Source of the DNA: a virus
IMG/VR virus record: IMGVR_UViG_3300033149_003004
Coordinates: 1-64,000 of that record
DNA length: 64,000 nt
Reading direction: 5' to 3' (one strand)
A program made the translations under genes and the position numbers. The notes below the pieces were generated by a model. The model did not search any database, had not been told where the DNA came from, and saw nothing but the letters and a program-made list of their open reading frames with translations. This document shows, piece after piece, positions 1-64,000 of the stretch (within the stretch, counting starts at the first letter, position 1; each line of letters begins with the position of its first letter).

Positions 1-147
1 GGCTGTCACCGGCAGAGTTTTCAAAACCTGGCCGGAAGTCAAAAGTCTTGGCTGTCACCGGCAGAGTTTTCAAAACCTGGCCGGAAGTCAAAAGTCTTGG
101 CTGTCACCGGCAGACTTTCCGAAACCTGGCCAGAAGTCAAAAGTCTT
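1..147 (+). repeat. 49-bp palindromic tandem repeat, three units
   Basis: Three tandem units begin at 1, 50 and 99 and run in from the left edge, so the array is longer than seen here. Each unit has a CAGASTTTTC-like arm, the centre AAACCTGGCCGGAAG and the arm AAAAGTCTT, so it can fold into a hairpin. The same repeat returns at 7340-7728, inverted at 9949-10041, and singly near 46609. Open frames running through it are by-products: 49 is not a multiple of three. The role is unknown; it resembles REP-type intergenic repeats. Confidence 0.9.
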
Positions 148-172
148 AGTGGGATGCAAGTAAGGACTGCTG

Positions 173-1234
173 ATGGATGATCTCGAAGCGATAAAGGCTA
201 TGATGCGACGAGCTGAGAAACGGGACCAGAGGGGCATGTTGCTGAATTGTGGCTCGTCGCTCGTAAACCTGGCTTGCTCCGGGAGAATCGAGGGAGCGTT
301 CCTGACAGGCCACTATTATTTTGTGGTCGGCGACAGCATGTCAGGTAAGACATGGCTTGGCATGAGCTGCTTTGCTGAGGCTGCAAACGACAATCGCTTC
401 GCTGAATATCGGCTGATTTATGATCCGACGGAGATTGGTGCATTGATGGATCTGGAGCAGTATTTCGGCGAGCGGGCGGCAGAACGGATTGAGATACGAG
501 ATCCTCCGAGCGGTACCGCCGAGGAGTTCTACTTCAACGTGACGGATGATTTGGAGGTCGGCCGTCCATTTATTTACGTGCTGGACAGTCAGGATTCGTT
601 GTCCAGTATGGCCGAGCGGGAGAAGTTCGACGAAGCGAAGAAGGCACATCGGAGAGGCAGAGTGACGGCCGGTAGCTACGGAGATAGCAAGGCCAAGGTG
701 CATTCGGCGAACATGCGGAAGCTGATTGGGCCATTGCGAGAGAGTGGCTCTATTCTGATTGTGCTTAACCAGACGCGGGATTCGTTTGACCAATTCAGAC
801 CGTCGACGTACTCCGGCGGTCGAGCTCTGCTGTTCTACGCTACGCTTCAGCTCTGGAACAAGGTGAAAGAGCGGATCAAGCGGAGTGTGCGAGGAAAGCC
901 CAGACAGCTAGGCGTCAAGGTCCGTGTGTCGATCAAAAAGAACCGGTTGACGGGCATGGAGAGATCTGTCGATGTGCCGATCTATCATTCGTTCGGGATC
1001 GACGAAGTGGGCTCGTTGGTCGACTACTTAGTGGATGAGAAAGTATGGCCGAAGACTAGCAACGGGTTTATCGAGGCAGCCGGCTTGGGCCCGGCCGTGA
1101 AGCTACGGCGGGACGATCTAATTCGGAAGATCGAAGAGGAGGAGTTGGTCGACGATCTGCGTGCTTTGGCTCAGCGGACTTGGAGCGAAATCGAAGGCGA
1201 GTGCGAGGTGATAAGAAAGAGGAGATATGTATGA
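173..1234 (+). CDS. RecA-like recombinase/ATPase
   Basis: Probable RecA/RadA-fold ATPase of 353 residues acting in phage recombination or replication. The P-loop GDSMSGKT is at residues 53-60, a Walker B-like strand VLDSQDSL near 136-143, and a late strand LIVLNQTRD near 196 resembles the RecA segment after the L1 loop. The N-terminal CGSSLVNLACSGRIEGAF segment resembles the start of phage RecA/Sak4-like ATPases. AAGGA sits 6 bases before the ATG. It heads a block with flap endonuclease, RuvC-like and SbcCD-like genes, which fits recombination-dependent replication. A DnaB-type helicase ATPase is a less likely alternative. Its TGA stop is shared with the first element of the 47-bp array that follows. 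Confidence 0.75.
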   Translation: MDDLEAIKAMMRRAEKRDQRGMLLNCGSSLVNLACSGRIEGAFLTGHYYFVVGDSMSGKTWLGMSCFAEAANDNRFAEYRLIYDPTEIGALMDLEQYFGERAAERIEIRDPPSGTAEEFYFNVTDDLEVGRPFIYVLDSQDSLSSMAEREKFDEAKKAHRRGRVTAGSYGDSKAKVHSANMRKLIGPLRESGSILIVLNQTRDSFDQFRPSTYSGGRALLFYATLQLWNKVKERIKRSVRGKPRQLGVKVRVSIKKNRLTGMERSVDVPIYHSFGIDEVGSLVDYLVDEKVWPKTSNGFIEAAGLGPAVKLRRDDLIRKIEEEELVDDLRALAQRTWSEIEGECEVIRKRRYV

Positions 1235-1415
1235 GTGAGCGATGTGTAGGGTGAAACCGAGATTTTCCTTGCTTTCTGAGAACAAGCGATCCTCATGCTG
1301 AAACCGAAGAATTGCCTGCTTTCTGAGAACAAGCGACCGCTCAAGTGAAACCGAAGAGCGATATGCTTCCTGAGAACAAGCGAAGTGGAAGTTGAAACCG
1401 AGTTGGTTAGTGCTT
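1232..1415 (+). repeat. 47-bp composite array, left half (two 9-nt variable segments per unit)
   Basis: The box TGAAACCGA recurs at 1252, 1299, 1346 and 1393, exactly 47 bases apart. Between boxes lies a 20-base element TGCTTTCTGAGAACAAGCGA (1270-1289, 1317-1336, 1364-1383 with one change). Conserved parts are separated by segments of exactly nine bases that differ in every unit: tgtgtaggg, gattttcct, tcctcatgc, agaattgcc, ccgctcaag, agagcgata, agtggaagt, gttggttag. The array begins with a degenerate half element that contains the stop codon of the previous gene and ends at TGCTT (1411-1415), just before the leader of the IS110-like gene. It is not a standard CRISPR array: the spacers are too short and alternate between two different repeats. 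Confidence 0.9.
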
Positions 1416-1446
1416 ACCAATACTACCTGAACGGGAGAACCAAGCA

Positions 1447-2358
1447 ATGGCAGTAGAAATTGTCAACGAAGTGAAGCCCTATCCTGAGCTTTCAGGAATC
1501 TGCGAGGAAATCAAAGTCCAATACCGGAGACGAGTGCACTTCATCAAATGTAAGAACCGCCTCCGGAATTGCTTGTTTGCTCATGTAGCTTTAACACTTG
1601 GTTATCGGTCGAATCTCGATAAAAAGCAGAGGGAGAAGATATGGGACGAAGCCGAAAAGCTGGTCAAGTCGGTGCTCGACGGGACGGCGAAGTCGGATTT
1701 GTCCGGAATGATCAAGCATACATGGATGGCTGTGGAGGTACTAGAAAATGTGGCTTCCCAGTACGAGAAAACTATGGTAAAGCTGGCCAGCCAAACGCCT
1801 GTCGCTGGATGGGTGAAGGAACCGGAACAGAGAGGGTTCAGCCTGTTATCACTGGCAAATGTAATCGGAGAATGCGGGGATTTGAATAACTACTCGTCTC
1901 CGTCTAAGGTGTGGCGTCGAATGGGATGTGCTCCCTTCACCAAGGAAGACGAGACGCTGATGGGAGGGACTTGGAAAGGAAGGAAGGGCAATCGAAAAGG
2001 GCTGGCCACCTTATCATCTGCCGAATGGGAGGAGTACGGTTATTGCCCGCGTCGTGCTAGTGTGCGGTACATGATTGGTGCGAACTTCGTCAAGCAGAAC
2101 GGAGACGGGCCATACCGTAGACGCTGGTTGGAGGCGAAGAGGAAAGCGTATTACAAGCATCCCGAGTGGGATTGGAAACCTTGCCCGAAATGTGAGGGAA
2201 GGGCTAATGTTGGTGAAGTATGCAAAGTGTGTGGCGGGACAGGGATGAAATGCGCACGTGCACATAACCATGGCTTGCTGCTGGCGGCAAAGCTGTTGCT
2301 GCTCAATCTGTGGTTGCAATGGACGGGCACGGAGTGGAGGGAATGGAGGCCGTGGTGA
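1447..2358 (+). CDS. IS110-like transposase C-terminal (Tnp/HhH) domain protein with zinc finger
   Basis: 303-residue protein resembling the C-terminal half of IS110/IS116/IS902 transposases. Residues 20-120 look like a helical coil. Residues 132-163 carry SLANVIGECGDLNNYSSPSK and VWRRMGCAP, the pattern of the IS110 helix-hairpin-helix region (GD..Y.S..K.W...G.AP). Residues 205-240 (MIGANFVK, PYRRRWLEAKRKAYY) and 270-292 (ARAHNHGLLLAAKLLLLNLW) match the closing helices of that family. A DnaJ-like CPKC..CKVCGGTGMKC zinc finger at 246-269 is inserted between them. The N-terminal DEDD RuvC-like catalytic domain of full IS110 enzymes is missing. The gene lies inside a 47-bp array, replacing the middle of one 20-base repeat. 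The function of such phage-borne short forms is not known. Confidence 0.7.
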   Translation: MAVEIVNEVKPYPELSGICEEIKVQYRRRVHFIKCKNRLRNCLFAHVALTLGYRSNLDKKQREKIWDEAEKLVKSVLDGTAKSDLSGMIKHTWMAVEVLENVASQYEKTMVKLASQTPVAGWVKEPEQRGFSLLSLANVIGECGDLNNYSSPSKVWRRMGCAPFTKEDETLMGGTWKGRKGNRKGLATLSSAEWEEYGYCPRRASVRYMIGANFVKQNGDGPYRRRWLEAKRKAYYKHPEWDWKPCPKCEGRANVGEVCKVCGGTGMKCARAHNHGLLLAAKLLLLNLWLQWTGTEWREWRPW

Positions 2359-2448
2359 GAAACAAGCGAGGCCAGTTGTGAAACCGATCAGAAAGGTGCT
2401 TTCTGAGAACAAGCGAAAGAACATGTGAAACCGATCGTCGATTTGCTT
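2356..2448 (+). repeat. 47-bp composite array, right half
   Basis: Continuation of the array after the IS110-like gene. A half element TGAGAAACAAGCGA (2356-2369) includes the gene's TGA stop; then ggccagttg, TGAAACCGA (2379-2387), tcagaaagg, the full 20-base element (2397-2416), aagaacatg, TGAAACCGA (2426-2434), tcgtcgatt, and TGCTT (2444-2448). The 47-base period and nine-base variable segments are the same as on the left side. The next gene starts 48 bases further on. Confidence 0.9.
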
Positions 2449-2495
2449 TAGCTCTAAGGAAGTGGATCCACCAAACAATATCAATGGGTGAGTAG

Positions 2496-3350
2496 GTGTC
2501 AACTGTTCTGATTCTCGACTGCCCGTATTTGGCCCACCGCGCTGAGTCTGTTGCTGGCGGGCTCTCTCACGATGGTGAGCCTACGTCGGTGGTGTTTGCT
2601 TTGCTGCGGGATTTGGTGGCGTGGCAGGATCGGTTCCGATCGGACGCAGTAGCATTCTGCTTCGATTCCGGCAAAAACAAGCGGTTGGCGTTCTACCCTG
2701 AGTACAAACGGAATCGCACTAAGGATGCCACAAAGGAACATCGAATGAAGCGAGTGTTAGTCCGCTATCAGCTTTACCGGCTCATGGAAGAGGACTTGTA
2801 CAAAATCGGCTTCCGCAACGTGTTTTGGGAGGACGGTTATGAGGCAGACGATGTGATAGCTTCCGTCGCTCTGTTCTCGTTGGAGAAAGGGGACGAAGCT
2901 ATCATCGTAGGAAGTGATTCTGATTTGTGGCAATTGATTTCGCCGACTGTTTCGATCTTCGATCCTCGGATGGGCAAGCAAAGGACGTTGCAATGGTTCT
3001 CGCGGGAATACGGTCTGTCGCCAAGCCAATGGGCAGATGTGAAGGCGATTGCTGGTTGCCCGGGGGACAACATCATCGGGGTGGATGATGTGGGGGAGAA
3101 GTCCGCCGTGGCGTTTCTAGCTGGCAGGATGAGCAATGAGCATCGTCGCTACAAAGCAATAATCGAGCACAACGATCTGTGGCGTCGAAACCTCCGGCTG
3201 GTACGGTTGCCGTTCGAGGGTTGCCCACGATTCGACTTGCGGAGGGATGATGTGACGAAAGAGAAGTGGAGACGGTTCTGCAGGCGGTATGGGATGAGGA
3301 GTTTGGCAGGGGCTTTTCCTGGAGTGGGCACATGGCCAAGAGGCAAGTGA
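2496..3350 (+). CDS. 5'-3' exonuclease / flap endonuclease
   Basis: 284-residue member of the T5 exonuclease/FEN family, removing 5' flaps and RNA primers. Metal-binding acidic motifs are visible in order: ILDCPYLAHR (residues 6-15), FCFDSGKN near 50, YEADDVIA near 112, and GSDSDLWQL near 137. The helix-3-turn-helix DNA-binding segment GCPGDNIIGVDDVGEKSA lies near 190. Length is normal for phage and Pol I N-terminal exonucleases. The start is GTG, with GGGTGAG upstream. It sits between the IS110-like gene and the RuvC-like resolvase. Confidence 0.93.
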   Translation: MSTVLILDCPYLAHRAESVAGGLSHDGEPTSVVFALLRDLVAWQDRFRSDAVAFCFDSGKNKRLAFYPEYKRNRTKDATKEHRMKRVLVRYQLYRLMEEDLYKIGFRNVFWEDGYEADDVIASVALFSLEKGDEAIIVGSDSDLWQLISPTVSIFDPRMGKQRTLQWFSREYGLSPSQWADVKAIAGCPGDNIIGVDDVGEKSAVAFLAGRMSNEHRRYKAIIEHNDLWRRNLRLVRLPFEGCPRFDLRRDDVTKEKWRRFCRRYGMRSLAGAFPGVGTWPRGK

Positions 3351-3384
3351 TCATCGAAGCTGATAGTTTTGGGGAAAGCAAATT

Positions 3385-3912
3385 GTGGAGCGAGTCGGGA
3401 AGGCCGAAGCTGTGAGAATCTTGGCTCTTGACCTCGCTACGCAAACCGGTTGGGCGCATTCTGATGGGGCTAGCGGAGTGCAGTCGTTCAGGCCTCGCCG
3501 AGGGGACTCGCCGGGCGTGAGATATTTAGCTCTCCGCGCGTGGCTGTCGAGAATGTACGAGTTAGCTCCCTTTGATTTGATTGTCTATGAGCAGCCCCAC
3601 CATCGCGGTGGGCACTCAACAGAAGTGCTGGTCGGTATGGTAACTACCATGCAAGCGTGGGCTGCGGAGCATGGAGTGGAGACAACCGCTCGGCACTCCG
3701 GAGAGATCAAGCGACATGCTTTGGGTAAAGGACGGGGGTCGAAGTTGGCAATGCAGTTGATGGCGGAGCGAGAGTTTGGATTTGAAGTGATAGACCACAA
3801 TCACGCAGATGCGCTGTGGTTGCTAGACCTTGCGAAGAGCGAATTGAACGAACGAATTGACAAGGGGGACCGGCAGACATTTCAAGGTTCTATTGGAGGG
3901 AATACAGGGTAG
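3385..3912 (+). CDS. RuvC-like Holliday junction resolvase
   Basis: 175-residue RNase H-fold nuclease of the phage RuvC-like type, expected to cut Holliday junctions or branched DNA before packaging. Motifs: the first acidic strand ILALDLATQTGWA near residues 12-24, the second LIVYEQPHHRGG near 65, and the last helix DHNHADALWLLDLA near 133. The longest frame begins at GTG 3385, but GTG 3412 starts directly before ILALDLA and has GGAAGG upstream, so it may be the true start. The stop overlaps the next gene's GTG. IS110 transposases join a RuvC-like and a Tnp domain; here both occur as separate proteins 1 kb apart, which may be coincidence. Confidence 0.85.
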   Translation: MERVGKAEAVRILALDLATQTGWAHSDGASGVQSFRPRRGDSPGVRYLALRAWLSRMYELAPFDLIVYEQPHHRGGHSTEVLVGMVTTMQAWAAEHGVETTARHSGEIKRHALGKGRGSKLAMQLMAEREFGFEVIDHNHADALWLLDLAKSELNERIDKGDRQTFQGSIGGNTG

Positions 3913-4799
3913 TGCTGGAACGCTTACAACTCCGCAATTTTCAGCGACACGAAGACTTCCGCGTCGTGTTCGACGAGCGGGTTACCACGATCGTCGGCAG
4001 AAGCGATGTGGGCAAGTCATCCATTCTGCGAGCCTTGCGATGGCTGATGTTGGGCAGACCATCCGGTTCCGCCTTCGTTCGGCATGGGCGGGACGAGGCT
4101 ATGGTATCGCTTTGGCTGGACGGTCACAAGTTGTCAAGACGAAAGGGACGGAGGACAAACAAGCTGGCACTGGATGGAGTAGGACTGGAGGCGTTCGGAA
4201 TGGAGATGCCGGAGACAGTCGCTCTGCTGTGTAATGTGGATGAGACGAACTTTCAGACACAGCACGAATCGCCGTTTTGGCTGTCGCTTACGGCTGGACA
4301 AGCCAGCCGAGAACTGAACGCCGTCGTCAATCTAGGGGTGATCGACAAAGCTCTTTCTGCTGTGGCTGCAAAAGCCAGGCGTGCCAAAGCTGCTGCCGAT
4401 CTATCGCAGGAGCGGTGCGAACGGTGTGAGAAGCAGTTGGAATCACTCGACTGGGTAGAGGAAATGTCGAGGGATTGGCAGTGGGTGGAGAACTTGCAAA
4501 AGCGACAAGACGAAAGCGAGAGGAAGATCATACGGGCGAAGGCTCTAAGAGATGAGGCTAATCGCTTACGGAGACAGGCAGCGATGGAGGTACCCGATAC
4601 AACCGAACTGGACACGATGGTATCCGAGTTGGAAAAACGAGAACAGGTAATGCGGTCGGCATTGACTCAGCTCACAGAAGTTCGCCACCTGACGAGGACG
4701 ATAGAATCATGCAAGGAAGGGGTCAACGATTTGGAGGTAAGACTATCGACTGAATCTGGTGGGATCTGTCCTCTATGCGGGAGTGAGCTTGAGAACTAA
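3912..4799 (+). CDS. SbcC/Rad50-like ATPase, N-terminal half
   Basis: N-terminal half of an SbcC/Rad50-type SMC-like ATPase (295 residues). It opens with MLERLQLRNFQRHEDF, has Walker A GRSDVGKSS at residues 29-37, and QTQHESPFWL near 115 resembles the Rad50 Q-loop region. A coiled coil runs from about 155 to 280. The protein stops a few residues after a CPLCG zinc-hook half site (about 287-291). The other arm of the coil, the signature motif and Walker B are in a separate gene at 5974-6537, after the nuclease gene. The start is GTG, overlapping the previous stop. Confidence 0.88.
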   Translation: MLERLQLRNFQRHEDFRVVFDERVTTIVGRSDVGKSSILRALRWLMLGRPSGSAFVRHGRDEAMVSLWLDGHKLSRRKGRRTNKLALDGVGLEAFGMEMPETVALLCNVDETNFQTQHESPFWLSLTAGQASRELNAVVNLGVIDKALSAVAAKARRAKAAADLSQERCERCEKQLESLDWVEEMSRDWQWVENLQKRQDESERKIIRAKALRDEANRLRRQAAMEVPDTTELDTMVSELEKREQVMRSALTQLTEVRHLTRTIESCKEGVNDLEVRLSTESGGICPLCGSELEN

Positions 4800-4830
4800 T
4801 GAGGATGGATTAGAAGTTGAGGAATGTGAA

Positions 4831-5748
4831 TTGCCTGAGAAAATAGCTATTCTATGCAGCGATATTCATCTTTCTCACACTCCGCCGATGTCTCGAAGCG
4901 GTGAGATAGACTGGTATGAAGCTATGTCTCGCCCGCTGCAAGAGCTGCGGGACTTGGCTGAAAGCGACGGATTGCCGGTGCTGTGTGGTGGGGACGTGTT
5001 CGATAGATGGAACAGCCCGCCGAAGCTGATTACCTTCGCTATGCGAATGCTACCTACTAATTTCGCCTCCGTGATGGGGCAACACGACTTGCCGTATCAC
5101 AGTTGGGAGCAGCGGGAGATTTCAGCTTTCTGGACGCTCGTGGAGGCCGGTGCGATAGAGTTGTGCTCTGGTTGGAGAGAGGATGAACCTTCGATTTGGC
5201 GTGGATTTCAGTGGAATGAAGATATCGAGCCAAACAGAGAAAGGGATAAGAGACGGTTGAACATCTGCATTGCCCACCGATACGTATGGTTTAGCAAACC
5301 CAGGCTGCCGGTAGACAGGTGCAATAATCACTTGCGAGAAATGCTGGGCAGACTGGAAGGTTATCGGGTAGCGTTATTTGGAGATAATCATCGTGGGTTC
5401 TGCTGGAAGAGCGAGGAGAGAGGGTTATCGGTGTTCAACGCCGGCACGCTCATGCGGAGGCGAGCAGACGAGCGTGACTACAAGCCAATGGTCGGTCTGT
5501 TGCTGGAGGATGGAACTGTGGAGCCGTACTTTCTGGATACAAGCCGGGACAAGTTCGATGGTGGTGAGAATATTCGGCAGGCTGAGCGGACGCTGATTGA
5601 ACTAGACTCGTTCGTCGATGAATTGAGAAACTTGGGTGATGGAGGTCTGGATTTTCGGAAAGCAGTCGAGGAGGCAATGGTCCGCGAGCAAGTGAGCAAG
5701 GAAGTAAGACGTGTGATCTTGGAGGCGATAGAGAAAGGGACTGATTGA
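4831..5748 (+). CDS. SbcD/Mre11-like nuclease
   Basis: Calcineurin-like phosphoesterase of the SbcD/Mre11 family, the nuclease partner of SbcC. Motifs in order: SDIHLSH, GGDVFDRW, a GQHD variant of the usual GNHD, and GDNHRG. The frame is open from GTG 4759 (overlapping the SbcC zinc-hook codons), but family members start just before the first motif, and TTG 4831 has GAGGA seven bases upstream and gives MPEKIAILCSDIHLS; GTG 4783 is another option. It lies between the two halves of SbcC and its stop overlaps the next ATG. Confidence 0.88.
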   Translation: MPEKIAILCSDIHLSHTPPMSRSGEIDWYEAMSRPLQELRDLAESDGLPVLCGGDVFDRWNSPPKLITFAMRMLPTNFASVMGQHDLPYHSWEQREISAFWTLVEAGAIELCSGWREDEPSIWRGFQWNEDIEPNRERDKRRLNICIAHRYVWFSKPRLPVDRCNNHLREMLGRLEGYRVALFGDNHRGFCWKSEERGLSVFNAGTLMRRRADERDYKPMVGLLLEDGTVEPYFLDTSRDKFDGGENIRQAERTLIELDSFVDELRNLGDGGLDFRKAVEEAMVREQVSKEVRRVILEAIEKGTD

Positions 5749-5999
5749 TGGAGATTGAGGATTTTCGACGTCTGAAAGTCAAGATAGATTCCCTCCGACA
5801 AAGGAAGACCAAAGCTGAGGGGGCTTTGGAGCAGGCCGAGCAGCGATTGTTGTCCGAGCTAGGTGTTGGCACTGTGCATGATGCCGAGGGGGTGATTGAG
5901 CGAATGGAGGATGAACTTGAGAGCCTCCGTAGGCAGATACAGAATAAGCTAGACGAGTTCGCGGAGAGGTGGGGTGAGAAACTGGAAGAGCAAAGTTGA
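5748..5999 (+). CDS. small coiled-coil protein of the SbcCD cluster
   Basis: 83-residue, highly charged, mostly helical protein (MEIEDFRRLKVKIDSL and further heptad-like stretches, LESLRRQIQNKLDEF). ATG 5748 overlaps the TGA of the SbcD-like gene, and its 3' end overlaps the following SbcC C-terminal half by 26 bases, so translation is probably coupled. It could be a detached piece of the SbcC coiled coil or a linker protein; SPO1-like phages also have a small gene between their SbcD and SbcC genes. No enzymatic motif is visible. Confidence 0.65.
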   Translation: MEIEDFRRLKVKIDSLRQRKTKAEGALEQAEQRLLSELGVGTVHDAEGVIERMEDELESLRRQIQNKLDEFAERWGEKLEEQS

Positions 6000-6537
6000 G
6001 AATGCAGTAGCCGAGCGGGACCGCTTGAGACGAAAGCTCACAGAAGAGCGAGAAGAATCTGCAAGTTCTGTGAAGAAGCGACGTGAAGTCGAAGAAGCCC
6101 AGATGCTGCTTCAGTCCGTCGCAGCGGCAGTACAACAGAGCGCCCACAGACAGATAGCAGGAGTGGTATCACGATGCCTCGAAGCTGTCTTCGACGAGCC
6201 TTACGAGTTCCAAATCGAGTTCGTGGAACGGCGAGGCAAGACGGAGGCAGTCATGCAATTTGTCCGGGATGGCGAGTCGGTGTCTCCGATGGATGCAGCT
6301 GGCGGTGGAGTAGTGGACCTCGCCGCGTTCGCTGTCAGGTTAGCGAAGTTGGTGCTGGCCAGACCACCTCGCCGAAGATTGCTAGTGCTGGATGAGCCGT
6401 TTCGGTTCGTCAGCCGGGACTTGCGTCCGCGAGTGCGAAGGCTAATTGAGACATTGGCAGAGGAAATGGCCGTGCAATTTGTGCTTGTGACGCACGATCC
6501 GATGCTGACGATGGGCAAGGTGGTGGAAGTTGAATGA
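5974..6537 (+). CDS. SbcC/Rad50-like ATPase, C-terminal half
   Basis: C-terminal half of the split SbcC (187 residues, GTG start). It begins with coiled coil (residues 1-60), then DEPYEFQIEF, a signature-like MDAAGGGVVDLAAFAVRLA near 108-126, Walker B with catalytic Glu LLVLDEPFRFV near 137, and the H-loop LVTHDPML near 173. These are the elements missing from 3912-4799, so the two products should form one ATPase head. No second CxxC zinc-hook motif is visible at its N-terminus. Confidence 0.85.
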   Translation: MRNWKSKVENAVAERDRLRRKLTEEREESASSVKKRREVEEAQMLLQSVAAAVQQSAHRQIAGVVSRCLEAVFDEPYEFQIEFVERRGKTEAVMQFVRDGESVSPMDAAGGGVVDLAAFAVRLAKLVLARPPRRRLLVLDEPFRFVSRDLRPRVRRLIETLAEEMAVQFVLVTHDPMLTMGKVVEVE

Positions 6538-6566
6538 GGTGAAGAGAGCGGGATGGTTCCCTTGAG

Positions 6567-7328
6567 GTGGCTTCTGGGGAACAGAGCGAGAAAGACGCAC
6601 AAGAGAAACGAGAGTGGCGGATGAGTGGGAGTCGAAGAAAGCGGAGTGCTTCGAGTGATGTGGAAAGACTGCGATTGAGGCAGAAGATTACCCATGACTA
6701 TCTGCATGGTGGTTATACGTCTCAACATGAGCTGGCGGTCCGGTACGGAGTCTCTGATGCTACGGTGTGCCAAATTCTAAAGCAGATCAAAACCATTTTG
6801 AGAGAGGAGTTCGAGGAACAGTTTCAGGAGGAAACGGCTAAGCGATTGGCCCAGCTCGAGCTGATGATCGGCAAAGCCAACAGCAGCTTCGAGATCAGTA
6901 AGCAGGAGCAGGTAGAGATCACTATTAGGACGGAGAAGTGTCGTTGCGGGAAGTGTTCCGGTACGGGAGAAAGGGATGGCGAGACATGTCCTGGATGCGA
7001 GGGGCGGGGATACAACTTGCAAGAGGTGGAGACTAAAAAAGTCAGCGGGCAGGCAGGTGATCCACGCTTCTTGGCCATCGTGCTGAAAGGAATCCAGGAG
7101 ATAGCTCGTATTCGGCAACTCTATCCGGAGAGGCAAACTACGAGGCGAACCACGAAGATCGGCCGTCAATACAACGTCGGTGCAATAGCGGTGGAGAACC
7201 GCTTGGAAGGGGCATCGCAAGAAATGCTCCTGGAGGCGAGAAGGCTGATGCTGCGGATCGAGCAGTCGAAGAACAGGGATGATATCGCAGATGTAGAGTT
7301 TGGGAAAAGCGATGAGAGTAAAGAATGA
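6567..7328 (+). CDS. HTH and zinc-finger protein, probable small terminase subunit
   Basis: 253 residues from GTG 6567; ATG 6621 is an alternative start. A helix-turn-helix (TSQHELAVRYGVSDATVCQI, residues 52-71) is followed by a helical region and a DnaJ-like CRCGKCSGTG..CPGCEGRG zinc finger near 130-150. Position upstream of the large terminase and the HTH make a small terminase (pac-site recognition) the best guess, but a transcription regulator is possible. Its last codons contain an 18-base sequence that recurs after the repeat array downstream. Confidence 0.6.
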   Translation: MASGEQSEKDAQEKREWRMSGSRRKRSASSDVERLRLRQKITHDYLHGGYTSQHELAVRYGVSDATVCQILKQIKTILREEFEEQFQEETAKRLAQLELMIGKANSSFEISKQEQVEITIRTEKCRCGKCSGTGERDGETCPGCEGRGYNLQEVETKKVSGQAGDPRFLAIVLKGIQEIARIRQLYPERQTTRRTTKIGRQYNVGAIAVENRLEGASQEMLLEARRLMLRIEQSKNRDDIADVEFGKSDESKE

Positions 7329-7791
7329 GTGACTCCACTACCGTCACCAGATTTTTCAAAACCTGGCCAGAAGTCAAAAGTCTCGGCTGCCACCAGCAGA
7401 GTTTTCAGAACCTCACCAGAAGTCAAAAGCCTCGGCTGTCACCAGCAGACTTTTCAAAACCCGGCCGGAAGTCAAAAGTCTCGGCTACTGTCAGCAGACT
7501 TTTCAAAACCCGGCCAGAAGTCAAAAGTCTCGGCTGCCGCCGGCAGACTTTCCGAAACCTGGCCAGAAGTCAAAAGTCTTGGCTACTGTCAGCAGAGTTT
7601 TCAGAATCTCACCAGAAGTCAAAAGTCTTGGCTGTCACCAGCAGACTTTCCGAAACCTGGCCAGAAGTCAAAAGTCTTGGCTACTGTCGGCAGACTTTCC
7701 GAAACCTGGCCGGAAGTCAAAAGTCTTGGTATGTTGGTGTCTATACGAGCGAAGAACCAAAACACGTCTCATTGCAGATGTAGAGTTTGGG
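7287..7791 (+). repeat. 18-bp direct repeats bracketing the 49-bp array
   Basis: GCAGATGTAGAGTTTGGG is present at 7287-7304, inside the 3' end of the putative small terminase gene, and again at 7774-7791 after the repeat array. In the second copy the downstream sequence differs and reads IADVEFGGRGK then stop, like an original gene end. This is what insertion of the array or a duplication across it would leave. Confidence 0.85.
7340..7728 (+). repeat. 49-bp palindromic repeat array, eight units
   Basis: Eight units of 48-50 bases in the same orientation as the array at 1-147. The consensus is CAGACTTTTCAAAACCTGG followed by CCAGAAGTCAAAAGTCTTGG and a short variable linker (ctgtcacc, ctactgt, ctgccacc). 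AGACTTTT and AAAAGTCT form the stem of a possible hairpin in each unit. Reading frames through the array translate to degenerate KPGQKSKVS / FRNLARSQKSW repeats in all frames and are unlikely to be genes. Confidence 0.92.
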
Positions 7792-7879
7792 GGAAGGGGT
7801 AAATAGGTTTATAACTTTATAGGTGTTTCCCCCATATGGAGATTCTCTCACGAAATCCCTCGAAAAACTCGAAATAGTG

Positions 7880-7908
7880 TTGGGCACACCTCTGAAAATT
7901 CCTATAAT
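7880..7908 (+). promoter_or_regulatory. sigma70-like promoter
   Basis: TTGGGC (7880-7885), 17 bases, then a perfect TATAAT (7903-7908). It lies about 13 bases before the outer stem of the structured RNA element and is the only good promoter between the repeat array and the excisionase-like gene. Confidence 0.6.
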
Positions 7909-7921
7909 AGAATAGTAGTAA

Positions 7922-8090
7922 AACGGCTCCATCGGGGAAACCGACATAAGCTCTGGAGGGCGAATCGCCGCAATTGGGTGATAGCTGCCGGGAGCCGTTG
8001 GACAGCGATCGCTAGGTGCCACCCGCCTAGCGAGCTGTGGAAGCCAGGGGACACTACGTTCCTGAGCCGCACAGCTCGCCGGGTTTCTTT
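7922..8090 (+). ncRNA. structured RNA or leader upstream of the excisionase-like gene
   Basis: Compact folded element downstream of the promoter. The outer stem AACGGCTCC (7922-7930) pairs with GGAGCCGTT (7991-7999). Inside are TCGG/CCGA (7932-7935/7941-7944) and GGCG/CGCC (7959-7962/7966-7969) hairpins. Next comes TCGCTAGG/CCTAGCGA (8009-8016/8026-8033), then CGAGCTGTG/CACAGCTCG (8031-8039/8070-8078) followed by a T-run. The last two stems share bases 8031-8033, so they compete slightly. It may be a free small RNA or an attenuator for the gene at 8109. I do not recognise it as a known riboswitch. Confidence 0.6.
8031..8090 (+). terminator. intrinsic terminator / attenuator
   Basis: Nine-base-pair stem CGAGCTGTG/CACAGCTCG with a partly paired loop, followed by CCGGGTTTCTTTTTT. 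The T-rich end lies 18 bases before the excisionase-like ATG, so it would either end the structured RNA or attenuate the genes behind it. Confidence 0.7.
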
Positions 8091-8108
8091 TTTGTTAGGT
8101 GACTATCG

Positions 8109-8354
8109 ATGAGCACTACGACCGTCCGGCACTATCTTCGGCCCCGCGAGGTCGCCGAGATCCTCGATGTCAAACTGGAGACTGTACTTGCCTACATCAG
8201 AGCAGGTCAACTAGCTGCTGTGAACGTGGCCCATCCCGATGCCCGTAGGCGAGCCCGCTGGAGGATCAGTATCGAAGCTCTGGAGCAGTTTGTGACGAAG
8301 CGGACGATCCAGCCGGCCCCGAGCAAGCCCGCTCCCCGGCCCCGGCAGCAATAA
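8109..8354 (+). CDS. excisionase-family (AlpA/Xis-like) HTH protein
   Basis: 81-residue protein with a MerR/excisionase-type winged helix: YLRPREVAEILDVKLETVLA (residues 9-28), YIRAGQLAAVNV, and a wing RARWRISIEALEQFV. It ends in a Pro-rich tail. Such proteins bind DNA as excision factors or as small regulators; with no integrase visible here a regulatory role is as likely. It directly follows the structured RNA and terminator and precedes the Rep-like gene by seven bases. Confidence 0.8.
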   Translation: MSTTTVRHYLRPREVAEILDVKLETVLAYIRAGQLAAVNVAHPDARRRARWRISIEALEQFVTKRTIQPAPSKPAPRPRQQ

Positions 8355-8361
8355 AACTCGC

Positions 8362-9168
8362 ATGTCGCATTTCTTGGGAGCTGACAGTATGACTACTGAT
8401 GACGGCACCGTCCACTTCTACGGCCTGCGTTTTCTGGAGGACGTTTGGCGGTACTACGTTCTGAAGGTAATTACCGCCCGGCAGGCCATCCTTCTCGCCC
8501 ACGTGGACTATTTTTGCAATCCCCAACAGCAGAAGAAGGACGGCGAGTGGGATGCGGTAAAGTCCAAGTTTTTCAGAACCGACACACTGGAGACGATCTT
8601 ACAGTGCTCGCGGTGGACTGTCTGGCACGCGGTGTGTGATCTCCAGCGATTGAGGGGGATGTTCAAGGCTCGGAAGATGGCGCGGGACTTCTGGGAACTG
8701 AAAACTAAGCCCAGACAACGCGAGCAGGCGTTTTACGTGTATCCCATCATTCGCAAGCTGTTCGAGGCGGGAGCGTACACGCCCATCGAAATGTTGATTA
8801 TGGCGGACATCGCCAGTTTTACGCTCAACGGGCAATTCTACTGGAAGTCGAATCGGCAGATCGGTGATCGGCTCGGTCTTAGGAGTAGAGGAGTTGAGTG
8901 GCACTTGGCTGGGTTGCGGGCCAGAGGGGAGTTAATAGCCGAGACGATGACACACGACGAAGCTTGCGAAGTCCTGGAGCGGATCGGGTACGAGAAAATG
9001 TTCAGGCGAAAAGGTGGTCGCATAACGCGTTTCCTTTCCCCGACGCGAGAAGAACTTTGGGAGCACAACCAACCGCGATTTTTGATTGAGGGTTCAGATT
9101 TTGACTGTTGGATTTCCCAGGGGGGTCGGCCGGTGACTGTTGGATTTCCCAGGGGGGTCGGCCGGTGA
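8362..9168 (+). CDS. winged-helix replication-initiation-like protein
   Basis: 268-residue protein with two helix-turn-helix-like regions: TLETILQCSRWTVWHAVCDL near residues 74-93 and NRQIGDRLGLRSRGVEWHLA near 164-183. The arrangement resembles phage and plasmid initiators or two-domain regulators. ATG 8389 is a possible later start. The last 20 codons run into three 32-bp direct repeats, reminiscent of iterons next to a rep gene. Function is inferred only from fold-like pattern and context. Confidence 0.5.
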   Translation: MSHFLGADSMTTDDGTVHFYGLRFLEDVWRYYVLKVITARQAILLAHVDYFCNPQQQKKDGEWDAVKSKFFRTDTLETILQCSRWTVWHAVCDLQRLRGMFKARKMARDFWELKTKPRQREQAFYVYPIIRKLFEAGAYTPIEMLIMADIASFTLNGQFYWKSNRQIGDRLGLRSRGVEWHLAGLRARGELIAETMTHDEACEVLERIGYEKMFRRKGGRITRFLSPTREELWEHNQPRFLIEGSDFDCWISQGGRPVTVGFPRGVGR

Positions 9169-9197
9169 CTGTTGGATTTCCCAGGGGGGTCGGTTGG
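9102..9197 (+). repeat. three 32-bp direct repeats (iteron-like)
   Basis: Units start at 9102, 9134 and 9166: TGACTGTTGGATTTCCCAG followed by GGGGGTCGGCCGG (last copy GGGGGTCGGTTGG). The first two units code for the end of the Rep-like protein. Period and position fit iterons, but a simple recent tandem duplication is equally possible. Confidence 0.85.
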
Positions 9198-9266
9198 AAA
9201 AACTGTGAGGTAATAGATTAAGTACAGGGACCAACTCTTTGGGAAGAAATTAAGTTCAAACTATTG

Positions 9267-9292
9267 GCTCCGTCCCTTACGAGGGACGGAGC
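9267..9292. other. strong perfect hairpin
   Basis: GCTCCGTCCCT and AGGGACGGAGC form an 11-bp perfect stem with a TACG loop, followed by eight G. There is no T-run on either side, so this is probably not a simple terminator. It lies in the 324-base gap 9169-9492, which otherwise holds repeats and no convincing gene. Confidence 0.7.
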
Positions 9293-9367
9293 GGGGGGGG
9301 AGAAAAACTTTTCAACATCATTGATGGAAAAGAGTGTTTTCCCCCTCGGTTTGCTCAGCAAGCACTT

Positions 9368-9401
9368 CGCCGGTTGTTGAAAAACAGAACCTTCGCCGGT
9401 T
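9368..9401 (+). repeat. copy 1 of a short repeat flanking the small gene 9493-9777
   Basis: CGCCGGTTGTTGAAAAACAG followed by AACCTTCGCCGGTT. The same sequence with a phase shift occurs at 9837-9872 after the gene. Just upstream, 9317-9366, is a sequence beginning CATCATTGATGGAAAAGAG that has a degenerate relative near 26655. Confidence 0.75.
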
Positions 9402-9492
9402 AACGACGGAAAAGCAAGAGGAGCAAAAGCCGAACGAACAGCCTGTCCCTGACGAAGACGAAGTGACTTGGTTTTCAAGCGAGGAGTGAAAA

Positions 9493-9777
9493 ATGAAGAT
9501 CCTTGAAGCATTCGCCACCCTGGCGGTGGAACGCGAAGCGGGACGCATCGAGCTTCCACGGTGTCCGTTGCCAAACGGCCTGGACCTGGGGGTGGAATTT
9601 GTCGTGGCACTGTGCCTCGCCACCGATCGCCTGCATGGGTGCAAGACGGTGGAGGACTTGCTGAACGGAGCGATTCGGGCAGGAACCGATTTTGTGCATG
9701 GCTTGTTCGACCCGGCGGATCTGGACCGTGCAATGATCCGCGTCTGCGGCATGATCGAAGATACGGGCGAACGATGA
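9493..9777 (+). CDS. hypothetical protein
   Basis: 94-residue acidic protein with no family I recognise; helical, with LGVEFVVALCLATDRLHGCK in the middle and VEDLLNGAIRAGTDF. GAGGAG lies 6 bases before the ATG, supporting this frame over the overlapping frame at 9561-9842. It is isolated between two copies of a short repeat, which may mark it as a movable cassette. Confidence 0.55.
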   Translation: MKILEAFATLAVEREAGRIELPRCPLPNGLDLGVEFVVALCLATDRLHGCKTVEDLLNGAIRAGTDFVHGLFDPADLDRAMIRVCGMIEDTGER

Positions 9778-9836
9778 AGTCCGCCGAATTGCAGGCCTCA
9801 GTGATGCAAAAATTCAACATCAGCGAGAAGACCTAT

Positions 9837-9872
9837 TGTTGAAAAACAGAACCTCGCCGGTTGTTGAAAAAC
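9837..9872 (+). repeat. copy 2 of the short repeat flanking 9493-9777
   Basis: TGTTGAAAAACAGAACCTCG then CCGGTTGTTGAAAAAC; compare 9368-9401. The two copies bracket the small hypothetical gene. The 318-base gap 9778-10095 holds only this and the inverted 49-bp repeats. Confidence 0.75.
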
Positions 9873-9948
9873 TACTGAGCGAGAGAACAGAAAGTGAGAA
9901 AGATTGGTGAATACTGCGTTGTTTTCATCGTTCTGAAAATTCGGTCAG

Positions 9949-10041
9949 TGACGGCCAAAACTTTTGACTTCTGGCCAGGTTTTGAAAAATCTGCCACCAG
10001 CAGCCGAGACTTTTGACTTCTGGCCAGGTTTTGAAAAATCT
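9949..10041 (-). repeat. 49-bp palindromic repeat, two inverted units
   Basis: Two units of the 49-bp repeat in reverse orientation (ACTTTTGACTTCTGGCCAGG then TTTTGAAAAATCTG, twice). They stand opposite in direction to the eight-unit array at 7340, so the 7.7-9.9 kb segment with the excisionase-like and Rep-like genes is bounded by inverted copies. Confidence 0.88.
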
Positions 10042-10095
10042 GATCTGGTGGCGGAGGAGAAAAGAAGATATTGATCTACTTACTCTAGGGGGTAA

Positions 10096-11823
10096 GTGAA
10101 GAAACAAGCACTATCGAGTACCCGAAAGCCGAAAAATGTACGAAAAGTTGGACCTGGTAGGAGCACAGAGAAAAATAGATGCAGATCGATGACAGAAGAG
10201 AAATTACAACAACTGCCGTTTTCGCCAAACAATGTGGAAGAACTGGTTGAGAGGAAAGCTGCTGACGATTTTGTCTTCTTCGCCCGCCAGTTAGTGATCC
10301 CTGGAGCAAACGGCCGACTACTTCTCGAAGACGCAATGCGTTGGTACGAAGAGCAGGGAGTTGAACCCTTTCAACGGCGGTTTTTCGAAGACATAGCACC
10401 GTCGCTCACTGCAGTGAGAATGGGGACCGATCCTCCCTGCCGCCGCTTCTGGTTGGAACGGACGAAGAAAGCGGGGAAGGACAGTGATCTGGCTGTGTGT
10501 CTTTTGTGGCTGATGGCCTTTCCCCGCCGGCCCACTTTTTGCCAAGTCGTTGCAGCGAGCCGCAAGCAAGCCGGAATCATAAGACATAGGGCTGAGGACA
10601 TCTGTTTTTTCAACCGTTGGCTTGCAGAGAAAGTGCGGTTCACACGAGCAGGGATGGTCAGTATTTGTGGGCTGGCGGAAACGAGAATCGAAGCGACCGA
10701 CAAAGCAACCGCTCACGGAGATTCACCGCAGCTGCTGATTCTGAACGAATTAGTACATGTGACGAAGTGGGAAGCAATGGAAAGCCATTACAACAACGCC
10801 TCTGGCGTACCTCGCGGTGTGATGATTGTGTCGACGAATGCTGGTTACAGGGGAACGAGGGCAGAAGTGTGGAAACAAAATGCTCTGAAGAAAAGTGACC
10901 GGTGGCATGTACATGTTTGGGATAGGTGCGCTCCGTGGCTGAAGGAAGAGGATGTGGAAGATGCACGTTCGGCTAACATACCATCGGAATTCGACAGATT
11001 GTTCAGTGGCCGGTGGGTGAGCGGAAGAGGTGGGAGCTTGACGGAGGAGTCAATTGACAACGTGTTTCGCTCTTATTTGCGACCGATGACGGGGGGAGAA
11101 AAAGGTTGGGAGTTTGTAGCCGGACTTGATCTGGGAATCAGTCATGATCATGCAGGATTGCTTGTTCTGGGATTGAACGGAAAAGAGAATCGATTGCGCG
11201 TGGCTTGGATGAAAGATTGGAAACCATCACTGCCGAATGAGAAAGGGCGATTGGAAGTAGACATTTCCCTGGTAAAGCGATCGATCGTGCAAATGAACCA
11301 TCAATTCTCACCGATTTGGTTTGGGTATGATCCGGCTGCTGGAGGTAGTTTTTTGGCCCAGGAAATGAGAGATGCTGGCGTTAGGATGACATCGGTGCCC
11401 TTTTCTGGGAGTTCGCTAGACGCCATGGCTAAGGCGTTCATGATGGCGGTTAAGTCAGGAAAGCTGGAAAGCTACGAATCGGAGGTACTCCGCCGCGATC
11501 TCGGGAAGTTTGACATTCAGCCAGTTTTGCCGGAGAGATATAGAATTAAGGCAATTAGCGACGAATATGGACATGCAGATGTGGGAACAGCTTTGCTGAT
11601 CTGCTTGCCGAAAGCGATTGAATTGGTCGGAGATTTGACACCTGTGCCTTCGCAGGTGTTTTTTCACGAGGAGGGCGAGGCGTGGATGGAGGATCAAGAG
11701 GTGGAGAAGGCAAAGCGGAGTGACCCATTTCTGAAAGACATTCTGGAGGGAGTCGAAGAAGACGAGGAAGAAATGAGGACAAAGATGTCGAGGGACATGG
11801 GAGACTTTCTGGATTTGATGTGA
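10096..11823 (+). CDS. terminase large subunit
   Basis: 575-residue packaging motor with ATPase and RNase H-fold nuclease. The P-loop position carries KKAGKDSD (124-131), without the usual GxxGxGK. The Walker B-like strand is LLILNE (about 213-218), with Asn where Asp is normal. The nuclease half shows GLDLGISHDHAG near 345, FGYDPAAGG near 410, and a last acidic motif DEYGHADVGTALL near 488. Start GTG with GGGGG upstream. Domain order and length are typical; the motifs are atypical. The C-terminus is acidic. Confidence 0.88.
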   Translation: MKKQALSSTRKPKNVRKVGPGRSTEKNRCRSMTEEKLQQLPFSPNNVEELVERKAADDFVFFARQLVIPGANGRLLLEDAMRWYEEQGVEPFQRRFFEDIAPSLTAVRMGTDPPCRRFWLERTKKAGKDSDLAVCLLWLMAFPRRPTFCQVVAASRKQAGIIRHRAEDICFFNRWLAEKVRFTRAGMVSICGLAETRIEATDKATAHGDSPQLLILNELVHVTKWEAMESHYNNASGVPRGVMIVSTNAGYRGTRAEVWKQNALKKSDRWHVHVWDRCAPWLKEEDVEDARSANIPSEFDRLFSGRWVSGRGGSLTEESIDNVFRSYLRPMTGGEKGWEFVAGLDLGISHDHAGLLVLGLNGKENRLRVAWMKDWKPSLPNEKGRLEVDISLVKRSIVQMNHQFSPIWFGYDPAAGGSFLAQEMRDAGVRMTSVPFSGSSLDAMAKAFMMAVKSGKLESYESEVLRRDLGKFDIQPVLPERYRIKAISDEYGHADVGTALLICLPKAIELVGDLTPVPSQVFFHEEGEAWMEDQEVEKAKRSDPFLKDILEGVEEDEEEMRTKMSRDMGDFLDLM

Positions 11824-11844
11824 CGAGAATCCTTGTAATTCCTA

Positions 11845-11873
11845 TAGGAGAGAATCGAGTTTCCCCTTATAAT
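11845..11873 (+). promoter_or_regulatory. promoter, TAGGAG-N17-TATAAT type
   Basis: TAGGAG (11845-11850), 17 bases, TATAAT (11868-11873). A second site at 27033-27061 has the same TAGGAG and TATAAT with the same spacing and shares TTTCC and CCTTATAAT. The -35 is unlike the sigma70 consensus, so it may belong to a phage-specific or activated promoter class. The next ATG is 15 bases after the TATAAT, so the transcript would be nearly leaderless. Confidence 0.5.
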
Positions 11874-11888
11874 GGGAGGGGCCAGAGA

Positions 11889-12239
11889 ATGAACACGAGG
11901 AAAGAGAGGGACAGTACGGAGTGGATGTTGAAGGTAGTGTCAACGGGGGAAGTGGAAGGCTGTCCAAACTTCCCCCGCGAGTTCCTGTGTGGTCTGCGTG
12001 GGGCTTTGGAGGCAGGGTTGAGCTGTGAGGAAATTACGGCACTGCTGATCCTATTCACAGGGATATATGAAGCGTCGCAGCGGTACTCTGGTGAGGAATT
12101 GATAAGGCGTTCAGTTCTGCTGACCCGCACGATGTCAGGTGATATAGAGTATCTCAACCAAGTACGTGAGCAGAGCGAAAGGAATAAGCGATTCAGGCAA
12201 GCATTGATCCGTCGTAGAGGTCGGAAGGCGGGCAGGTAA
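11889..12239 (+). CDS. hypothetical protein
   Basis: 116 residues from ATG 11889, with GGGAGGGG upstream; the frame is open from GTG 11820, which overlaps the terminase stop, so a 139-residue form is possible. No family recognised. Helical, with LCGLRGALEAGLSCEEITAL in the middle and a basic end RQALIRRRGRKAGR that could bind nucleic acid. Confidence 0.55.
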   Translation: MNTRKERDSTEWMLKVVSTGEVEGCPNFPREFLCGLRGALEAGLSCEEITALLILFTGIYEASQRYSGEELIRRSVLLTRTMSGDIEYLNQVREQSERNKRFRQALIRRRGRKAGR

Positions 12240-12290
12240 GATGAGCGGAGTGTAGCAGTAGCGGTGAGGGATACTTGATGAGGTGATGCG

Positions 12291-12902
12291 ATGCCAATCA
12301 GATTCGATGGCACTCTGAACATGGTCAAGCCTGGCGACGTATTGGAGTTTCGGTCTACTAGTTGCTTTGGCCGGCTCATTACACTGTGCACTTTGGGGTC
12401 GCAGCACGTCGGAGTTGTAACTAGGCACCCAGAAGATAGTAGACTTGTTGTCTGGGAGTCGACGATGAGTTTACCTCTTCCGTGTCTGTTTGCGGGCAGG
12501 CGGGTACGCGGCGTGGGTTGCCGATTGTTGAGGCGTCGTGTGCTGTACGAGCTCCACCGCAACGGTTATGTCTGGATTCATCCGTTGGTTACACCGCTTG
12601 ACGGGTACGAAAGCAGGATGCTTGCGATGGTATGCTACAATACCAGAGGCACACCCTATGATTGGTGGGGAGCATTTCAAAGCCGGACGCTTGGCGGTCG
12701 TTACTTAACGCGGCGTATTGTGCCGAGTGTCGAGGACGCGAAGTCGCTGTATTGCAATGAGGCTGTTGCGTTCTGGCTTCGGGAAGTTGGGCGATTCAAA
12801 CGCGATAATGCGGCTGCGTTCAATCCGAGGACGTTTTTGAAAGCGCAGCATGAAGACGGGATGCATGAAGAACCGATCGAATTGAAATTGAATAGCTTGT
12901 AG
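12291..12902 (+). CDS. permuted NlpC/P60 (YiiX/YebB-like) papain-fold protein
   Basis: 203 residues. KPGDVLEFRST (13-23) followed by GSQHVGVVTRH near 36-46 is the GD..l....HvGi signature of YiiX/YebB-type permuted NlpC/P60 proteins, and LYCNEAVAFWLREVG near 153-167 supplies the catalytic Cys. These hydrolyse amide or peptide bonds in cell walls, or lipids. In this position, with membrane proteins following, a lysis or entry role is likely. Confidence 0.7.
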   Translation: MPIRFDGTLNMVKPGDVLEFRSTSCFGRLITLCTLGSQHVGVVTRHPEDSRLVVWESTMSLPLPCLFAGRRVRGVGCRLLRRRVLYELHRNGYVWIHPLVTPLDGYESRMLAMVCYNTRGTPYDWWGAFQSRTLGGRYLTRRIVPSVEDAKSLYCNEAVAFWLREVGRFKRDNAAAFNPRTFLKAQHEDGMHEEPIELKLNSL

Positions 12903-12945
12903 CTTGGAAGGATGTGTTCGTCCGGAAGATGAAAGGAGTGAAGCG

Positions 12946-13344
12946 ATGCGAGAACGTGTAGTGTGGATGCTGATAGCGATGATGATCGTGGACATCACCA
13001 TCGGCATGTATGGTCTGTTCAAGATGCACAAGATGCAAAAGGCACAGGAGCAGACGGACCGATCTCAATGGGCAGCGATGGTTCAGATGCACAGGCAGAT
13101 GGTAGTCGAACACAAGCAGACTGAGGACAAGCCTGCCGATCTGAACAAGCAATCCGAACCGCCGCCGATAGTGCAACCTCAGATTCCGGACAATGCTGGG
13201 ATTCCGGACATTCTTCCGCCTCCCGGGCCCGCGCCCGAAGTAGAGCAGAGAGAGGAAGGATGCAGCTTCTCCGCTGGCTTACTGATACTGATTTTGGCTG
13301 TGATCGCCGCTTTTGTGATTGGGGGTGAAATTGAAATTGGATAG
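12946..13344 (+). CDS. two-TM protein, internally deleted copy of the gene at 14099
   Basis: 132 residues. Residues 1-62 are nearly identical to the N-terminus of the 14099-14905 product (TM segment VVWMLIAMMIVDITIGMYGL, then a Gln/Lys-rich helix), and the C-terminal Pro-rich stretch and final TM (GLLILILAVIAAFVIGG) are also nearly identical. The roughly 135 residues between them are missing. AAAGGAG precedes ATG 12946. Flanking DNA is also duplicated, so this is a partial tandem duplication that may still be expressed. Confidence 0.65.
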   Translation: MRERVVWMLIAMMIVDITIGMYGLFKMHKMQKAQEQTDRSQWAAMVQMHRQMVVEHKQTEDKPADLNKQSEPPPIVQPQIPDNAGIPDILPPPGPAPEVEQREEGCSFSAGLLILILAVIAAFVIGGEIEIG

Positions 13345-13367
13345 CTTGTAGCTTGGAAGGACGTGCG

Positions 13368-14081
13368 ATGCGGAGCATGATAATCCTGACTATGACAGCG
13401 GCTTGTTTCGGTTGCGGTCCCGTCGCTTTGCAGCAGGATGCAGCTCGGGAGCCTGAGAAGACTGAATGGATTCTTCACCCTGCGGTGGATCATTGCTACA
13501 AGACCGACGATGGGCGGTGGATGTGCCCACGCGGAAAACAAGTCGAGGCAGAAGCTCGGCAATTGTTGACATCGCTTGCCGGGAGCAAGACAGAAAATTC
13601 GCCACCGAACTTGCTTGATCTTCCGCCTGGTTTACGGCAGAGCAATTGGGGGACTGGAAGCTGTGCACACGCGGCGATCGTCGATATATTGCGGCAGCAC
13701 GGCTACTTCGCCCTGGCTCAGTGGTGGCGTTCACATCACAGTGGGGCCTACGGGATCGGCAGTGGTGTAAGGGATCTCGGAGAGCTTGGTCTTTCGGTGG
13801 CCTATACGTTGGATGGCAGAGAGGAGTTTTTGGAGTGGTGTTCCAGGAACCGGCATGGGGCCGCTATCCAGTACGATAACGTTTACGGATGGAGACGTGG
13901 TCCACATGCCGTAACGTTTCGAGGTTACGCGGACGGTTATGCGTATTTGCAGGACAACAACGCGCCGGATCAAGTGAAGTGTGTGAGGAAGGATGTGTTC
14001 GTCCGGAAGTGGAAACAGGATGGCGGGAACGCATTGACGCTTGTCGCAAACCCAATCCCGCCGTCATTGCGGTTACCTTAG
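13368..14081 (+). CDS. exported papain-like (C39-like) cysteine peptidase
   Basis: 237 residues from ATG 13368. The N-terminus has a short hydrophobic stretch MIILTMTAACFGCG, a signal or weak lipoprotein signal. The catalytic Cys motif NWGTGSCAHAAIVDIL is near residues 98-113 and the His motif GPHAVTFRGY near 183-192, followed by an Asn/Asp loop LQDNNAPD. This layout is the papain/C39 fold; the substrate is unknown. A short stretch near its 3' end (13989-14011) is duplicated at 12906-12928. Confidence 0.7.
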   Translation: MRSMIILTMTAACFGCGPVALQQDAAREPEKTEWILHPAVDHCYKTDDGRWMCPRGKQVEAEARQLLTSLAGSKTENSPPNLLDLPPGLRQSNWGTGSCAHAAIVDILRQHGYFALAQWWRSHHSGAYGIGSGVRDLGELGLSVAYTLDGREEFLEWCSRNRHGAAIQYDNVYGWRRGPHAVTFRGYADGYAYLQDNNAPDQVKCVRKDVFVRKWKQDGGNALTLVANPIPPSLRLP

Positions 14082-14098
14082 ATGAAAGGAGTGAAGCG

Positions 14099-14905
14099 AT
14101 GCGAGAACGTGTAGTGTGGATGCTGATAGCGATGATGATCGTGGACATCACCATCGGCATGTATGGTCTGTTCAAGATGCAAAAGACACAGGAGCAGACG
14201 GACCGATCTCAATGGGCAGCGATGGTTCAGATGCACAGGCAGATGGTAGTCGAACACAAGCAGACTGAGGACAAGCTTGCCGATCTGAACAAGCAATCCG
14301 AACGGATGATTGAAGCATTTACCCAAGACTTGCCGGAGACGGGTGGAGCGTGGTACACGACGCTGTTCCTGGACGATGACTGGAAGGATCGACCGGAGCA
14401 GGTCGAATTGGTGAGTTGGTTTTGCACTGACCCACGTCTGGCGAAGCTCAAGGATGATACGATCGACAACATCTACACACCCTCTCACCCGTTGTATAAA
14501 GCTCGATATGCGAAGTCGATCAAGCGATTGCCGGCGATTGCTGTGCAAGATTCCAAGGGGGTGACGCGGTACGCGATTGGCCAGAACAGGCCGATACCGT
14601 CGTCTTCGGACGAGTTGGCAAAGCAATTGCAGCAGATATTTCGGAGGTGGCAGGATTGCTGTCCACGGCCGTTCAAGCAAGATGACGATGAAGACGAACC
14701 GCCGCCGATAGTGCAACCTCAGATTCCGGACAATGCTGGGATTCCGGACATTCTTCCGCCTCCCGGGCCTGCGTCCGAAGTAGAGCAGAGAGAGGAAGGG
14801 AGCAGCTTCCCCGTTGGCTTACTGATTTTGGCTGTGATCGTCGCTTTTGTGATTGGGGGAGCAGTCTCGGTTGTTTACAACATCAAGCGTACTCCAAGTC
14901 CATGA
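14099..14905 (+). CDS. two-TM coiled-coil protein, full-length copy
   Basis: 268 residues from ATG 14099 (AAAGGAG upstream). TM helix at residues 5-25, Gln/Lys-rich coiled coil to about 65, a soluble domain with WYTTLFLDDDWKDRPEQVEL and FCTDPRLAKL (about 80-195), a Pro-rich linker DNAGIPDILPPPGPASE, and a C-terminal TM GLLILAVIVAFVIGG near 240-256. No family recognised. Together with the neighbouring membrane proteins it could belong to the lysis apparatus. Confidence 0.65.
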   Translation: MRERVVWMLIAMMIVDITIGMYGLFKMQKTQEQTDRSQWAAMVQMHRQMVVEHKQTEDKLADLNKQSERMIEAFTQDLPETGGAWYTTLFLDDDWKDRPEQVELVSWFCTDPRLAKLKDDTIDNIYTPSHPLYKARYAKSIKRLPAIAVQDSKGVTRYAIGQNRPIPSSSDELAKQLQQIFRRWQDCCPRPFKQDDDEDEPPPIVQPQIPDNAGIPDILPPPGPASEVEQREEGSSFPVGLLILAVIVAFVIGGAVSVVYNIKRTPSP

Positions 14906-14918
14906 GGAGGAATGAGCG

Positions 14919-15335
14919 ATGGTAGTTGGTAGTGTGGTACTGTCAAATCCGCAAGCGATTGGGCTGAGCGTCTTGCTGGTCGCTTTGGCGTTCATGGCCG
15001 GCTTATGGGCACTCTCATTCTGGTATCGCAAAGATACCGAGAAAGAGAATCGTGATCGACAGCGGATCGAATTCGCGGCCAGATTGCAAGAGGCAGGTCT
15101 GGAATTCTCCGCGGATATGGTGACATGCATCGTCGTACGTGACTGGGATGGTTTGGCAAAGCTCGTGTGGAAGTTGGTCAGCCAGGCGAAGGAACCTGGT
15201 GGTTTATTGAGGATGCTGGAAAAGAACTTTTGGTGGCAGTTGGCTCAACGTGTGGATCTTTCGGAAGACTTGTCTAAGATTTCCAGTGCTGTCGGTAAGG
15301 CTAATGCTATGAAAAAGGATAGGGTGAAAAAGTGA
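14919..15335 (+). CDS. single-TM membrane protein
   Basis: 138 residues. TM helix IGLSVLLVALAFMAGLWALS at 14-33, then a charged helix RKDTEKENRDRQRIEF and a cytoplasmic helical domain ending in a Lys-rich tail. AGGAGG lies upstream. Unknown function; membrane topology and position suggest a holin or spanin-like role, without motif proof. It overlaps the next gene by four bases. Confidence 0.6.
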   Translation: MVVGSVVLSNPQAIGLSVLLVALAFMAGLWALSFWYRKDTEKENRDRQRIEFAARLQEAGLEFSADMVTCIVVRDWDGLAKLVWKLVSQAKEPGGLLRMLEKNFWWQLAQRVDLSEDLSKISSAVGKANAMKKDRVKK

Positions 15336-15940
15336 CAGTGGCTCTGCTCTGTGCGGTGGTTGCGCTGGGATTGACACCCGAGCAGGTGAGGGAAGTCTGC
15401 TTTGCCCGTGCGTCCTCTGTCGTGTCGGTGAAGGCGAGTATTTCACTGACTGCTACGGATGGTCGCCATATCTATATGTCCGACGGGACCGTTCGCTACA
15501 CTGCTCCGGACCAGTTTCGGGTGATCGTCTATCGCCGGATAGCGAAACGACAATTGGCGTTCGACTTCGGCGTTAATGGTGAATCGTCTTGGTTCCGGGA
15601 CTATCTACGAAACCAGCAGCGAGACAATCCCGTTGTGGAACCGGCGGGCTTGCTATGGTTGCTCGGGTTGTCACCTCCGATTAGCAAAGCTTCGGCATGG
15701 CGAGACGGTAATTCTGTGGCAGTGGCTGTTCGGGGACCGGGTCGGGTCTGTGTAGCGAGACTTGATGCGAAAACTGCTGCGCTTCGATCGTCTGTTGTGT
15801 ATCGTGATGGGAGGCTGATTGGTTGGTGCCGGTACAGGAAAGTGAACGCTCGCGGTATTCCTGTTTCAGGCATCATCATGGTTGGTGAATCTCGTATGGA
15901 ATGGGTTCTGTACGATGTGCGAATTGAGATAAGTAGTTAG
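15332..15940 (+). CDS. exported LolA/LolB-like protein
   Basis: 202 residues, GTG start. A short hydrophobic N-terminus (VALLCAVVALG) looks like a signal peptide. The following VSVKASISLTATDGRHIYMS, TVRYTAPDQFRVIVYRR and SRMEWVLYDVRIEIS segments form the strand pattern of LolA/LolB-type half-barrels that carry lipid or lipoprotein. A phage gene of this type is uncommon; it might act on the host envelope. Similarity is by pattern only. Confidence 0.5.
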   Translation: MTVALLCAVVALGLTPEQVREVCFARASSVVSVKASISLTATDGRHIYMSDGTVRYTAPDQFRVIVYRRIAKRQLAFDFGVNGESSWFRDYLRNQQRDNPVVEPAGLLWLLGLSPPISKASAWRDGNSVAVAVRGPGRVCVARLDAKTAALRSSVVYRDGRLIGWCRYRKVNARGIPVSGIIMVGESRMEWVLYDVRIEISS

Positions 15941-15968
15941 TTACTCCTAGCGGTGAAGGGTTAAGTTG

Positions 15969-16250
15969 ATGGATAATGTGGCTACGTGGACGGCAATAGG
16001 TGCGGCTGTTTCTGCTATCGGAGTGGCGATAACATCGATTGCTTTTGTAGCAAAGGCATCCTTTCACATAGGTCGAATATCAGCCATCGTCGAGAACGGT
16101 ATGACGAAGACGCTGGAGCATTTGCAGGAAGACATCATCGAGCTATTCCGTGTTTTGAAGGATCTGCCGTGTAAAGATCATGAAGCTCGTGGCCAACACC
16201 GCGATGAGGCGATACGGGATCTGAAAAAAGAAATATCGAAATTGCTATAG
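15969..16250 (+). CDS. small TM coiled-coil protein, holin or spanin candidate
   Basis: 93 residues. Hydrophobic helix TAIGAAVSAIGVAITSIAFV at about 8-27 and a charged C-terminal coil (LEHLQEDIIELFRVLKDL; RDLKKEISKLL). TTG 15966 lies just before ATG 15969. Size and topology fit holin-like proteins near the lysis genes; no specific family recognised. Confidence 0.55.
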   Translation: MDNVATWTAIGAAVSAIGVAITSIAFVAKASFHIGRISAIVENGMTKTLEHLQEDIIELFRVLKDLPCKDHEARGQHRDEAIRDLKKEISKLL

Positions 16251-16294
16251 GAACGCGATTGCATCACAATTTTCGATCACAGAGCAGTTGAGCA

Positions 16295-16900
16295 ATGAAA
16301 CAACTGACAGAGCCATCCGCTACCGACCTGCAAAAGCTGGTCTACAACCACAATCTCGGTGGCAAGCTGAAACAACAGGAAACCTATGATCTTCCTCCTG
16401 GTGCAAGCTGGGCCGTCGTCGGAACTCTTGTGGACGAAGCCCTAACCCCCGATGACGTGCCGACGCTCCAGAAGGCAATTCAGTCGCTTGCTGCTGTGCA
16501 GGCGGCCGAGCCGCTTTGCTGGGGGCGACAGCCTATTGTAGAGGCGGAGGCCTGCGTCGCTATGCTGCATATCTCGGCCGTCTTATCACAGACGATTGCC
16601 ACCGGTACGGACAAGACCTTCGCGGACAAAAGAAGCCTTCACACCTTCCGCGTTCTTCCGAGTGCCAAGAAATGGATTGTCTGGGCCCTGAAGGTGCCTG
16701 TTCCGATCACTCGGGCAAACATCCCAATGCTCAAGACCGCGTTGGAAGACGTGCCTGGGATTGCCCTTGCCGAGCACCTATTCGACGGACAGGTCGACAC
16801 GAGGGCGGTAGGATCAAACCCGCTCAGGGTGGTGTGTCATGCCAGAATTGACCCCGTGAAAGAAGACGAGCCCGAGGAGCCGCTTGATGTCGGTAAATAA
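16295..16900 (+). CDS. hypothetical protein ahead of the structural operon
   Basis: 201 residues, no recognised family. Mixed alpha/beta with KKWIVWALKVPVPITRANIP near 130-149 and an acidic end VKEDEPEEPLDVGK. Its 3' end overlaps the next gene, so it is probably co-transcribed with the virion genes. Confidence 0.55.
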   Translation: MKQLTEPSATDLQKLVYNHNLGGKLKQQETYDLPPGASWAVVGTLVDEALTPDDVPTLQKAIQSLAAVQAAEPLCWGRQPIVEAEACVAMLHISAVLSQTIATGTDKTFADKRSLHTFRVLPSAKKWIVWALKVPVPITRANIPMLKTALEDVPGIALAEHLFDGQVDTRAVGSNPLRVVCHARIDPVKEDEPEEPLDVGK

Positions 16901-18350
16901 CATATACACCAATGACGGCGCAACTGGTCTCTGGTCTACCGCGGCCAACTGGTCCCTGGGTCACAAGCCCCAGGCGGGCGAAGTTGCACTGCTGGATGGC
17001 ACGACGGACAACAATCTGGTTGTTGACGAGAATGCGGCGTGCGACGGGATATGCACTACTGCTGCCTATGATGGCGACGTGGACTTTGGTGACTCGATGA
17101 GCCACGCCTGGAATGGCTACGGCATCGTCATGGACCATACAGGCGATGTCTCTTTGGGGACGGACACGATTCATACCGTCACTGATGGAACGTTTGACTG
17201 GTGGCACGTTGGTGGATCATGTTTTCGCGAAACATCTACGGTCGTGATGCAGGGTACGTGCATTTTAATTGAGGGGGGGCGATACCTTTACACTGTAAAA
17301 GCCAACGCGACGGTGACTGTCCAACAGACTAGTGCATGGGTCAAGTCTGCGATTATCGTCGTTGATGGTGCAATGATCAATATCTTGTCGGGTTATGCCC
17401 TTGTGCAACGCACCGGGTCGAGCACGATTGCTGGCACCGTTACTGGCGGCGGGACTTACGCTTTTTATGGAGGCGATTTACTTTCGTACACTGGCGCTAT
17501 CAGTGTAGCCGTCCTCCGGGTAAGCGATTGCCGCAACACGAAAGAGACGCTGCCGGCCGGGGTCTACGAAGCAGCCTTAACGCTGATTCGGAGCACCAAT
17601 GTTACGCTATACGGAATCCGATTCGCTGCTGGTGCTTATGAATTCGAGGACTTCGAGATCGAAGCATGGCGCGATAGGTATTGTCTCGTCGATGCAGCAA
17701 CAAATGATAGCTCCGTTACACTTCACGGCAGCTTGACTATTGATTCCCAATGGACGGAAGCCGAGGTCGAGCTAACTATCGGCACCAACGCCTTCATTCT
17801 CGAAGGCGACTTGGTTTCTTCGGGTGACGGCGACTTTACTATCTCCTCCGAGGGCGGCGCTTTCATTCTGTCCAGCACCAACGACCAAAATATCGACCCC
17901 TGCGGTGCCGACTGGTCGACGATTGATATTCGGATCGACAAAGCGGCCGGCACCGTCACACTCGATGACGACTGGACCGTTGCCGATTTCACATGGGATG
18001 CCGGAGGACTCGACCTGAACGGCAAGACACTCCAGGCGACCGGCGATATCGACATCGACGGCGGCACGCTTGCCGATCCTGTCGGATCGACGCTGCGAGG
18101 CGACGCAATTGATGTTGATGGCGTCGACATGGAAGGCAGTGGCACATGGTACTTGACGGCCGACAGCGCGGGGACGCTGCACAATCTGACTGTCACTAAT
18201 TGTGATGCCAGCGGTGGTGTCGAGATTAACGCGACTGACAATTGTATTGACGGAGGTGGGAACACGAACATCGATTTCGGCGTGGCAGCTGCCGGTACGT
18301 TTGGCCAGACGTGGGTTGAGCCGTTTGCCGTCGCGGGGACGTTTTCATGA
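16887..18350 (+). CDS. beta-helix-like virion surface protein
   Basis: 487 residues from ATG 16887 (GAGGAG upstream; overlaps the preceding gene). It starts NIYTNDGATGLWSTAANWSL, the pattern of repeat-rich autotransporter and surface proteins, and continues in short G/T/D-rich beta strands (VDGAMINILSGYALV; IDIDGGTLADPVGSTL) typical of right-handed beta-helix fibres. Probably a fibre, spike or decoration protein. No catalytic motif seen. The sequence is somewhat richer in GC than its neighbours. Confidence 0.55.
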   Translation: MSVNNIYTNDGATGLWSTAANWSLGHKPQAGEVALLDGTTDNNLVVDENAACDGICTTAAYDGDVDFGDSMSHAWNGYGIVMDHTGDVSLGTDTIHTVTDGTFDWWHVGGSCFRETSTVVMQGTCILIEGGRYLYTVKANATVTVQQTSAWVKSAIIVVDGAMINILSGYALVQRTGSSTIAGTVTGGGTYAFYGGDLLSYTGAISVAVLRVSDCRNTKETLPAGVYEAALTLIRSTNVTLYGIRFAAGAYEFEDFEIEAWRDRYCLVDAATNDSSVTLHGSLTIDSQWTEAEVELTIGTNAFILEGDLVSSGDGDFTISSEGGAFILSSTNDQNIDPCGADWSTIDIRIDKAAGTVTLDDDWTVADFTWDAGGLDLNGKTLQATGDIDIDGGTLADPVGSTLRGDAIDVDGVDMEGSGTWYLTADSAGTLHNLTVTNCDASGGVEINATDNCIDGGGNTNIDFGVAAAGTFGQTWVEPFAVAGTFS

Positions 18351-18383
18351 GAGTATGATAGACTATAGGTCAAGAGAAGTTTC

Positions 18384-18938
18384 ATGAGACAACTCGACGT
18401 GGAAAATAACGACTATGATTTGACCCTCCAGCAGACGGTCTTGACCCACACGCCAGACGCTAGCAACCCGTGTCTCTGCCAGGGACTTGTCTGCTTTGGT
18501 GATGGTTCGAAAGATTTGGACGGCACTGGAGGTGATTTTGAGCTGACGGTAGTGGTAGGCGGACAAACACTTGAACCCGATCCGCAAGAGATAACCTTCT
18601 CAGCAGCGACCAGGACGGCCGTTTTTACTCGGGCATTTCCTGTGCCGGCCAACGCTCAGGTCTTGCTCAAAGCCAAGAGCCCGAATGGTGCTGATACCGA
18701 CGTTGACGTGACGGCTTATCTGTATGATGTTGGACCATTGCAACCAACCACGCGGGGAAATCAGCTTACAGTATCTGGTGGAGCCGCTCTAGTTGCGGGA
18801 CAAGCTGTTCGTGACTCGATGAAACTAGCCCCTACTGCCGGAGCTCCGGCAGTAGGATCTATTGACAAGCATTTGGATGATATTCTGGAAGATACGGATG
18901 AACTTCAAGCTTCGATTGGAGCCCCGACGATTGAGTGA
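18384..18938 (+). CDS. probable virion protein
   Basis: 184 residues, mainly beta-strand. ENNDYDLTLQQTVLTHTP at the start, a central FELTVVVGGQTLEPDPQEIT, and a helical end SIDKHLDDILEDTDELQASI. No family recognised. Its place between the beta-helix protein and the head-tail connector suggests a minor structural or decoration role. Confidence 0.5.
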   Translation: MRQLDVENNDYDLTLQQTVLTHTPDASNPCLCQGLVCFGDGSKDLDGTGGDFELTVVVGGQTLEPDPQEITFSAATRTAVFTRAFPVPANAQVLLKAKSPNGADTDVDVTAYLYDVGPLQPTTRGNQLTVSGGAALVAGQAVRDSMKLAPTAGAPAVGSIDKHLDDILEDTDELQASIGAPTIE

Positions 18939-18947
18939 GATAAGGGT

Positions 18948-20063
18948 ATGGCGGTAGCAGGTGATACAATCTATCATCAGTTCGTGACGAAGGCTGTCAG
19001 TGGAGCACTGGTCGATGCCGATGCTCTGCCGGTAGGGACGCTCGTCAGGAATGGAGTGGATACGGAGATCTCCGTAACGATTACGAACAAGGCGGTTGGG
19101 GTCTACGTTGCACAGTTTACGATCCCATCGGCATATGTAGCTGGCGACGAAGTAGCACTCCGCATTACTGCTACCATCGGCGGAGTAACTACGGGGGCTG
19201 TGGTCTGGCAGGAAACACTCACGAGCGGACTGACTGCAGTTCCACTTCCCGGAGAGGGAGCCGAACCGGGAACCATAGTGACGGTGGCCGCTTTGCGATT
19301 GGAGCTGGGTATATCTGCTTCGGCCACGGCTGAAGAGATCGCCGTGGCTGAATGGGCGATTCTCAAAGCAGAGGGAGCTGTTAAGCGGTTCCTTCGCTAC
19401 GATCCCGTGCTGAAGCGGAGGACGGAATACTACCCTCGTGCGGATTTGTCTTTAGGCAAGGTCGATTCTGTTTGGGAAGCGAGTGAGACGGAAGCCTACG
19501 TGCGGATGGAGTCGATGGGGCAGACGAGTGGGTTGCAACTTCAGCATATTCCAGTCAGGTCCTCACCTGCGATGGATTTGCGGATTGACTATAATGGCAG
19601 GTCAGGAACCAGGGCGGGAGCATTCGCCGCTGAAACCGCGAGGACGGAGGGAGAAGACTTTTGGCCGAACTATGATCTACTCGATAGCAGTGGAAATAAG
19701 ATGTGCAGAGACGGGCTGCTCAGAAGTATCGGCCTCTGGCCGCTCACGGCCGGGACAGTCAAAGTGGAGTACACTGCTGGCTACACTGCTGAGGAGCTAC
19801 AGGGAGCGGACGATGTGATTGATGCGAGTCCGATCTGGGAAGCTGTGCTGGAAGAGGCGAAGCGGCGGGTTGAGCAGGTGATGGTCCGGAAAAAGTCATC
19901 GGTGGGTTGGACAGCCGGACCGAAATCATCCGAAAGATTGGGCGACTATAGCTATTCAATCGATTCGTCGTTAGCAAAGGCTTTGTACGGAAGTTCCGCC
20001 GGATTAACGGATCAATCCATGATGCTTTTGGAACCGTTCGTCAACAAGGGATGGGAGCTATGA
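18948..20063 (+). CDS. head-tail connector with N-terminal beta-sandwich
   Basis: 371 residues. The C-terminal 265 resemble gp6-type head-tail connectors: VAALRLELGISASATAEEIA (helical start near 108-127), VKRFLRYDP, VEYTAGYTAEEL near 273-284, and a final helix PIWEAVLEEAKRRVEQVMV. Residues 1-100 (SGALVDADALPVGTLVRNGV; TNKAVGVYVAQFTIP) look like an extra Ig-like beta-sandwich not normally part of the family. It should sit on the portal and join head to tail. Confidence 0.7.
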   Translation: MAVAGDTIYHQFVTKAVSGALVDADALPVGTLVRNGVDTEISVTITNKAVGVYVAQFTIPSAYVAGDEVALRITATIGGVTTGAVVWQETLTSGLTAVPLPGEGAEPGTIVTVAALRLELGISASATAEEIAVAEWAILKAEGAVKRFLRYDPVLKRRTEYYPRADLSLGKVDSVWEASETEAYVRMESMGQTSGLQLQHIPVRSSPAMDLRIDYNGRSGTRAGAFAAETARTEGEDFWPNYDLLDSSGNKMCRDGLLRSIGLWPLTAGTVKVEYTAGYTAEELQGADDVIDASPIWEAVLEEAKRRVEQVMVRKKSSVGWTAGPKSSERLGDYSYSIDSSLAKALYGSSAGLTDQSMMLLEPFVNKGWEL

Positions 20064-20142
20064 GGACGTGATTGAGGGATTGGATGTGAAATGAAACGAT
20101 GCAAGGGAAGCCAGTTATTGAAACTGATGTGGTATTGAGAAG

Positions 20143-20514
20143 ATGTCACTGTTGGACGAACTGCCGGATCGTTGTACGATTCAGCGCCGGGTGAGAGTGA
20201 AGGATAGCCTTGGCGGAAGCAAGGACGGTTTCGTTGTTGAACAGACGGACGTTGAGTGTTGGGAACAGCAGGCTGGAGCGGCTGAATCGGCGGAGTTCGA
20301 GAAGAAGGGGATCACGGTGACGAGCAAGGTCTATTTCGTAGAAAATCCAAAACTGACGTCTCGGCATCAGATAGTCGTAACGAGCAGGAATGGGGTGGTC
20401 ATTGATGCAGCGGATCAGGCGGTGTTGGATGTGGCTGCTGCTCCGCTACCTGATGTATCTGTCGGCCGAGGATTGCTTTGGCGGGTGATGGTAGGATTCA
20501 AGGAAGGGGAGTGA
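20143..20514 (+). CDS. head closure / head-tail adaptor protein
   Basis: 123 residues. The pattern LPDRCTIQRRVRVKDSLGG, VECWEQQAGAAESAEFEKKG, VYFVENPKLTSRHQIVV matches the small beta-barrel head-tail joining proteins (SPP1 gp16/HK97 gp7-like): oligonucleotide-binding-like strands with a long loop. It directly follows the connector gene, the usual position. Confidence 0.72.
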   Translation: MSLLDELPDRCTIQRRVRVKDSLGGSKDGFVVEQTDVECWEQQAGAAESAEFEKKGITVTSKVYFVENPKLTSRHQIVVTSRNGVVIDAADQAVLDVAAAPLPDVSVGRGLLWRVMVGFKEGE

Positions 20515-20517
20515 GCC

Positions 20518-20841
20518 ATGCGGGTGGTCTGCCAGACGATTGAAGCATTCGTCGAAAATCTGCGGATTGGAACGCCAGTCGAAAAAACGGTTTGGGTAGA
20601 CATTACCGCAAGGGAAGTGAATGAGCACAAGATGGTGATGAACTTGCAAGCATCTGCCGTGGTCCAATTGCCGGACGGTGGCGAGTTCTTGCTCCAGTAC
20701 GGCGAGGATTGTGGCTATGATTTTACGGATGGAGAACCTGAAATGGAGGGAACAAAGGCTGCGAAACACCGCCGCGGTTATTTGATCGAGCAGTGCGAGG
20801 ACATGGGTTTAATGGTCAGGCCTGGCATAGTTGGGATATAG
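20518..20841 (+). CDS. hypothetical protein of the head-tail region
   Basis: 107 residues, no known family. Strand-rich middle (KTVWVDITAREVNEHKMVMN) and acidic segment YGEDCGYDFTDGEPEMEG. It starts three bases after the preceding stop, so it is probably translated together with the head-closure protein. Confidence 0.55.
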   Translation: MRVVCQTIEAFVENLRIGTPVEKTVWVDITAREVNEHKMVMNLQASAVVQLPDGGEFLLQYGEDCGYDFTDGEPEMEGTKAAKHRRGYLIEQCEDMGLMVRPGIVGI

Positions 20842-20862
20842 AAACGATGAAGGGGAGAACCA

Positions 20863-21228
20863 ATGATAAAGTACAAGCAATTGAGTACGGAAGATGAAGC
20901 ATTAGAAGATGTTCGTACGAATGTCGAAGCTGTGATAGGAATGCAGTGGATGGCTGTTGTGTGGTGTGTCGAAGACGGATGGGAAGATGATTTGCAGAGC
21001 ATTCGGCTTGTCGGCCGGACCACTTGGAGGTTTCCACGCGAGAAGTTCGAGGCGGCTGTGGAACTGCTACGAGAGAATCTGGAAGCTGAGAAGAGGGATG
21101 GAGAGCCGGATCGTCCATCTCCTCTCAAGCTAGCACCGTTCGTGTCCGATCTTGCTGATGGCGATTCCCTCGTCGATCAAAACATGGAGGGTTTACTCCA
21201 GCGAAGAGAGAAAGAGGAAGCAGAATGA
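20863..21228 (+). CDS. hypothetical protein
   Basis: 121 residues with MQWMAVVWCVEDGWEDDLQS and a helical, strongly charged second half. Nothing recognisable. It overlaps the next gene by four bases, within the operon leading to the portal gene. Confidence 0.55.
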   Translation: MIKYKQLSTEDEALEDVRTNVEAVIGMQWMAVVWCVEDGWEDDLQSIRLVGRTTWRFPREKFEAAVELLRENLEAEKRDGEPDRPSPLKLAPFVSDLADGDSLVDQNMEGLLQRREKEEAE

Positions 21229-21653
21229 AGATGAGTGTCTTCAGACGATTCTTTAGGACTCGTACTTCTCGTACTTCCAAGGCGATGCAATTAGCAGAGC
21301 AGGCGGCAGTCCGCTTGGAGGAGAAGCACCGTAGACTCGTTCGGCAGGAGCGAGTTCTGCTATCGTTAGAGGAAGAAATCCTTCGATTGGTCGGTTCTGC
21401 ATCCAAGCTGATAGAACGGGTGAAAGTGATATCGCAAACGACAGCGGATGACATTCGTGATACTCAGAGGGACTTGGAACGGGCGGAACATGCTATGGAG
21501 GCTTTGCGTACTGCTCACCAGGTGGATGCGGAGGTGACGATCCCAACCTTGCAGGCGAGGTGGGAGGAGTTGAAAGCAAAGCATGAAGCCAACATCGCTT
21601 TGTCGAACCATCGACGGGCGACATTGGCTCCCGGTAATATGGAGGAGGTGTGA
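21225..21653 (+). CDS. coiled-coil protein
   Basis: 142 residues, almost entirely helical: a basic start FRRFFRTRTSRTSKAM and heptad-rich LEEKHRRLVRQERVLLSLEE through DIRDTQRDLERAEHAME. It could be a scaffold, or a minor head component, given its position directly before the portal gene. No motif proves it. Confidence 0.55.
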   Translation: MKMSVFRRFFRTRTSRTSKAMQLAEQAAVRLEEKHRRLVRQERVLLSLEEEILRLVGSASKLIERVKVISQTTADDIRDTQRDLERAEHAMEALRTAHQVDAEVTIPTLQARWEELKAKHEANIALSNHRRATLAPGNMEEV

Positions 21654-23314
21654 TGTCCGAAGCTCTGGCCAAAGCGATTCGCAGGACATCGGCGATTGCA
21701 TCACTTGCATTTGCATCGACCAGACAGGTTGGAGGAAGTTCTGGTGCCATTGATCTGGTCCCGTCCGATATGGCGTCCGGTTTGGATTCTTGGCAGAAGC
21801 AACAGGCGTATGCCCATCGCTACAGTCAGATGCGGGGCTGGGTATATTCGGCGATCAACGCTCTGGCCAGTGAAGCGGCTGGGCAACATGCAGTCGTGGC
21901 CCGATTGAGTGGGGTGAAGCGGGAGCAGAAACCGAGAGGAAGCAAGCTCCTAGAATTGACTCGTATGCCGCTGTCGACGCGGAGAAAGGCGGCTGAGCAG
22001 GAATACGAGATTCAGAGGGATCATCCTTTGGTGGATCTGTTGGAAAGACCCAACCCGATTCAAGAGCGATGGCAATTCGTCTATTCCTTTGTCGCTAATT
22101 TGGTGATCACTGGTTGGGCATACATTGTGCTTGGCAGGGCGAAGGGCAAGGACGGGAAGCTGGAGATGTACAGTCTCCCGACAACGTGGGTTAAACCTGT
22201 GCATGATAAGGGATCGTTCTCGTCTTTCGAGGTACGGAATCCGCGGGCAACGGGAGTGGAGCCGGCCATGCTGGATAGGAGTCAAGTGGGGTTTGCTCAT
22301 TTACCGAACCCTGGTGATCCGATGGCGGCACTGGCTCCGGCGTCGACTCAAATGATGGCGATCCGAGTAGACGATCACATTCAGACTTCTCAGGAGGCGT
22401 TCTTTCGGAACGGTATCTTCCCGAGTGTGATCATCACGATGGGTCAAGGGCCGTATCAAGACACAAAAGGGAGGCCAGTATTGACGGGGGCCCAGCGCCG
22501 GCAGATCAACTTGGCTCTGAAGAAGCGGTGGGTTGGGGATGCGAATCAAGGAAACGCCGCGATCATCGATGGCCTGATTGACAAAATTGAGCCTTGGTCC
22601 GTTTCGCATCGAGAAATGGGTTGGGAGCGTAGTGAGGAGAAAGTGAGGACACGGATTCTCAGTGCATTCGGTGTCCATCCGTTCATCCTGGGAGAGGCTG
22701 TCGGAGTGGGAGGGTATGCCCAGGCCGTGATTATCCAGGAGCGGTTCCACAAGCGAGTGAACACATACTTGGAGATGCTCGGTAATCTGTTGACGAACTT
22801 GCTTGGTGGATTGGATGAAAGCGAGCGGATGATCGTTTGGTTTGAGCAATGCCGGGCTAGCGACAAATCGTTAAGGCAGACTTTGTTGCAATTCATGCGT
22901 TCCAATGGAGATATTTCGCAGAATGAGCTAAGAGCCGAGGCTGGCTTTCCGCCGGATGAGGATTTGAATCAGGCTGTGATTCAGCCGAGTATGATGGCGG
23001 GGATTGCTCAGTTTCTTTCGCTGCTCGGAACTGGGCAGATGCAACGAGAACAAGCTGTTGTCGCTTTTGAGCTTATGGGCCTACCTTCCGGAGAGGCAGA
23101 GAAGCTTGCAGGTATGGGCTTGCCCAAGGCTGAGCCTCAGCCTCTGTTGGAAGGGCCAAAGCCGTCGAGCGAGGAAGAAAAACTGGGGGAAGAAGAGAAA
23201 AGCGAGGAGGCCATGGAAGAGCTGAAGATGGCAAACCTTCTGCTGGCCAGAGCGATGGAAGCGTCCGAATGGCAAGCGGAGCGGATCTTGAGGAGTGTCG
23301 AGTGCTCTTGCTGA
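21653..23314 (+). CDS. portal protein (HK97 type)
   Basis: 553 residues. Typical elements: GWVYSAINALASEAA near 62-76; HPLVDLLERPNPIQERW near 123-139; FVANLVITGWAYIVLGR; the long segment DDHIQTSQEAFFRNGIFPSV; ILSAFGVHPFILGEAVGVGG and the YAQAVIIQERF helix before the clip-wing region. It forms the dodecameric entry ring for DNA. The C-terminal tail is rich in Glu and Lys. GTG 21650 directly precedes the ATG. The 3' end overlaps the MuF gene. Confidence 0.92.
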   Translation: MSEALAKAIRRTSAIASLAFASTRQVGGSSGAIDLVPSDMASGLDSWQKQQAYAHRYSQMRGWVYSAINALASEAAGQHAVVARLSGVKREQKPRGSKLLELTRMPLSTRRKAAEQEYEIQRDHPLVDLLERPNPIQERWQFVYSFVANLVITGWAYIVLGRAKGKDGKLEMYSLPTTWVKPVHDKGSFSSFEVRNPRATGVEPAMLDRSQVGFAHLPNPGDPMAALAPASTQMMAIRVDDHIQTSQEAFFRNGIFPSVIITMGQGPYQDTKGRPVLTGAQRRQINLALKKRWVGDANQGNAAIIDGLIDKIEPWSVSHREMGWERSEEKVRTRILSAFGVHPFILGEAVGVGGYAQAVIIQERFHKRVNTYLEMLGNLLTNLLGGLDESERMIVWFEQCRASDKSLRQTLLQFMRSNGDISQNELRAEAGFPPDEDLNQAVIQPSMMAGIAQFLSLLGTGQMQREQAVVAFELMGLPSGEAEKLAGMGLPKAEPQPLLEGPKPSSEEEKLGEEEKSEEAMEELKMANLLLARAMEASEWQAERILRSVECSC

Positions 23315-25782
23315 CCGACCGTCGAAAGCCGAGTATTGTTCAAATTCGCCGAAAACTCACGGCCGTCCGCCGTCGCCGGTTTGAGCTGGCTGCGAAAAGC
23401 ATGCGTCTGGTGCAAAAGGTGGTGGCTAATCGGCAGTTTATGTCCACCGAGCGGGAAGTGACGAAAGCTCTTATCCCGTTTTTTGTCGAGCAGGGACGTT
23501 CGATGGCTGCTCGGCTGCGGAGGATTGAGCAGAAGACTGTAGAGAATCTATGGACGAAACGGACTTCTCTCGGCTCTGCTGCTGGCTTGATTCAGCTGAT
23601 CTTTGATCCAAAAGAATGGCGTACCAATCTGACAAATCGTTTGTTGCCGGTACTAGCCCGAAAGATGGCAGAAGCTGGCGTGGCCCACCTGATGACGCTG
23701 GGAATCGACGTGCGGAGAAAGCAAAGGAAGAAGGGATTGAAGACCACTACTGCTGCGGATTGGGCTGAGGAGAACATTGCCGATTGGGATTCGCTTGTCG
23801 AGGCTTTTGAAGCTTCTAATCTACCAATGGGAATCATGAACGAGATTCCTACTTGGATGCAGGAGAGCATCGCTGAGAGACTCTCTGAGAGTTTTGCCGA
23901 AGATTACTGGGATTCGATTAGCAAGACGACGATGGGGGATGCCGAGAAAGTCTTGCGGCAGGGATTATCTGAAGGATGGTCGATCGGTGATATGGCTGGA
24001 GAGCTACGGCAGTATTTTGAGGAGGGAGGGTTTCGATATGCCCGACGCCGGTCGGAGAACATCGCCAGAACCGAGTCCGGGAATGCTCTGAACGCTGCTA
24101 GGAAGGGCAGCGTCGCTCGACTTCAGCAGGAATTGGGACCTGAAGTGCCGATGAAACAATCGTGGCTTTCCGTGCTAGGCATTACAACGCGAGACACACA
24201 CGCGGAGCTGGATGGTGTACCGGAGAATGAACGAGGAATGTGGGTCTTATCCGGTTACGAGATACCGTGGCCCGGACATATTAGCTTGCCTCCTTCGGAG
24301 CGCTGCAATTGCTTCCCTGCTGGAACGTTGGTGTCAGGAGATTTTGTCGGGGCGCAGAGAGCGTGGTACGAGGGGACATTCACCGAAATCATAACTGGCT
24401 CTGGGAGGAGGATCACCACAACCCCACAGCACCCAATAGTGACCTTGGAGGGACTTGTTCCGGCAGGCGAGGTCAAGCCAGGCCAGAAGGTCTTGGCCTA
24501 TCGTCCGGAGGCTGATTTGCCGTCGGTGGTGGCTTCCCGTGGCGATGATGTAAAGAACGAACCAGTTGCGGTCGAGCAGCTTTTTGAGGCGTTTCTTGCC
24601 GGGACGGTTGCCGCCTCGTCCAGCATTGAAGTCAAACGCGCTCAGGTGGACGATTTCTATGGCGATGCGAAATCCTTTCAGGGCGATATCGAGATTGTAC
24701 GGGCCAACTGGGGCCTGTTGGACGATGGGAAATTCGGCCAGTTTGAGAAACGTGGCAATTCTGTCCTCATCTGTGTGGATTCCGGTTTGGTTTTGGAATT
24801 TAGAGATCGCTCTTTTGGCCTTGCGTCTGGTCGGATCGGATCGTCCCCTTCTAGCGGTCCACGCCTTGCTGAGCCACTGCTTAGCTGCCTTCGATCTATC
24901 GCCAGCATCACGCCATCGGGCTCGCTGTCCGTCGGAGTAGCTGCGGATTTCCACGTTCGCCTCGATCAATCGTTGAGACAGGACGGCCCTGGAATATCCG
25001 GTTTCCTTCGAGAGTCGTTGGAGCGGTATGCCGGATTGGTACAGTTTGATGATGTGGTCGAGGTCAGGGATTTCTATTCTGCGGGTCATGTTTACGATCT
25101 CCAAAGCCGGTGGGGATTGGTGGTTGCTTCCGATCCATTATACACTGACAATCGTTTTCCTCCTAGTGGAATTGTCGTGTCGAATTGCCAGTGCAGTCTC
25201 ACGATTGAGTTTGGGATGGACCCTGCCGAAGCCATGCAGAGGATAGAGGAGTATTGGCAACATGTAGAAGAATGGGAATCGAAAGGCTACGTGTGGCCTT
25301 GGCAGAAGTACAATCCGAACCGTGATCCTGCAACTGGAAGATTTGCTCCTGGCGGAGGTGGAGATGATGGAGGTGGAGCAAGCGGAAGGGAAGAGGGAAG
25401 AGCCGAGCGGGCGAGACGCGCACATAAGACAAGCACAGCAGAGAAGCAGAGGAGGGGAGAAGCAGAGCAAAAGCGGATGGCCAAGGCAATCGGGGGTGAG
25501 AACGATGGGGATAATAAACCATTCGATGTGATCGTGGGAGGGAAGCATGGGATTGAAGTCAAGACTGTGATGGATAACAACAACGATAAGATCACCGTGC
25601 ATCCTGAATCTCGCCGGCGGAAGGAAGCTGCCGCCAAAAAGCAAAAGCTAAAGATTCACACTATAGCTATTGATATTCGTGAGGGAAAGCGATCTTATTA
25701 TTACAGGGAGGGGGTTGGAGCCTTCCGCCTCAAAAATATGGAGAAAGTATCGCTTCGGCAGTTGAAGGAGAAGTTCCGGTGA
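23302..25782 (+). CDS. MuF-type minor head protein with intein and C-terminal nuclease domain
   Basis: 826 residues from GTG 23302, preceded by GAGGAG (the frame is open from ATG 23269). Residues to about 336 form a Mu gpF/SPP1 gp7-like domain, ending in ARTESGNALNAARKGS, TRDTHAELDG and LPPSERCN. An intein of 292 residues follows (24310-25185). The extein resumes CQCSLTIEFG, then NPNRDPATGRFAPGG and a Gly/charged linker. The last 90 residues, FDVIVGGKHGIEVKTVMDNN onward, have a D...ExK pattern and a basic helix, like a PD-(D/E)XK nuclease. MuF proteins carrying toxin domains at the C-terminus are known; the protein may be ejected with the DNA. Confidence 0.85.
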   Translation: MLLLTDRRKPSIVQIRRKLTAVRRRRFELAAKSMRLVQKVVANRQFMSTEREVTKALIPFFVEQGRSMAARLRRIEQKTVENLWTKRTSLGSAAGLIQLIFDPKEWRTNLTNRLLPVLARKMAEAGVAHLMTLGIDVRRKQRKKGLKTTTAADWAEENIADWDSLVEAFEASNLPMGIMNEIPTWMQESIAERLSESFAEDYWDSISKTTMGDAEKVLRQGLSEGWSIGDMAGELRQYFEEGGFRYARRRSENIARTESGNALNAARKGSVARLQQELGPEVPMKQSWLSVLGITTRDTHAELDGVPENERGMWVLSGYEIPWPGHISLPPSERCNCFPAGTLVSGDFVGAQRAWYEGTFTEIITGSGRRITTTPQHPIVTLEGLVPAGEVKPGQKVLAYRPEADLPSVVASRGDDVKNEPVAVEQLFEAFLAGTVAASSSIEVKRAQVDDFYGDAKSFQGDIEIVRANWGLLDDGKFGQFEKRGNSVLICVDSGLVLEFRDRSFGLASGRIGSSPSSGPRLAEPLLSCLRSIASITPSGSLSVGVAADFHVRLDQSLRQDGPGISGFLRESLERYAGLVQFDDVVEVRDFYSAGHVYDLQSRWGLVVASDPLYTDNRFPPSGIVVSNCQCSLTIEFGMDPAEAMQRIEEYWQHVEEWESKGYVWPWQKYNPNRDPATGRFAPGGGGDDGGGASGREEGRAERARRAHKTSTAEKQRRGEAEQKRMAKAIGGENDGDNKPFDVIVGGKHGIEVKTVMDNNNDKITVHPESRRRKEAAAKKQKLKIHTIAIDIREGKRSYYYREGVGAFRLKNMEKVSLRQLKEKFR
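24310..25185 (+). other. intein (Hint domain) within the MuF protein
   Basis: Block A CFPAGTLVSG starts at Cys codon 24310; block B is ITTTPQHPIVTLEGLVPAGE with the conserved T..H; the C-terminal part is AGHVYDLQSRWGLVVAS followed by GIVVSN, with Asn codon 25183-25185 directly before Cys+1 (25186). The insertion splits the MuF sequence RCN/CQCSL. No LAGLIDADG motif is visible in the sense strand; the interior coincides with an antisense endonuclease gene. Confidence 0.85.
24334..25089 (-). CDS. homing endonuclease encoded antisense inside the intein
   Basis: 251 residues on the minus strand from ATG 25089 (a TTG 15 bases upstream is also in frame), with GGAG nine bases before the ATG. The N-terminus has a resolvase-like HTH, HIIKLYQSGIPLQRLSKETG then YSRAVLSQRLIEANVEIRSY. 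The middle, EFPIVQQAPVGPYNLDIALK followed by GFRIAIEIVHLS, has the D...E core of Vsr/PD-(D/E)XK-like endonucleases, then KKRLKKLLDRNWFVLYIIA. This fits free-standing phage homing endonucleases. The gene lies entirely within the intein coding sequence. The C-terminal 40 residues may be only an antisense read-through of Hint blocks. Confidence 0.72.
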   Translation of the reverse strand: MTRRIEIPDLDHIIKLYQSGIPLQRLSKETGYSRAVLSQRLIEANVEIRSYSDGQRARWRDAGDRSKAAKQWLSKAWTARRGRSDPTRRKAKRAISKFQNQTGIHTDEDRIATFLKLAEFPIVQQAPVGPYNLDIALKGFRIAIEIVHLSAFDFNAGRGGNRPGKKRLKKLLDRNWFVLYIIATGSHHRRQISLRTIGQDLLAWLDLACRNKSLQGHYWVLWGCGDPPPRASYDFGECPLVPRSLRPDKIS

Positions 25783-26051
25783 GCTATTGGCTAGAAGACG
25801 ATAGTGGGAAGTGGCTTGGTGATTTGGCTACCAATGTTGGCATCGTAGAGTTGCGAGAGGCTGGGAGTCCTTCGCTGGTTGAATTTCTGGATGCTGGAGA
25901 AGCGGACGAGGAATTGGTTGAGAGAGTGATCATCGAGACGAGGAATTTACCAGAAGTTGCTTACATAGCAGACATGATGGAAGGGGTGAAGCCACCGATC
26001 CGCGTGACGGATGGATGCGGAGAGGCAGAGGATTTGGAGGAGGAGGCATGA
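25779..26051 (+). CDS. small acidic protein, possible immunity partner of the MuF nuclease
   Basis: 90 residues, strongly acidic (SLVEFLDAGEADEELVERVI; ends AEDLEEEA). GTG start with AAGGAG upstream, overlapping the MuF stop by four bases. No family recognised. Acidity, small size and tight coupling to a gene ending in a nuclease domain are what an immunity protein would show; this is inference from context. Confidence 0.55.
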   Translation: MSYWLEDDSGKWLGDLATNVGIVELREAGSPSLVEFLDAGEADEELVERVIIETRNLPEVAYIADMMEGVKPPIRVTDGCGEAEDLEEEA

Positions 26052-26380
26052 GCCATCGGGGAAATGGTAAACCGATTCACGCTGAGATGCTGAAGCCAAG
26101 CACGCCGGATTGTATGGCATTGGCGAGGGAGATGGAAAAGCGATTCTTAATCGTTTGCGAACTATACGGCAGGATCAGTGAAGGGCGGCCCTTGCCGATC
26201 CCAGAGGGTATGCAGGTGCACCTTGTTAGATGGCGTCAGGTAGTGACGCGGCATCGGCGAGGTGATTTCAGAAACAGCGTGTCGGAGTGGAAGTCGATGA
26301 AAGAAGTGGCACAATTTATCCTCGATTGGGGATGTAGACTGAGGGGACAGCCACAGCAGAAATTGATTTGGAGCGAATGA
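26048..26380 (+). CDS. hypothetical protein
   Basis: 110 residues from ATG 26048 (GAGGAGG upstream), overlapping the preceding TGA. Basic, helical: LAREMEKRFLIVCELYGRI and VHLVRWRQVVTRHRRGDFRN. No recognised domain. Likely part of the same transcript as MuF. Confidence 0.55.
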   Translation: MSHRGNGKPIHAEMLKPSTPDCMALAREMEKRFLIVCELYGRISEGRPLPIPEGMQVHLVRWRQVVTRHRRGDFRNSVSEWKSMKEVAQFILDWGCRLRGQPQQKLIWSE

Positions 26381-26381
26381 A

Positions 26382-26612
26382 GTGGGCTTTTTGCCAAAAG
26401 TGGCTAATGTTGACTTTTCTCGCTTGAAGATAGAACCTGGCGATCGTGTGATTGTCCGCTATTGGTGTGATCTGAGCGAGGATGAGCGAAGAAAACTGCG
26501 AAAGAGCGTGAGTCGGTGGGCCGGATCGGATGTGGAGGTATTGCTCGTGGATGTGAAGAGGTTTGACGTTGACGTGGAAAGAGCTGTTAGAGTGTCAGGA
26601 TTGGGAATGTAG
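26382..26612 (+). CDS. hypothetical small protein
   Basis: 76 residues from GTG 26382. LKIEPGDRVIVRYWCDLSED and SDVEVLLVDVKRFDV suggest a small alpha/beta fold. It follows the previous stop by one base with only a weak ribosome site; coding is likely but not certain. Confidence 0.45.
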   Translation: MGFLPKVANVDFSRLKIEPGDRVIVRYWCDLSEDERRKLRKSVSRWAGSDVEVLLVDVKRFDVDVERAVRVSGLGM

Positions 26613-26654
26613 ATACTGGCGTCGAGGTTTCTCGACGAAGAAAAGCATAGCAGT

Positions 26655-26705
26655 ATCATTGATGCAAAAAGTGCGTTTTCTTCGCTTTGCACAGCAGGCG
26701 TTTTC
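26655..26705 (+). repeat. degenerate relative of the 9317-9366 element
   Basis: ATCATTGATGCAAAAAGTGC followed by GTTTTCTTCGCTTTGCACAG and CAGGC aligns with ATCATTGATGGAAAAGAGTG, TTTTCCCCCTCGGTTTGCTC, AGCAAGC at 9319-9365. Both lie in gaps next to small orphan genes. It may be a decayed mobile cassette boundary. Confidence 0.5.
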
Positions 26706-26765
26706 TCTTAGAGAAAAGCAGAGCTTGCGACGTTTTGTGTAGTAGGTACTAGCCAGGATGATTGG

Positions 26766-27035
26766 ATGACAGAAGCGGCAGTTGCTCGATATTTACCGGA
26801 TGAGTCACTACAAGAGTTTCTCGCTGCGATGCGGGACTTCGACAATGCTTTTGTGAATGCCCTAGCCAGCGGTGTGGATTTTACTATCAAATTGGAAGTC
26901 CGAGGCAATTGCGGAGAGCTTCTACACGCGAAGATCGACGATGGCAGGTGGAGGAGGCCGAAGGGAGTGGAGCGTAGGGTAGAGGAGAGGAGGAAGAGGG
27001 AGAAAATATCTGGGAATTTGCGGAAATTCGGCTAG
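26766..27035 (+). CDS. hypothetical protein
   Basis: 89 residues, ATG start. The N-terminal half is acidic and helical (DESLQEFLAAMRDFDNAF), the end very basic (GVERRVEERRKREKISGN). No known family. It stands alone between the degenerate repeat and the promoter at 27033. Confidence 0.5.
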   Translation: MTEAAVARYLPDESLQEFLAAMRDFDNAFVNALASGVDFTIKLEVRGNCGELLHAKIDDGRWRRPKGVERRVEERRKREKISGNLRKFG

Positions 27036-27061
27036 GAGAGTTTCCACTCTTCCCTTATAAT
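27033..27061 (+). promoter_or_regulatory. promoter, TAGGAG-N17-TATAAT type
   Basis: TAGGAG (27033-27038) and TATAAT (27056-27061), spacing 17, matching 11845-11873 in both hexamers and in CCTTATAAT. It overlaps the end of the preceding gene and would start a transcript of about 105 bases up to the terminator ending at 27170. Confidence 0.5.
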
Positions 27062-27068
27062 TCAGGGA

Positions 27069-27172
27069 AAGGTGGGTGAGTAGCTCACTGGCGTCCAGGC
27101 GTTCGGAAAGCGAAGCCGCGGCGTATGAAGCCCCTTCGATCGGGGCCTTATGCTCCAGCGGCTTTCTTTTTC
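27069..27172 (+). ncRNA. terminated leader or small RNA
   Basis: Between promoter and gene 27188 lie a GTGAG/CTCAC hairpin (27076-27080/27084-27088) and a long terminator hairpin. The layout (promoter, hairpins, terminator, then a gene about 15-20 bases later) copies that at 7880-8108, although the sequences differ. It may be an attenuator or a short RNA. Confidence 0.45.
27113..27170 (+). terminator. intrinsic terminator
   Basis: AAGCCGC (27113-27119) pairs with GCGGCTT (27158-27164), and inside GCCCC (27130-27134) pairs with GGGGC (27142-27146), followed by TCTTTTTC. A strong two-part stem with T-run, 17 bases before the next ATG. Confidence 0.75.
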
Positions 27173-27187
27173 AAGTGAGGATTCGGA

Positions 27188-27988
27188 ATGAATGTCACTT
27201 TCTTTTTGGGTCATGCTAGTGGGGCTCTACTGAGCCGGACCTTGACGATCACCCGTATGCCTAGGGCCGGGGATACACTACCGATCACCCCGCAGTACGG
27301 CCCGGCAAATGTGGGAGCAGCGACGCAGATCATTACGGTATCACTGCCCCCAAACCAGATATGGCAGGCGAGATTGGATGATGTCACGCTCGCGGGAAAT
27401 ACGAATGCTCCTCCGGCGATTCTGAACTTTCACACCGGATCACTACAATTCCCCGGGCCGCGAGAGAAGGAAGACCTGCGATTGCAAATCCTCCACATGG
27501 AGGAACAATCCAGCTCGTCCAGTTCCAGTTCGGTCAGCAGTGAGAGCAGTTCGTCGTGGTCGAGTCATTCTGCGAGTAGCGAGAGCAGTTCCAGTAGTGC
27601 TTCGAGTGCATCGAGCAGCTCTTCGAGTAGTAGCTCCAGTAGCTCGTCAGCCACGTCTAGCTCCAGTAGCTCCAGCAGTTCTTCGGCTACATCCAGTTCC
27701 AGTAGCTCTTCGGCTACATCCAGTTCCAGTAGCAGTTCTGCCACGTCGAGTAGCAGTTCCGAGAGCAGCGTGAGTAGTAGTTCCAGCAGTAGCTCTTCGG
27801 CTACATCCAGTCCCAGTAGTGCTTCGAGTGTATCGACCAGCTCCAGTAGCTCCAGTAGCTCCAGCAGTACGTCGAGCCAATCGAGTGTCTCGACTAGCTC
27901 CAGCTCCAGTAGCACGTCGAGCCAATCGAGCAGTAGTAGCAGCAGCATGAGTAGTTCGTCGTGGTCGTCGCAGTCGACGGTTGCTTAG
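27188..27988 (+). CDS. virion protein with long serine-rich C-terminal tract
   Basis: 266 residues. Residues 1-105 form a beta-rich domain (TFFLGHASGALLSRTLTITR; TQIITVSLPPNQIWQARLDD). From about 106 to the end the protein is nearly all Ser, broken by E, A-T, W and Q (WSSHSASSESSS-like units). Serine codons mix AGY and TCN, so the tract is maintained as protein and not as a simple DNA repeat. A surface decoration or appendage protein is likely; the tract could carry O-glycans. Confidence 0.65.
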   Translation: MNVTFFLGHASGALLSRTLTITRMPRAGDTLPITPQYGPANVGAATQIITVSLPPNQIWQARLDDVTLAGNTNAPPAILNFHTGSLQFPGPREKEDLRLQILHMEEQSSSSSSSSVSSESSSSWSSHSASSESSSSSASSASSSSSSSSSSSSSATSSSSSSSSSSATSSSSSSSATSSSSSSSATSSSSSESSVSSSSSSSSSATSSPSSASSVSTSSSSSSSSSSTSSQSSVSTSSSSSSTSSQSSSSSSSMSSSSWSSQSTVA

Positions 27989-27990
27989 TA

Positions 27991-28431
27991 ATGAATAGGA
28001 TTGTGGACAAGTGGAACAAGATGGCGTCTCGGTCCCGGTCCCCGGAGCCTGACGCTTTAACTTTCGAGGACGAGACTTTGGCGTTCGTTCCAGCACACGA
28101 AAGGGTTTCGAAAATGACAAAGCTTAGCGTAGCAATGAATCGCTTCGCCATCGTCGACTTGGCTATGTATGGCCCGGTTGAGAAGGTGGAGGTATTGTTT
28201 CGACAACTCCATGCCGCTGTTGTCAGAATAGGAAAGCGGGTGAGGGGCCGTGGCTTTCGCCGTCCTCCTGCCGGACAGGGAATGTGGCCGAATCTACATG
28301 ATGTAATGCAGTGGCTGAATAGCTTGGACGCTTCGGAGGAAAAAGCTGAGGAGGTAGCGTTCTTACATAAACTGTACAACACATGCAAGGCCAGGGTCCG
28401 GCAGGAAGTGAAGATTGAGTTAGGAATCTGA
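27991..28431 (+). CDS. hypothetical virion-region protein
   Basis: 146 residues from ATG 27991, two bases after the previous stop. Helical, basic: MTKLSVAMNRFAIVDLAMYG, VEVLFRQLHAAVVRIGKRVR. No family recognised; ATG chosen because the longer frame overlaps the serine tract. Confidence 0.5.
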   Translation: MNRIVDKWNKMASRSRSPEPDALTFEDETLAFVPAHERVSKMTKLSVAMNRFAIVDLAMYGPVEKVEVLFRQLHAAVVRIGKRVRGRGFRRPPAGQGMWPNLHDVMQWLNSLDASEEKAEEVAFLHKLYNTCKARVRQEVKIELGI

Positions 28432-28434
28432 TAT

Positions 28435-28728
28435 ATGTTCATCGGTTACCAACGAGTCGTTGTTGGCCCTGCCGTGGTGAACCTGACCGGAGTGGTCGCA
28501 GTTCCCGCAGGTACGGTCAGAGTCCAGTTACAAGCGGACTTGCTGAGCATCCGCTACACGATGGATAATGCCACGAATCCGAACGCCGGATTCGGGATGC
28601 TTCTGATTGATGGGTTGTCACCGGAATGGTTCGAATTGGAGGATTTGCTGAGGATGCGAGCAGTGTCCGTCGGAGCTTTATCCGGTTTGAACATCCATTA
28701 CTACGCCCCGAGTTCGTTGAGTGTGTAG
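28435..28728 (+). CDS. small virion protein
   Basis: 97 residues, beta-rich: GPAVVNLTGVVAVPAGTVRV, LQADLLSIRYTMDN, GLNIHYYAPSSLSV. The composition fits small head-decoration or minor capsid proteins, and it lies just before the prohead protease. Function not proven. Confidence 0.5.
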   Translation: MFIGYQRVVVGPAVVNLTGVVAVPAGTVRVQLQADLLSIRYTMDNATNPNAGFGMLLIDGLSPEWFELEDLLRMRAVSVGALSGLNIHYYAPSSLSV

Positions 28729-28732
28729 TGCT

Positions 28733-30952
28733 ATGCCAGAATCGAACGATGCACATGAGCGGTTGCTAAAGCTGGTCCGGTCCAGGACGGAGAAAAGGAC
28801 GGAGTTTAACTTCGGCATCCTTACAGCTGACCGCTATGTCAAAACCGTACGGGATGCGATCGGGATGCAAGCTTGTTATCGCCATATGTGCCGGACCAAG
28901 GGCGATTGGGCATCCTTCGATGATGTGATGCGGAAAGCCGCAGGCACTCTGACCTATAGCAACCCTCTCATGGAAGTGAAGTCCAAGGGAAGCTCGTTGG
29001 ATGGCTGGGAGAAACCGAAGAACACACTGATGGTTTTCCGCCACGTGCTCACGACGAGTACGAAGGATCGGGATGGTGACATCCTCCGAACGAAAGGGGC
29101 AAAGCCCGATCCGAAGATGCTGTTGCTGTTTCAGCACGTCCACACGTTGCCGATCGGCAAAATGCTGGGAGTGGCCAGCCACACGAAGGATGAGCTTCAG
29201 CTCTATTCTTGCATCGTGGATATGAATGAGTTATGCCACGATTGTGCTGTGATGGTAGACAATGGCATGGGGCGTTTCTCCCATGGCTTTCGGGCCTTGG
29301 ATTTCCTGGAGATCAAAGAGGGACGGGATTCGACGGGTGGATTCGACGTGAAGGAGTTCGAGATTTTGGAGGAGTCACTTGTCTCTGTCCCTGCTAATCC
29401 GGATGCGGAGACGGAGGAGGTACTGTTGTCGCTGGTTGAAGGGGGGGAATTGACGAGCCCTCTGATGAAGGACTATGGCCAGTCGATTCGAGAACGGCGG
29501 CCGATTTCGATCCCGGTAGAATTGGATGTGAAGGTATCGGTCAACGGCCAGGAGGTGAGAAGTCATGCGAACGAGCCAAGAAACCAGGCGGGAAGAGGAG
29601 CGAGAGAAGGAACCAGCTCACCAGAAGAAACCGAGGATGTTTCCGGTGAAAGATGGACAGGAGAGAAAACGACCGAAGTCGAAGAAGTGAAGCGGGAGGC
29701 ATTTTCTTGCGAGTGCATTGAATGTGGATATGAAATAGAATCCGAGGAGCATTGCCGGGAATTGAAATGTCCGGAATGCGGAGGTGAAATGCGGAGGAAG
29801 GAACGTCCGGGACCAGGCAAAGCTCTTTCCGTCAAGCTTAACTCTGGTGGTGCTCGTCATGCTCAATCATTGATATCTGCTGGTAAGGTGAAGAAAACCG
29901 GGTCTTGGGATGCCCCAAGCGCTGGAATGCAAAACGCATACATCGAGGAGCATGGCATGAAAGCCTACGGCAAGTGGTTCCTCGGAATCCGACCGCAGGC
30001 AGACCCAGAATTGAAGGCCGCTTGGGCCTACCCCTTCACGAGTGATTTCGTCAACGTGGACCGCTCTGGTTTGGCAGCAATTCGACAGCGAGCTGGGCAG
30101 CAGGACGAGAAGGATGTGTTTGATGCCGCCGGAAAACTCATGGAGGCCATCGACAAGGAGGAGGAGAAGGTGTATCAGCCCGAAGGGCAGAAACCGTACC
30201 CGAACGAACATGCTCTACGTCTGAACGATCCGGACAAGTATGAGCGAATCCGTCGACAGAACGACAAGTTCGGACCAGGTATCCATGCCATCTTCGGCAT
30301 TACCGATGATGGCAAGACGGAGCTCCAGGCTATTCGATTCTCCGCCAATAAATTCACACCAGAGGAAGCGAAAAAGTGGTTGGAGGAACACGATTACAAG
30401 ACAGACGGTTTCGAGCCGGCGAAAAAGCCGGAAAAGCAATTAATCGACGATACCGTTTCGGGAGGTTCCGAGGCGGTCCCTCCCGAAACTGATTATGGGC
30501 GAGAGGATAAACAGATGGTCTGCCCTGAGTGTAATTACGTGGGTCCTGGTAAGGACAGCAGATGCCCGGAGTGTGGGGCTAAGTTGATCCCCAGAAAGGA
30601 TTTCATCTTGGAGAAAGCTGGTCGAGTGTTGAGCAAGGCTAACGAGTCGAAGATTCGAGAAGCGATCGACGACCTCGACGAGGCATTTAAGATGGAAGGG
30701 GTACCTCGTGGCTGCAAAGCGTTGATCAACCAAGCTAAGCATGTCCTGAGCGAGGTGATGGAATCTCTCGGTGAGGGAGAAAGTGTAGAAAAAGCAGAGC
30801 GAAGACCGAGCGTGAAGGAAGCTCTGGCCATTGTCTTGGCCGAGGGCGGAGAAGAGGAACTGAAGATTATGGCGTCGATGCTGAAGGCGATTGAAGACAG
30901 TCGTCGCGATGATGCCATGGTCAAGCAGTATATGGAAGTGTGTAGCAATTGA
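28733..30952 (+). CDS. prohead protease fused to zinc ribbons and an XkdF-like domain
   Basis: 739 residues from ATG 28733. Residues 90-235 form an HK97-type prohead protease: His in LFQHVHTLPIGKML near 134-147, Ser in GRFSHGFRALDF near 181-192, then FEILEESLVSVPANPDAE. A CxxC zinc ribbon (CECIECGYEIE..CPECGGEM) follows near 326, then a region GIHAIFGITDDGKTELQAIR with KFTPEEAKKWLEEHDYK near 518-560 resembling phage XkdF-type domains, a second ribbon (CPECNYVG..CPECGAK) near 600 and a helical scaffold-like tail. Protease and scaffold in one chain is known; the double zinc ribbon is unusual. Confidence 0.85.
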   Translation: MPESNDAHERLLKLVRSRTEKRTEFNFGILTADRYVKTVRDAIGMQACYRHMCRTKGDWASFDDVMRKAAGTLTYSNPLMEVKSKGSSLDGWEKPKNTLMVFRHVLTTSTKDRDGDILRTKGAKPDPKMLLLFQHVHTLPIGKMLGVASHTKDELQLYSCIVDMNELCHDCAVMVDNGMGRFSHGFRALDFLEIKEGRDSTGGFDVKEFEILEESLVSVPANPDAETEEVLLSLVEGGELTSPLMKDYGQSIRERRPISIPVELDVKVSVNGQEVRSHANEPRNQAGRGAREGTSSPEETEDVSGERWTGEKTTEVEEVKREAFSCECIECGYEIESEEHCRELKCPECGGEMRRKERPGPGKALSVKLNSGGARHAQSLISAGKVKKTGSWDAPSAGMQNAYIEEHGMKAYGKWFLGIRPQADPELKAAWAYPFTSDFVNVDRSGLAAIRQRAGQQDEKDVFDAAGKLMEAIDKEEEKVYQPEGQKPYPNEHALRLNDPDKYERIRRQNDKFGPGIHAIFGITDDGKTELQAIRFSANKFTPEEAKKWLEEHDYKTDGFEPAKKPEKQLIDDTVSGGSEAVPPETDYGREDKQMVCPECNYVGPGKDSRCPECGAKLIPRKDFILEKAGRVLSKANESKIREAIDDLDEAFKMEGVPRGCKALINQAKHVLSEVMESLGEGESVEKAERRPSVKEALAIVLAEGGEEELKIMASMLKAIEDSRRDDAMVKQYMEVCSN

Positions 30953-30979
30953 ACCTTTTGAAATAAGGAAATTGAGACA

Positions 30980-32578
30980 ATGTTGAAGTTGACTAAGGCA
31001 TTGCGGGAATGGCTCATAGCCAACCGGGAGATCGAGCAGGATGCCGAAGACGAAACGTTTCGTCTGGAGGTTGGTAAAGCGATCGCTGATGGTTCGCTAT
31101 CAGTCGAAGAGTTCTCGAAATTGATTCGAGACGAAAAAGTTGGTGAAGCCAACGAGTTTGCCAAGCGATTGGAGCGGTTGGACAAGATGGCCGACAGCAT
31201 CGAAGGCTTGACAAAAGCTATGGCTATCAAGGAAGAAGAAGAGAAGAAAGTGAATCTCCAAGTCGAGGATAAGACAGATGGTCTGAAGGACGTGAGCAAG
31301 ATGATTGTCGAGAACAGCACCGCTCAGGATGGCGAGCATCGTTCTGACGTCCGATTGAAGACTGTGAAGGAAATCTTCTCTACAACCACGAAGACGATGA
31401 CTTATCCAAGCACCGATCGTCGGGGAGAACGGCATCGGATGGCCGGACAACCCGTTGTGGTTGATGGACATCGAACGCTCATGGAGCCCAGCGATCTGGA
31501 CAAGGCGTGTGCGGGAGCTTGGGCGAAGTTTCAGATTGCGTCGGTTACGCCCCTCTTGGCGGGCAACCCTTCGCTGGCATGGGAGCGGTTGAGCGAAACG
31601 GAAAAGATGTTGCTTGACCATCTATGCAAGGAAGGTGATTGGGATGCGACGGACCGCGATGGACATCCCCGGATGGAGAAGGGATACCGGGGTGGCACGA
31701 AGCAGCTGATCGACGATGTGATTAGCGGTGGGTTCGAGGCAACGCCGATCGTGTTCGATGATCAAGCAATCGAAACCCCGCGACTGTACGGCGAGCTGTA
31801 CCCGCTAGTCAACGAGATCCCGCTGGCCCGCGGCCGGCGAGTCGAGGGAGTATCGGTAGGGACTGTGACGGTGGCTTGGGGAGGAGTCGACGCTACAGCT
31901 ATCGCTCTGTTCAACACGGCGGGATTCGTCGCTGCCTTCGACACGACGATCTACCGGTGTCAAGGAGCAGTGGTGATCGGACTGGATTTCATGTCGGACT
32001 CGCCGATTGACTTTGGCAGTTTGATCACCAAGCAGTACGGTGAGCAGTTGCTTGTATCGCTGGATAACGTGATTGCTACCGGGAATGGCACCACGCAACC
32101 GCAAGGTATTATGAATGCAGCCGGCACAACCGTTGTGGCGTTCGGTGGAACGACAACTCTGGGAGCTTACGAGTCGTTGTTGTTCGGAGTGCACAAGCGA
32201 GAGCTACTACCTAACGTGCTGAGCAGTTACGTGTTCTGTGGCACGGATACGAGCTACAGCCGGGCCCGCGGCCTGAATGTCACAGCCGCGGATCAACGAC
32301 GTCTTGGCGGTGGCGAAGCGGGACAGGGTGATTACAGGTCGTATACTTGGATGGGACGGCCGTACAAAATCAATGAGAGCTTGACGAATCAGCAGATCTT
32401 CTGTGGTGTCCTGGCGAACTACCAGATGTATCGACGGAAGGGATTTACGGTCCGGACGAGCACGGAGGGAGACACGCTGATTCGGGCGAACGAGCTTTTG
32501 ATTATGTTCATGGCCCGTTATGGTGGACAGTTGAAGAGAGGAGCTTGTGCTGCGGTGACGAACACTGCTCCAGCCTAG
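30980..32578 (+). CDS. major capsid protein (HK97 fold)
   Basis: 532 residues. A long helical N-terminal delta-like domain (to about 130, REIEQDAEDETFRLE; LERLDKMADSIEGL) is probably removed by the protease. The HK97 core follows: GGFEATPIVFDDQAIETPRL near 250, LDFMSDSPIDFGSLITKQYG (spine helix), TGNGTTQPQGIMNA, SYTWMGRPYKINESL and the final strand RYGGQLKRGACAAV. AAGGA lies upstream of the ATG. It follows the protease gene as expected. Confidence 0.92.
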   Translation: MLKLTKALREWLIANREIEQDAEDETFRLEVGKAIADGSLSVEEFSKLIRDEKVGEANEFAKRLERLDKMADSIEGLTKAMAIKEEEEKKVNLQVEDKTDGLKDVSKMIVENSTAQDGEHRSDVRLKTVKEIFSTTTKTMTYPSTDRRGERHRMAGQPVVVDGHRTLMEPSDLDKACAGAWAKFQIASVTPLLAGNPSLAWERLSETEKMLLDHLCKEGDWDATDRDGHPRMEKGYRGGTKQLIDDVISGGFEATPIVFDDQAIETPRLYGELYPLVNEIPLARGRRVEGVSVGTVTVAWGGVDATAIALFNTAGFVAAFDTTIYRCQGAVVIGLDFMSDSPIDFGSLITKQYGEQLLVSLDNVIATGNGTTQPQGIMNAAGTTVVAFGGTTTLGAYESLLFGVHKRELLPNVLSSYVFCGTDTSYSRARGLNVTAADQRRLGGGEAGQGDYRSYTWMGRPYKINESLTNQQIFCGVLANYQMYRRKGFTVRTSTEGDTLIRANELLIMFMARYGGQLKRGACAAVTNTAPA

Positions 32579-32612
32579 ACGATGAGAGGAAGATAGTGCT
32601 TTCCTGGCAAGG

Positions 32613-32660
32613 CCCCTGCCGGCGGACTTGGTTCTCCCGACGCCGGCAGGGGGATTTTCT
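32613..32660 (+). terminator. terminator-like hairpin after the capsid gene
   Basis: CCCCTGCCGGCG (32613-32624) and CGCCGGCAGGGG (32641-32652) form a 12-bp perfect stem with a 16-base loop, followed by GGATTTTCTC. It probably reduces or stabilises transcription after the capsid gene. Confidence 0.6.
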
Positions 32661-32707
32661 CTGGATCGGGGGAATCGAATGCCATTTTTTCAGGAGAGAA
32701 AACAACG

Positions 32708-33331
32708 ATGAGTACAGTGATGGAAAAAAAGGTGTCGGTGACGCCGTTCACGATCGAAGCGAGAACACCTCGTAATCAAGACTTGCTGATCCAGTGCCTC
32801 GACGGGATGCGGCTGCGAGGAGCAGTCAGTGCGACGGTTGAACTGTTCGACAAGCAATGGCAAGGGGAAGATTTCGACAGCGAAACCGAGACTGTTCCGA
32901 GTCCTGCCAAGGTTATTCCTGGCGTCGGGGAGTTGCCAGGTGAGCAATTACATGTGAATCCTGCAACCGGAGAGTGGAAGACGTTTGATCCACTCTACAA
33001 GAAGGACGGTGTGCTGGAACGAATTCGCAAAGCGATCAAGCGCGGGACCGGAATATCAAATGTCGGTGAACGTCTTCAGGGGGTCAAGTCCAGAAAAGGC
33101 AGAGTCGATCCGGATAGGATGAAAACTCTGTGCCGCGAACTGCTCTGCTTCGTAGAGGCGAAGGAAGCTAGGGTGGTGAAAGGGATCACCCCGACTACTG
33201 AGGATATTGATGAGCTGCCCGGTCGTTACTTGTTGAACTGGTCGGACCGTGGCAAGTGGCATCAGCCGCGGTATGAGGATCAGCTCACCGACTGGACTAG
33301 GCGGGTAAATCAATTGACGGAGGAAGTGTGA
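32708..33331 (+). CDS. hypothetical head-region protein
   Basis: 207 residues with GGAGAG upstream. N-terminal strands VTPFTIEARTPRNQDLLIQC, a middle TFDPLYKKDGVLERIRKAIK and a conserved-looking end LLNWSDRGKWHQPRYEDQLT. No known family. Position after the capsid protein suggests a head or neck role. Confidence 0.55.
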   Translation: MSTVMEKKVSVTPFTIEARTPRNQDLLIQCLDGMRLRGAVSATVELFDKQWQGEDFDSETETVPSPAKVIPGVGELPGEQLHVNPATGEWKTFDPLYKKDGVLERIRKAIKRGTGISNVGERLQGVKSRKGRVDPDRMKTLCRELLCFVEAKEARVVKGITPTTEDIDELPGRYLLNWSDRGKWHQPRYEDQLTDWTRRVNQLTEEV

Positions 33332-33840
33332 TGGCTCTCCCGGCCGCTTTTCCCCAAGCTCCGATAGGTGGAAGGGTTTCATATCCGAAGCCTAGTGGTC
33401 AGGTTGAAGCTGCCCGACAGCGCCGGATGGCAAGGGCGGGTGCTGGGGAAGTGCGGATCGAGTGGTTCATCAAAAATGTTTGCAAAACCGTCGCGATCGC
33501 TATGAGGCAGAGAGTAGCTATCGCTACGCATCTGCTGAAAGACCGAGTAGTGCGAAACATATCGACTCCCGTTCTGAAAGGCATCGGTCCCCGTGGCGGT
33601 CGTGTAGTGACCGGGCGGAGTGTAGCCGGCGAATTTCCTCACGCAGAAACCACGCAATTGATGAAGACGATCTTTGAGGAAATTCAAGAGACAAGTCCTG
33701 GAGTATTCGATGGATTCGTTGGTACGCCGCTGGAGTACGGTCTGATTTTGGAGACACGGTTGAATCGATCGTTTTTGGTGCGGACTCTGTATGAGTCGAT
33801 GGATGACATTCGAGCAATGTTGTCGGGGCCAGTAGCATGA
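33331..33840 (+). CDS. HK97 gp10-like head-tail/neck protein
   Basis: 169 residues from ATG 33331 (GTG 33328 also in frame; overlaps the previous stop). The pattern TLLRDRV-like AIATHLLKDRVVRNISTPVL, PRGGRVVTGRSVAGEFPHAE and VGTPLEYGLILETR near 130 resembles the gp10/tail-completion family. It likely joins neck and tail. Confidence 0.68.
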   Translation: MALPAAFPQAPIGGRVSYPKPSGQVEAARQRRMARAGAGEVRIEWFIKNVCKTVAIAMRQRVAIATHLLKDRVVRNISTPVLKGIGPRGGRVVTGRSVAGEFPHAETTQLMKTIFEEIQETSPGVFDGFVGTPLEYGLILETRLNRSFLVRTLYESMDDIRAMLSGPVA

Positions 33841-34337
33841 GCGTTGGGCAAGCCGATCTTGCGAAGGCGATCAATGTAGTCTGGGATGCAAGCGGGCTGA
33901 ATGATCTGTTCAAGGCTCTGTGGCCGGCCGGCGTCGCTGCTGTCGAGTTCCCAGTGCTGCATGAGGGACAGGCTGGTGGGGATCAGCCCTGGCCGTACTG
34001 CGTGTTCGAAATGCCCGGAGCTTCTACGGCAACGAGAATGTCGAAAGGGGTGTCGGATCTCTGGGAGACAAGGGACGCAGCCGTGATGTTCAGAGTACAT
34101 TCGTCTGCTGTATCTGGTGATGACAGATCGGCTAAGCAGATTGCTGCCTACTTGGTCGAGGAGATCATGAAGGTGTTTGGCGGGCATCCTACAGTGTCTC
34201 CGACGGATTTAGAATTGGACAACGGGAACTTTTTGAATTCGATCTTTCAGAATGACTTTGCGGTGCGAGAAGATGAGGATCATTACGTGTGGACGGTGAG
34301 CTACATCTTCCGTCTGGATGTCCCGATCATGGCGTGA
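33837..34337 (+). CDS. tail terminator / tail completion protein
   Basis: 166 residues. AINVVWDASGLNDLFKALWP, PYCVFEMPGASTATRMSKGV and YVWTVSYIFRLDVPI match the alpha/beta pattern of tail terminators (lambda gpU-like/DUF3168-like) that stop tail tube growth. It overlaps its upstream neighbour by four bases. Confidence 0.62.
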   Translation: MSVGQADLAKAINVVWDASGLNDLFKALWPAGVAAVEFPVLHEGQAGGDQPWPYCVFEMPGASTATRMSKGVSDLWETRDAAVMFRVHSSAVSGDDRSAKQIAAYLVEEIMKVFGGHPTVSPTDLELDNGNFLNSIFQNDFAVREDEDHYVWTVSYIFRLDVPIMA

Positions 34338-34350
34338 GGAGGGAGATAAT

Positions 34351-35229
34351 ATGGCAAGACAGATGGACTCAATGAGCATATCGCTCAAGGCGAGTGGCTC
34401 GCTGAAAAACGTGCTGGATGACGGTTCCAGCTCTCCCATCAACCATCCGAACTTTGCGTACACGAAAAGCGGATCGACTCTGTCGAGTGGAATAAACGAC
34501 AATGAGGCAAACCGTGCCTGGCAAAGCAAAAACAGAACGCTGATAGAAGGGACGAGCGAGACTCTTGATCTGTATGACTTGGCTGGGATAGACATTGGAG
34601 CCGGTGCCGGGATGGACGGAGTCGGACAGCCGATCATCTTCGAGGAGATTGTGTTCTTGGCGATTGTCAACGAGAATGCAGTCGGGACAGACGGAGCGTT
34701 AGAAATCGCTCCCGCTGGCGTTGCTGGGTGGGCCCCGATCGGTACGCATACGGTAGCTACAGGCGGAGCTCTGTACGGACAGGGGGTGTTGCTGAAGATT
34801 CAGCTTGATGAGCGTGGGTTCGACGTGCAGGATGGAGTCAGTCATCGGATTACGCTGGGAGCGAACGGTGGGGATGTGATTTATTCGATATACATTGTGG
34901 CCCGACATGATGATGAGGAGTCATCCAGTTCCAGCAGTTCGCTCAGTTCCAGTTCGGCCAGCAGCGAGAGTAGCTCCAGTAGTCTCAGTAGCTCCAGTAG
35001 TAGCTCTAGCAGTAGCTCTTCGAGCAGCGAGAGCAGTGTGAGTATGAGCAGTTCCAGCAGTTCGTCGGCAACGTCGAGCAGCTCTTCGGTCAGCAGCAGT
35101 TCATCGAGCAGTTCGTTTAGCTCGAAGTCTAGCAGTTCGTCGGCAACGTCTAGCTCCAGCAGTTCGTCTGCTACGTCGAGTAGCTCTTCGAGCAGTAGTT
35201 CTGCGACGAGTTCTTCATGGTCGTCATAG
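34351..35229 (+). CDS. tail-region protein with serine-rich C-terminal tract
   Basis: 292 residues from ATG 34351, chosen for its very strong GAGGAGGGAG ribosome site. Residues 1-185 are beta-rich (MDSMSISLKASGSLKNVLDD; GDVIYSIYIVARHDD); the rest is a Ser tract with A-T, E, V, F interruptions, as in 27188-27988. It precedes the tail tube gene and may be a tail decoration or an appendage. Confidence 0.62.
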   Translation: MARQMDSMSISLKASGSLKNVLDDGSSSPINHPNFAYTKSGSTLSSGINDNEANRAWQSKNRTLIEGTSETLDLYDLAGIDIGAGAGMDGVGQPIIFEEIVFLAIVNENAVGTDGALEIAPAGVAGWAPIGTHTVATGGALYGQGVLLKIQLDERGFDVQDGVSHRITLGANGGDVIYSIYIVARHDDEESSSSSSSLSSSSASSESSSSSLSSSSSSSSSSSSSSESSVSMSSSSSSSATSSSSSVSSSSSSSSFSSKSSSSSATSSSSSSSATSSSSSSSSSATSSSWSS

Positions 35230-35276
35230 TAAGCGAGGTAAGAATTGATCTACTCGTAGAAGAGAGGAGATAGCGG

Positions 35277-35708
35277 ATGAGTTCCGAAAATACTCTAACT
35301 GGACGCTCTGGAAAATTCATGGTCGACGGCAGCTTGGTAGCGAGGTGCACTCAGTGGCAAGTGACAAGAACACTCGCCTCGAAATCTGAGTGGGGGGATT
35401 CCGATTCGGGAGGACATACGAACCGAGCGGCAGGTAGAAGAGATTCCACTTTCACAGCAGAGGGCAAGTACGATACGTCCAATGAGGTGTTTGACCTGTT
35501 CGAGGAAGGTGACATTGTGCAGGCGACACTGTTCTTGAATGCCACAGCCCCACTCCTCTACTATGATTTTCCAAGGGCTTTATGTGATAACTTTCAATTG
35601 ACGGTGAATGTGGATTCCGGTGAAGTGATTGGTTGGACATCGTCTTGGGGTGAAGACGGGAAGAGCTATTATCCTGGCGAGGTCGGTGCTCCTGAGAGGA
35701 CACTATAA
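35277..35708 (+). CDS. major tail tube protein
   Basis: 143 residues. SGKFMVDGSLVARCTQWQVT, DSTFTAEGKYDTSNEVFDLF, EGDIVQATLFLNATAPLLYY and GEVIGWTSSWGEDGKSYYPG follow the strand order of siphovirus tail tube proteins. Its size and its place before the tail chaperone and tape measure genes agree. Confidence 0.75.
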   Translation: MSSENTLTGRSGKFMVDGSLVARCTQWQVTRTLASKSEWGDSDSGGHTNRAAGRRDSTFTAEGKYDTSNEVFDLFEEGDIVQATLFLNATAPLLYYDFPRALCDNFQLTVNVDSGEVIGWTSSWGEDGKSYYPGEVGAPERTL

Positions 35709-35720
35709 GGAAGTGAGAGC

Positions 35721-35973
35721 ATGGGCTGTATCTACGTAGTAAAGACATTCATCAGAAGTTAGGCGAAAGATGAGTGCTTCACATATTGGAATCGTGTTTT
35801 CAGAGGAGCACAAACGCAGGATTAGTGAGGCAAAATGTGGAAAACCTCGTCCAGATATGATTGGCAATCAGTTCGCTAGAAGGATGAAGCATACAGAAGA
35901 ATGGAAGCAAGCCAGAAGGGAAGCAATGCTGAAGTTCTATCGCTACAAGGATTGGGAATTATGCCTATTGTAG
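35721..35973 (+). pseudogene. remnant of a GIY-YIG/NUMOD3 homing endonuclease
   Basis: ATG 35721 opens MGCIYVVKTFIRS then stop, like the GIY start of GIY-YIG nucleases. After it, 35770-35973 encodes SEEHKRRISEAKCGKPRPDM and HTEEWKQARREAM, the NUMOD3 DNA-binding motifs. The catalytic middle is missing, so this is a decayed intergenic homing endonuclease. Confidence 0.65.
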
Positions 35974-36827
35974 CTGGCCATGATCCATTGAATTGGTCGA
36001 TGCAAATTGCGGTCACCTATCGCTGCAACTCTGCTTGCAAATGGTGTGTACAGCATTTGGACAAGATACGATGGCAAGTGGACACGGACATCACAGCTGA
36101 GGAAATTAGGACTGCCGCTCGCTTGCTGAAGCACTATGGGATAAGGATTAACAAGCTCCGCATCACTGGTGGAGAGCCTCTAGTACATCCTGGATTAAGG
36201 CAAATACTTGAAGTGGTCAATGAAACGTGGGCACCGCGGTCTGGTTGGTTCCGCATCTACTCGAATGGCAAGCTGCCCCGACTTCGTGGAGTACCCGGAC
36301 GATTTTCCGTGGTGCCGGTAGACAGTGCAAAAAAGACGGATGCTTTCACGCCATTCAACGTCTCGCCGGCTGACTTAGGAATCGAGCCTAAGTTTGGCTT
36401 CATTCGACCCTGCGTGCAGCAGCTCTACTGTGGACGATGGTTCGACTGCTTCGGATTCACATCGTGTGGCGTGGCCGGTGTGCTCGGGGCGATGCTTGGG
36501 GAGGATACGTACGAACCGCTGCCTGTGATGATGGGCCGACCATCCGTTTGCCAGCATTGTCTCTATAGCTTGTCGAAGAAGGAGAGGCACGCCATCACGT
36601 ATCGAGTGAAGGCCGGGGACATCCCGGATGTGACGAAGACGTTTGAGCGTGCAATAGAGCGGTGGCATGATGATCCTCCCCATCCTCGCCGTTTTTGGGA
36701 TCGTTTGCCTACAGAGTATCTCTTGCCAGGAGAACACGACGATCATGAGGATAGATCCGAAACAACTTTTGACCATCACGAAAACGGAAGTACACTACTG
36801 GCCTTTGTGCCAGTGCAAAGCGTGTGA
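35961..36827 (+). CDS. radical SAM enzyme
   Basis: 288 residues from ATG 35961. The [4Fe-4S] motif CNSACKWC (CxxxCxxC) is at residues 19-26, the SAM-binding RITGGEPLVHP near 62-72. C-terminal cysteines (RPCVQQLYCGRWFDCFGFTSC, VCQHC) could hold an auxiliary cluster as in SPASM-type proteins. The substrate is unknown. It stands between tail tube and tail chaperone genes, next to a sulfotransferase and the decoration block, so it may modify a virion or envelope component. Its beginning overlaps the decayed endonuclease. Confidence 0.85.
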   Translation: MPIVAGHDPLNWSMQIAVTYRCNSACKWCVQHLDKIRWQVDTDITAEEIRTAARLLKHYGIRINKLRITGGEPLVHPGLRQILEVVNETWAPRSGWFRIYSNGKLPRLRGVPGRFSVVPVDSAKKTDAFTPFNVSPADLGIEPKFGFIRPCVQQLYCGRWFDCFGFTSCGVAGVLGAMLGEDTYEPLPVMMGRPSVCQHCLYSLSKKERHAITYRVKAGDIPDVTKTFERAIERWHDDPPHPRRFWDRLPTEYLLPGEHDDHEDRSETTFDHHENGSTLLAFVPVQSV

Positions 36828-36969
36828 AGTCGAGCGGGCCCGCCGGAAGACCCTTCCCGAGTCCCACCTGCTAAGCGTCTCGGTCGAGACTGCCTATGTT
36901 CTGGGCTTAATCCCCTCCCGATGTCCGGAAGGTTCGTTGGCAAGGAAGCTGAGTCGCACGCCGAAGTAA
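36745..36969 (+). CDS. small cysteine-containing protein
   Basis: 74 residues from ATG 36745, with AGGAG upstream, overlapping the end of the radical SAM gene in another frame. LLTITKTEVHYWPLCQCKAC has a CxCxxC cluster. Helical end with RCPEGSLARKLSRTPK. No known family; possibly a partner or substrate of the radical SAM enzyme, which is speculation from the overlap. Confidence 0.45.
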   Translation: MRIDPKQLLTITKTEVHYWPLCQCKACEVERARRKTLPESHLLSVSVETAYVLGLIPSRCPEGSLARKLSRTPK

Positions 36970-37020
36970 TTTGGTAACGGTCAAAGGAAAACTCCATCAG
37001 GAAGTGTTTCCGATGGAGCC

Positions 37021-37815
37021 ATGGAGAGGGAGCCAACGACTGTGTCATGGTATCTACCAGAACGACGAACTTTGTTTCTCCATGTGCCAAGGACGGGAGG
37101 CACATGGGTCAAGGAAGCGTTGTATCAATCCGGCATACCGATTCAGAAATGGGGCAAGATCGGTGAACCGTGGCAGCAGCAAAAACATACGATTCCGATG
37201 CATGTGCGGACGGAGCTAATGCAGAAGGTCAATCTTATGTTTGCGTTCGTCCGTCGGCCGGTTGAGTATTACATATCCGTTTGGCGATTCACGTGCCGGA
37301 GTGTCAAGCAGCAGCCAGATAAGATGAAATTGGTCTTCGATCGTCGCGATCCAGCTGTTCACAACGAAGCGATCTTGCGATGGAAACCGGACTTCCGCGA
37401 TTGGCTGGCCGAGATGCTTGAGGAGGAGCCTGGTTGGGCTACGCGGTGGTTTGAACGGTATGTCGGACCGGAGCGAGGGGAATATTGCCATTACATTGGC
37501 CGGACGGAGACGGTGGAGCAGGACTTCCGCGAGATTATGGATCTGCTTGGCTTTGGGAATCGCTGGCGAAAAAACGAGGACAAGATAAATCGGATTCACC
37601 ATGCGAAGAACAGAATCCGAGTGACGAAGGCTCCTCACATACAGCTTACTGATACCGAGATCGGGTTAATAGAGCGAAGTGAGCGGGTACTGCTTCGTCG
37701 TTTCTATGGGGAAACGACTGTGAATAGGCGAGTGTATCGAAACTTTGAGACAGGAGAGCCAGCATGGGTGAAAAAGAAGCCAGGGCTTTGGGATCGGGTA
37801 GCAAGATCGTTGTAA
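37021..37815 (+). CDS. sulfotransferase family protein
   Basis: 264 residues. LFLHVPRTGGTWVKEAL near residues 18-34 is the 5'-phosphosulfate loop of PAPS-dependent sulfotransferases, and LMFAFVRRPVEYYISVWRF near 72-90 the 3'-phosphate motif. It would transfer sulfate from PAPS to a glycan or other acceptor. GTG 37042 with GGGAG upstream is a possible later start. Its 3' end overlaps the tail chaperone gene by 52 bases in another frame. Confidence 0.82.
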   Translation: MEREPTTVSWYLPERRTLFLHVPRTGGTWVKEALYQSGIPIQKWGKIGEPWQQQKHTIPMHVRTELMQKVNLMFAFVRRPVEYYISVWRFTCRSVKQQPDKMKLVFDRRDPAVHNEAILRWKPDFRDWLAEMLEEEPGWATRWFERYVGPERGEYCHYIGRTETVEQDFREIMDLLGFGNRWRKNEDKINRIHHAKNRIRVTKAPHIQLTDTEIGLIERSERVLLRRFYGETTVNRRVYRNFETGEPAWVKKKPGLWDRVARSL

Positions 37816-38402
37816 ATGATGTGGAGTACACGCTTCGTCCGATCACTGTGCAGCACTTGTGTGATCTGGAACGAGAAGCGTTGCAGTTCTACAAGAGGCA
37901 GAGTCTGGAGACGATCACGGCGAACGCTGATCTGTTGGGGAGTAGGGCCGATGAATTGATTCGTGATAAGCTGGAAGAGCTGGCCAAGCTATCTCTGGAC
38001 GATTTGCCGAGGAAGATGGCCTATGATGCTTCTCGCTTGCCTGTGACAGACAAGCTACGAGCGTGGGCACAGAAATACAATGCTGAGATTGGTGGGATGG
38101 ATGGGAAGTTGAGCGATGCCAGAGTCAAGACTCTGGTTGTTACCGCTCTAGATCGGGAGCAGCTGACTTCGGACAAGGTGAAGGAGCTGACAGGCAGGCG
38201 TCCGGTACAGGCTCGTGTGCGTTACGATCAGTGGTGGGTGACGGGTTGTTTTGAGGGAATGGTATCATTTATCCATAGCTCGATCCGGCATGATCATCCG
38301 AACGTATCTAAACAGCAGATTCGGGACTGGCCGGTGTCAGCTATATTCGAGTCCGCGAGGGAGGTGGAATCCATCACCATGCCGAATTTGGGAAATGGGT
38401 AG
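37764..38402 (+). CDS. tail assembly chaperone (gpG-like)
   Basis: 212 residues. YTLRPITVQHLCDLEREALQ at the start, then helices to the end MPNLGNG. Position before the tape measure gene and the frameshift signal at its 3' end identify it as the gpG-type chaperone that coats the tape measure protein during tail assembly. Slippage at 38390-38396 gives a longer gpGT-like product. Confidence 0.78.
   Translation: MGEKEARALGSGSKIVVNDVEYTLRPITVQHLCDLEREALQFYKRQSLETITANADLLGSRADELIRDKLEELAKLSLDDLPRKMAYDASRLPVTDKLRAWAQKYNAEIGGMDGKLSDARVKTLVVTALDREQLTSDKVKELTGRRPVQARVRYDQWWVTGCFEGMVSFIHSSIRHDHPNVSKQQIRDWPVSAIFESAREVESITMPNLGNG
38390..38396 (+). promoter_or_regulatory. programmed -1 ribosomal frameshift site
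   Basis: G GGA AAT in the zero frame, two codons before the TAG stop. It fits X_XXY_YYZ and differs only in the last base from the GGGAAAG of lambda G-T. In the -1 frame no stop occurs from here to 38824. Confidence 0.8.
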
Positions 38403-38824
38403 GGTCCGCCGATCTCGATGCTACGGAGAGCAAGGGGGTAATTGAGACCGGTGGACTCTTAGGAGAGCTAAACGTATGGGTGCTGCGAATACTGTGTGAG
38501 AATCCTTGGGAGGGAGGTGGTGGGTATTCACCGCGAGAGGTGGCCGAATGGACACTGGACCAGTGCTGGTTCCGGATGTGTGATCGAAACATCTTGAAAC
38601 TTGCCGGCAGAACGATGGCGGTCGACCCGAAGGCAGTTAAAGCATCCGACTCTGGAGAAATAGCGGGCAGAGCGGCAGACGGAACGCCAATCAAGGGAAG
38701 GATAGCGGGAAAGTCCGTAGCCCGGCAACTTATGGAACGGAAGCGGGAGAGAGAAGCAGCTGAGCAAGCGAAGATTAAGGCAAGGATGAGGCGGAGAAGT
38801 CGACGAAAGAGAAAAGGGTGCTGA
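38396..38824 (+). CDS. T-like extension of the tail chaperone, reached by -1 frameshift
   Basis: About 142 residues in the -1 frame: WVGSADLDATESKGVIETGG, then NVWVLRILCENPWEGGGGYS, YSPREVAEWTLDQCWFRM and a very basic end KIKARMRRRSRRKRKGC. Internal starts (GTG 38480) exist but have poor ribosome sites, and the frame is open back to the slippery site. The product would be a gpGT-like fusion with 37764-38396. Confidence 0.72.
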   Translation, partial: WVGSADLDATESKGVIETGGLLGELNVWVLRILCENPWEGGGGYSPREVAEWTLDQCWFRMCDRNILKLAGRTMAVDPKAVKASDSGEIAGRAADGTPIKGRIAGKSVARQLMERKREREAAEQAKIKARMRRRSRRKRKGC

Positions 38825-38825
38825 T

Positions 38826-38963
38826 GTGGGCTACATCTATCTGGTTCGCAATTTGGTGGACGGGAAGGGCTGCGTCCTCCTGAACAACTCGGAAAGAGTA
38901 GAGAATAGAGAAGTGGCAAGCATAAGAAGCGTGATAAGCAAGGGCGTTTTCTCCCGAAAGTAA
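38826..38963 (+). pseudogene. remnant of a GIY-YIG homing endonuclease
   Basis: GTG 38826 reads MGYIYLVRNLVDGKGC, the start of a GIY-YIG domain, then loses similarity. In another frame GKHKKRDKQGRFLPK appears near 38920-38960, a typical end segment of such enzymes. Internal deletion and frameshift make a functional product unlikely. Confidence 0.6.
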
Positions 38964-38989
38964 AAACTGCCACATAGGAGGATACCACG

Positions 38990-40876
38990 GTGGGTCTAGA
39001 GCTCGCAAAAGCGTATGTAACGGCTCGTGGCGACGTGAGCCAGGTGGCTGGCGACTTCCATGCTGGCCGGGGACAAGTCGAGCAGGCAGCCAAATCGCTG
39101 CAACTATCTGTGAATCGCATCCTCGGGATGATCGGGATTGGGGTATCGATCGGCGCAATCATCAGTGAGATGCGACAGGGGATAGTCCTTGCCGAGAGGC
39201 AGATAGATGCCGAAGCACGCATAGCTGCTGTGGTCAAGGGCACTGGGATGGCAGCCGGCTTTACTGCCGATCAGTTGAAAGCCATGGCTAGTCAGATGCA
39301 GAGGATCACGACAGTGGGAGATGAGGAGATTCTGGAGTCGATGGGGATCTTGCTCACGTTCAAAAAAGTACAGAGAGATGTATTCACGTCAGCCATAGAT
39401 ACGATACTCGATATGTCGGCTGTGATGGGCACGAACGCTCGTGGGGCAGCAATGCAGCTCGGACGCGCTTTGGAAGACCCGATTTATGGAATGACGGCCC
39501 TGCGGCGAACTGGAGTCTCGTTTAGCGAGGAGCAGAAGGATCACATCAAGCAGTTGCAGGAAACGAACAGGTTGGCCGAAGCTCAGGCTTTGATCCTAGA
39601 CATAGTCCGCGGCCAGCTCGGAGACGTGGCGGAGGCGATGGCACAAACGGATTCCGGAAAGCTGAAGCAAGCACGAAACGTACTGGGTGATTTGCGGGAG
39701 GAACTTGGAAAGAAAATGATTCCGCTTCAGATGAAGTTTGTCGAAATGCAGCAGAAGTGGATAGGACTCCTGATGAAGGCTATAGAGGTGGTAACAAGTA
39801 TTGGCAGCAGGGTCAGGGAATGGCTATCTACGCCGTTTGGTGTCTACTTGACGAACATGGCCAAAACGGTATTTTTGGGTGGGCTTGTATTAGCAGGGAC
39901 TTGGGCGTTAGTGTGGGCTGCTGGAGCTATGGCCGGAGCTTTCACCGTTGCTTGGACTTCTGCACTCGGTCCCATTGCGTTGCTCATACCTGCCATGGCG
40001 CTTGTCGGAGTAGCTATAGTCGAGCTTTGGGGGAAGGGTGACACGTTTGGGGAGAAGATGAAGGATGTATTTGAGAACAAGATACCAGACGCTATAGATG
40101 CAACGGCATTTGCTGTACGAAACTTCAGCATGATCATGGAACTTGTTGCTGTGCGATGGTCAATCAAACTATTAGAGTTGTTCGGCGGGTTGTACGAAAA
40201 GTTCTGGGAGATAGTTCCTGTGTTCGCCGGAGTCTGTGCTGGAATGAGAGCTGCCTTCGGTGCTGTTATCGACTGGATGGCCAACAAAGTTCTCAGTTTG
40301 AAGAACATCATGGCTGCCGTGGGAGCAGGCATCCAGGCGATGTTCGTTGCGGTCTTGTCTGGAAATCTTCGGGGGGCCGCCGTCGAATTCGGAAAGGCTT
40401 TCGACGCTGCAATGGCCAAAGTAGGTGCTCCTCCCAAAGTGGACATAGCTGCTCGTTTGAGAACAGCTTTCAAGATCACAGAGGATATCGTCAAGGCGAT
40501 GATCGTTGAGTTAGGCATGGATGATGCACAAAAGATGCTCGACATTCTCAGGGCTAGAGAACAAGCTCTGCTTGAAGCGATAGCAAGAATGGAGCTGGAG
40601 AGAAAGAAAAAGAAGGAAGATGAAGACAAAGAGGATAAAAAGAAACCATCGCCGGAGAAAGTAGCAGAAGCAGTAGCAGAAGCCGAGCGGTCGATGGCCG
40701 GACGATACGGATTCCTGGAGTATAGTAGGGCATTGCAGGATATGTTGCTTACGAGAGACGATTCTGCGAAGAAGACAGCCGAGAACACGAAGAAGGCAAA
40801 TGAACAATTAGAAGATGCAAATGCAAAGTTGGCGAAGCTAATCGAAGTTGGTAAGGGACCAAGCGTCTTCGTGTGA
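38990..40876 (+). CDS. tail tape measure protein
   Basis: 628 residues, GTG start with TAGGAGG upstream. Long helical N-terminus (RGDVSQVAGDFHAGRGQVEQ), region QMQRITTVGDEEILESMGIL and GAAMQLGRALEDPIYGMTAL as in tape measure proteins, hydrophobic membrane-like segments near 285-345 (GGLVLAGTWALVWAAGAMAG; PIALLIPAMALVGVAIVELW), and a Lys/Glu-rich coil near 535-570. Using about 1.5 angstrom per residue of helix, a tail of roughly 90-100 nm would follow. Confidence 0.88.
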   Translation: MGLELAKAYVTARGDVSQVAGDFHAGRGQVEQAAKSLQLSVNRILGMIGIGVSIGAIISEMRQGIVLAERQIDAEARIAAVVKGTGMAAGFTADQLKAMASQMQRITTVGDEEILESMGILLTFKKVQRDVFTSAIDTILDMSAVMGTNARGAAMQLGRALEDPIYGMTALRRTGVSFSEEQKDHIKQLQETNRLAEAQALILDIVRGQLGDVAEAMAQTDSGKLKQARNVLGDLREELGKKMIPLQMKFVEMQQKWIGLLMKAIEVVTSIGSRVREWLSTPFGVYLTNMAKTVFLGGLVLAGTWALVWAAGAMAGAFTVAWTSALGPIALLIPAMALVGVAIVELWGKGDTFGEKMKDVFENKIPDAIDATAFAVRNFSMIMELVAVRWSIKLLELFGGLYEKFWEIVPVFAGVCAGMRAAFGAVIDWMANKVLSLKNIMAAVGAGIQAMFVAVLSGNLRGAAVEFGKAFDAAMAKVGAPPKVDIAARLRTAFKITEDIVKAMIVELGMDDAQKMLDILRAREQALLEAIARMELERKKKKEDEDKEDKKKPSPEKVAEAVAEAERSMAGRYGFLEYSRALQDMLLTRDDSAKKTAENTKKANEQLEDANAKLAKLIEVGKGPSVFV

Positions 40877-40888
40877 GGAGCGTAATAG

Positions 40889-41851
40889 ATGCAACACTCA
40901 TCGGAGTGGAAATTGACCTCGCCAGGTGGAGTACCTTACAAGTTGATCCGGCAGTCGGGATCATTTGGTTGTGAAGATGCTTCATGGAATATGGAGATCT
41001 GTATACGGTCGCACGATTTGACTGCGTTCATTGCCGAATGTTTCCCCGCTCCGTATGTGTCCGGTTCGTTCGTCATCTATCCAAAGCGATTCTATCCGGC
41101 TGGCTTGCCCTCGCTAGAGTGTAAGACTGTAAATGTCGAGGGGTTCACTTCGGGAAAGCCGATCGATCCGTTCGGCGTCGGCATTAGTCTTTACTCTCCG
41201 GAAGAATATGTTGCAACGTATGAGCCTTATCTACGACTGACTTTAGCATTTGGACCATGTCCGTCTAATGATCAAGAGCAAGATACTTCCAACCCATTCA
41301 CGTGGCTGGAGGTCACCGCTAACGAGAGCGGTGAGTTCCTGACGAGCGATATTGATCAAGAGAAGATTCGCTGGCAGGATGAGGATGGGAACACAGAACT
41401 TCCGAGTGAGGAAGATACTCAGCTCAGTCAGCCGGTCAAGACCGTAGGAACGGAGTGGACTTGTAGATGGCCCCAGATACCATTTGATTTCTTTCAAGAT
41501 ACACTCGTGCCTAGGATGCGTGCGGTTGAGGGACAGGTCAACGACGCTCCAATGGAGTTATTTGCTAATGCTCCAGCCGAGACTATATTGTTCTTGGGTT
41601 TTCAGAATAGCTACGAATACACGTGGCGTGAGGGGCGTTCTGGAACGAGTCCTGTGCAGGCCACGCTGAGGTTCGCCGAAAAGAATTTCATCGGTCGGCA
41701 GATGGTGATCGATCCTGTCTTCAGCTTTTGGCAGGATGTACAGGTGACCCACAACCATATCTGGCGACCAAACCATGGCTGGCAGCGAATGTTGATCGGT
41801 ACTGAGCCTCTGTATAAGAGCGGCAATCTGAACAGCATTTTCACTGGATAA
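40889..41851 (+). CDS. distal tail protein
   Basis: 320 residues, beta-rich, following the tape measure gene. SGSFGCEDASWNMEICIRSH, FVIYPKRFYPAGLPSLECKT, FVIY and YEYTWREGRSGTSPVQATLR. No catalytic motif. By gene order a distal tail or baseplate component; no family recognised with certainty. Confidence 0.6.
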   Translation: MQHSSEWKLTSPGGVPYKLIRQSGSFGCEDASWNMEICIRSHDLTAFIAECFPAPYVSGSFVIYPKRFYPAGLPSLECKTVNVEGFTSGKPIDPFGVGISLYSPEEYVATYEPYLRLTLAFGPCPSNDQEQDTSNPFTWLEVTANESGEFLTSDIDQEKIRWQDEDGNTELPSEEDTQLSQPVKTVGTEWTCRWPQIPFDFFQDTLVPRMRAVEGQVNDAPMELFANAPAETILFLGFQNSYEYTWREGRSGTSPVQATLRFAEKNFIGRQMVIDPVFSFWQDVQVTHNHIWRPNHGWQRMLIGTEPLYKSGNLNSIFTG

Positions 41852-41854
41852 GCG

Positions 41855-43183
41855 ATGGCTGGAGAAAAGTTCCCCGACGTCAAACCGGGACAGCCGATCA
41901 CAGCCGATCGGGCCAACCGCGAAGCTGCTGTTCTTGAGCGTTGGGCCGCGTTTTTGCCAAGCTCCAATCTCAGTGGAGAGCAGAGTAACTCCCGTGTAAA
42001 TATCGTTGGGATGTTTCCCGCGGTGCTGGCCGTGCTCAAGGTTACGGAGGACCTCGGGTCTTCCGTCTATAAGGGAGTGCTACGGCGATATAGTTTCCAA
42101 ACTAATGCTTGGACGGATGGTACGAAAGAGTGGAGGATAGACGCCGGAGCTACTGAGTCGGAGTTGGACGTGTCTCAGCTTGTCGTGTGCTACTATGATC
42201 GCAAGCGAGGGGCGTTCATCCCGGCTAACCCAAACGAGGTGAGGTTTCGGGTCTTCGAGCTGAAGACCAGTCTGCCTTACGGAGGCTTGGCAACTGCCTA
42301 CGTCCGCTACTCGACGGCTCCGGCCATCGACATTACCGACACAACACAGACGATCATTGTATGGGATTACATCGGCGACCGGCGAGGAACTGGACGTGAT
42401 GATAACGAGGATGGTAGCCGTGGGGCAATCGGACTCGCTATGCAACTTCCAGGCGAAACAACTGTGTGGCGAGTAATCGATTTGGAGTGCTACTTCCCTC
42501 CCGTGGAGGCACTGTCCAGTTCGTCTTCTGGAGACGTGTCATCGGTCAGTTCTGCTTCTAGTTTATCGTCTGCGAGTTCTGGGAGTTCGGCAAGCTCGAT
42601 GAGCTCCGGAAGTGAATCATCGTCTGGAAGTTCGGCAAGCTCAGCGAGTTCCGGAAGCGAGTCATCATCATACAGTTCGTATAGTTCTACTCTCAGCCAA
42701 TCGTCGGCTAGTTCGGAATCATCCGAGTTGGCTTGCGAACCGTGCGATGGTTATTGCTGGTGGCATTGCAACAACGGCGTGTGGTCGATCATTAGCGAAG
42801 GATGCCAACAAGACTACGGAAAGCCATGCTACTGTGTACCGCCGGGTATCTACTATCTCAATGATCCGAGAGGAGATTGCACTTATGAGCACTATGAGGT
42901 GACTGGCTGCTGCTACGAGGAGCAGGAGTCGGAATCGTCTGCAAGCTCGGGTAGCTTGTCATCGGCCAGTTCGCAGAGCGAGCAGTCTGAGAGTTCTGCT
43001 TCTAGTCCGTCTTCGCTTAGTTCTGCTTCTAGTCCGTCTTCGCTTAGTTCGCTAAGTCAATCATCCGCGAGTTCTGTTTCTATCTCCAGTCAATCGTCTG
43101 TAAGTTCGGGAGGATCATATGCGAGTTCTGTTTCTATCTCCAGTCAATCGTCTGTAAGTTCGGGAGGATCATATGCAAGCTGA
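41855..43183 (+). CDS. tail protein with serine-rich linkers and a cysteine-rich domain
   Basis: 442 residues. The N-terminal domain (1-220) starts GEKFPDVKPGQPITADRANR, then a Ser/Ala/Gly linker, a Cys-rich domain near 289-355 (CEPCDGYCWWHCNNGVW; CYCVPPGIYYLNDPRGDC; CCYEEQE) and a second Ser-rich stretch. The last 36 residues are a perfect duplication of an 18-residue unit. Likely a tail-tip or fibre protein; paired cysteines suggest disulfides outside the cell. Confidence 0.65.
   Translation: MAGEKFPDVKPGQPITADRANREAAVLERWAAFLPSSNLSGEQSNSRVNIVGMFPAVLAVLKVTEDLGSSVYKGVLRRYSFQTNAWTDGTKEWRIDAGATESELDVSQLVVCYYDRKRGAFIPANPNEVRFRVFELKTSLPYGGLATAYVRYSTAPAIDITDTTQTIIVWDYIGDRRGTGRDDNEDGSRGAIGLAMQLPGETTVWRVIDLECYFPPVEALSSSSSGDVSSVSSASSLSSASSGSSASSMSSGSESSSGSSASSASSGSESSSYSSYSSTLSQSSASSESSELACEPCDGYCWWHCNNGVWSIISEGCQQDYGKPCYCVPPGIYYLNDPRGDCTYEHYEVTGCCYEEQESESSASSGSLSSASSQSEQSESSASSPSSLSSASSPSSLSSLSQSSASSVSISSQSSVSSGGSYASSVSISSQSSVSSGGSYAS
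43067..43174 (+). repeat. perfect 54-bp tandem duplication
   Basis: Units 43067-43120 and 43121-43174 are identical. Each codes 18 residues of the Ser-rich tail (SVSISSQSSVSSGGSYA) and each ends with GGGAGGATCAT, the ribosome site and start context of the next gene; only the second copy leads into it. Confidence 0.9.
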
Positions 43184-43820
43184 ATCGATAAGTTCTACGG
43201 ATGCCCTGTCTGCGTATGCCGATTTCCCAGTGACGATTCACACAGTCGACTCGATTGCCGATTTCCCAGTGACGATCCACGCGGTCGATCCAATTGTCGA
43301 TTTCGTTTCCTCGTGTATGAGCACAGTCGATCTTCCGTTCGGTTCTGCGAACGGTCTGTACGATTCGATCATTGTTGCAGATCGTCAAGGAATTACATGG
43401 GAGACTAGTCCACACGACGCCCAAGCGGAGAATCCAACGGAGGGTGTTAATCTTCCGAAACTCAAGCCGTTCAGGAGACAAGTCAAGACTGAGAGGCGAA
43501 GAGCAAGACGTTCGGTGTCGGTGCCGTCCTTGCCAGCGGTTCCGCGAGGCAATTGTGGCCAGCAGCTTCCGTCCGTGCCTCGAATGGCGGCAAACATGGC
43601 CAAACATGCGGCGAAGCATGTGTTGACCGGAGCCAAGCAGGCAAGTCCGGAGCTGGTTGAAGCCCGCTTGGCAGCGTGCAAAGTCTGCCGGCATAGGACG
43701 ATGGTAGCTCATTGCGCGAAGTGCGGTTGTGTTATTGAGGCTCTTGCCCGCTGGGAATCGAGCAAATGCAAAGCGAAGAAGTGGCCGGAACCGGAGAGCG
43801 TGACAGCGGGGAGGGAATGA
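43173..43820 (+). CDS. virion-region protein with C-terminal zinc ribbon
   Basis: 215 residues. N-terminal internal repeats (YADFPVTIHTVDS, IADFPVTIHAVDP) and a C-terminal four-cysteine ribbon ACKVCRHRTMVAHCAKCGCV followed by SKCKAKKWP, a pattern seen in small phage zinc-ribbon proteins. GGGAGG lies 5 bases before ATG 43173. The start overlaps the preceding gene. Function unknown. Confidence 0.6.
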   Translation: MQAESISSTDALSAYADFPVTIHTVDSIADFPVTIHAVDPIVDFVSSCMSTVDLPFGSANGLYDSIIVADRQGITWETSPHDAQAENPTEGVNLPKLKPFRRQVKTERRRARRSVSVPSLPAVPRGNCGQQLPSVPRMAANMAKHAAKHVLTGAKQASPELVEARLAACKVCRHRTMVAHCAKCGCVIEALARWESSKCKAKKWPEPESVTAGRE

Positions 43821-43823
43821 TCG

Positions 43824-44990
43824 GTGGGAAGCGATTGGTGCTGCCGATGCTTGCCAGTAACTTGTGGTTACTTCGGTGATTCCTTCAATCGCCAGAACAG
43901 TAGTAACCTGGGCGCTGAATGGTCGGAGATCATTGGCAATTGGAGTATATCGGGACAGAACTTGGTTACGAGTGACAGCAATGCTTTGTGCCTGGCATTG
44001 ACGGAGCATCCCGAAGGCTTATTGAACGTACATGTCAGGGTTTACGTGAGATTAGACGAAGCAGTGGTGGGAGACGGTCAAGAGGTTCGGGTAGTAGTCA
44101 ACTATAGGGACTCGCAGAACTATGACTATGTGCAGTACACGTTTTGTCAGTATACCACTTGGCCTAGAGGGGACGTGTTGTGTGGATTAGTGCGAGTGGA
44201 TGTATATTCAGTTGTCTCTGGAGTACACGAGCTCCGAGAAGATTCTTCTGGATTCCTCTATTGGCACCCCGATCCTCCGCATAATCAATGGTATTCTTGC
44301 TATGTCGATGTGAGAAGAGTCAACACTGAAACGCGAATTCTCGCAAGTTGCTCTCCAGGCGGCTACGGATTTTTTCCTGCGATGGTCGAAGCGGTTATTC
44401 CAGAAGCGACCAGTTCGCTGTGTGGAGTTGCCACGGGGAGCATATCGGCTACAGCTATCAGATTCGACAACTTTCAATTGTTCCGTCATCGATTGGACAT
44501 GGAAGGATGCCCATACATATTCCCTCAGTGTGGCCTTTGCTACTCGTGGCCATTTGGACCTGCCGAAGCTCCGGCCAGCTACATCATTGCGTTGAGAGAT
44601 TTCACCGACGATACTTGTTCAGATTGCGAAGGCTTGAACGGCGATTACGTGTTGGGCGATCGTGAAGTTGAGTACAGCGTGGTTGGTGTACCGCAGACGT
44701 GCATTTGGAAATGGGAGGGAAGCGGATCGTGCTGTCTTGAGAGAATTGAACTGAGGCGTAATACTGTCCCACAGACTTTCCTCGGAGTTCCGATTGGTAC
44801 GCTTGTCCTATGGGTGTATTTTAGGCACTCAGATGATCCATACTGGCCGACGGGATACATGGTTTTTTACAATCCAGTTGACGATGACTGTTGGCCGACA
44901 GGGAAGATCGCGTTTCAGAATAATCTTACAAGTCCCACACCGCTCGGGATTTGCATTCCGGGCACCGCTTCGTTCAGTCTCAACGCTTAG
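43824..44990 (+). CDS. cysteine-rich tail fibre-like protein with LamG/concanavalin-like domain
   Basis: 388 residues, GTG start. Residues 17-220 (YFGDSFNRQNSSNLGAEWSE; VRVVVNYRDSQNYDYVQYTF; SSLCGVATGSISATAIRFDN) read like a jelly-roll carbohydrate-binding domain. The remainder is Cys-rich (CPYIFPQCGLCYSWPFG; DDTCSDCEGLNGDYVL). Probably a receptor-binding or fibre protein. Confidence 0.6.
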   Translation: MGSDWCCRCLPVTCGYFGDSFNRQNSSNLGAEWSEIIGNWSISGQNLVTSDSNALCLALTEHPEGLLNVHVRVYVRLDEAVVGDGQEVRVVVNYRDSQNYDYVQYTFCQYTTWPRGDVLCGLVRVDVYSVVSGVHELREDSSGFLYWHPDPPHNQWYSCYVDVRRVNTETRILASCSPGGYGFFPAMVEAVIPEATSSLCGVATGSISATAIRFDNFQLFRHRLDMEGCPYIFPQCGLCYSWPFGPAEAPASYIIALRDFTDDTCSDCEGLNGDYVLGDREVEYSVVGVPQTCIWKWEGSGSCCLERIELRRNTVPQTFLGVPIGTLVLWVYFRHSDDPYWPTGYMVFYNPVDDDCWPTGKIAFQNNLTSPTPLGICIPGTASFSLNA

Positions 44991-44992
44991 CC

Positions 44993-46033
44993 ATGATCTC
45001 TCTTGATAAATCATCGTGCGTTTACTTTGGCAAAGCCATCGGCTTGACGAAATGCAACCAACCTGCCCATCACTGTGAGTTGTTCGATTGCCATGTCGTT
45101 GAGGGCGTCGGCAACCGAACGGTTCCAGGGTGCAAGACTTGCAATAAGCGATTGCTGCCGAGCGAGGCAAAGTTTGTCATCGATCCATTAGAGGTGATTG
45201 ATCGACGCAGAAAACGGACGGACTGCTTACGGGACATGCTTGCCGGAGCATCAGTATTTTTGGCCTGTTCTGGTCCCTCCGCCAACGATCTGCCGTTGGA
45301 GCAATTGAATCGGAGGGGGATTTGGACGATGGCTGTGAACAACATGGCAGGCCACGATAGATTCCGTCCGCAAGCGTTCGTCTGCTCCGATCCACCGCTG
45401 AAGTTCTCACACTCGATATGGCTTGATCCGGCGATAATGAAATTCGTGCCGACACCGAAGCTCGCCGGTGATCGGGCCAAGTTGAGAAGAAAGACGAAGC
45501 AGAACCAATTCGAGATACTTGACAAGAGGGTTCTCGATTGCCCGAACGTCTGGGCATTTCGACGAGAGGTATGGTTGAAACCGGATGATAGCTTCTTCAC
45601 GTCGCCGGGAGCTTGCTGGGGCAATTTGGCGGTCGGTGTACAGCGAACCGGAGAACCGAAGACTGTGAATACGATGTTCTTGGCGTTGCGGTTGTTACGG
45701 TATCTCGGAGCAAGACGAGTGTTCATGATCGGCGTGGACTTCCGCATGTCTGCCAATTACGGCTATGCTTTCGCTCAAGAGGTCGGCTACAAACAATCGA
45801 GGGATGATCCGTCTTCTGTCAGCGACAACAGGCAGTACGTCGTAGCAAACGATTGGCTATGCCGCATGGAGCAAGGCGGGGTGTTTCGACGGTTCGGAAT
45901 CGAGTTTTTCAATTGCTTTCGAGAATCGAGTTTGCGGGCGTTTCCGTACGTACCTTTTTCGGTGGCTTTGCGTGAATGCAAGGGAATCGTCGAAGACGTG
46001 CCGGACTTGTCAGGCTGGTACGAGAAGAAATAG
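44993..46033 (+). CDS. MptE/DUF115-like Rossmann protein with N-terminal cysteine cluster
   Basis: 346 residues from ATG 44993. The N-terminus has cysteines CVYFGK, CNQPAHHCELFDC, GCKTCNKRLL. The core VFLACSGPSANDLPLEQLNR near 85-104, IWTMAVNNMAGHDRFRPQAF and YLGARRVFMIGVDFRMS near 242-258 resembles DUF115/6-hydroxymethylpterin-type and sialyltransferase-like Rossmann proteins often found in glycan clusters. Substrate unknown. Confidence 0.55.
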   Translation: MISLDKSSCVYFGKAIGLTKCNQPAHHCELFDCHVVEGVGNRTVPGCKTCNKRLLPSEAKFVIDPLEVIDRRRKRTDCLRDMLAGASVFLACSGPSANDLPLEQLNRRGIWTMAVNNMAGHDRFRPQAFVCSDPPLKFSHSIWLDPAIMKFVPTPKLAGDRAKLRRKTKQNQFEILDKRVLDCPNVWAFRREVWLKPDDSFFTSPGACWGNLAVGVQRTGEPKTVNTMFLALRLLRYLGARRVFMIGVDFRMSANYGYAFAQEVGYKQSRDDPSSVSDNRQYVVANDWLCRMEQGGVFRRFGIEFFNCFRESSLRAFPYVPFSVALRECKGIVEDVPDLSGWYEKK

Positions 46034-46067
46034 AAACATTCCGATAATCCGATAATAGGGGTATAGT

Positions 46068-46592
46068 ATGGAGGAAAGATCAATGAAGAAGTTGAAGATA
46101 ATGCCGTTCAGCGGAGAAGAGGACCTGTCTCGAATCATGGAGATAGAGCACGCCAGCTTCGACGAACCATGGACGGACGAGTTGTATTTTCGCGTGTTGT
46201 GCCGCAGGAATGTGTCGTGCATGGTGTTGAGGATCAGCGCTTTCTTTCACGCCAAGCAGATCGTCGGGTATATCGTGTTCCGCACTGGGCTGAAGAAGCT
46301 GGAGATTTGGAATCTAGCCGTTCACCCCGATCATAGAAGGAGAGGATACGGAACGCTACTGATTTTGTATTTGAAGAGGCGAGCCGAGCGGGGAGTAAGA
46401 AAGCCTATCGAACTGGAGATTAGTGAGCGAAATCTGCTGGGCCAGCTATTCTTTCGCTCCAATGGATTTCAAGCTACAAGCGTCTTGCGAGGACACTACT
46501 CTGAGGAGCACGATGCTTACAAGATGATATGGACTCCATCATCGTCCGTGCGAAATCGGTTGCTGAAACATTGCCATGCTTCTGACTTTTAG
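46068..46592 (+). CDS. GNAT N-acetyltransferase (RimI-like)
   Basis: 174 residues. IMEIEHASFDEPWTDELYFR (20-39), LEIWNLAVHPDHRRRGYGTL (77-96; acetyl-CoA loop RRRGYG) and ISERNLLGQLFFRSNGFQAT are typical of RimI-type acetyltransferases acting on protein N-termini or small amines. ATG 46083 is an alternative start. The acceptor is unknown. Confidence 0.88.
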   Translation: MEERSMKKLKIMPFSGEEDLSRIMEIEHASFDEPWTDELYFRVLCRRNVSCMVLRISAFFHAKQIVGYIVFRTGLKKLEIWNLAVHPDHRRRGYGTLLILYLKRRAERGVRKPIELEISERNLLGQLFFRSNGFQATSVLRGHYSEEHDAYKMIWTPSSSVRNRLLKHCHASDF

Positions 46593-46608
46593 CGACTCGT
46601 TAGTAGAA

Positions 46609-46665
46609 CCCCAGAATCTCACCAGAAGTCAAAAGTCTTGGCTGCTGTCAACAGACTTTGCAGTA
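46609..46665 (+). repeat. single 49-bp palindromic repeat unit
   Basis: CCAGAATCTCACCAGAAGTC then AAAAGTCTTGGCTGCTGTCA and ACAGACTTTG: one full unit and the start of another, in the short gap between the acetyltransferase and cupin genes. It is most like unit 6 of the 7340-7728 array. Confidence 0.85.
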
Positions 46666-46677
46666 AAGGAGTTTCTT

Positions 46678-47130
46678 ATGGAGCAGATTCCTGAAAATCT
46701 TGCCAATGCGTCTTGGGAAGTCAAAGCTTGGGGTATGGTCCGTCACTTGTTCAGATCCGATCAAGCGGCGGTGAGTTATCTGTGTGTAAATAGGGGAACG
46801 TGTTGTTCCAGACATCTCCATCAGCATCGTGCTAACCAATTCGTAATTCTCTCCGGCAAGATAGTTGTGGAAGAATGGCTACCGGAGCAAAATCCGGTGA
46901 CGGAGCAACCCAAGCAACGGGTACTGCTCACGCCCGGCTCCATCCATGTAGTAAGTAGTCTTGTGCCGCACAGGTTCCGCGTAGCAGAAAGCGGTCAAGT
47001 AATCGAGGTCTATTGGCCAGACCGGGGTGGGAAGGTAGAGTTTAGCGACATCACAAGATTTGATGTGGGTGGCCCGGATATTCAAATCTGTGACATCGCT
47101 AGCCTCGATGGGTTGAAGCATTTGTCATGA
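46678..47130 (+). CDS. cupin protein (mannose-6-phosphate isomerase type II-like)
   Basis: 150 residues from ATG 46678, preceded by AAAGGAG. Cupin motif 1 HLHQHRANQFVILSGKIVVE and motif 2 LTPGSIHVVSSLVPHRFRV supply metal ligands; the pattern is close to the cupin of mannose-6-phosphate isomerase/GDP-mannose pyrophosphorylase and to small sugar-binding cupins. It lies at the start of the glycosyltransferase block. Confidence 0.72.
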   Translation: MEQIPENLANASWEVKAWGMVRHLFRSDQAAVSYLCVNRGTCCSRHLHQHRANQFVILSGKIVVEEWLPEQNPVTEQPKQRVLLTPGSIHVVSSLVPHRFRVAESGQVIEVYWPDRGGKVEFSDITRFDVGGPDIQICDIASLDGLKHLS

Positions 47131-47936
47131 GTGTTCCAAACTACACATTGATCGCCGGTGTGGACAAATACCATCTCCGGCAACTTGCTTTGACGTGGCC
47201 GACCTGGAAGAAGCACAAGCCAAGTACGATTCTTGCTAATCCGATGATCGTATTCTACGATTGGCAACAGGTGACTGAATCCGATATCCTCGCAGTAGTG
47301 GATCATCCCGATTTACGAACGATTGAGTGGCCACTTTCGGGATTCGATTGGCATAGAGAAAACAAGAGGGAAGACAAGTTCAGTGACCCACATCGGGCGA
47401 TGATGCTGAGCGGATTCGTTTACGTTCCCGCTCTGTTCGCCAACACTCCGTATTGGCTCAAGTTGGACACCGACGTTGTAGCGACTGGAATGGACGATTG
47501 GATTGATCCCACATGGTTCGCTGACCAGCCGGCAATCATATCTCATCGTTGGACATTTACCAGACCACCCGACCAGATGTTACAGATGGATAAGTGGGTG
47601 GAAGATAACAAGGAGAGGATGCCCGAAATCGCTCGACATCCTCCGCTGAACTTGATACCGACTCCGGGTTGGGATCGGGTGAAGCACAATCGCATCATAT
47701 CATGGTGTGGATTCTTCGACTCGATGTGGACATTCAAGATGGCTCGGTTAACAGAAACGGGCGAGAGAAAGTTCAAGTTGCCGATACCGTCGCAAGACGG
47801 ATTCCTATTTTATCTCGCCAAGAGAGGAGGACAGAAGATAGTTCGGGTGAATATGAAATCACGGGGATGGCAGCATTGGTCAACGTGGACCAATGTAAAA
47901 AAGCACGCAGGAAAAGCAATGGAGCTAGCGAACTGA
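47127..47936 (+). CDS. glycosyltransferase-like protein (GT-A fold)
   Basis: 269 residues. NYTLIAGVDKYHLRQLALTW at the start and WLKLDTDVVATGMDDWIDP near 110-128 with a DxD motif; SQDGFLFYLAKRGGQKIVRV near 218. Probably transfers a sugar from a nucleotide donor. Overlaps the cupin stop by four bases. Confidence 0.65.
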   Translation: MSVPNYTLIAGVDKYHLRQLALTWPTWKKHKPSTILANPMIVFYDWQQVTESDILAVVDHPDLRTIEWPLSGFDWHRENKREDKFSDPHRAMMLSGFVYVPALFANTPYWLKLDTDVVATGMDDWIDPTWFADQPAIISHRWTFTRPPDQMLQMDKWVEDNKERMPEIARHPPLNLIPTPGWDRVKHNRIISWCGFFDSMWTFKMARLTETGERKFKLPIPSQDGFLFYLAKRGGQKIVRVNMKSRGWQHWSTWTNVKKHAGKAMELAN

Positions 47937-47967
47937 AGATCGGCCAGAATCTACCGAGTGAGAAGTA

Positions 47968-48669
47968 ATGAGAAGCAAGCAGTCTCTTATGCGCCGGAGT
48001 GGAATCGCTGTCTATCAAGTGGTAGAGTTGCTGGAGTGGAAACCGACGGTGATCCTTCAAGTTGGTGTCGGTCAGTATGCAAAAGAGATAGATGTGTTCA
48101 CCGAAGCGTGGCCAGAAGCTGACTTGATCGGGTTTGAGCCACACCCGGACATCGTTCGCCGAATCGAGTATCCCGGTCTGATTGTCCGCAAAGCGTTGGG
48201 TCGGTACATCGGTTGGGCAAAGTTGTTCTATGATCCCGCTCATATCGATGGAGGCTCGGTCTATACCGATCCAACAAGCGGTAGATTGCAAGAGATCGAC
48301 GTAGAAATCGATACCTTGGACAACTACTACCATGGAACGAAGTGGTATCGAGAAGATGATCGGGTGTTGCTGTGGCTTGATTGCGAAGGTTCAGAACTAG
48401 ATGTGCTGGTAGGTGGGGAAACAAGCATCGAACAAGTACAAATGATCAATGTGGAACTGACTGGTAAGGTTTCAAGACCTGGCTGGCCAGATCCTATAAT
48501 TGTGAATCGATGGCTACTAGGTCATGGTTTTCTGCTTCAATTCGTTCATACGCAGCGAATAGCTATTGGACAGTACGACGCAATCTATGTACGTCCTGAA
48601 TTGTTCCGGCCCGAGTATTGCTCATGCCCGCTGCAAGTAGAAGCTTGGAGGAAGCGAAGTGAGGCATGA
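47968..48669 (+). CDS. FkbM-family methyltransferase
   Basis: 233 residues. VILQVGVGQYAKEIDVFTEA (SAM motif), DLIGFEPHPDIVRRIEYPGL, VEIDTLDNYY and VLLWLDCEGSELDVLVGGE near 131-149 are the FkbM signature. Such enzymes O-methylate sugars, fitting the surrounding glycosyltransferases. It overlaps the next gene by 11 bases. Confidence 0.88.
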   Translation: MRSKQSLMRRSGIAVYQVVELLEWKPTVILQVGVGQYAKEIDVFTEAWPEADLIGFEPHPDIVRRIEYPGLIVRKALGRYIGWAKLFYDPAHIDGGSVYTDPTSGRLQEIDVEIDTLDNYYHGTKWYREDDRVLLWLDCEGSELDVLVGGETSIEQVQMINVELTGKVSRPGWPDPIIVNRWLLGHGFLLQFVHTQRIAIGQYDAIYVRPELFRPEYCSCPLQVEAWRKRSEA

Positions 48670-49567
48670 AGTCATCTATTTGATTTCGGGTATTGCACAT
48701 ATTCCTTATCTCACTGTCTCGCTGATGACGCTCCGCGAGCATTGGCAAGGACCGGTGCGAGTGTTTGCTTGGCCCGAGTCGATTGATCTAGTGCGGGAGA
48801 TTGCCGAGGACGAAGGACTACACATTGAATGTGAATTGAGTGAACCTGCGTATCGAGCAAGGCGTGACGAAGGGAGACAGGGAAAAAACGATCAATTTCT
48901 GGCGAAAATCAGATTGATGCGGTCCCTCGAAAGTGGCGGCCCGGTTCTGTATTTGGATGCAGACACGTCGATTCATGGTGACTTATCACCTCTGTTCGAG
49001 CTTGCTTTGGTCCGTACATTTGTAGCTACGCGATTTTCGTCTTGGACGACAGCCGGCGAAGTGGTGCGAGCCAGAATCGAACGGCTGCGGGACTTTTCTG
49101 CTATAGACCGGAATTGCATCGGGGAAGTGCTACGAGAGCCCTGGCCCAGCGTGAACGGCGGGGTGTTCTGCTGTTCGCCTAGCTCTCATGTGCTTGAAAT
49201 CTGGGAACGGTGGACGTGGGAAGCTCGCCACGTATTCATCGCTGACGAAGCCGTGCTCCATATTCTCCAACCGCTATTCGTACCGTCGGGACAAATGGAG
49301 GTGTGGCCGGACGGTCGGTTCAACTGTTCGTGCAATCCGAAGTGGCTGCCGGAAGGTTTCAGCGAGCAGGACATCATCATATGGCACTATCATGGCGACT
49401 CGAATGTAAGACCACAGAAGCACGATGGATATGGCTATCGGCGATGGTGGTCGCTATGGCAGAAATGTCTAGAAGAGGATGTGGGCAGGTGTCGGAGCTG
49501 GCAACCATGTGAAGCAAATGGATGGCTAGGGAACAAGTGGTTCGCAATTTTGGAAGGGAAGAAGTAA
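48659..49567 (+). CDS. glycosyltransferase (GT8-like nucleotide-sugar transferase)
   Basis: 302 residues, GTG start. IPYLTVSLMTLREHWQGPVR, KIRLMRSLESGGPVLYLDAD then TSIHGDLSPLF near 93-105 (DxD), VNGGVFCCSP near 163 and IIWHYHGDSNVRPQKHDGYG near 257 are the GT8-like pattern (DxD, NxG, H..G..KP). Sugar and acceptor unknown. Confidence 0.78.
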   Translation: MRHEVIYLISGIAHIPYLTVSLMTLREHWQGPVRVFAWPESIDLVREIAEDEGLHIECELSEPAYRARRDEGRQGKNDQFLAKIRLMRSLESGGPVLYLDADTSIHGDLSPLFELALVRTFVATRFSSWTTAGEVVRARIERLRDFSAIDRNCIGEVLREPWPSVNGGVFCCSPSSHVLEIWERWTWEARHVFIADEAVLHILQPLFVPSGQMEVWPDGRFNCSCNPKWLPEGFSEQDIIIWHYHGDSNVRPQKHDGYGYRRWWSLWQKCLEEDVGRCRSWQPCEANGWLGNKWFAILEGKK

Positions 49568-49568
49568 A

Positions 49569-50204
49569 ATGAGAAGGGGTATTGTGAATCCTATCCATTT
49601 GCTTAGATCACTGTTCCCATGGCCTGCCGAGAAGCCGGACGTACCAGAGAGACATGAGCGATGGTTCAATCAGCAGAAGCAGATCTTGCTTCGCAAAGTG
49701 ATCCCCCATGACGTGGGTCTCGTAGTCGAGCTAGGCTCCTGGCTTGGAGATTCGACCCGTTGGTTTTGCGAATGGTGTCCAGAGGCGACGGTAATCGCTG
49801 TGGATACATGGTTCGGATCTGTCGAACATCTGCTGAGGCGGAGATCTGTCCTTCCCATGCTCTACGATACGTTCCTCGCTAATTGTTGGGAGTATCGAAA
49901 TCGATTGATCCCGTTTCGCAATACATCGCTGGCGGCTCTGAACTTTTTGTACCGGTTAGAGCTGGAGCCAGACATGATATACTTCGATTCCGATCACAGT
50001 TTCTGGGGACTGCTGGCCGAGCTAGAAACATCACATGCCTTGTTCCCACGTTGCATCTTCGTCGGGGATGATTACGGTGACCCGACAATAGGCAATGCCT
50101 TGAAGACGTTCGTCGAATACCAACAACCCTCCAAAGGAATATCAGTACAGAGAAGATTCAAGGTCAACAACATCGGCAACACTTGGCACATTGTGAAAGA
50201 ATGA
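49569..50204 (+). CDS. class I SAM methyltransferase
   Basis: 211 residues. GLVVELGSWLGDSTRWFCEW (SAM-binding GxG-like motif near 49-68), ATVIAVDTWFG and PDMIYFDSDHSFWGLLAELE with a metal-type DxxH near 138-145. Resembles methyltransferase families with a Rossmann core such as Methyltransf_24. AAGAAGT upstream; two bases after the previous stop. Confidence 0.75.
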   Translation: MRRGIVNPIHLLRSLFPWPAEKPDVPERHERWFNQQKQILLRKVIPHDVGLVVELGSWLGDSTRWFCEWCPEATVIAVDTWFGSVEHLLRRRSVLPMLYDTFLANCWEYRNRLIPFRNTSLAALNFLYRLELEPDMIYFDSDHSFWGLLAELETSHALFPRCIFVGDDYGDPTIGNALKTFVEYQQPSKGISVQRRFKVNNIGNTWHIVKE

Positions 50205-50214
50205 AAGAGGTGGA

Positions 50215-50760
50215 ATGAGAAAACATGAGCGTTCCCTGATTCGGATAATGCGAGAGCAATTGAATTGCCCCAGGTTCGGTGTCGAGATCGGTGTTTGGAA
50301 GGGAGAATTGTCGGCTCAGCTTCTCCGGGTGTTTCCTGATCTCACGCTCGTTATGGTCGATCTTTGGGCTGTGCCTAAGGGACGGTCCTCGATGCAAGCG
50401 AAAGACAATACGGATGAGGCCATGCGAAAAGCTATGCAGGAAGCAGAAGAGAATACACGATTTGCTCAAGATCGACGATCGTTAATCCAAAACGACAGTA
50501 TACGTGAAGCGAAGCAATGGCCTGACGATACATTCGATGTAGGTTTTCTCGATGCTGAGCATTTCGAGACGAAGCGGGACATTGTAGCTTGGTGGCCCAA
50601 GATTCAACAAGGGGGCATTCTTGCGGGACACGACTACAACGGCATGGGTGATCGCCGGAAGGGGTGGGGAGTGAAGCGGGACGTGGATGAATTTTTTAGC
50701 CGACTTGGACTGGACGTATATGTGGAGCCTGGTCTGGTTTGGTGGGCGAAGAAACCATGA
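50215..50760 (+). CDS. class I SAM methyltransferase
   Basis: 181 residues. FGVEIGVWKGELSAQLLRVF (SAM motif near 21-40), TLVMVDLWAVPKG, DDTFDVGFLDAEHFETKRDI and GGILAGHDYNGMGDRRKGWG. Similar in layout to the preceding gene and to sugar O-methyltransferases. GAGGTGGA lies before the ATG. Confidence 0.78.
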   Translation: MRKHERSLIRIMREQLNCPRFGVEIGVWKGELSAQLLRVFPDLTLVMVDLWAVPKGRSSMQAKDNTDEAMRKAMQEAEENTRFAQDRRSLIQNDSIREAKQWPDDTFDVGFLDAEHFETKRDIVAWWPKIQQGGILAGHDYNGMGDRRKGWGVKRDVDEFFSRLGLDVYVEPGLVWWAKKP

Positions 50761-51383
50761 GCGATACAGGTGAATATTCGGAATCGTTTCAGCGACGGAA
50801 GAAGATTGAGCACGAAAGTAAACCTCCTCACGAGGGCACATTAGCGCTCATCCGTGCTATCTCAGCAGTCGTTCCGAAGAGCGACTCGATAATAGACCTG
50901 GGAGCCGGGACAGGACGCCATGTGAGGATGCTGCGGGAAGAAGGATACAATTGCATAGGAGTCGATGGCACGCCTAGGATATCAGATATCACGGACGGTT
51001 TGGTGATAGAGCGTAATCTTTTGGAATCTCCACTGAGGAGCCCATTGCTTCATCCTCTCGGTGATTCTGATTTCCTGTGCATCTGGGATTGGGGACTTTT
51101 CTACGATGTGGGCGAGCACGTGCCAAGGAAGCACGAGCAGAAGTTGATCGATAACATCTGCAAGATTCCACGCAAAGGATTGATCGTGTCGTGGGGATAT
51201 CCCGGCGAGCGGGGTAGAGGCCATGTTAACTGCCGTACACAAGTCTACATAGCGTGCGAATTCGCCAAGCGGGGCTTCTGGCCCGACGATAGGTTGACGA
51301 CGGTAGCACGTGATGCCTCCAGTTTCTGGACTAAGCACCACATTCGACTGTTCGTAGCGAAGAGGATGGAGAAATCTATCTGA
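50757..51383 (+). CDS. class I SAM methyltransferase
   Basis: 208 residues from ATG 50757, overlapping the previous TGA. SIIDLGAGTGRHVRMLREEG is a textbook SAM-binding motif; GYNCIGVDGTPRISDITDGL and FLCIWDWGLFYDVGEHVPRK follow. Probable small-molecule or glycan methyltransferase. Confidence 0.82.
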   Translation: MSDTGEYSESFQRRKKIEHESKPPHEGTLALIRAISAVVPKSDSIIDLGAGTGRHVRMLREEGYNCIGVDGTPRISDITDGLVIERNLLESPLRSPLLHPLGDSDFLCIWDWGLFYDVGEHVPRKHEQKLIDNICKIPRKGLIVSWGYPGERGRGHVNCRTQVYIACEFAKRGFWPDDRLTTVARDASSFWTKHHIRLFVAKRMEKSI

Positions 51384-51393
51384 GATTAGAGGA

Positions 51394-52050
51394 ATGAAGC
51401 AGATCAAGTTCTCGTCCTACGAGCAGTATCTCCATGCTCAACGACTGACCGTGATGAAACGCGGCTTCGGTCCATACTTTTGTGACATGGAAATGATCCG
51501 CATTGCTGAATGGTGTAGACGAAACGGGCTACAGGTCCGCTATGGTATCTGCCATGGAGCGAGGAATGGACTGGAGTGTGATGAGCTGATGCGGCATCTA
51601 CCGATGTCCGAAATCATCGGTACAGACATCGCTCCATATAGCGGCAAGAGCAAGCAGATGGCAGGTCAAGCCAAAGTAATAGAGTGGGATTTCAACAAGC
51701 AGAGGAAAGAGTGGATTGGTCGTTTCGACCTAGTCTATACGAACAGTCTTGATCACTCAAACGATCCTCCGACTACGCTATCGGTCTGGTTAGAGCAGCT
51801 AGTATGGAACGGGGCTTTGTTTGTGCAATGGAATCGATCTAATCTCAATGTGAAGGGAGGAGATTGCTTCGGTGCCGATCTACTGGAGATGATCGACCTG
51901 TTAAACTCTACCGGTCGCTTAGTCGACATGATCTATGTGAAGACAGACTGGCAGAAGGGAAGCATGTTCCGGAGGCATGGACTAGAGTGTGTCATCTACG
52001 TAGTCAGGAAGAAACAGCCATCTCGGTCAGGAGAAATGACATGCCCTTGA
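51394..52050 (+). CDS. methyltransferase-like protein
   Basis: 218 residues. YGICHGARNGLECDELMRHL, SEIIGTDIAPYSGKSKQM, FDLVYTNSLDHSNDPPTTLS and LVWNGALFVQWNRSNLNVKG follow the order of a Rossmann methyltransferase core, though the glycine motif is atypical (GARNG). It starts 10 bases after the previous stop. Confidence 0.62.
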   Translation: MKQIKFSSYEQYLHAQRLTVMKRGFGPYFCDMEMIRIAEWCRRNGLQVRYGICHGARNGLECDELMRHLPMSEIIGTDIAPYSGKSKQMAGQAKVIEWDFNKQRKEWIGRFDLVYTNSLDHSNDPPTTLSVWLEQLVWNGALFVQWNRSNLNVKGGDCFGADLLEMIDLLNSTGRLVDMIYVKTDWQKGSMFRRHGLECVIYVVRKKQPSRSGEMTCP

Positions 52051-52625
52051 TCTTGCCAGGGATGTTTGAATTCGCCGCTCCGCCTAGAACTGGCGTCCGC
52101 TGGTTTGTCGAAGCTTGTCACACCGCCGGCTTGGTGTCACTTCCATCTACTGCTTCTGTCACAGCGTCTTACCGTCCGTGGCCGATCACTGCCTCTGCCG
52201 ATTCGTTGCGAGTGTCGTTAGTTCGCCATCCGTGTCATTGGTTCCGCAGTCTCTATGATTCGCTTCGCTTCGGCTTGCATTTGGAATGCGTTGCTCTGGA
52301 ACAGTTGCGAGAGCAGTTCGTAGGGCTGAGGAAGGAATCGTTCGAGTCTTTCGCTCTGGACTATCTCGAAAAGATGCCGGGAAAGATCACTTCCGTTTTC
52401 GACTCTTACAAATCCGATATACGCATCAAGTTAGAAGACATGCCTTGGGCACTGGCTGAGCTTCTCAATTCGCTTGACGCTAAGAAAAGAGAGCTACACA
52501 AGGTCTTTTCGTTGCCGTCAATAGGACGACTTCCGAGCATGTGCAAATCAAAGTGGAAGGCCCCTCTATTTGACCAAATGATCGAAGCAGAGAAGCAATT
52601 TTGCGAAGATTTGGACTACTACTGA
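52041..52625 (+). CDS. sulfotransferase-like protein
   Basis: 194 residues from ATG 52041 with AGGAG upstream, overlapping the previous gene. FEFAAPPRTGVRWFVEAC near residues 9-26 is a PAPS 5'-phosphosulfate loop like that of the enzyme at 37021, and LRVSLVRHPCHWFRSLYDSL near 55-74 the 3'-phosphate motif. A second sulfotransferase in the same phage supports sulfated glycans or lipids. Confidence 0.72.
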   Translation: MPLILPGMFEFAAPPRTGVRWFVEACHTAGLVSLPSTASVTASYRPWPITASADSLRVSLVRHPCHWFRSLYDSLRFGLHLECVALEQLREQFVGLRKESFESFALDYLEKMPGKITSVFDSYKSDIRIKLEDMPWALAELLNSLDAKKRELHKVFSLPSIGRLPSMCKSKWKAPLFDQMIEAEKQFCEDLDYY

Positions 52626-52638
52626 GCAGGATCATAGC

Positions 52639-53379
52639 ATGGCCAAATCGATTTGGAAGTCTAAGAGGAGCAAAAGCCTAATCGTTATCCCGGCTCGGAT
52701 GGTAAGCACCCGCTTGTTCGGGAAACCGATGTTGACAGTCGCTGGAAAACCGCTGGTCCAATGGACCTACGAGCGGGCCAAGCAGACTGATGCTGATTAC
52801 GTGATGGTGGCCACACCGGATCGGGAAGTGGCTCAATATTGTCAGAACAACGGACTTGTCTGGATGCTCACGGGACCAGATCATCCGAATGGCACCTCCA
52901 GGGTAGCCGAGGTGTTCGGCAAACTCCACCCCGAGGACAAGAGGCAGATATGCACGATAGTGAATTGGCAAGTGGACGAGCCGGTGGTATCGCCCACTGC
53001 TGTCAACATGCTATTGCCTCTGCATGTCAGAGCCGTATCGACATTGGTTTGCCCAATATGCGAATCGCCAAGAGATCCAAATCGAGTGAAGGTCGTGTAC
53101 TCACAAGATAGATGCCATTGGTTTTCACGTGCTCCGATGGCAGGAGCAGGCAGTCACATTGGCATCTATGCGTTCTGCCCGTTTCTGCTGCAGATGATTT
53201 CGCTGTTAAGACCGTCGCGGCTCGCCAAGCTGGAATCTTTGGAGCAGTTGACGTGGATTGAGAACGGGGTCATGATAAGACCCGTCGAAATCGATACTGA
53301 GCCATTGTCGATAAATGATGATACGAGTTGGCAAGCATTCAGAGAACTGAAGGAAGGAGGGAATGCCAGTGGCGATTAA
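52639..53379 (+). CDS. kdsB: 3-deoxy-manno-octulosonate cytidylyltransferase (CMP-Kdo synthetase)
   Basis: 246 residues. IPARMVSTRLFGKPMLTVAG near 17-36 is the nucleotide-binding signature of KdsB, followed by PLVQWTYERAKQTDADYVMV, a WQVDEPVVSP metal site near 115 and LESLEQLTWIENGVMIRPVE near 196. It makes CMP-Kdo from CTP and Kdo for LPS core or capsule linkage. Length matches bacterial KdsB. Its presence in a phage operon suggests rerouting of host Kdo. Confidence 0.88.
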   Translation: MAKSIWKSKRSKSLIVIPARMVSTRLFGKPMLTVAGKPLVQWTYERAKQTDADYVMVATPDREVAQYCQNNGLVWMLTGPDHPNGTSRVAEVFGKLHPEDKRQICTIVNWQVDEPVVSPTAVNMLLPLHVRAVSTLVCPICESPRDPNRVKVVYSQDRCHWFSRAPMAGAGSHIGIYAFCPFLLQMISLLRPSRLAKLESLEQLTWIENGVMIRPVEIDTEPLSINDDTSWQAFRELKEGGNASGD

Positions 53380-54208
53380 GCCGAAGACAAAGGGACAAGC
53401 AAAGCAGACGGGACGGCTTCCCTTAATCGAAATCATTTCGCATTGTTACGCCGCGGAGCTTCCACAGTACGCCACGTTCCTGGCATATCAAGCAAGCAGT
53501 TTGGTGATACACAAGCCGAAGAATTGCGACGTTTGTCTGTCTGTCTGCGTCTGGAGCGAGAAGGAAGATTCGAATAATCCGACGATCCCGTGGAGTATTG
53601 CCGATGCGAACGTTGCTGAGGTAATGCTTTGGGTGAAGCAGACATTGATTAGGTATGGTATTGATTGGTCGATCTGCCACCTAACAAAGAGGGAGATCGG
53701 CAGACGCAGCATCGGGCGAAATCATTTAGCACTGGCTAGCGAGGCAGATATCGTGTGGTTTGCGGATGTAGACCAAGTGTTTCGAGACGGCATACTAGAT
53801 CGGCTCGCCGCGATGGAGTGGCCAGAGGGAGCAACGATGCTTTATCCCAGAGAGATCATGATTCACCAAGATTGGAAAACAGGGGACGCTTTAGTGCGAA
53901 ACGTACCGATCGAAGCATTGTTTGCTTATGGCCCGTTTGACATCGATCCATCCGGATTTGTGCCGAAACGATATCGCAAGGCGATCGGTGGTGTACAGAT
54001 CGTCCGCGGAGACTTCGCCCGAGAGCACGGTTATCTGAATGGGGTGGAGAAGTGGCAGCAACCCACCGATCGACCATTCGGAGACTTTCGTGATGACGTA
54101 GCATACAGAAGATATTGCGAGCAGCGCGGCTCAATCATGGGAGTAGACCTGGTTGGGATGTACAGGCTGAGACATACGAGGACGACTTATCAAGAGGTCA
54201 GGGTGTGA
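53363..54208 (+). CDS. glycosyltransferase (GT-A fold)
   Basis: 281 residues with GGAGGG before ATG 53363; overlaps the kdsB stop by 17 bases. RNHLALASEADIVWFADVDQ near 115-134 carries the DxD metal motif, and GGVQIVRGDFAREHGYLNG resembles the acceptor-side GG motif of GT-A enzymes. It may use a sugar, possibly Kdo-related given the neighbour, but the donor cannot be read from the sequence. Confidence 0.7.
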   Translation: MPVAIKPKTKGQAKQTGRLPLIEIISHCYAAELPQYATFLAYQASSLVIHKPKNCDVCLSVCVWSEKEDSNNPTIPWSIADANVAEVMLWVKQTLIRYGIDWSICHLTKREIGRRSIGRNHLALASEADIVWFADVDQVFRDGILDRLAAMEWPEGATMLYPREIMIHQDWKTGDALVRNVPIEALFAYGPFDIDPSGFVPKRYRKAIGGVQIVRGDFAREHGYLNGVEKWQQPTDRPFGDFRDDVAYRRYCEQRGSIMGVDLVGMYRLRHTRTTYQEVRV

Positions 54209-54414
54209 ATAGAAAGATGATGGAACTGCTATTTCAGTACCGCTGCCGGCGCTGCGGATCACTCGACGAAGTTCGGCGTGATTCGAGTTATCTCATCACT
54301 GATGATGGGGTAGATACCCCTATAGTGCAATCACCCCGTTGGCACCAGTGCATCGATGGGGGTACGGGTGTAGCTGAGTTCATCGGTTTTCGGCCGGCGG
54401 GCGAGGCGGGTTAG
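54205..54414 (+). CDS. small zinc-ribbon protein
   Basis: 69 residues from GTG 54205, overlapping the previous stop. MMELLFQYRCRRCGSLDEVR has a CRRC knuckle; C and H later (HQCIDGGTG) could complete the site. It ends the long late transcript. No known family. Confidence 0.5.
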   Translation: MNRKMMELLFQYRCRRCGSLDEVRRDSSYLITDDGVDTPIVQSPRWHQCIDGGTGVAEFIGFRPAGEAG

Positions 54415-54600
54415 GCTACTACGGATGCCATGTGTAGTAGTAGCCAGTCTATGTTTGGAACCCCCTAGTAGGGGGAGTTCTGGGGATTTCTGCTGCCCAC
54501 CCCCCCCCCACCAGGTTGTCCCGCTAGGGGCTTTGCCTGGAGGTCTTGGCGTAGACCCCCTTCTGGGGAAAATTTTCGAGAAAATGCCCGTGCCACCTAT
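54415..54600 (+). terminator. hairpin-rich gap ending the late region
   Basis: GGCTACTAC (54413-54421) pairs with GTAGTAGCC (54434-54442). AACCCCCTA (54460-54468) pairs with TAGGGGG and GTT (54470-54480). More G/C-rich partial palindromes follow to 54590. There is no coding frame worth calling. It most likely separates the late operon from the early-type region behind the 54608 promoter; no classic T-run is present. Confidence 0.5.
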
Positions 54601-54607
54601 TTTCCTA

Positions 54608-54635
54608 TTGACCTATGTTTCTTAGTACATATAAT
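54608..54635 (+). promoter_or_regulatory. consensus-like sigma70 promoter
   Basis: TTGACC (54608-54613), 16 bases, TATAAT (54630-54635): the best host-type promoter in the window. It would drive the leader-linked small genes from 54688 and perhaps the AAA+ operon. Confidence 0.75.
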
Positions 54636-54687
54636 AATAGTAGAGGCAAGGGAAAAGGGGCACAACACTTACACAGGAGACTGGGAC
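54634..54687 (+). repeat. shared leader, copy 1
   Basis: AGTAGAGGCAAGGGAAAAGG, GGCACAACACTTACACAGGA, GACTGGGAC before ATG 54688. Related leaders precede four more genes: 54891-54947, 55281-55305, 55721-55745 and 56146-56171, all with ACACTTACYACAGGAGACTG and AGGAG as the ribosome site. Confidence 0.85.
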
Positions 54688-54885
54688 ATGAAGACGAAGA
54701 GAACAGCACGAGCCGAGGTCAAATGCGAGTCCGGTCTGCCCCAGGCCCGGTATCTCGGCTGGGATGAGAGCGAGCAAGCCTGGCGATTCCTCGAACTCGA
54801 AACAGGCGAAGTGTTCTTCGTGGACATCTTCGCTGTCACGCCGGGCCACTACGAGATCGCGGGCAAGGTCTACCGCAGGGGCTAG
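54688..54885 (+). CDS. small protein, leader-linked family member
   Basis: 65 residues. The N-terminus MKTKRTARAEVK is shared with the next two gene products; the rest, RYLGWDESEQAWRFLELETG then EVFFVDIFAVTPGHYEI, is unrelated to them and looks like a small beta-barrel. Unknown function, probably early, behind the 54608 promoter. Confidence 0.6.
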   Translation: MKTKRTARAEVKCESGLPQARYLGWDESEQAWRFLELETGEVFFVDIFAVTPGHYEIAGKVYRRG

Positions 54886-54890
54886 CAGAT

Positions 54891-54947
54891 AGTAATAGTA
54901 GAGGTGAGGGAAAAAGGGGCACAACACCTACCACAGGAGACTGAGAG
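54891..54947 (+). repeat. shared leader, copy 2
   Basis: AGTAATAGTAGAGGTGAGGG, AAAAAGGGGCACAACACCTA, CCACAGGAGACTGAGAG: almost the same as 54634-54687 over the full 50 bases, including the promoter-proximal AATAGTAGAGG, but without a clear -35. Confidence 0.85.
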
Positions 54948-55244
54948 ATGAAGACGAAACGAACAGCACAAGTTGAGGTGAGGGGTCAGCACAGCCGGGG
55001 TGCTAATGCTCAGGGGTTTGGCGGGCCCGACACCTACGTGGCGGTCCAGGTGGTGCCGGAGGGAGTCGAGCCTCTCCGTCGCCTTGACCGCAAGGCGGCT
55101 GCCCGTCGCGGCATCGAACTCATCTACGTGGGTGAGGGATATGATGAGCACCGTGGGCCGCGGAGCTCGCTGGGGAGGGCAATCCGCAAGGCCACGGAGA
55201 TTGCGGACCGGATCAACGGGAGAGTGGGAGGCTGGCCCATCTGA
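54948..55244 (+). CDS. small protein, paralogue of the next gene
   Basis: 98 residues: MKTKRTAQVEVRGQHSRGAN, DTYVAVQVVPEGVEPLRRLD, RKAAARRGIELIYVGEGYDE, SSLGRAIRKATEIADRINGR. About three quarters of residues match the product at 55306, so the two arose by tandem duplication including leader. Basic, mixed alpha/beta; could bind nucleic acid or a host protein. Function unknown. Confidence 0.62.
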   Translation: MKTKRTAQVEVRGQHSRGANAQGFGGPDTYVAVQVVPEGVEPLRRLDRKAAARRGIELIYVGEGYDEHRGPRSSLGRAIRKATEIADRINGRVGGWPI

Positions 55245-55249
55245 TGCTT

Positions 55250-55275
55250 CCTCAGGCGCACGGAAGCGCCTGAGG
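55250..55275 (+). terminator. perfect hairpin between paralogues
   Basis: CCTCAGGCGC (55250-55259), loop ACGGAA, GCGCCTGAGG (55266-55275). A near-identical hairpin follows the next gene. There is no T-run, so it may act as an RNA processing or stability element and not as a terminator. Confidence 0.65.
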
Positions 55276-55305
55276 ATCCTAACACTTACCACAGGAGACT
55301 GAGAG

Positions 55306-55668
55306 ATGAAGCCGAAAAGAACAGCACGAGTCGAGGTGAGAAGCAAGCACAGCCGAGGTGTTGGTCCTCGGAGATTTGGCGGGCCCGACACCTACGTGGC
55401 GGTCCAGGTGGTGCCGGAGAGGGTTGAGCCTCTCCGTCGCCTCGACCGCAAGGCGGCTGCCCGTCGTGGGATCGAACTTATCTACGTGGGTGAGGGATAC
55501 GCGAAGCACTTTGGCCCCCGCAGCACGTTGGGGGAGGCAATCCGCAAGGCCACGGAGATTGTGGATCGGATCAACGCGGAAGAGGGAACTGGAGAGACTA
55601 AGTCAGTCCACTGGGGCATCCAGTCCGCGAAGCTGTGGAGATTGCGGTTCGGACTAGCGAAGAGGTAG
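55306..55668 (+). CDS. small protein, paralogue of the previous gene
   Basis: 120 residues. MKPKRTARVEVRSKHSRGVG, then the same DTYVAVQVVPERVEPLRRLD, RKAAARRGIELIYVGEGYAK and AIRKATEIVDRIN core as 54948-55244, with an extra C-terminal tail SVHWGIQSAKLWRLRFGLAK. Leader ACACTTACCACAGGAGACTG directly upstream. Confidence 0.62.
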   Translation: MKPKRTARVEVRSKHSRGVGPRRFGGPDTYVAVQVVPERVEPLRRLDRKAAARRGIELIYVGEGYAKHFGPRSTLGEAIRKATEIVDRINAEEGTGETKSVHWGIQSAKLWRLRFGLAKR

Positions 55669-55689
55669 AGGCCGAATCATTCGTTGCTT

Positions 55690-55715
55690 CCTCAGGTGCA
55701 CGGAAGCGCCTGAGG
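55690..55715 (+). terminator. hairpin, second copy
   Basis: CCTCAGGTGC (55690-55699), ACGGAA loop, GCGCCTGAGG (55706-55715); one G-T pair relative to the copy at 55250. The cassette unit is therefore leader, gene, hairpin. Confidence 0.65.
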
Positions 55716-55745
55716 AGCATAGCACTTACTACAGGAGACTGAGAA

Positions 55746-56168
55746 ATGAATCAGCACACAACTCAAGACGAACAGGCAAACGTCGTTAGCAAGCTAATTG
55801 ACGACGCCGCGGAAATCGCTGCCTCAGCGTGGGGTCCAATCGTAGCAGCTATCGCGAGATCCACTGCCGCTTCGGTGGAGCAGGCGCAGCAAGCCGCTCG
55901 ATCCGCCAGTGAGGCGGTCGATGGAGCTGAGGACGTACACGCATTGGCTACTTCGACCGCGACGGTCGCAGAAGTGGCTGTCGCAGCGTGGGAATCGGCC
56001 ATGCTGGCTGCCGCGGCGTCCACTGCCGCTTCCAAGGCCGCTGAAGCGGCGCTAGAAGCAGCGAGAGCGGCACAGGAGGCCGCTGACCTGGCCAAAGCCG
56101 CTGATTTGGCCAAAGCCGCTGACTTGGCCGAAGCCATTGATAGCATAACACTTACTACAGGAGACTGA
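55746..56168 (+). CDS. alanine-rich helical protein
   Basis: 140 residues, about 40% Ala, probably one long amphipathic helix or coil (VEQAQQAARSASEAVDGAED; AADLAKAADLAKAADLAEAI with a 6-7 residue repeat). Its last eight residues SITLTTGD are read from the shared leader sequence of the next gene, so the natural gene end may have been lost. Ribosome site from the leader, copy 4. Function unknown. Confidence 0.6.
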   Translation: MNQHTTQDEQANVVSKLIDDAAEIAASAWGPIVAAIARSTAASVEQAQQAARSASEAVDGAEDVHALATSTATVAEVAVAAWESAMLAAAASTAASKAAEAALEAARAAQEAADLAKAADLAKAADLAEAIDSITLTTGD

Positions 56169-56171
56169 GAG

Positions 56172-56270
56172 ATGGAGACGAACCAGCAGAACGATTTGGG
56201 CGTTGGCGACGACTTGGAGATTTTTGTGGTCAAGCAAAGGAGACTCGACAATGGTAGACTATCGTATTGA
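56172..56270 (+). CDS. short leader-linked ORF
   Basis: 32 residues, METNQQNDLGVGDDLEIFVV then KQRRLDNGRLSY. It begins at the ATG following leader copy 5 with the same AGGAG spacing as its neighbours, which is the reason to call it; it overlaps the next gene by 20 bases. Confidence 0.4.
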   Translation: METNQQNDLGVGDDLEIFVVKQRRLDNGRLSY

Positions 56271-56697
56271 GCTGCCTGGCGATGCAGAGGAATCACTCCG
56301 TCGGCGTTGGTCCGCCGATGATGAGCATGTGTCTCGCGTTACCACCTCTTTCGGCGACCGAGAAGTGGTCAACGATACGGCGTGCTCTTTCTGCCGAGCC
56401 TATTACTGCTACACCACTGGCGAATTCAGTAAGCCTCGGCCTCATTGCCCGTTTGCCGAATGGGCACTACGAGAGGGCATATACTCCGCGTGTGCCTGTC
56501 TTGTGTGGCTTGATGGCGTGATGCCGCCTCGACTGTACAAGCTCTTGGAGATTGACGCAGGGAGTATCAGATGGTCTGCGGCACATCACAGTAAGGTCAA
56601 AATTCTTATGCGGAAGTTCCGCGAGCAGGCAGCTGATTTGATCACGTGGGTCAGAGCCGAAGCCGATCTTGCTCCGGTACCCCAGGGCCGATCATAA
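56251..56697 (+). CDS. hypothetical cysteine-containing protein
   Basis: 148 residues from ATG 56251, with AAAGGAG eight bases upstream; the longer frame from 56203 lacks such a site. CSFCRAYYCY, HCPFAEWALREGIYSACACL hold seven Cys and could bind metal. The C-terminal half is helical and basic. No family recognised. Confidence 0.55.
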   Translation: MVDYRIELPGDAEESLRRRWSADDEHVSRVTTSFGDREVVNDTACSFCRAYYCYTTGEFSKPRPHCPFAEWALREGIYSACACLVWLDGVMPPRLYKLLEIDAGSIRWSAAHHSKVKILMRKFREQAADLITWVRAEADLAPVPQGRS

Positions 56698-56848
56698 CGC
56701 TGGGGGCGAGGCAGGCGACCTCGACACAGAAAAGGATCCCACGTCCGCCGGGGGACGGCAAACAAGCCCGGAGGATTTATCCATGTGTTGAGCAGGGAAT
56801 AGGCATAGGTGAATTATCCCCTTCTCGTAATCGAAAGGAGAGTGAGTC

Positions 56849-57241
56849 ATGGCGAAGAAGAGTCAAAGCAACAGCATGGTCGTTGAACAGGCGGCCGAGC
56901 CCGAGAAGCCAAGGAAGAGGGCACAAGAGCCACTCGATCCAGCTACGCTGAAGCCCGACGCTGCCAAGCATTTGGCCAAGGGTGAGGATGCGAGGGCGAA
57001 ATTGCATGTGGCGGCCGAAGCCGTCGAGTTGCTGGGCTTGGGCGGGACAGCCAAGCAGTTATGGGAGATCGCGACGAAGGCGTATCGAGCGGCTGAGCGG
57101 GAAGCCCGGAGAATCCAGAAGGCCTCCAAAAAGGCTGAGCGGAAAGCGAAGATGCGAGAGAAGAAGCTGGCCCGCATCGCCAAGCTTCGGGAGATGCTCG
57201 AGCGGTTGGAGGCTGAGGACGAAGCCAAACACGAAGCGTGA
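56849..57241 (+). CDS. Lys/Ala-rich coiled-coil protein
   Basis: 130 residues. Basic and helical: VEQAAEPEKPRKRAQEPLDP, a central KLHVAAEAVELLGLGGTAKQ, and a long Lys/Arg/Ala/Glu coil ending KLREMLERLEAEDEAKHEA. AAAGGAG precedes the ATG. It may bind DNA. First gene before the AAA+ operon. Confidence 0.55.
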   Translation: MAKKSQSNSMVVEQAAEPEKPRKRAQEPLDPATLKPDAAKHLAKGEDARAKLHVAAEAVELLGLGGTAKQLWEIATKAYRAAEREARRIQKASKKAERKAKMREKKLARIAKLREMLERLEAEDEAKHEA

Positions 57242-57262
57242 CGTAATGGCGAGAAGATCAAG

Positions 57263-57345
57263 CAGCCCCGTCGGTAGAACGCCGAACCAGAAATTAAGGA
57301 ACGGTAGAAACTCTGGTCCGGACCGCCGGGGCTGTTTGGTTATAA
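57263..57345 (+). terminator. long-range hairpin between 57241 and the AAA+ gene
   Basis: CAGCCCCG (57263-57270) pairs with CGGGGCTG (57327-57334), enclosing the palindrome GGTCCGGACC (57315-57324); GTTTGGTTATAACTG follows. It could be an attenuator or processing element 38 bases before the AAA+ ATG. Confidence 0.45.
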
Positions 57346-57372
57346 CTGTTTTTCTAAGAGGAGACTTGAGAC

Positions 57373-58845
57373 ATGAAGACTTTGGAGATGCTCCGGAATG
57401 CCCGCCGTGCCGGGGTCCCGTTGATAGCGATAAATACGCCGGACCCGAAGGACACGATGGAGATGCTGGCCTCGCTGGCCAACGGGAAGAGCCCTGTCGT
57501 ATGCTGGGACTGCATATCGGGACTAAGGCCAGTGAACGAGGCAGGACGCGATGCCATCGCTCTAGTCAACGCCGAGGAGGCCGAAGGGAGCCCAATCGGG
57601 TTTTTGGAAGCGGCTGCTGATTTACCAGACGGTACGATAGTTTGTTTCCTCCAGGCCGATGCCTGGATCAACGAGCCTCCGGTGATCCAGGGTATCTGGA
57701 ATCTGCGTGATCCGTACAAGCGGAGCCAGAGGACATTGATACTGTTGGGCAGACAGATCCGCCTACCGCTGTCTCTGCAAGGGGACGTGGTGACGATAGA
57801 CGGAGGGCTCCCTAGCAGGGAGGAGCTAAAGGCGATCGCCAGATCGATGGACGAAGCAGCGGTTACGGCCTATGCCGAGAGGCCGGAGACAGACGAAGAG
57901 ACAATCTGTAGAGTGGCTGATTTGACAGCCGGGTTGTCTGCTTTCCTAGCCGAGCAGGCCGTGGCCATGAGTCTGCGAAGAGATGGCTTTAATTTCGAAG
58001 TACTCGCGGAGAATCGACGATCCATGATCGAGCAGACCAGAGGTCTGAGTGTCGACCGCGGGCGGGAGACGTTCAACGACATCGGCGGTCTGGATCAGGC
58101 CAAGCTATTCGGCCGAGCTTTGTTCGAGGGCCCACATCCGCCTAGTCTGGTTGTCAGAGTGGAGGAAATCGAGAAGGTGATGGCTGGGTCGCAAGGTGAC
58201 TTGAGTGGTACGAGTCAGGACGCTCTCCAAGTCATGCTCAATGCGATGGAGGATAACGGTTGGGATGGCATTGTCGCGTTCGGTTGTCCTGGAGCAGGCA
58301 AGTCATTGTACAGCAAGGCGCTGGCCAACACGTTCGGGCGAATGTCACTCTCTCTCGATTTGAATGCCACGAAGGGCAGCTTGGTTGGCGAATCGGAAAA
58401 ATATGTCCGCGAGGCAATGGGTGTGATCCGAGCGATCGGTGGTGATCGCGTGTTCTTCGTCGCCACCGCCAACCGTCTGAACACGATTCCCGGTGAGCTG
58501 TTGCGAAGGTTCCGCGGCGGCATCTGGATGTTCGACTTCCCAGGTGACGAGGAACGGTCGCGAATCTGGCCAATTCACCTCGCCAAGTACGGCGTGGATG
58601 AAAGCGAGAAGCCAGACGACAAGATGTACGCTGGTTCCGACATCCGGAACTGCTGCGAGCGGGCTTGGAAGATGGGCAAGAGCTTACGATTCGCGTCGCA
58701 GTTCATCGCTCCGGTCGGCAAGACAGCTAAGGACGTGATCCGCGACGCTCAGCGATTAGCAGACGGTAACTTCCTCTCGGCATCGCAGCCCGGCCTATAC
58801 AGATTGGGCGAGTCAGGAGGAGGCCGGCGGAGCGTGGAGTTGTAA
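57373..58845 (+). CDS. AAA+ ATPase with rearranged Walker motif order
   Basis: 490 residues. After an N-terminal domain, an FNDIGGLDQAK box (about 235) is followed by PSLVVRVEEIEKVMAGSQGD (about 255-274), a Walker B/DEID-like segment, and only then Walker A GCPGAGKSLYSKAL (about 303-316), GSLVGESEKYVREAMGVIRA, FFVATANRLNTIPGELLRRF (sensor 1 and arginine finger region) and FDFPGDEERSRIW. In standard AAA+ proteins Walker B follows Walker A. The order here looks like a circular permutation; I recall phage proteins with the same order. It is likely a remodelling ATPase working with the following genes. Confidence 0.8.
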   Translation: MKTLEMLRNARRAGVPLIAINTPDPKDTMEMLASLANGKSPVVCWDCISGLRPVNEAGRDAIALVNAEEAEGSPIGFLEAAADLPDGTIVCFLQADAWINEPPVIQGIWNLRDPYKRSQRTLILLGRQIRLPLSLQGDVVTIDGGLPSREELKAIARSMDEAAVTAYAERPETDEETICRVADLTAGLSAFLAEQAVAMSLRRDGFNFEVLAENRRSMIEQTRGLSVDRGRETFNDIGGLDQAKLFGRALFEGPHPPSLVVRVEEIEKVMAGSQGDLSGTSQDALQVMLNAMEDNGWDGIVAFGCPGAGKSLYSKALANTFGRMSLSLDLNATKGSLVGESEKYVREAMGVIRAIGGDRVFFVATANRLNTIPGELLRRFRGGIWMFDFPGDEERSRIWPIHLAKYGVDESEKPDDKMYAGSDIRNCCERAWKMGKSLRFASQFIAPVGKTAKDVIRDAQRLADGNFLSASQPGLYRLGESGGGRRSVEL

Positions 58846-58872
58846 TAGCAGAAAGAAAAAGGAGACTCGACT

Positions 58873-59817
58873 ATGGGAAATCGACTATTCGACAACACGG
58901 TGTGCTTGGCGGTGACATTTCACCGAGCCGGCAAGAACCGCAGAGTCCGCAAGTCAGAGGTCAATGTGGTCCCTGTCTCTTCTCTCAAGCAGTCAGAAGA
59001 GAGAGAAGAGAAAGAAGAGAAACCCGACCAATCACTCTTTTCGACTGTCAAGCAAATCTTCGAGTCCGAGCACTATCACGAGGCAGAACGAATCGCTCGG
59101 GAATTTGACGCCTGGGTCAGCAAGCGGGCAGTACCTTGTCCGCTCAAGCGCGGCACGCACCTGATCCCGATAGCGATGCTTGATGAAGTCTATACGAGGT
59201 TAGACAATGATCAGGCGAAGTATGACGCTGAGGCTGATGCTTTGCTGGCAGAGTACGACACACTGAAGATCGAAGCTCGAAAAGGGTTGGGAGAACTGTA
59301 CCGAGAAGAGGATTACCCGAAGCCAGAAAGACTCCGGGCATCATTCTGGGTGGGGCGTCGCATATTCGACTTCTCCCCGCCAGGCGAGGGAAAGCTCAGC
59401 GAAGTCGTATACAAGCAGGAGCGGGCCCGCTGGCAGCAGACGTTTGCTGAGGCTGAGAATGAGGTAAGGCTGGCATTACGAGAATCGATGCTGGCACTGG
59501 TGTCCCATCTAGCCGAGCGGTTGCAACCCGATCCAGATGGCCGACGGAAGGTGCTTCGCAACCCCGCTGTCGACAAGGTGGTAGAGTTCCTTGAGCTGTT
59601 CGACCGCCGGAACGTGCTCAATGACGAAGAACTGAAGGCTCTGGTTGTCCGTGCTCGCCGCGTGCTTAACGGCGACCCAATGATGGCTGAAGCCCTGCGT
59701 CAGGATGAATCAGTCCGGGAGATCGTCCGTCGCAGAATGGAGGAAGTCAAGTCCCGACTGGACGTGCTCATTAAAAGCGGTCCGGCTCGGGTAATCTCTT
59801 TCGACGAGGAGGAATAG
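58873..59817 (+). CDS. DUF3150-like helical protein, partner of the AAA+ ATPase
   Basis: 314 residues, almost all helical and charged. KRAVPCPLKRGTHLIPIAML near 89-108, LRASFWVGRRIFDFSPPGEG near 157 and a C-terminal VREIVRRRMEEVKSRLDVL. The pattern recalls DUF3150 proteins that occur beside phage AAA+ ATPases. AAGGAGA lies upstream; the gene follows the AAA+ gene by 27 bases. Confidence 0.55.
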   Translation: MGNRLFDNTVCLAVTFHRAGKNRRVRKSEVNVVPVSSLKQSEEREEKEEKPDQSLFSTVKQIFESEHYHEAERIAREFDAWVSKRAVPCPLKRGTHLIPIAMLDEVYTRLDNDQAKYDAEADALLAEYDTLKIEARKGLGELYREEDYPKPERLRASFWVGRRIFDFSPPGEGKLSEVVYKQERARWQQTFAEAENEVRLALRESMLALVSHLAERLQPDPDGRRKVLRNPAVDKVVEFLELFDRRNVLNDEELKALVVRARRVLNGDPMMAEALRQDESVREIVRRRMEEVKSRLDVLIKSGPARVISFDEEE

Positions 59818-59819
59818 AC

Positions 59820-60134
59820 ATGCCATGCTGGGAAGTGAGAACGATGTCCGTGGAGTTCAAAGCCAAGCATCGTAAGCTACTTGAGCAGGCGATTGAATCT
59901 CTTGGTTGGGAACACGAAAGCGTTGCAAGAGGTATTCGAATAAAGACATCCACATGGAATTCTTTCACGATTGATCTTGCTTCGCAGAAGGCCGAGATCC
60001 AACCAGGTCAACAAACCAATCTGAACCGGCTCAAGCAGCAATATAGCAAGGAAGCCTTGAGACGTGTGGCTAAGCTCCAAGGATGGCGATTTAAGCAGCA
60101 GAAAGCTCAACTGAAAGGAGTGCTCCGAAAATGA
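59820..60134 (+). CDS. DUF1257/Ycf35-like protein
   Basis: 104 residues from ATG 59820 (GAGGA upstream; ATG 59844 is an alternative). TNLNRLKQQYSKEALRRVAK then LQGWRFKQQKAQLKGVLR closely follows the C-terminal pattern of DUF1257/Ycf35 proteins (NRL.Q.Y....V....K.QGF). These are found beside AAA+ ATPases in phages, plastids and cyanobacteria; biochemical role unknown. Confidence 0.65.
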   Translation: MPCWEVRTMSVEFKAKHRKLLEQAIESLGWEHESVARGIRIKTSTWNSFTIDLASQKAEIQPGQQTNLNRLKQQYSKEALRRVAKLQGWRFKQQKAQLKGVLRK

Positions 60135-60337
60135 ACGATTCGATTAGCTGGGAGATTCTCGAAGATGGAACGGTGACGATCACAACCGACCAAATCAGTA
60201 GACAAAATCATTTGTCCGCCGATGAGCTATTGGAGAAGTTAGCAGACATGCTTGGCGGGCCAGTGAAGATCGAAGAGCGGAGGGGGCATGTGCATAAGCA
60301 TCGCGGTGTTGTTCACCAGCACCGCCACACTCATTGA
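60131..60337 (+). CDS. DUF2997-like small protein with His-rich tail
   Basis: 68 residues, overlapping the previous stop. ISWEILEDGTVTITTDQISR and LSADELLEKLADMLGGPVKI follow the DUF2997 pattern (strand, DGTV, helix with LG). The end HVHKHRGVVHQHRHTH is His-rich and may bind metal. AAA+, DUF1257 and DUF2997 commonly occur together. Confidence 0.6.
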   Translation: MNDSISWEILEDGTVTITTDQISRQNHLSADELLEKLADMLGGPVKIEERRGHVHKHRGVVHQHRHTH

Positions 60338-60348
60338 AGCAAGTCTCC

Positions 60349-60399
60349 GCCCCGGTGGAACCGAGGGAGCGAGCTCGTCGCTCGCCCCTCGGGCCGGGG
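60349..60399 (+). terminator. large hairpin after the AAA+ operon
   Basis: GCCCCGG (60349-60355) with CCGGGG (60394-60399); inside CCGAGG (60361-60366) with CCTCGG (60387-60392) and GCGAG (60369-60373) with CTCGC (60381-60385). TTACAATTTCT follows, a weak T-run. A TAAAAT (60436-60441) without clear -35 may start the next transcript. Confidence 0.6.
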
Positions 60400-60472
60400 T
60401 TACAATTTCTCACGCAATAGCGATAGAGAATCAGATAAAATAGTAGACAGCACAAAGCAAAGGGAGATCATC

Positions 60473-60994
60473 ATGCAACAGCAAGACGCTGTGGAAGAAA
60501 CCTACGATGATGTGAAGATGCTAATTCACAAAATCTGTCGTAGCTTCATGCGACGGAAGAGAATTCATCAACGATACTACGAGGACTGGCACGCCGAAGC
60601 GTGCTTGGCCTTCGTTCGTGCCTATCAGAGCTACAATCAGTTGCGGGGTCGTTTTAGCACGTGGCTTTGGCACTCCGTCTGGAACGCCTTGAGTGAGCAG
60701 CTTCGGACGGAGGCCGTTCACCATCTGACCCCGCATCTGACAGAATCGCAGATGAACAGGATCATCGATAACCAAAGTCCCCAATATGACAAGAGCAACC
60801 TGGACTCATCACTGTCGCAAGATGCTAAAGCAGTGATGATGCTATTGCTTGATACGTTCGGCCATATCGACTCGCAGGAGGAGAAGCCAGGGGAGATTCG
60901 GTTGTCCATCCACGATCTGCTCAGCAGTCTAGGATGGTCGTTCCGGCGGATTGTGGAATCGTTCCGCGAGATACAGATTGCGTTAACAGAATAG
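60473..60994 (+). CDS. sigma-70-like RNA polymerase sigma factor
   Basis: 173 residues. DVKMLIHKICRSFMRRKR (region 2.1-like), DWHAEACLAFVRAYQSYNQL then RGRFSTWLWHSVWNALSEQL near 38-70 match sigma region 2 (D...EA..AF..A...Y....G.FSTWL...V.N.L). The C-terminal half may hold a divergent region 4 (SLGWSFRRIVESFREIQI). It could direct the non-consensus TAGGAG promoters; that link is speculation. AAAGGGAG lies before the ATG. Confidence 0.72.
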   Translation: MQQQDAVEETYDDVKMLIHKICRSFMRRKRIHQRYYEDWHAEACLAFVRAYQSYNQLRGRFSTWLWHSVWNALSEQLRTEAVHHLTPHLTESQMNRIIDNQSPQYDKSNLDSSLSQDAKAVMMLLLDTFGHIDSQEEKPGEIRLSIHDLLSSLGWSFRRIVESFREIQIALTE

Positions 60995-61007
60995 GGGGTT
61001 GGGCCTC

Positions 61008-61235
61008 ATGAGTTGCGATTTGACATTCCGTGTCGAGAAGGTATCAATCTTTACCGGTAAGGAAAGAGCCGATAGAGTCAGTATACATACTACAGTGGAG
61101 AGTCCAATGCCTAGCATCACAGCAGGACCACTCCGTCTCGACTTCGACGTGACAGCCGGTAACGGCTATCAATACGTGACGAGAGTCCTCCGAGTCAATG
61201 AGCAAGACGTTGAAGTAATCTCCATAGAAAAGTGA
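61008..61235 (+). CDS. hypothetical small protein
   Basis: 75 residues from ATG 61008 (AGGGGGT upstream). Beta-rich: CDLTFRVEKVSIFTGKERAD, ITAGPLRLDFDVTAGNGYQY, VLRVNEQDVEVISIE. No family. Overlaps the SNF2 gene start by four bases. Confidence 0.52.
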   Translation: MSCDLTFRVEKVSIFTGKERADRVSIHTTVESPMPSITAGPLRLDFDVTAGNGYQYVTRVLRVNEQDVEVISIEK

Positions 61236-62599
61236 AAGCCAATCCCCTCAACTATCAGATTTCGTCGATCACCAAGATCGAGAAGTTTCATGGACGCTGT
61301 CTGTTGGCTCACGAAATGGGGCTTGGGAAAACCCTTATCTCGCTATGGTGGTGGCAACGGCATCCAGAAGCACACCCCGCGCTGGTGATTTGTCCGGCTT
61401 CGGCCAAGTGGGTCTGGGCACACGAAGCCGCTCAGAACATTGGCATCCAACCATTGGTGATCGAAGGCACAAAAGCGAAGAACATAGGTGCCGAAAGAAC
61501 GAAGCCAGATATTGTCATTATCAATTACGACGTGCTCCATCATTGGGTGGGCCAGTTGCAAAAATTCGGCTTTTGTTCGCTGTTCATTGATGAGTGCCAC
61601 TTCACGAAATCCACTTCCGCAAAGCGGACCAAGGCCGTACGAGCAGTGGCTAAAGGAATCCGGTACGTGATCGCCATTTCCGGCACACCACTACTTCAGC
61701 GACCAATCGAACTGTTTCCCACGTTGCAAATGCTCCGACCGAGCGTGTTCCGGAGCCGTTGGGCTTACGCCCACAAGTATTGCAATCCGCGTTGGACGCC
61801 GTGGGGATGGAAGTATGATGGAGCCAGTCGGCTGCCGGAGCTGCACAATCTGCTTCAGCACACCGTCATGATCCGCTATCGAAAACAGGACGTAATGCCG
61901 GAACTGCCGGAGAAGGTACGTCGTGTGCTGCCACTACCTTTGTCGGACGAAAGCGAATACTTGGAGGCTAAGGATTCGTTTCTGCTGTGGTTGGGCCGGA
62001 GAAATCCTACTCGATTACGGTCAGCGGAGCGGTCTGAAGCTCTGGTGCAGCTCGGCTACCTGAAGCGATTGGCGGCTCGGCTGAAGCTCAGGGCAGCAGT
62101 CGATTGGGTAAACAGGTGGATCGAAAGCTATCCCACGGAGAAAATCGTGTTGTTCGCTGTGCATCGCAAGGCAATTGAAGCACTGCAGCACCGGATAAAA
62201 GCCAAGATGGTAACAGTAGATGGATCTATCACCGGCAGAAAGAGAAAGACAGCAGTTCAGCAATTCCAGCAAGACAGCAGGACGAAGGTGTTCCTAGGCA
62301 ACATTCGAGCCACGGGAACAAGCATTACCCTCACAGCGGCAACTACGGTGGCATTCATCGAGTTAGATTGGGTGCCAGCCGTCCACACGCAAGCAGAGGA
62401 TCGCATCCATCGTATCGGGCAGCGGGAGAAGTCATGGATTTGGTATCTTGTCGCGGCAGGGACAATAGAGGAGAGACTCTGCAAGATTCTGGAGCAGAAG
62501 CAACGAGTAGTAACAAGTACATTGGATGGCTTTGGCAAGGCTGACGAATTAGACGTGTACAAGCAGTTACTGAAGCAGTTAGCAGAAGAAAGGGCGTGA
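61232..62599 (+). CDS. SNF2-family helicase (SMARCAL1-like)
   Basis: 455 residues, GTG start. Motif I HEMGLGKTLISLWWW (26-40), Ia ALVICPASAKWVWAHE, motif II LFIDECHFTKS near 115 (DECH), motif III ISGTPLLQRP near 147; C-terminal half: LFAVHRKAIEAL (IV), VFLGNIRATGTSITLTAAT (V) and EDRIHRIGQREKSWIWYLVA (VI). A dsDNA translocase that probably remodels forks or reanneals DNA during replication. Confidence 0.92.
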   Translation: MKANPLNYQISSITKIEKFHGRCLLAHEMGLGKTLISLWWWQRHPEAHPALVICPASAKWVWAHEAAQNIGIQPLVIEGTKAKNIGAERTKPDIVIINYDVLHHWVGQLQKFGFCSLFIDECHFTKSTSAKRTKAVRAVAKGIRYVIAISGTPLLQRPIELFPTLQMLRPSVFRSRWAYAHKYCNPRWTPWGWKYDGASRLPELHNLLQHTVMIRYRKQDVMPELPEKVRRVLPLPLSDESEYLEAKDSFLLWLGRRNPTRLRSAERSEALVQLGYLKRLAARLKLRAAVDWVNRWIESYPTEKIVLFAVHRKAIEALQHRIKAKMVTVDGSITGRKRKTAVQQFQQDSRTKVFLGNIRATGTSITLTAATTVAFIELDWVPAVHTQAEDRIHRIGQREKSWIWYLVAAGTIEERLCKILEQKQRVVTSTLDGFGKADELDVYKQLLKQLAEERA

Positions 62600-62602
62600 G
62601 AC

Positions 62603-62797
62603 ATGAATGCAAAACATGAACTCTCCGATAATAGCAAGGAAGAGGATCGGGATAGCACAACGCTGATTGTCTGTGGGGTGCCGGAGGAGTTGAAGATACG
62701 ATTCAAGCTCTCCTGTGTTCGCCGTGGCCTATCTATGAGCGAGGTGCTGGTGGAAGCCATCAGAAGGATCGTAGAGCAGAGCGAGGATCGTCTATGA
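62603..62797 (+). CDS. ribbon-helix-helix DNA-binding protein
   Basis: 64 residues. TTLIVCGVPEELKIRFKLSC (strand and first helix) and RRGLSMSEVLVEAIRRIVEQ (second helix) are a typical RHH/CopG-like domain. Probably an autoregulator or repressor. It overlaps the primase-like gene by four bases. Confidence 0.78.
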   Translation: MNAKHELSDNSKEEDRDSTTLIVCGVPEELKIRFKLSCVRRGLSMSEVLVEAIRRIVEQSEDRL

Positions 62798-63669
62798 GTT
62801 TGCGACAGTTGTTGAGAGATCACAACATTTCATTCGCAGAGGGCGATTCTCACCACCACGTACGCAATGGGTGGGTAGGAGTAGATTGTCCATGGTGCGG
62901 CACTATCGGTAAGTGGCACTTGGGCATTCATCTTGAGACTCTCACTGCTACCTGCTGGCGTTGTGGCAGGCACGACTTCGTCTCTGTGTTATCCAGACTG
63001 CTCAGGATAAATCGGAGTATGGCAAGGCAACTTGCGAAGGAATTGCCCAAGAGCAGGAGGCTGCCGAAACGGTCTGGGCTGTCTAGGGGAACGCTGCGAA
63101 CGCCCCCTGGACTGGAGCAGCTCTCCCGAGTGCATAAGCAATACCTGCTCAGGAGAGGATTCGATCCGGAGCATCTAATCCGCCTGTGGGGCTTGCGAGG
63201 ATTGGGCCCATTGGCAGGACCGCTGAGCTGGAGGATTTGGATCCCAGTCCACCTGAGCGGTGAAGTCGTTTCCTGGACCACTCGATCTATCGGAATCACA
63301 GAGCATCGGTATGTCCACGCCTCACCGCAGGAGGAGGTATGGCCGATCAAGACGATCCTGTACGGCTGGGACTACGTTTGGGACACCGTGATCGTTTGCG
63401 AGGGGCCGACGGATGTGTGGAGAATAGGACCAGGAGCCGTGGCGGTCTTCGGGCAAACAGTAAGCGATGCTCAGCTCAGCCTGCTGGCAACGATACCAAA
63501 ACGAATTGTGTGTTTCGATAGTGAACCATCGGCTCAAGAGCAAGCTACTCGGTTATGTGAGCAGTTACAGTGCTTTCCAGGCGAGACAATCCGCATAGAG
63601 ATTGAAGCAAACGATCCTGGATCTGCTTCTGAGCAAGAGCTTAGCGAACTCAAAAGACTATTGAGATAG
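62794..63669 (+). CDS. DnaG-like primase (zinc finger plus Toprim)
   Basis: 291 residues. The N-terminal CHC2-type zinc finger has CPWCGTIGKWHLGIH (32-46) and CWRCGRHDFVSVLSRLL (54-70). The middle lacks a full RNA polymerase domain; ILYGWDYVWDTVIVCEGPTD near 188-207 then VWRIGPGAVAVFGQTVS is the Toprim Glu motif, and RIVCFDSEPSA near 237 the DxD-like motif. It is shorter than cellular DnaG and typical of phage primases. Confidence 0.85.
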   Translation: MSLRQLLRDHNISFAEGDSHHHVRNGWVGVDCPWCGTIGKWHLGIHLETLTATCWRCGRHDFVSVLSRLLRINRSMARQLAKELPKSRRLPKRSGLSRGTLRTPPGLEQLSRVHKQYLLRRGFDPEHLIRLWGLRGLGPLAGPLSWRIWIPVHLSGEVVSWTTRSIGITEHRYVHASPQEEVWPIKTILYGWDYVWDTVIVCEGPTDVWRIGPGAVAVFGQTVSDAQLSLLATIPKRIVCFDSEPSAQEQATRLCEQLQCFPGETIRIEIEANDPGSASEQELSELKRLLR

Positions 63670-63680
63670 GAGGCTAGCTA

Positions 63681-64000
63681 ATGAGTAGAATAAGAAAGCT
63701 CACACCAGAGCAAGAGGAGGCCATACCAGAATGGCTAGATCGATATTGGAAGATCGGAACTTGTACCGACCCGACTGACAAGAAAACCGTTGCCAGTGTA
63801 CTAGCTGACATGTACCGGCTTATCTCAGAAAAACCCCCCTTACCCATATGGTGTGACTCGCCACTGACTAGTTGCTTGGCCATATCCATATTGAAGGCAG
63901 GATCACCAGAAAAACCACTCGGGGATTCGCTCAGGGATTCGCTTTGGAGTCCGCTCGGGGATTCGCTCTGGAGTTCGCTCAGGGATCCGCTCTGGAATTC
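63681..64000 (+). CDS. partial gene, tetrapeptide-repeat protein (DUF6745-like), cut by the window end
   Basis: ATG 63681 with TAGGAGG upstream; runs past position 64000. RKLTPEQEEAIPEWLDRYWK, IGTCTDPTDKKTVASVLADM and PPLPIWCDSPLTSCLAIS resemble the N-terminus of DUF6745-type proteins. From about residue 81 the sequence turns into tetrapeptide repeats [GRW]-[DS]-[SP]-L. Function unknown. Confidence 0.6.
   Translation, partial: MSRIRKLTPEQEEAIPEWLDRYWKIGTCTDPTDKKTVASVLADMYRLISEKPPLPIWCDSPLTSCLAISILKAGSPEKPLGDSLRDSLWSPLGDSLWSSLRDPLWN
63921..64000 (+). repeat. 12-bp coding repeats at the right edge
   Basis: GGGGATTCGCTC, AGGGATTCGCTT, TGGAGTCCGCTC, GGGGATTCGCTC, TGGAGTTCGCTC, AGGGATCCGCTC, TGGAATTC: six full 12-base units encoding GDSL, RDSL, WSPL, GDSL, WSSL, RDPL. 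The array continues beyond the window. Confidence 0.85.

What the first reader, a model, noticed from the sequence alone, without database searches (positions are those of the whole stretch)
1232..2448. Array with two alternating conserved boxes and nine-base variable segments, linked to an IS110-like gene
Seen: six TGAAACCGA boxes (four left, two right of the gene), 47 bases apart within each block, alternate with a 20-base element TGCTTTCTGAGAACAAGCGA, and all conserved parts are separated by exactly nine variable bases, a different nine each time (12 segments). Each variable segment is preceded by CGA and followed by TG. Known: IS110 transposases use bridge/seeker RNAs with short guide segments held in structured loops. 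Inference: the array could give RNAs with paired nine-base guides for the Tnp-domain protein between the two halves. Plain alternatives are replication iterons or operator sites with unconstrained spacers.
Basis: partly seen in the sequence, partly recalled or inferred. Interest (0 to 1): 0.92.

Follow-up and report, generated by a model that had tools for sequence, protein, structure and literature searches.

The report
Phage TIGR-TasA dual-guide RNA system
This phage carries a small array of six two-part RNA guides on both sides of the gene for their partner protein: a TIGR-Tas system (a recently described relative of IS110 and snoRNA machinery) without a nuclease domain, with an unusual array form and unknown targets.

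Summary
Six units (box C CGA, N9, box D TG..loop TGAAACCGA, N9, TG) flank the gene at 1447-2358, with 12 different spacers and no such unit in 100 shuffles. It is not an IS110 element. It is a TIGR-Tas system (Faure et al. 2025, PMC12045711) with a nuclease-less TasA. NCBIfam's TIGR_Tas model matches the protein (4e-15, below its cut-off), and the nine best PDB fold matches are all TasH or TasR. A DNA-only search for the array pattern in viral contigs found 16 contigs with array-like loci, 15 with a Tas gene alongside. The seven nearest Tas proteins (38-44% identical) lie beside arrays or loops of the window's type; the clade has 100/99 support. Two features depart from the published dual-repeat type: the edge repeat is 20 nt (not 8-12), and the protein lies on the stem-loop-array branch. 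In related phages, matched hairpins keep their stems while spacers are random (25% identity), as expected of guides. The cassette is absent from sister phages and sits in two different slots of one recombination operon. No target was found. A conserved, unnamed companion gene accompanies most relatives but is missing here. Transcription, processing and DNA binding are inferred from homology.

The parts
1238..1242 (+). 5'-truncated edge repeat (AGCGA, box C = CGA) opening the left array block
   Evidence: starts 4 nt after the stop codon of the upstream uvsX-like gene
1243..1269 (+). Unit L1: spacer A TGTGTAGGG (1243-1251), loop repeat TGAAACCGA (1252-1260), spacer B GATTTTCCT (1261-1269)
1270..1289 (+). 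Edge repeat TGCTTTCTGAGAACAAGCGA (box D TG ... box C CGA)
1290..1316 (+). Unit L2: TCCTCATGC / TGAAACCGA / AGAATTGCC
1317..1336 (+). Edge repeat
1337..1363 (+). Unit L3: CCGCTCAAG / TGAAACCGA / AGAGCGATA
1364..1383 (+). Edge repeat with one change (TGCTTCCTGAGAACAAGCGA)
1384..1410 (+). Unit L4: AGTGGAAGT / TGAAACCGA / GTTGGTTAG
1411..1415 (+). 3'-truncated edge repeat TGCTT closing the left block
1447..2358 (+). TasA: 303-aa Nop-domain protein without a nuclease domain; coiled coil about 15-114, HhH/Nop core about 120-220, C-terminal helix 267-293, Cys4 zinc-finger-like insert about 245-266
   Evidence: NCBIfam NF052498 TIGR_Tas_endo 4e-15, 56 bits, cut-off 100; AF2 pLDDT 74, pTM 0.72; Foldseek PDB top nine hits all TasH/TasR, probability 1.00; profile hits 9mty TasR 1e-13 and TasH 1e-4
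2360..2369 (+). 5'-truncated edge repeat AAACAAGCGA opening the right block, directly after the tasA stop codon
2370..2396 (+). Unit R1: GGCCAGTTG / TGAAACCGA / TCAGAAAGG
2397..2416 (+). Edge repeat
2417..2443 (+). Unit R2: AAGAACATG / TGAAACCGA / TCGTCGATT
2444..2448 (+). 3'-truncated edge repeat TGCTT closing the right block
173..1234 (+). Flanking gene: UvsX/RecA-like recombinase (context, not part of the system)
   Evidence: PF00154 1.6e-11, phrog_97 8.8e-32; L040 has uvsX followed 3 nt later by fen with no cassette
2496..3350 (+). Flanking gene: 5'-3' exonuclease (FEN) (context)
   Evidence: PF02739 3e-21
3385..3912 (+). Nearby RuvC-like resolvase, judged not part of the TIGR system
   Evidence: phrog_159 9e-14; also present in L040, which has no tas or array between uvsX and ruvC

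Best explanation
It is a TIGR-TasA cassette. The two array blocks are read on the + strand with the surrounding operon and cut inside the 20-nt edge repeats into six small RNAs, each AGCGA-spacer A-UGAAACCGA-spacer B-UGCUU (about 37 nt; the truncated edges at the array ends keep these halves). A TasA dimer holds the two box D/box C pairs (UG..CGA) of one RNA. Spacer A pairs with one DNA strand and spacer B with the other, so each RNA specifies an 18-bp site reading 5'-A-revcomp(B)-3' with a 0-2 bp gap. Having no nuclease domain, TasA would bind and bend these sites, blocking transcription or replication of a competing element or regulating a gene, rather than cutting. Shown here: the array, the Tas identity of the protein, box C type following the Tas clade, spacer turnover in relatives, and gain or loss as a cassette. 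Inferred from the published family: transcription, processing, DNA targeting. Guess: the biological purpose.
For: Array anatomy matches the published TIGR form: 9-nt spacers; both repeats begin UG and end in the same box C; truncated edges at the array ends; blocks on both sides of the gene (PMC12045711). Protein: NF052498 4e-15; fold hits; profile hits to 9mty and TasH. DNA-only search for TGAAACCNA-N9-TG-N5..30-CNA-N9-TGAAACCNA found 38 viral stretches; 16 contigs among them look like TIGR loci and 15 have a Tas ORF. Nearest Tas proteins are 38-44% identical and form one clade with the window, 100/99. In that clade the closing stems fit within a unit (mean 5.5-6.8 bp) and not between units (1.1-2.7 bp) in L065, L066, L069, L074 and L082. 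In alphaproteobacterial relatives, 37 stem-matched pairs (85% stem identity, the selection criterion) have spacers at 25% identity.
Against: No RNA data. The edge repeat is 20 nt, not 8-12. A single window unit does not fold clearly better than shuffles in five of six cases. No terminator-like site was found after either block. The NCBIfam score is below the curated cut-off (56 against 100). Foldseek E-values are modest (1e-3) and the model is poor at 167-186 and 238-267. No targets beyond chance.
Confidence: 0.93

Rival explanations
1. An IS110 transposase remnant with a bridge-RNA-like element: the protein recombines DNA using guides from the array.
For: IS110 and Tas share the Nop-type RNA-binding domain; 9mty itself is titled 'Transposase IS116/IS110/IS902 C-terminal domain'; true IS110 proteins give weak hits (Roos phage IS110).
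Against: No Pfam hit at E<1 and no NCBIfam IS110 hit for the window protein; the model begins with the coiled coil, with no N-terminal DEDD/RuvC domain; top fold hits are Tas; a multi-unit array is not a bridge RNA.
Confidence: 0.02
2. Replication iterons or operator sites bound as DNA by the protein, with unconstrained 9-bp spacers.
For: Regular spacing; short boxes; position in a replication and recombination operon.
Against: The box pairs occur beside tas genes across many phages. In relatives each unit has its own self-complementary stem, which implies a folded RNA. Spacers are exactly 9 nt and are replaced completely while stems stay. The cassette moves together.
Confidence: 0.02
3. A nuclease-recruiting TIGR system: TasA works with the phage's separate RuvC resolvase (3385-3912) as a split TasR that cuts targets.
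For: RuvC gene about 1 kb downstream; L059, a relative with a tas cassette, also has ruvC close by.
Against: ruvC is present in L040, which has no tas or array between uvsX and ruvC; it matches a common phage resolvase family (phrog_159).
Confidence: 0.04
4. A regulatory use of the same TIGR-TasA machine (rival only as to purpose): the guides address the phage's own or the host's genes, as an RNA-guided repressor or timing switch, not competing elements.
For: No nuclease domain; placement in a replication and recombination gene cluster.
Against: No own-genome site better than chance for any of six units; the host is unknown, so host genes are untested.
Confidence: 0.3

Closest known systems
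TIGR-Tas systems with nuclease-less TasA (Faure et al. 2025, PMC12045711; NCBIfam NF052498)
   Same: Nop-domain protein between two array blocks; two alternating repeats with 9-nt spacers; both repeats start UG and end with the same box C; truncated edges at the ends; phage-borne
   Different: Edge repeat 20 nt (published dual-repeat arrays 8-12), period 47 nt; box C CGA rather than the CCA of the TasR arrays; Cys4 insert in the protein
Stem-loop TIGR arrays (same paper; here the alphaproteobacterial phage loci L005-L028, including Rhizobium phage RHph_X2_25)
   Same: The Tas protein falls on this branch; loop of similar form (UGAAACCGA against CGAAACCCA); inner stem halves AAG/CTT plus the box C/D pair close each unit
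   Different: Stem only 3 bp plus the box pair and identical in all units (a shared edge), instead of a long private stem per unit
IS110 transposases with bridge/seeker RNA
   Same: Related RNA-binding (Nop) domain; tandem guide logic
   Different: No catalytic domain, no donor loop, many units, no element ends
Box C/D snoRNP (Nop5/Nop56/58)
   Same: Box C/D-anchored dual guides on a Nop dimer; weak fold hits 3id5 and 3siv
   Different: No kink-turn or L7Ae site seen; presumed DNA target; phage gene
CRISPR arrays
   Same: Repeats with unique spacers and an effector gene
   Different: 9-nt spacers, two alternating repeats, no adaptation genes found beside it

Membership tests
TIGR-Tas | Tas (Nop-domain) protein beside the array | tested here: met
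   NF052498 4e-15, below the equivalog cut-off; Foldseek top nine hits TasH/TasR; profile to 9mty 1e-13
TIGR-Tas | Two alternating repeats separated by 9-nt unique spacers | tested here: met
TIGR-Tas | Edge and loop repeats both begin with box D and end with the same box C | tested here: met
   TG...CGA in both repeats
TIGR-Tas | Array begins with 5'-truncated and ends with 3'-truncated edge | tested here: met
   Both blocks
TIGR-Tas | Rho-independent terminator after the array (typical) | tested here: not met
   None by consensus scan; typical, not essential
TIGR-Tas, dual-repeat type | Repeats of 8-12 nt | tested here: not met
   Loop 9 nt, edge 20 nt
TIGR-Tas, dual-repeat type | Tas lies in the dual-repeat Tas clade | tested here: not met
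   TasR, TasH and L076 separate from the window's side, 100/99; fragments and long branches, so a caution applies
TIGR-Tas, stem-loop type | Each unit has its own palindromic stem | tested here: not met
   Stem identical across units: own 3.0 bp, cross 3.07 bp
TIGR-Tas | Array transcribed and processed to about 36-nt tigRNA | not testable with these tools
   Needs RNA data
TIGR-Tas | tigRNA-guided DNA binding through both spacers | not testable with these tools
   Needs biochemistry; no natural target found
IS110 | N-terminal DEDD/RuvC catalytic domain with C-terminal Tnp domain | tested here: not met
   No Pfam or NCBIfam IS110 hit; model begins with the coiled coil
IS110 | Single bridge RNA with target and donor loops | tested here: not met
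   Six equivalent two-guide units

The most novel reading that the evidence does not exclude
TIGR arrays with shared edges arose a second time. On the stem-loop branch, private hairpins were homogenised into one repeated edge (window; L061/L073), independently of the published dual-repeat TasR/TasH clade. In this branch TasA normally works with a second, unnamed protein that the window phage lacks, and guide pairs are replaced in place inside conserved hairpins.
Probability: 0.45. Interest if true: 0.6.

Novelty: new variant of a known kind. Interest (0 to 1): 0.5.

Why it matters
TIGR-Tas was described in 2025 and its biological role, natural targets and spacer origin are open. This locus gives a complete, small nuclease-less system. 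It lies in a phage family where sister genomes without the cassette exist, and its relatives allow comparison: box C type follows the protein clade, and spacers turn over while stems stay, which is evidence from evolution that the 9-mers are guides. It also shows an array form between the two published types, and its relatives expose a companion gene that could be tested as a missing second component.

Tried and rejected
Single-sequence AF2 gave a useless model (pLDDT 39); the 15-row alignment gave 74. Close-relative scans with the window protein found nothing in viral or genome contigs. Hits to phiM7/phiM12 were antisense and judged chance; Roos was a true IS110. Exact search with the longer box in viral contigs found none. 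Self-target search in the 82.7-kb record: best 3 mismatches, judged chance. All-against-all target searches among fetched loci were near re-paired or scrambled controls. Exact target scans of viral contigs: R1 two hits (L046, collagen-like gene; L047), both with a 2-nt gap; L2 none; judged chance level for a collection of this size. L1, L3, L4 and R2 were not scanned there. Two spacer pairs of the R. esperanzae prophage in 200 Rhizobiaceae genomes: 0 and 1 hit, the latter in an ordinary chromosomal region. RNA folding of single window units was not clearly better than shuffles in five of six cases. RuvC as part of the system was rejected because L040 has it without the cassette.

Full report
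What is there. The window is the first 64 kb of an 82,655-base virus record. Between a uvsX/recA-like gene (173-1234; PF00154 1.6e-11, phrog_97 8.8e-32) and a FEN-type 5'-3' exonuclease gene (2496-3350; PF02739 3e-21) lies a cassette of about 1.2 kb: four array units, a 303-aa gene, two more units. Each unit is box C (CGA), 9-nt spacer A, loop repeat TGAAACCGA, 9-nt spacer B, box D (TG). Units are joined by a 20-nt edge TGCTT(T/C)CTGAGAACAAGCGA. All 12 spacers differ (mean identity 23%); the unit grammar occurs six times in the window and never in 100 shuffles. Both blocks open with a 5'-truncated edge (..AGCGA) and close with a 3'-truncated one (TGCTT).

What the protein is. Pfam is silent. 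NCBIfam NF052498 (TIGR-Tas) matches at 4e-15, 56 bits, below its cut-off of 100; the IS110 model does not match. In a control search the TIGR-Tas model also rang in 3 of 14 well-known genomes, never over its cut-off, so a sub-cut-off hit alone does not prove membership. Other evidence agrees. A profile of relatives matches the TasR cryo-EM chain 9mty (1e-13) and TasH (1e-4). The AlphaFold model (pLDDT 74, pTM 0.72) has as its nine best PDB matches TasH and TasR chains, probability 1.00, with the next hit at E=0.9. The model starts with the coiled coil, so there is no nuclease domain: a TasA.

The known system. [quoted passage not shown] 9-nt spacers; box D UG and box C at the ends of both repeats), processed to 36-nt tigRNAs that pair with both DNA strands. 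It also describes stem-loop arrays, and solo-Nop TasA proteins of unclear role. From its cutting rule I derive the target as 5'-A-revcomp(B)-3' with a 0-2 bp gap. Natural targets are described there as hard to identify.

Comparative tests. (1) Starting from the protein, relatives were found in alphaproteobacterial phages and prophages. Their flanks hold stem-loop TIGR units of the same grammar: 117 units in 15 loci against 0-6 in shuffles. (2) Pairs of hairpins matched by stem sequence (37 pairs, 85% stem identity, chosen for it) have spacers at 25% identity, the random value. One pair has 24 of 24 stem bases and 1 of 18 spacer bases in common. This is what guides would do and is hard to reconcile with protein-binding sites. 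(3) Starting from DNA alone, a scan of viral contigs for two linked units with loop TGAAACCNA gave 38 stretches. By inspection 16 contigs look like TIGR loci with varied spacers; 15 have a Tas ORF. Most of the rest are plain tandem repeats without Tas. (4) The seven nearest Tas proteins (38-44% identical) sit beside arrays with the window's box C and loop; for L059 this was read by eye, as its units did not pass the strict pattern. The clade has 100/99 support; all CCA-type arrays lie outside it. (5) In that clade L065, L066, L069, L074 and L082 have mostly different closing stems from unit to unit, complementary within the unit but not between units. The window and L061/L073 instead repeat one short-stem edge.

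Array form. In a tree with TasR and TasH fragments and L076 (a classical dual-repeat locus), the dual-repeat Tas proteins separate (100/99) from the branch that holds the window. The window's shared-edge array is therefore probably a derived or intermediate form on the stem-loop branch. Long branches and partial sequences limit this claim.

Cassette behaviour. Related phages share a uvsX-fen-ruvC-smc-sbcD-atpase gene set in part or whole. L040 has uvsX and fen 3 nt apart with no cassette; L038 has a weakly ParB-like gene in that slot; L059 carries its tas cassette between fen and ruvC. So the unit is gained or lost together. The RuvC gene is ordinary phage equipment.

Targets. No site in the phage's own record, in fetched relatives, in viral contigs (two of six units scanned) or in Rhizobiaceae genomes (two spacer pairs of a relative) rose above chance. 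The host is unknown; I did not test it.

A companion gene. A 170-210 aa protein with no Pfam, PHROG or NCBIfam family lies just upstream of tasA (downstream in L023) in most relatives of two clades. Profile searches linked the two groups over rounds of iteration (first-round E about 1e-4; positions). In 121 Rhizobiaceae genomes the companion profile hit two; one was a query source, and the other, a new locus, had a Tas gene (1.9e-108) and nine TIGR units beside it. The window phage has none detectable. The paper's main text says TIGR systems generally have a single protein, with a ParB-like gene in some; its supplements were not readable here, so novelty of the companion is unconfirmed.

Verdict. 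A TIGR-TasA system in a variant array form; identity well supported, mechanism inferred from the family, purpose open.

Noticed in passing
L074:5248-5802, L069:10602-11153 (-), L065:7734-8237 (-), L066:9101-9625, L059:2123-2641, L010:4463-5062, L005:2732-3328, L088 and others: A conserved 170-210 aa protein without a known family lies next to tasA in most relatives of two clades; a blind profile search in Rhizobiaceae found one new locus and it had Tas and TIGR units. It is absent from the window phage. Candidate second component of TIGR-TasA.
   Followed up: partly
L005:3798-3960, L008:6017, L009:5732, L024:4228-4800, L027:4543-4750: TIGR hairpin units lie inside the open reading frame of tasA, in its variable N-terminal part, so guide RNA and protein coding seem to overlap.
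   Followed up: partly
L008/L009/L005 and L017/L019 flanks: Matched hairpins with near-identical stems and unrelated spacers: guide pairs seem to be replaced in place. How is unknown.
   Followed up: partly
L063:1340-1530: A classical dual-repeat array (TGTGAACCA / TGAAACCCA, about 36-nt units) on a contig where no Tas gene was detected.
   Followed up: no
window 1447-2358, residues about 245-266: Cys4 zinc-finger-like insert (CPKC...CKVC) in TasA; similar Cys motifs in L059, L061, L069 and L074 of the same clade, none seen in the alphaproteobacterial Tas.
   Followed up: no
window 1-147 and 7284-7776; L012 near 18.5 kb: Arrays of a 49-nt tandem repeat, also at the far end of the record; gene order against L038 suggests a circular or permuted genome whose contig ends fall in this repeat.
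   Followed up: partly
L038:6228-7112: A weakly ParB-like protein (TIGR00180 E 0.095, below threshold) occupies the uvsX-fen slot in the closest sister phage; a ParB-like gene is reported beside some tasA genes in PMC12045711.
   Followed up: no
window 27188-27988, 34318-35229, 41855-43183: Proteins with long serine-rich repeat tails, probably virion surface proteins.
   Followed up: no
window 23269-25782; L012:13014-14975 and 14972-16489: Intein/Hint-like inserts in a head protein, a DNA methyltransferase and a clamp-loader gene, judged by eye from the translations.
   Followed up: no
L042, L043, L044 just after uvsX: Cluster of short repeats built from GTCATGACATCTGGCATG-like words in an intergenic region.
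   Followed up: no
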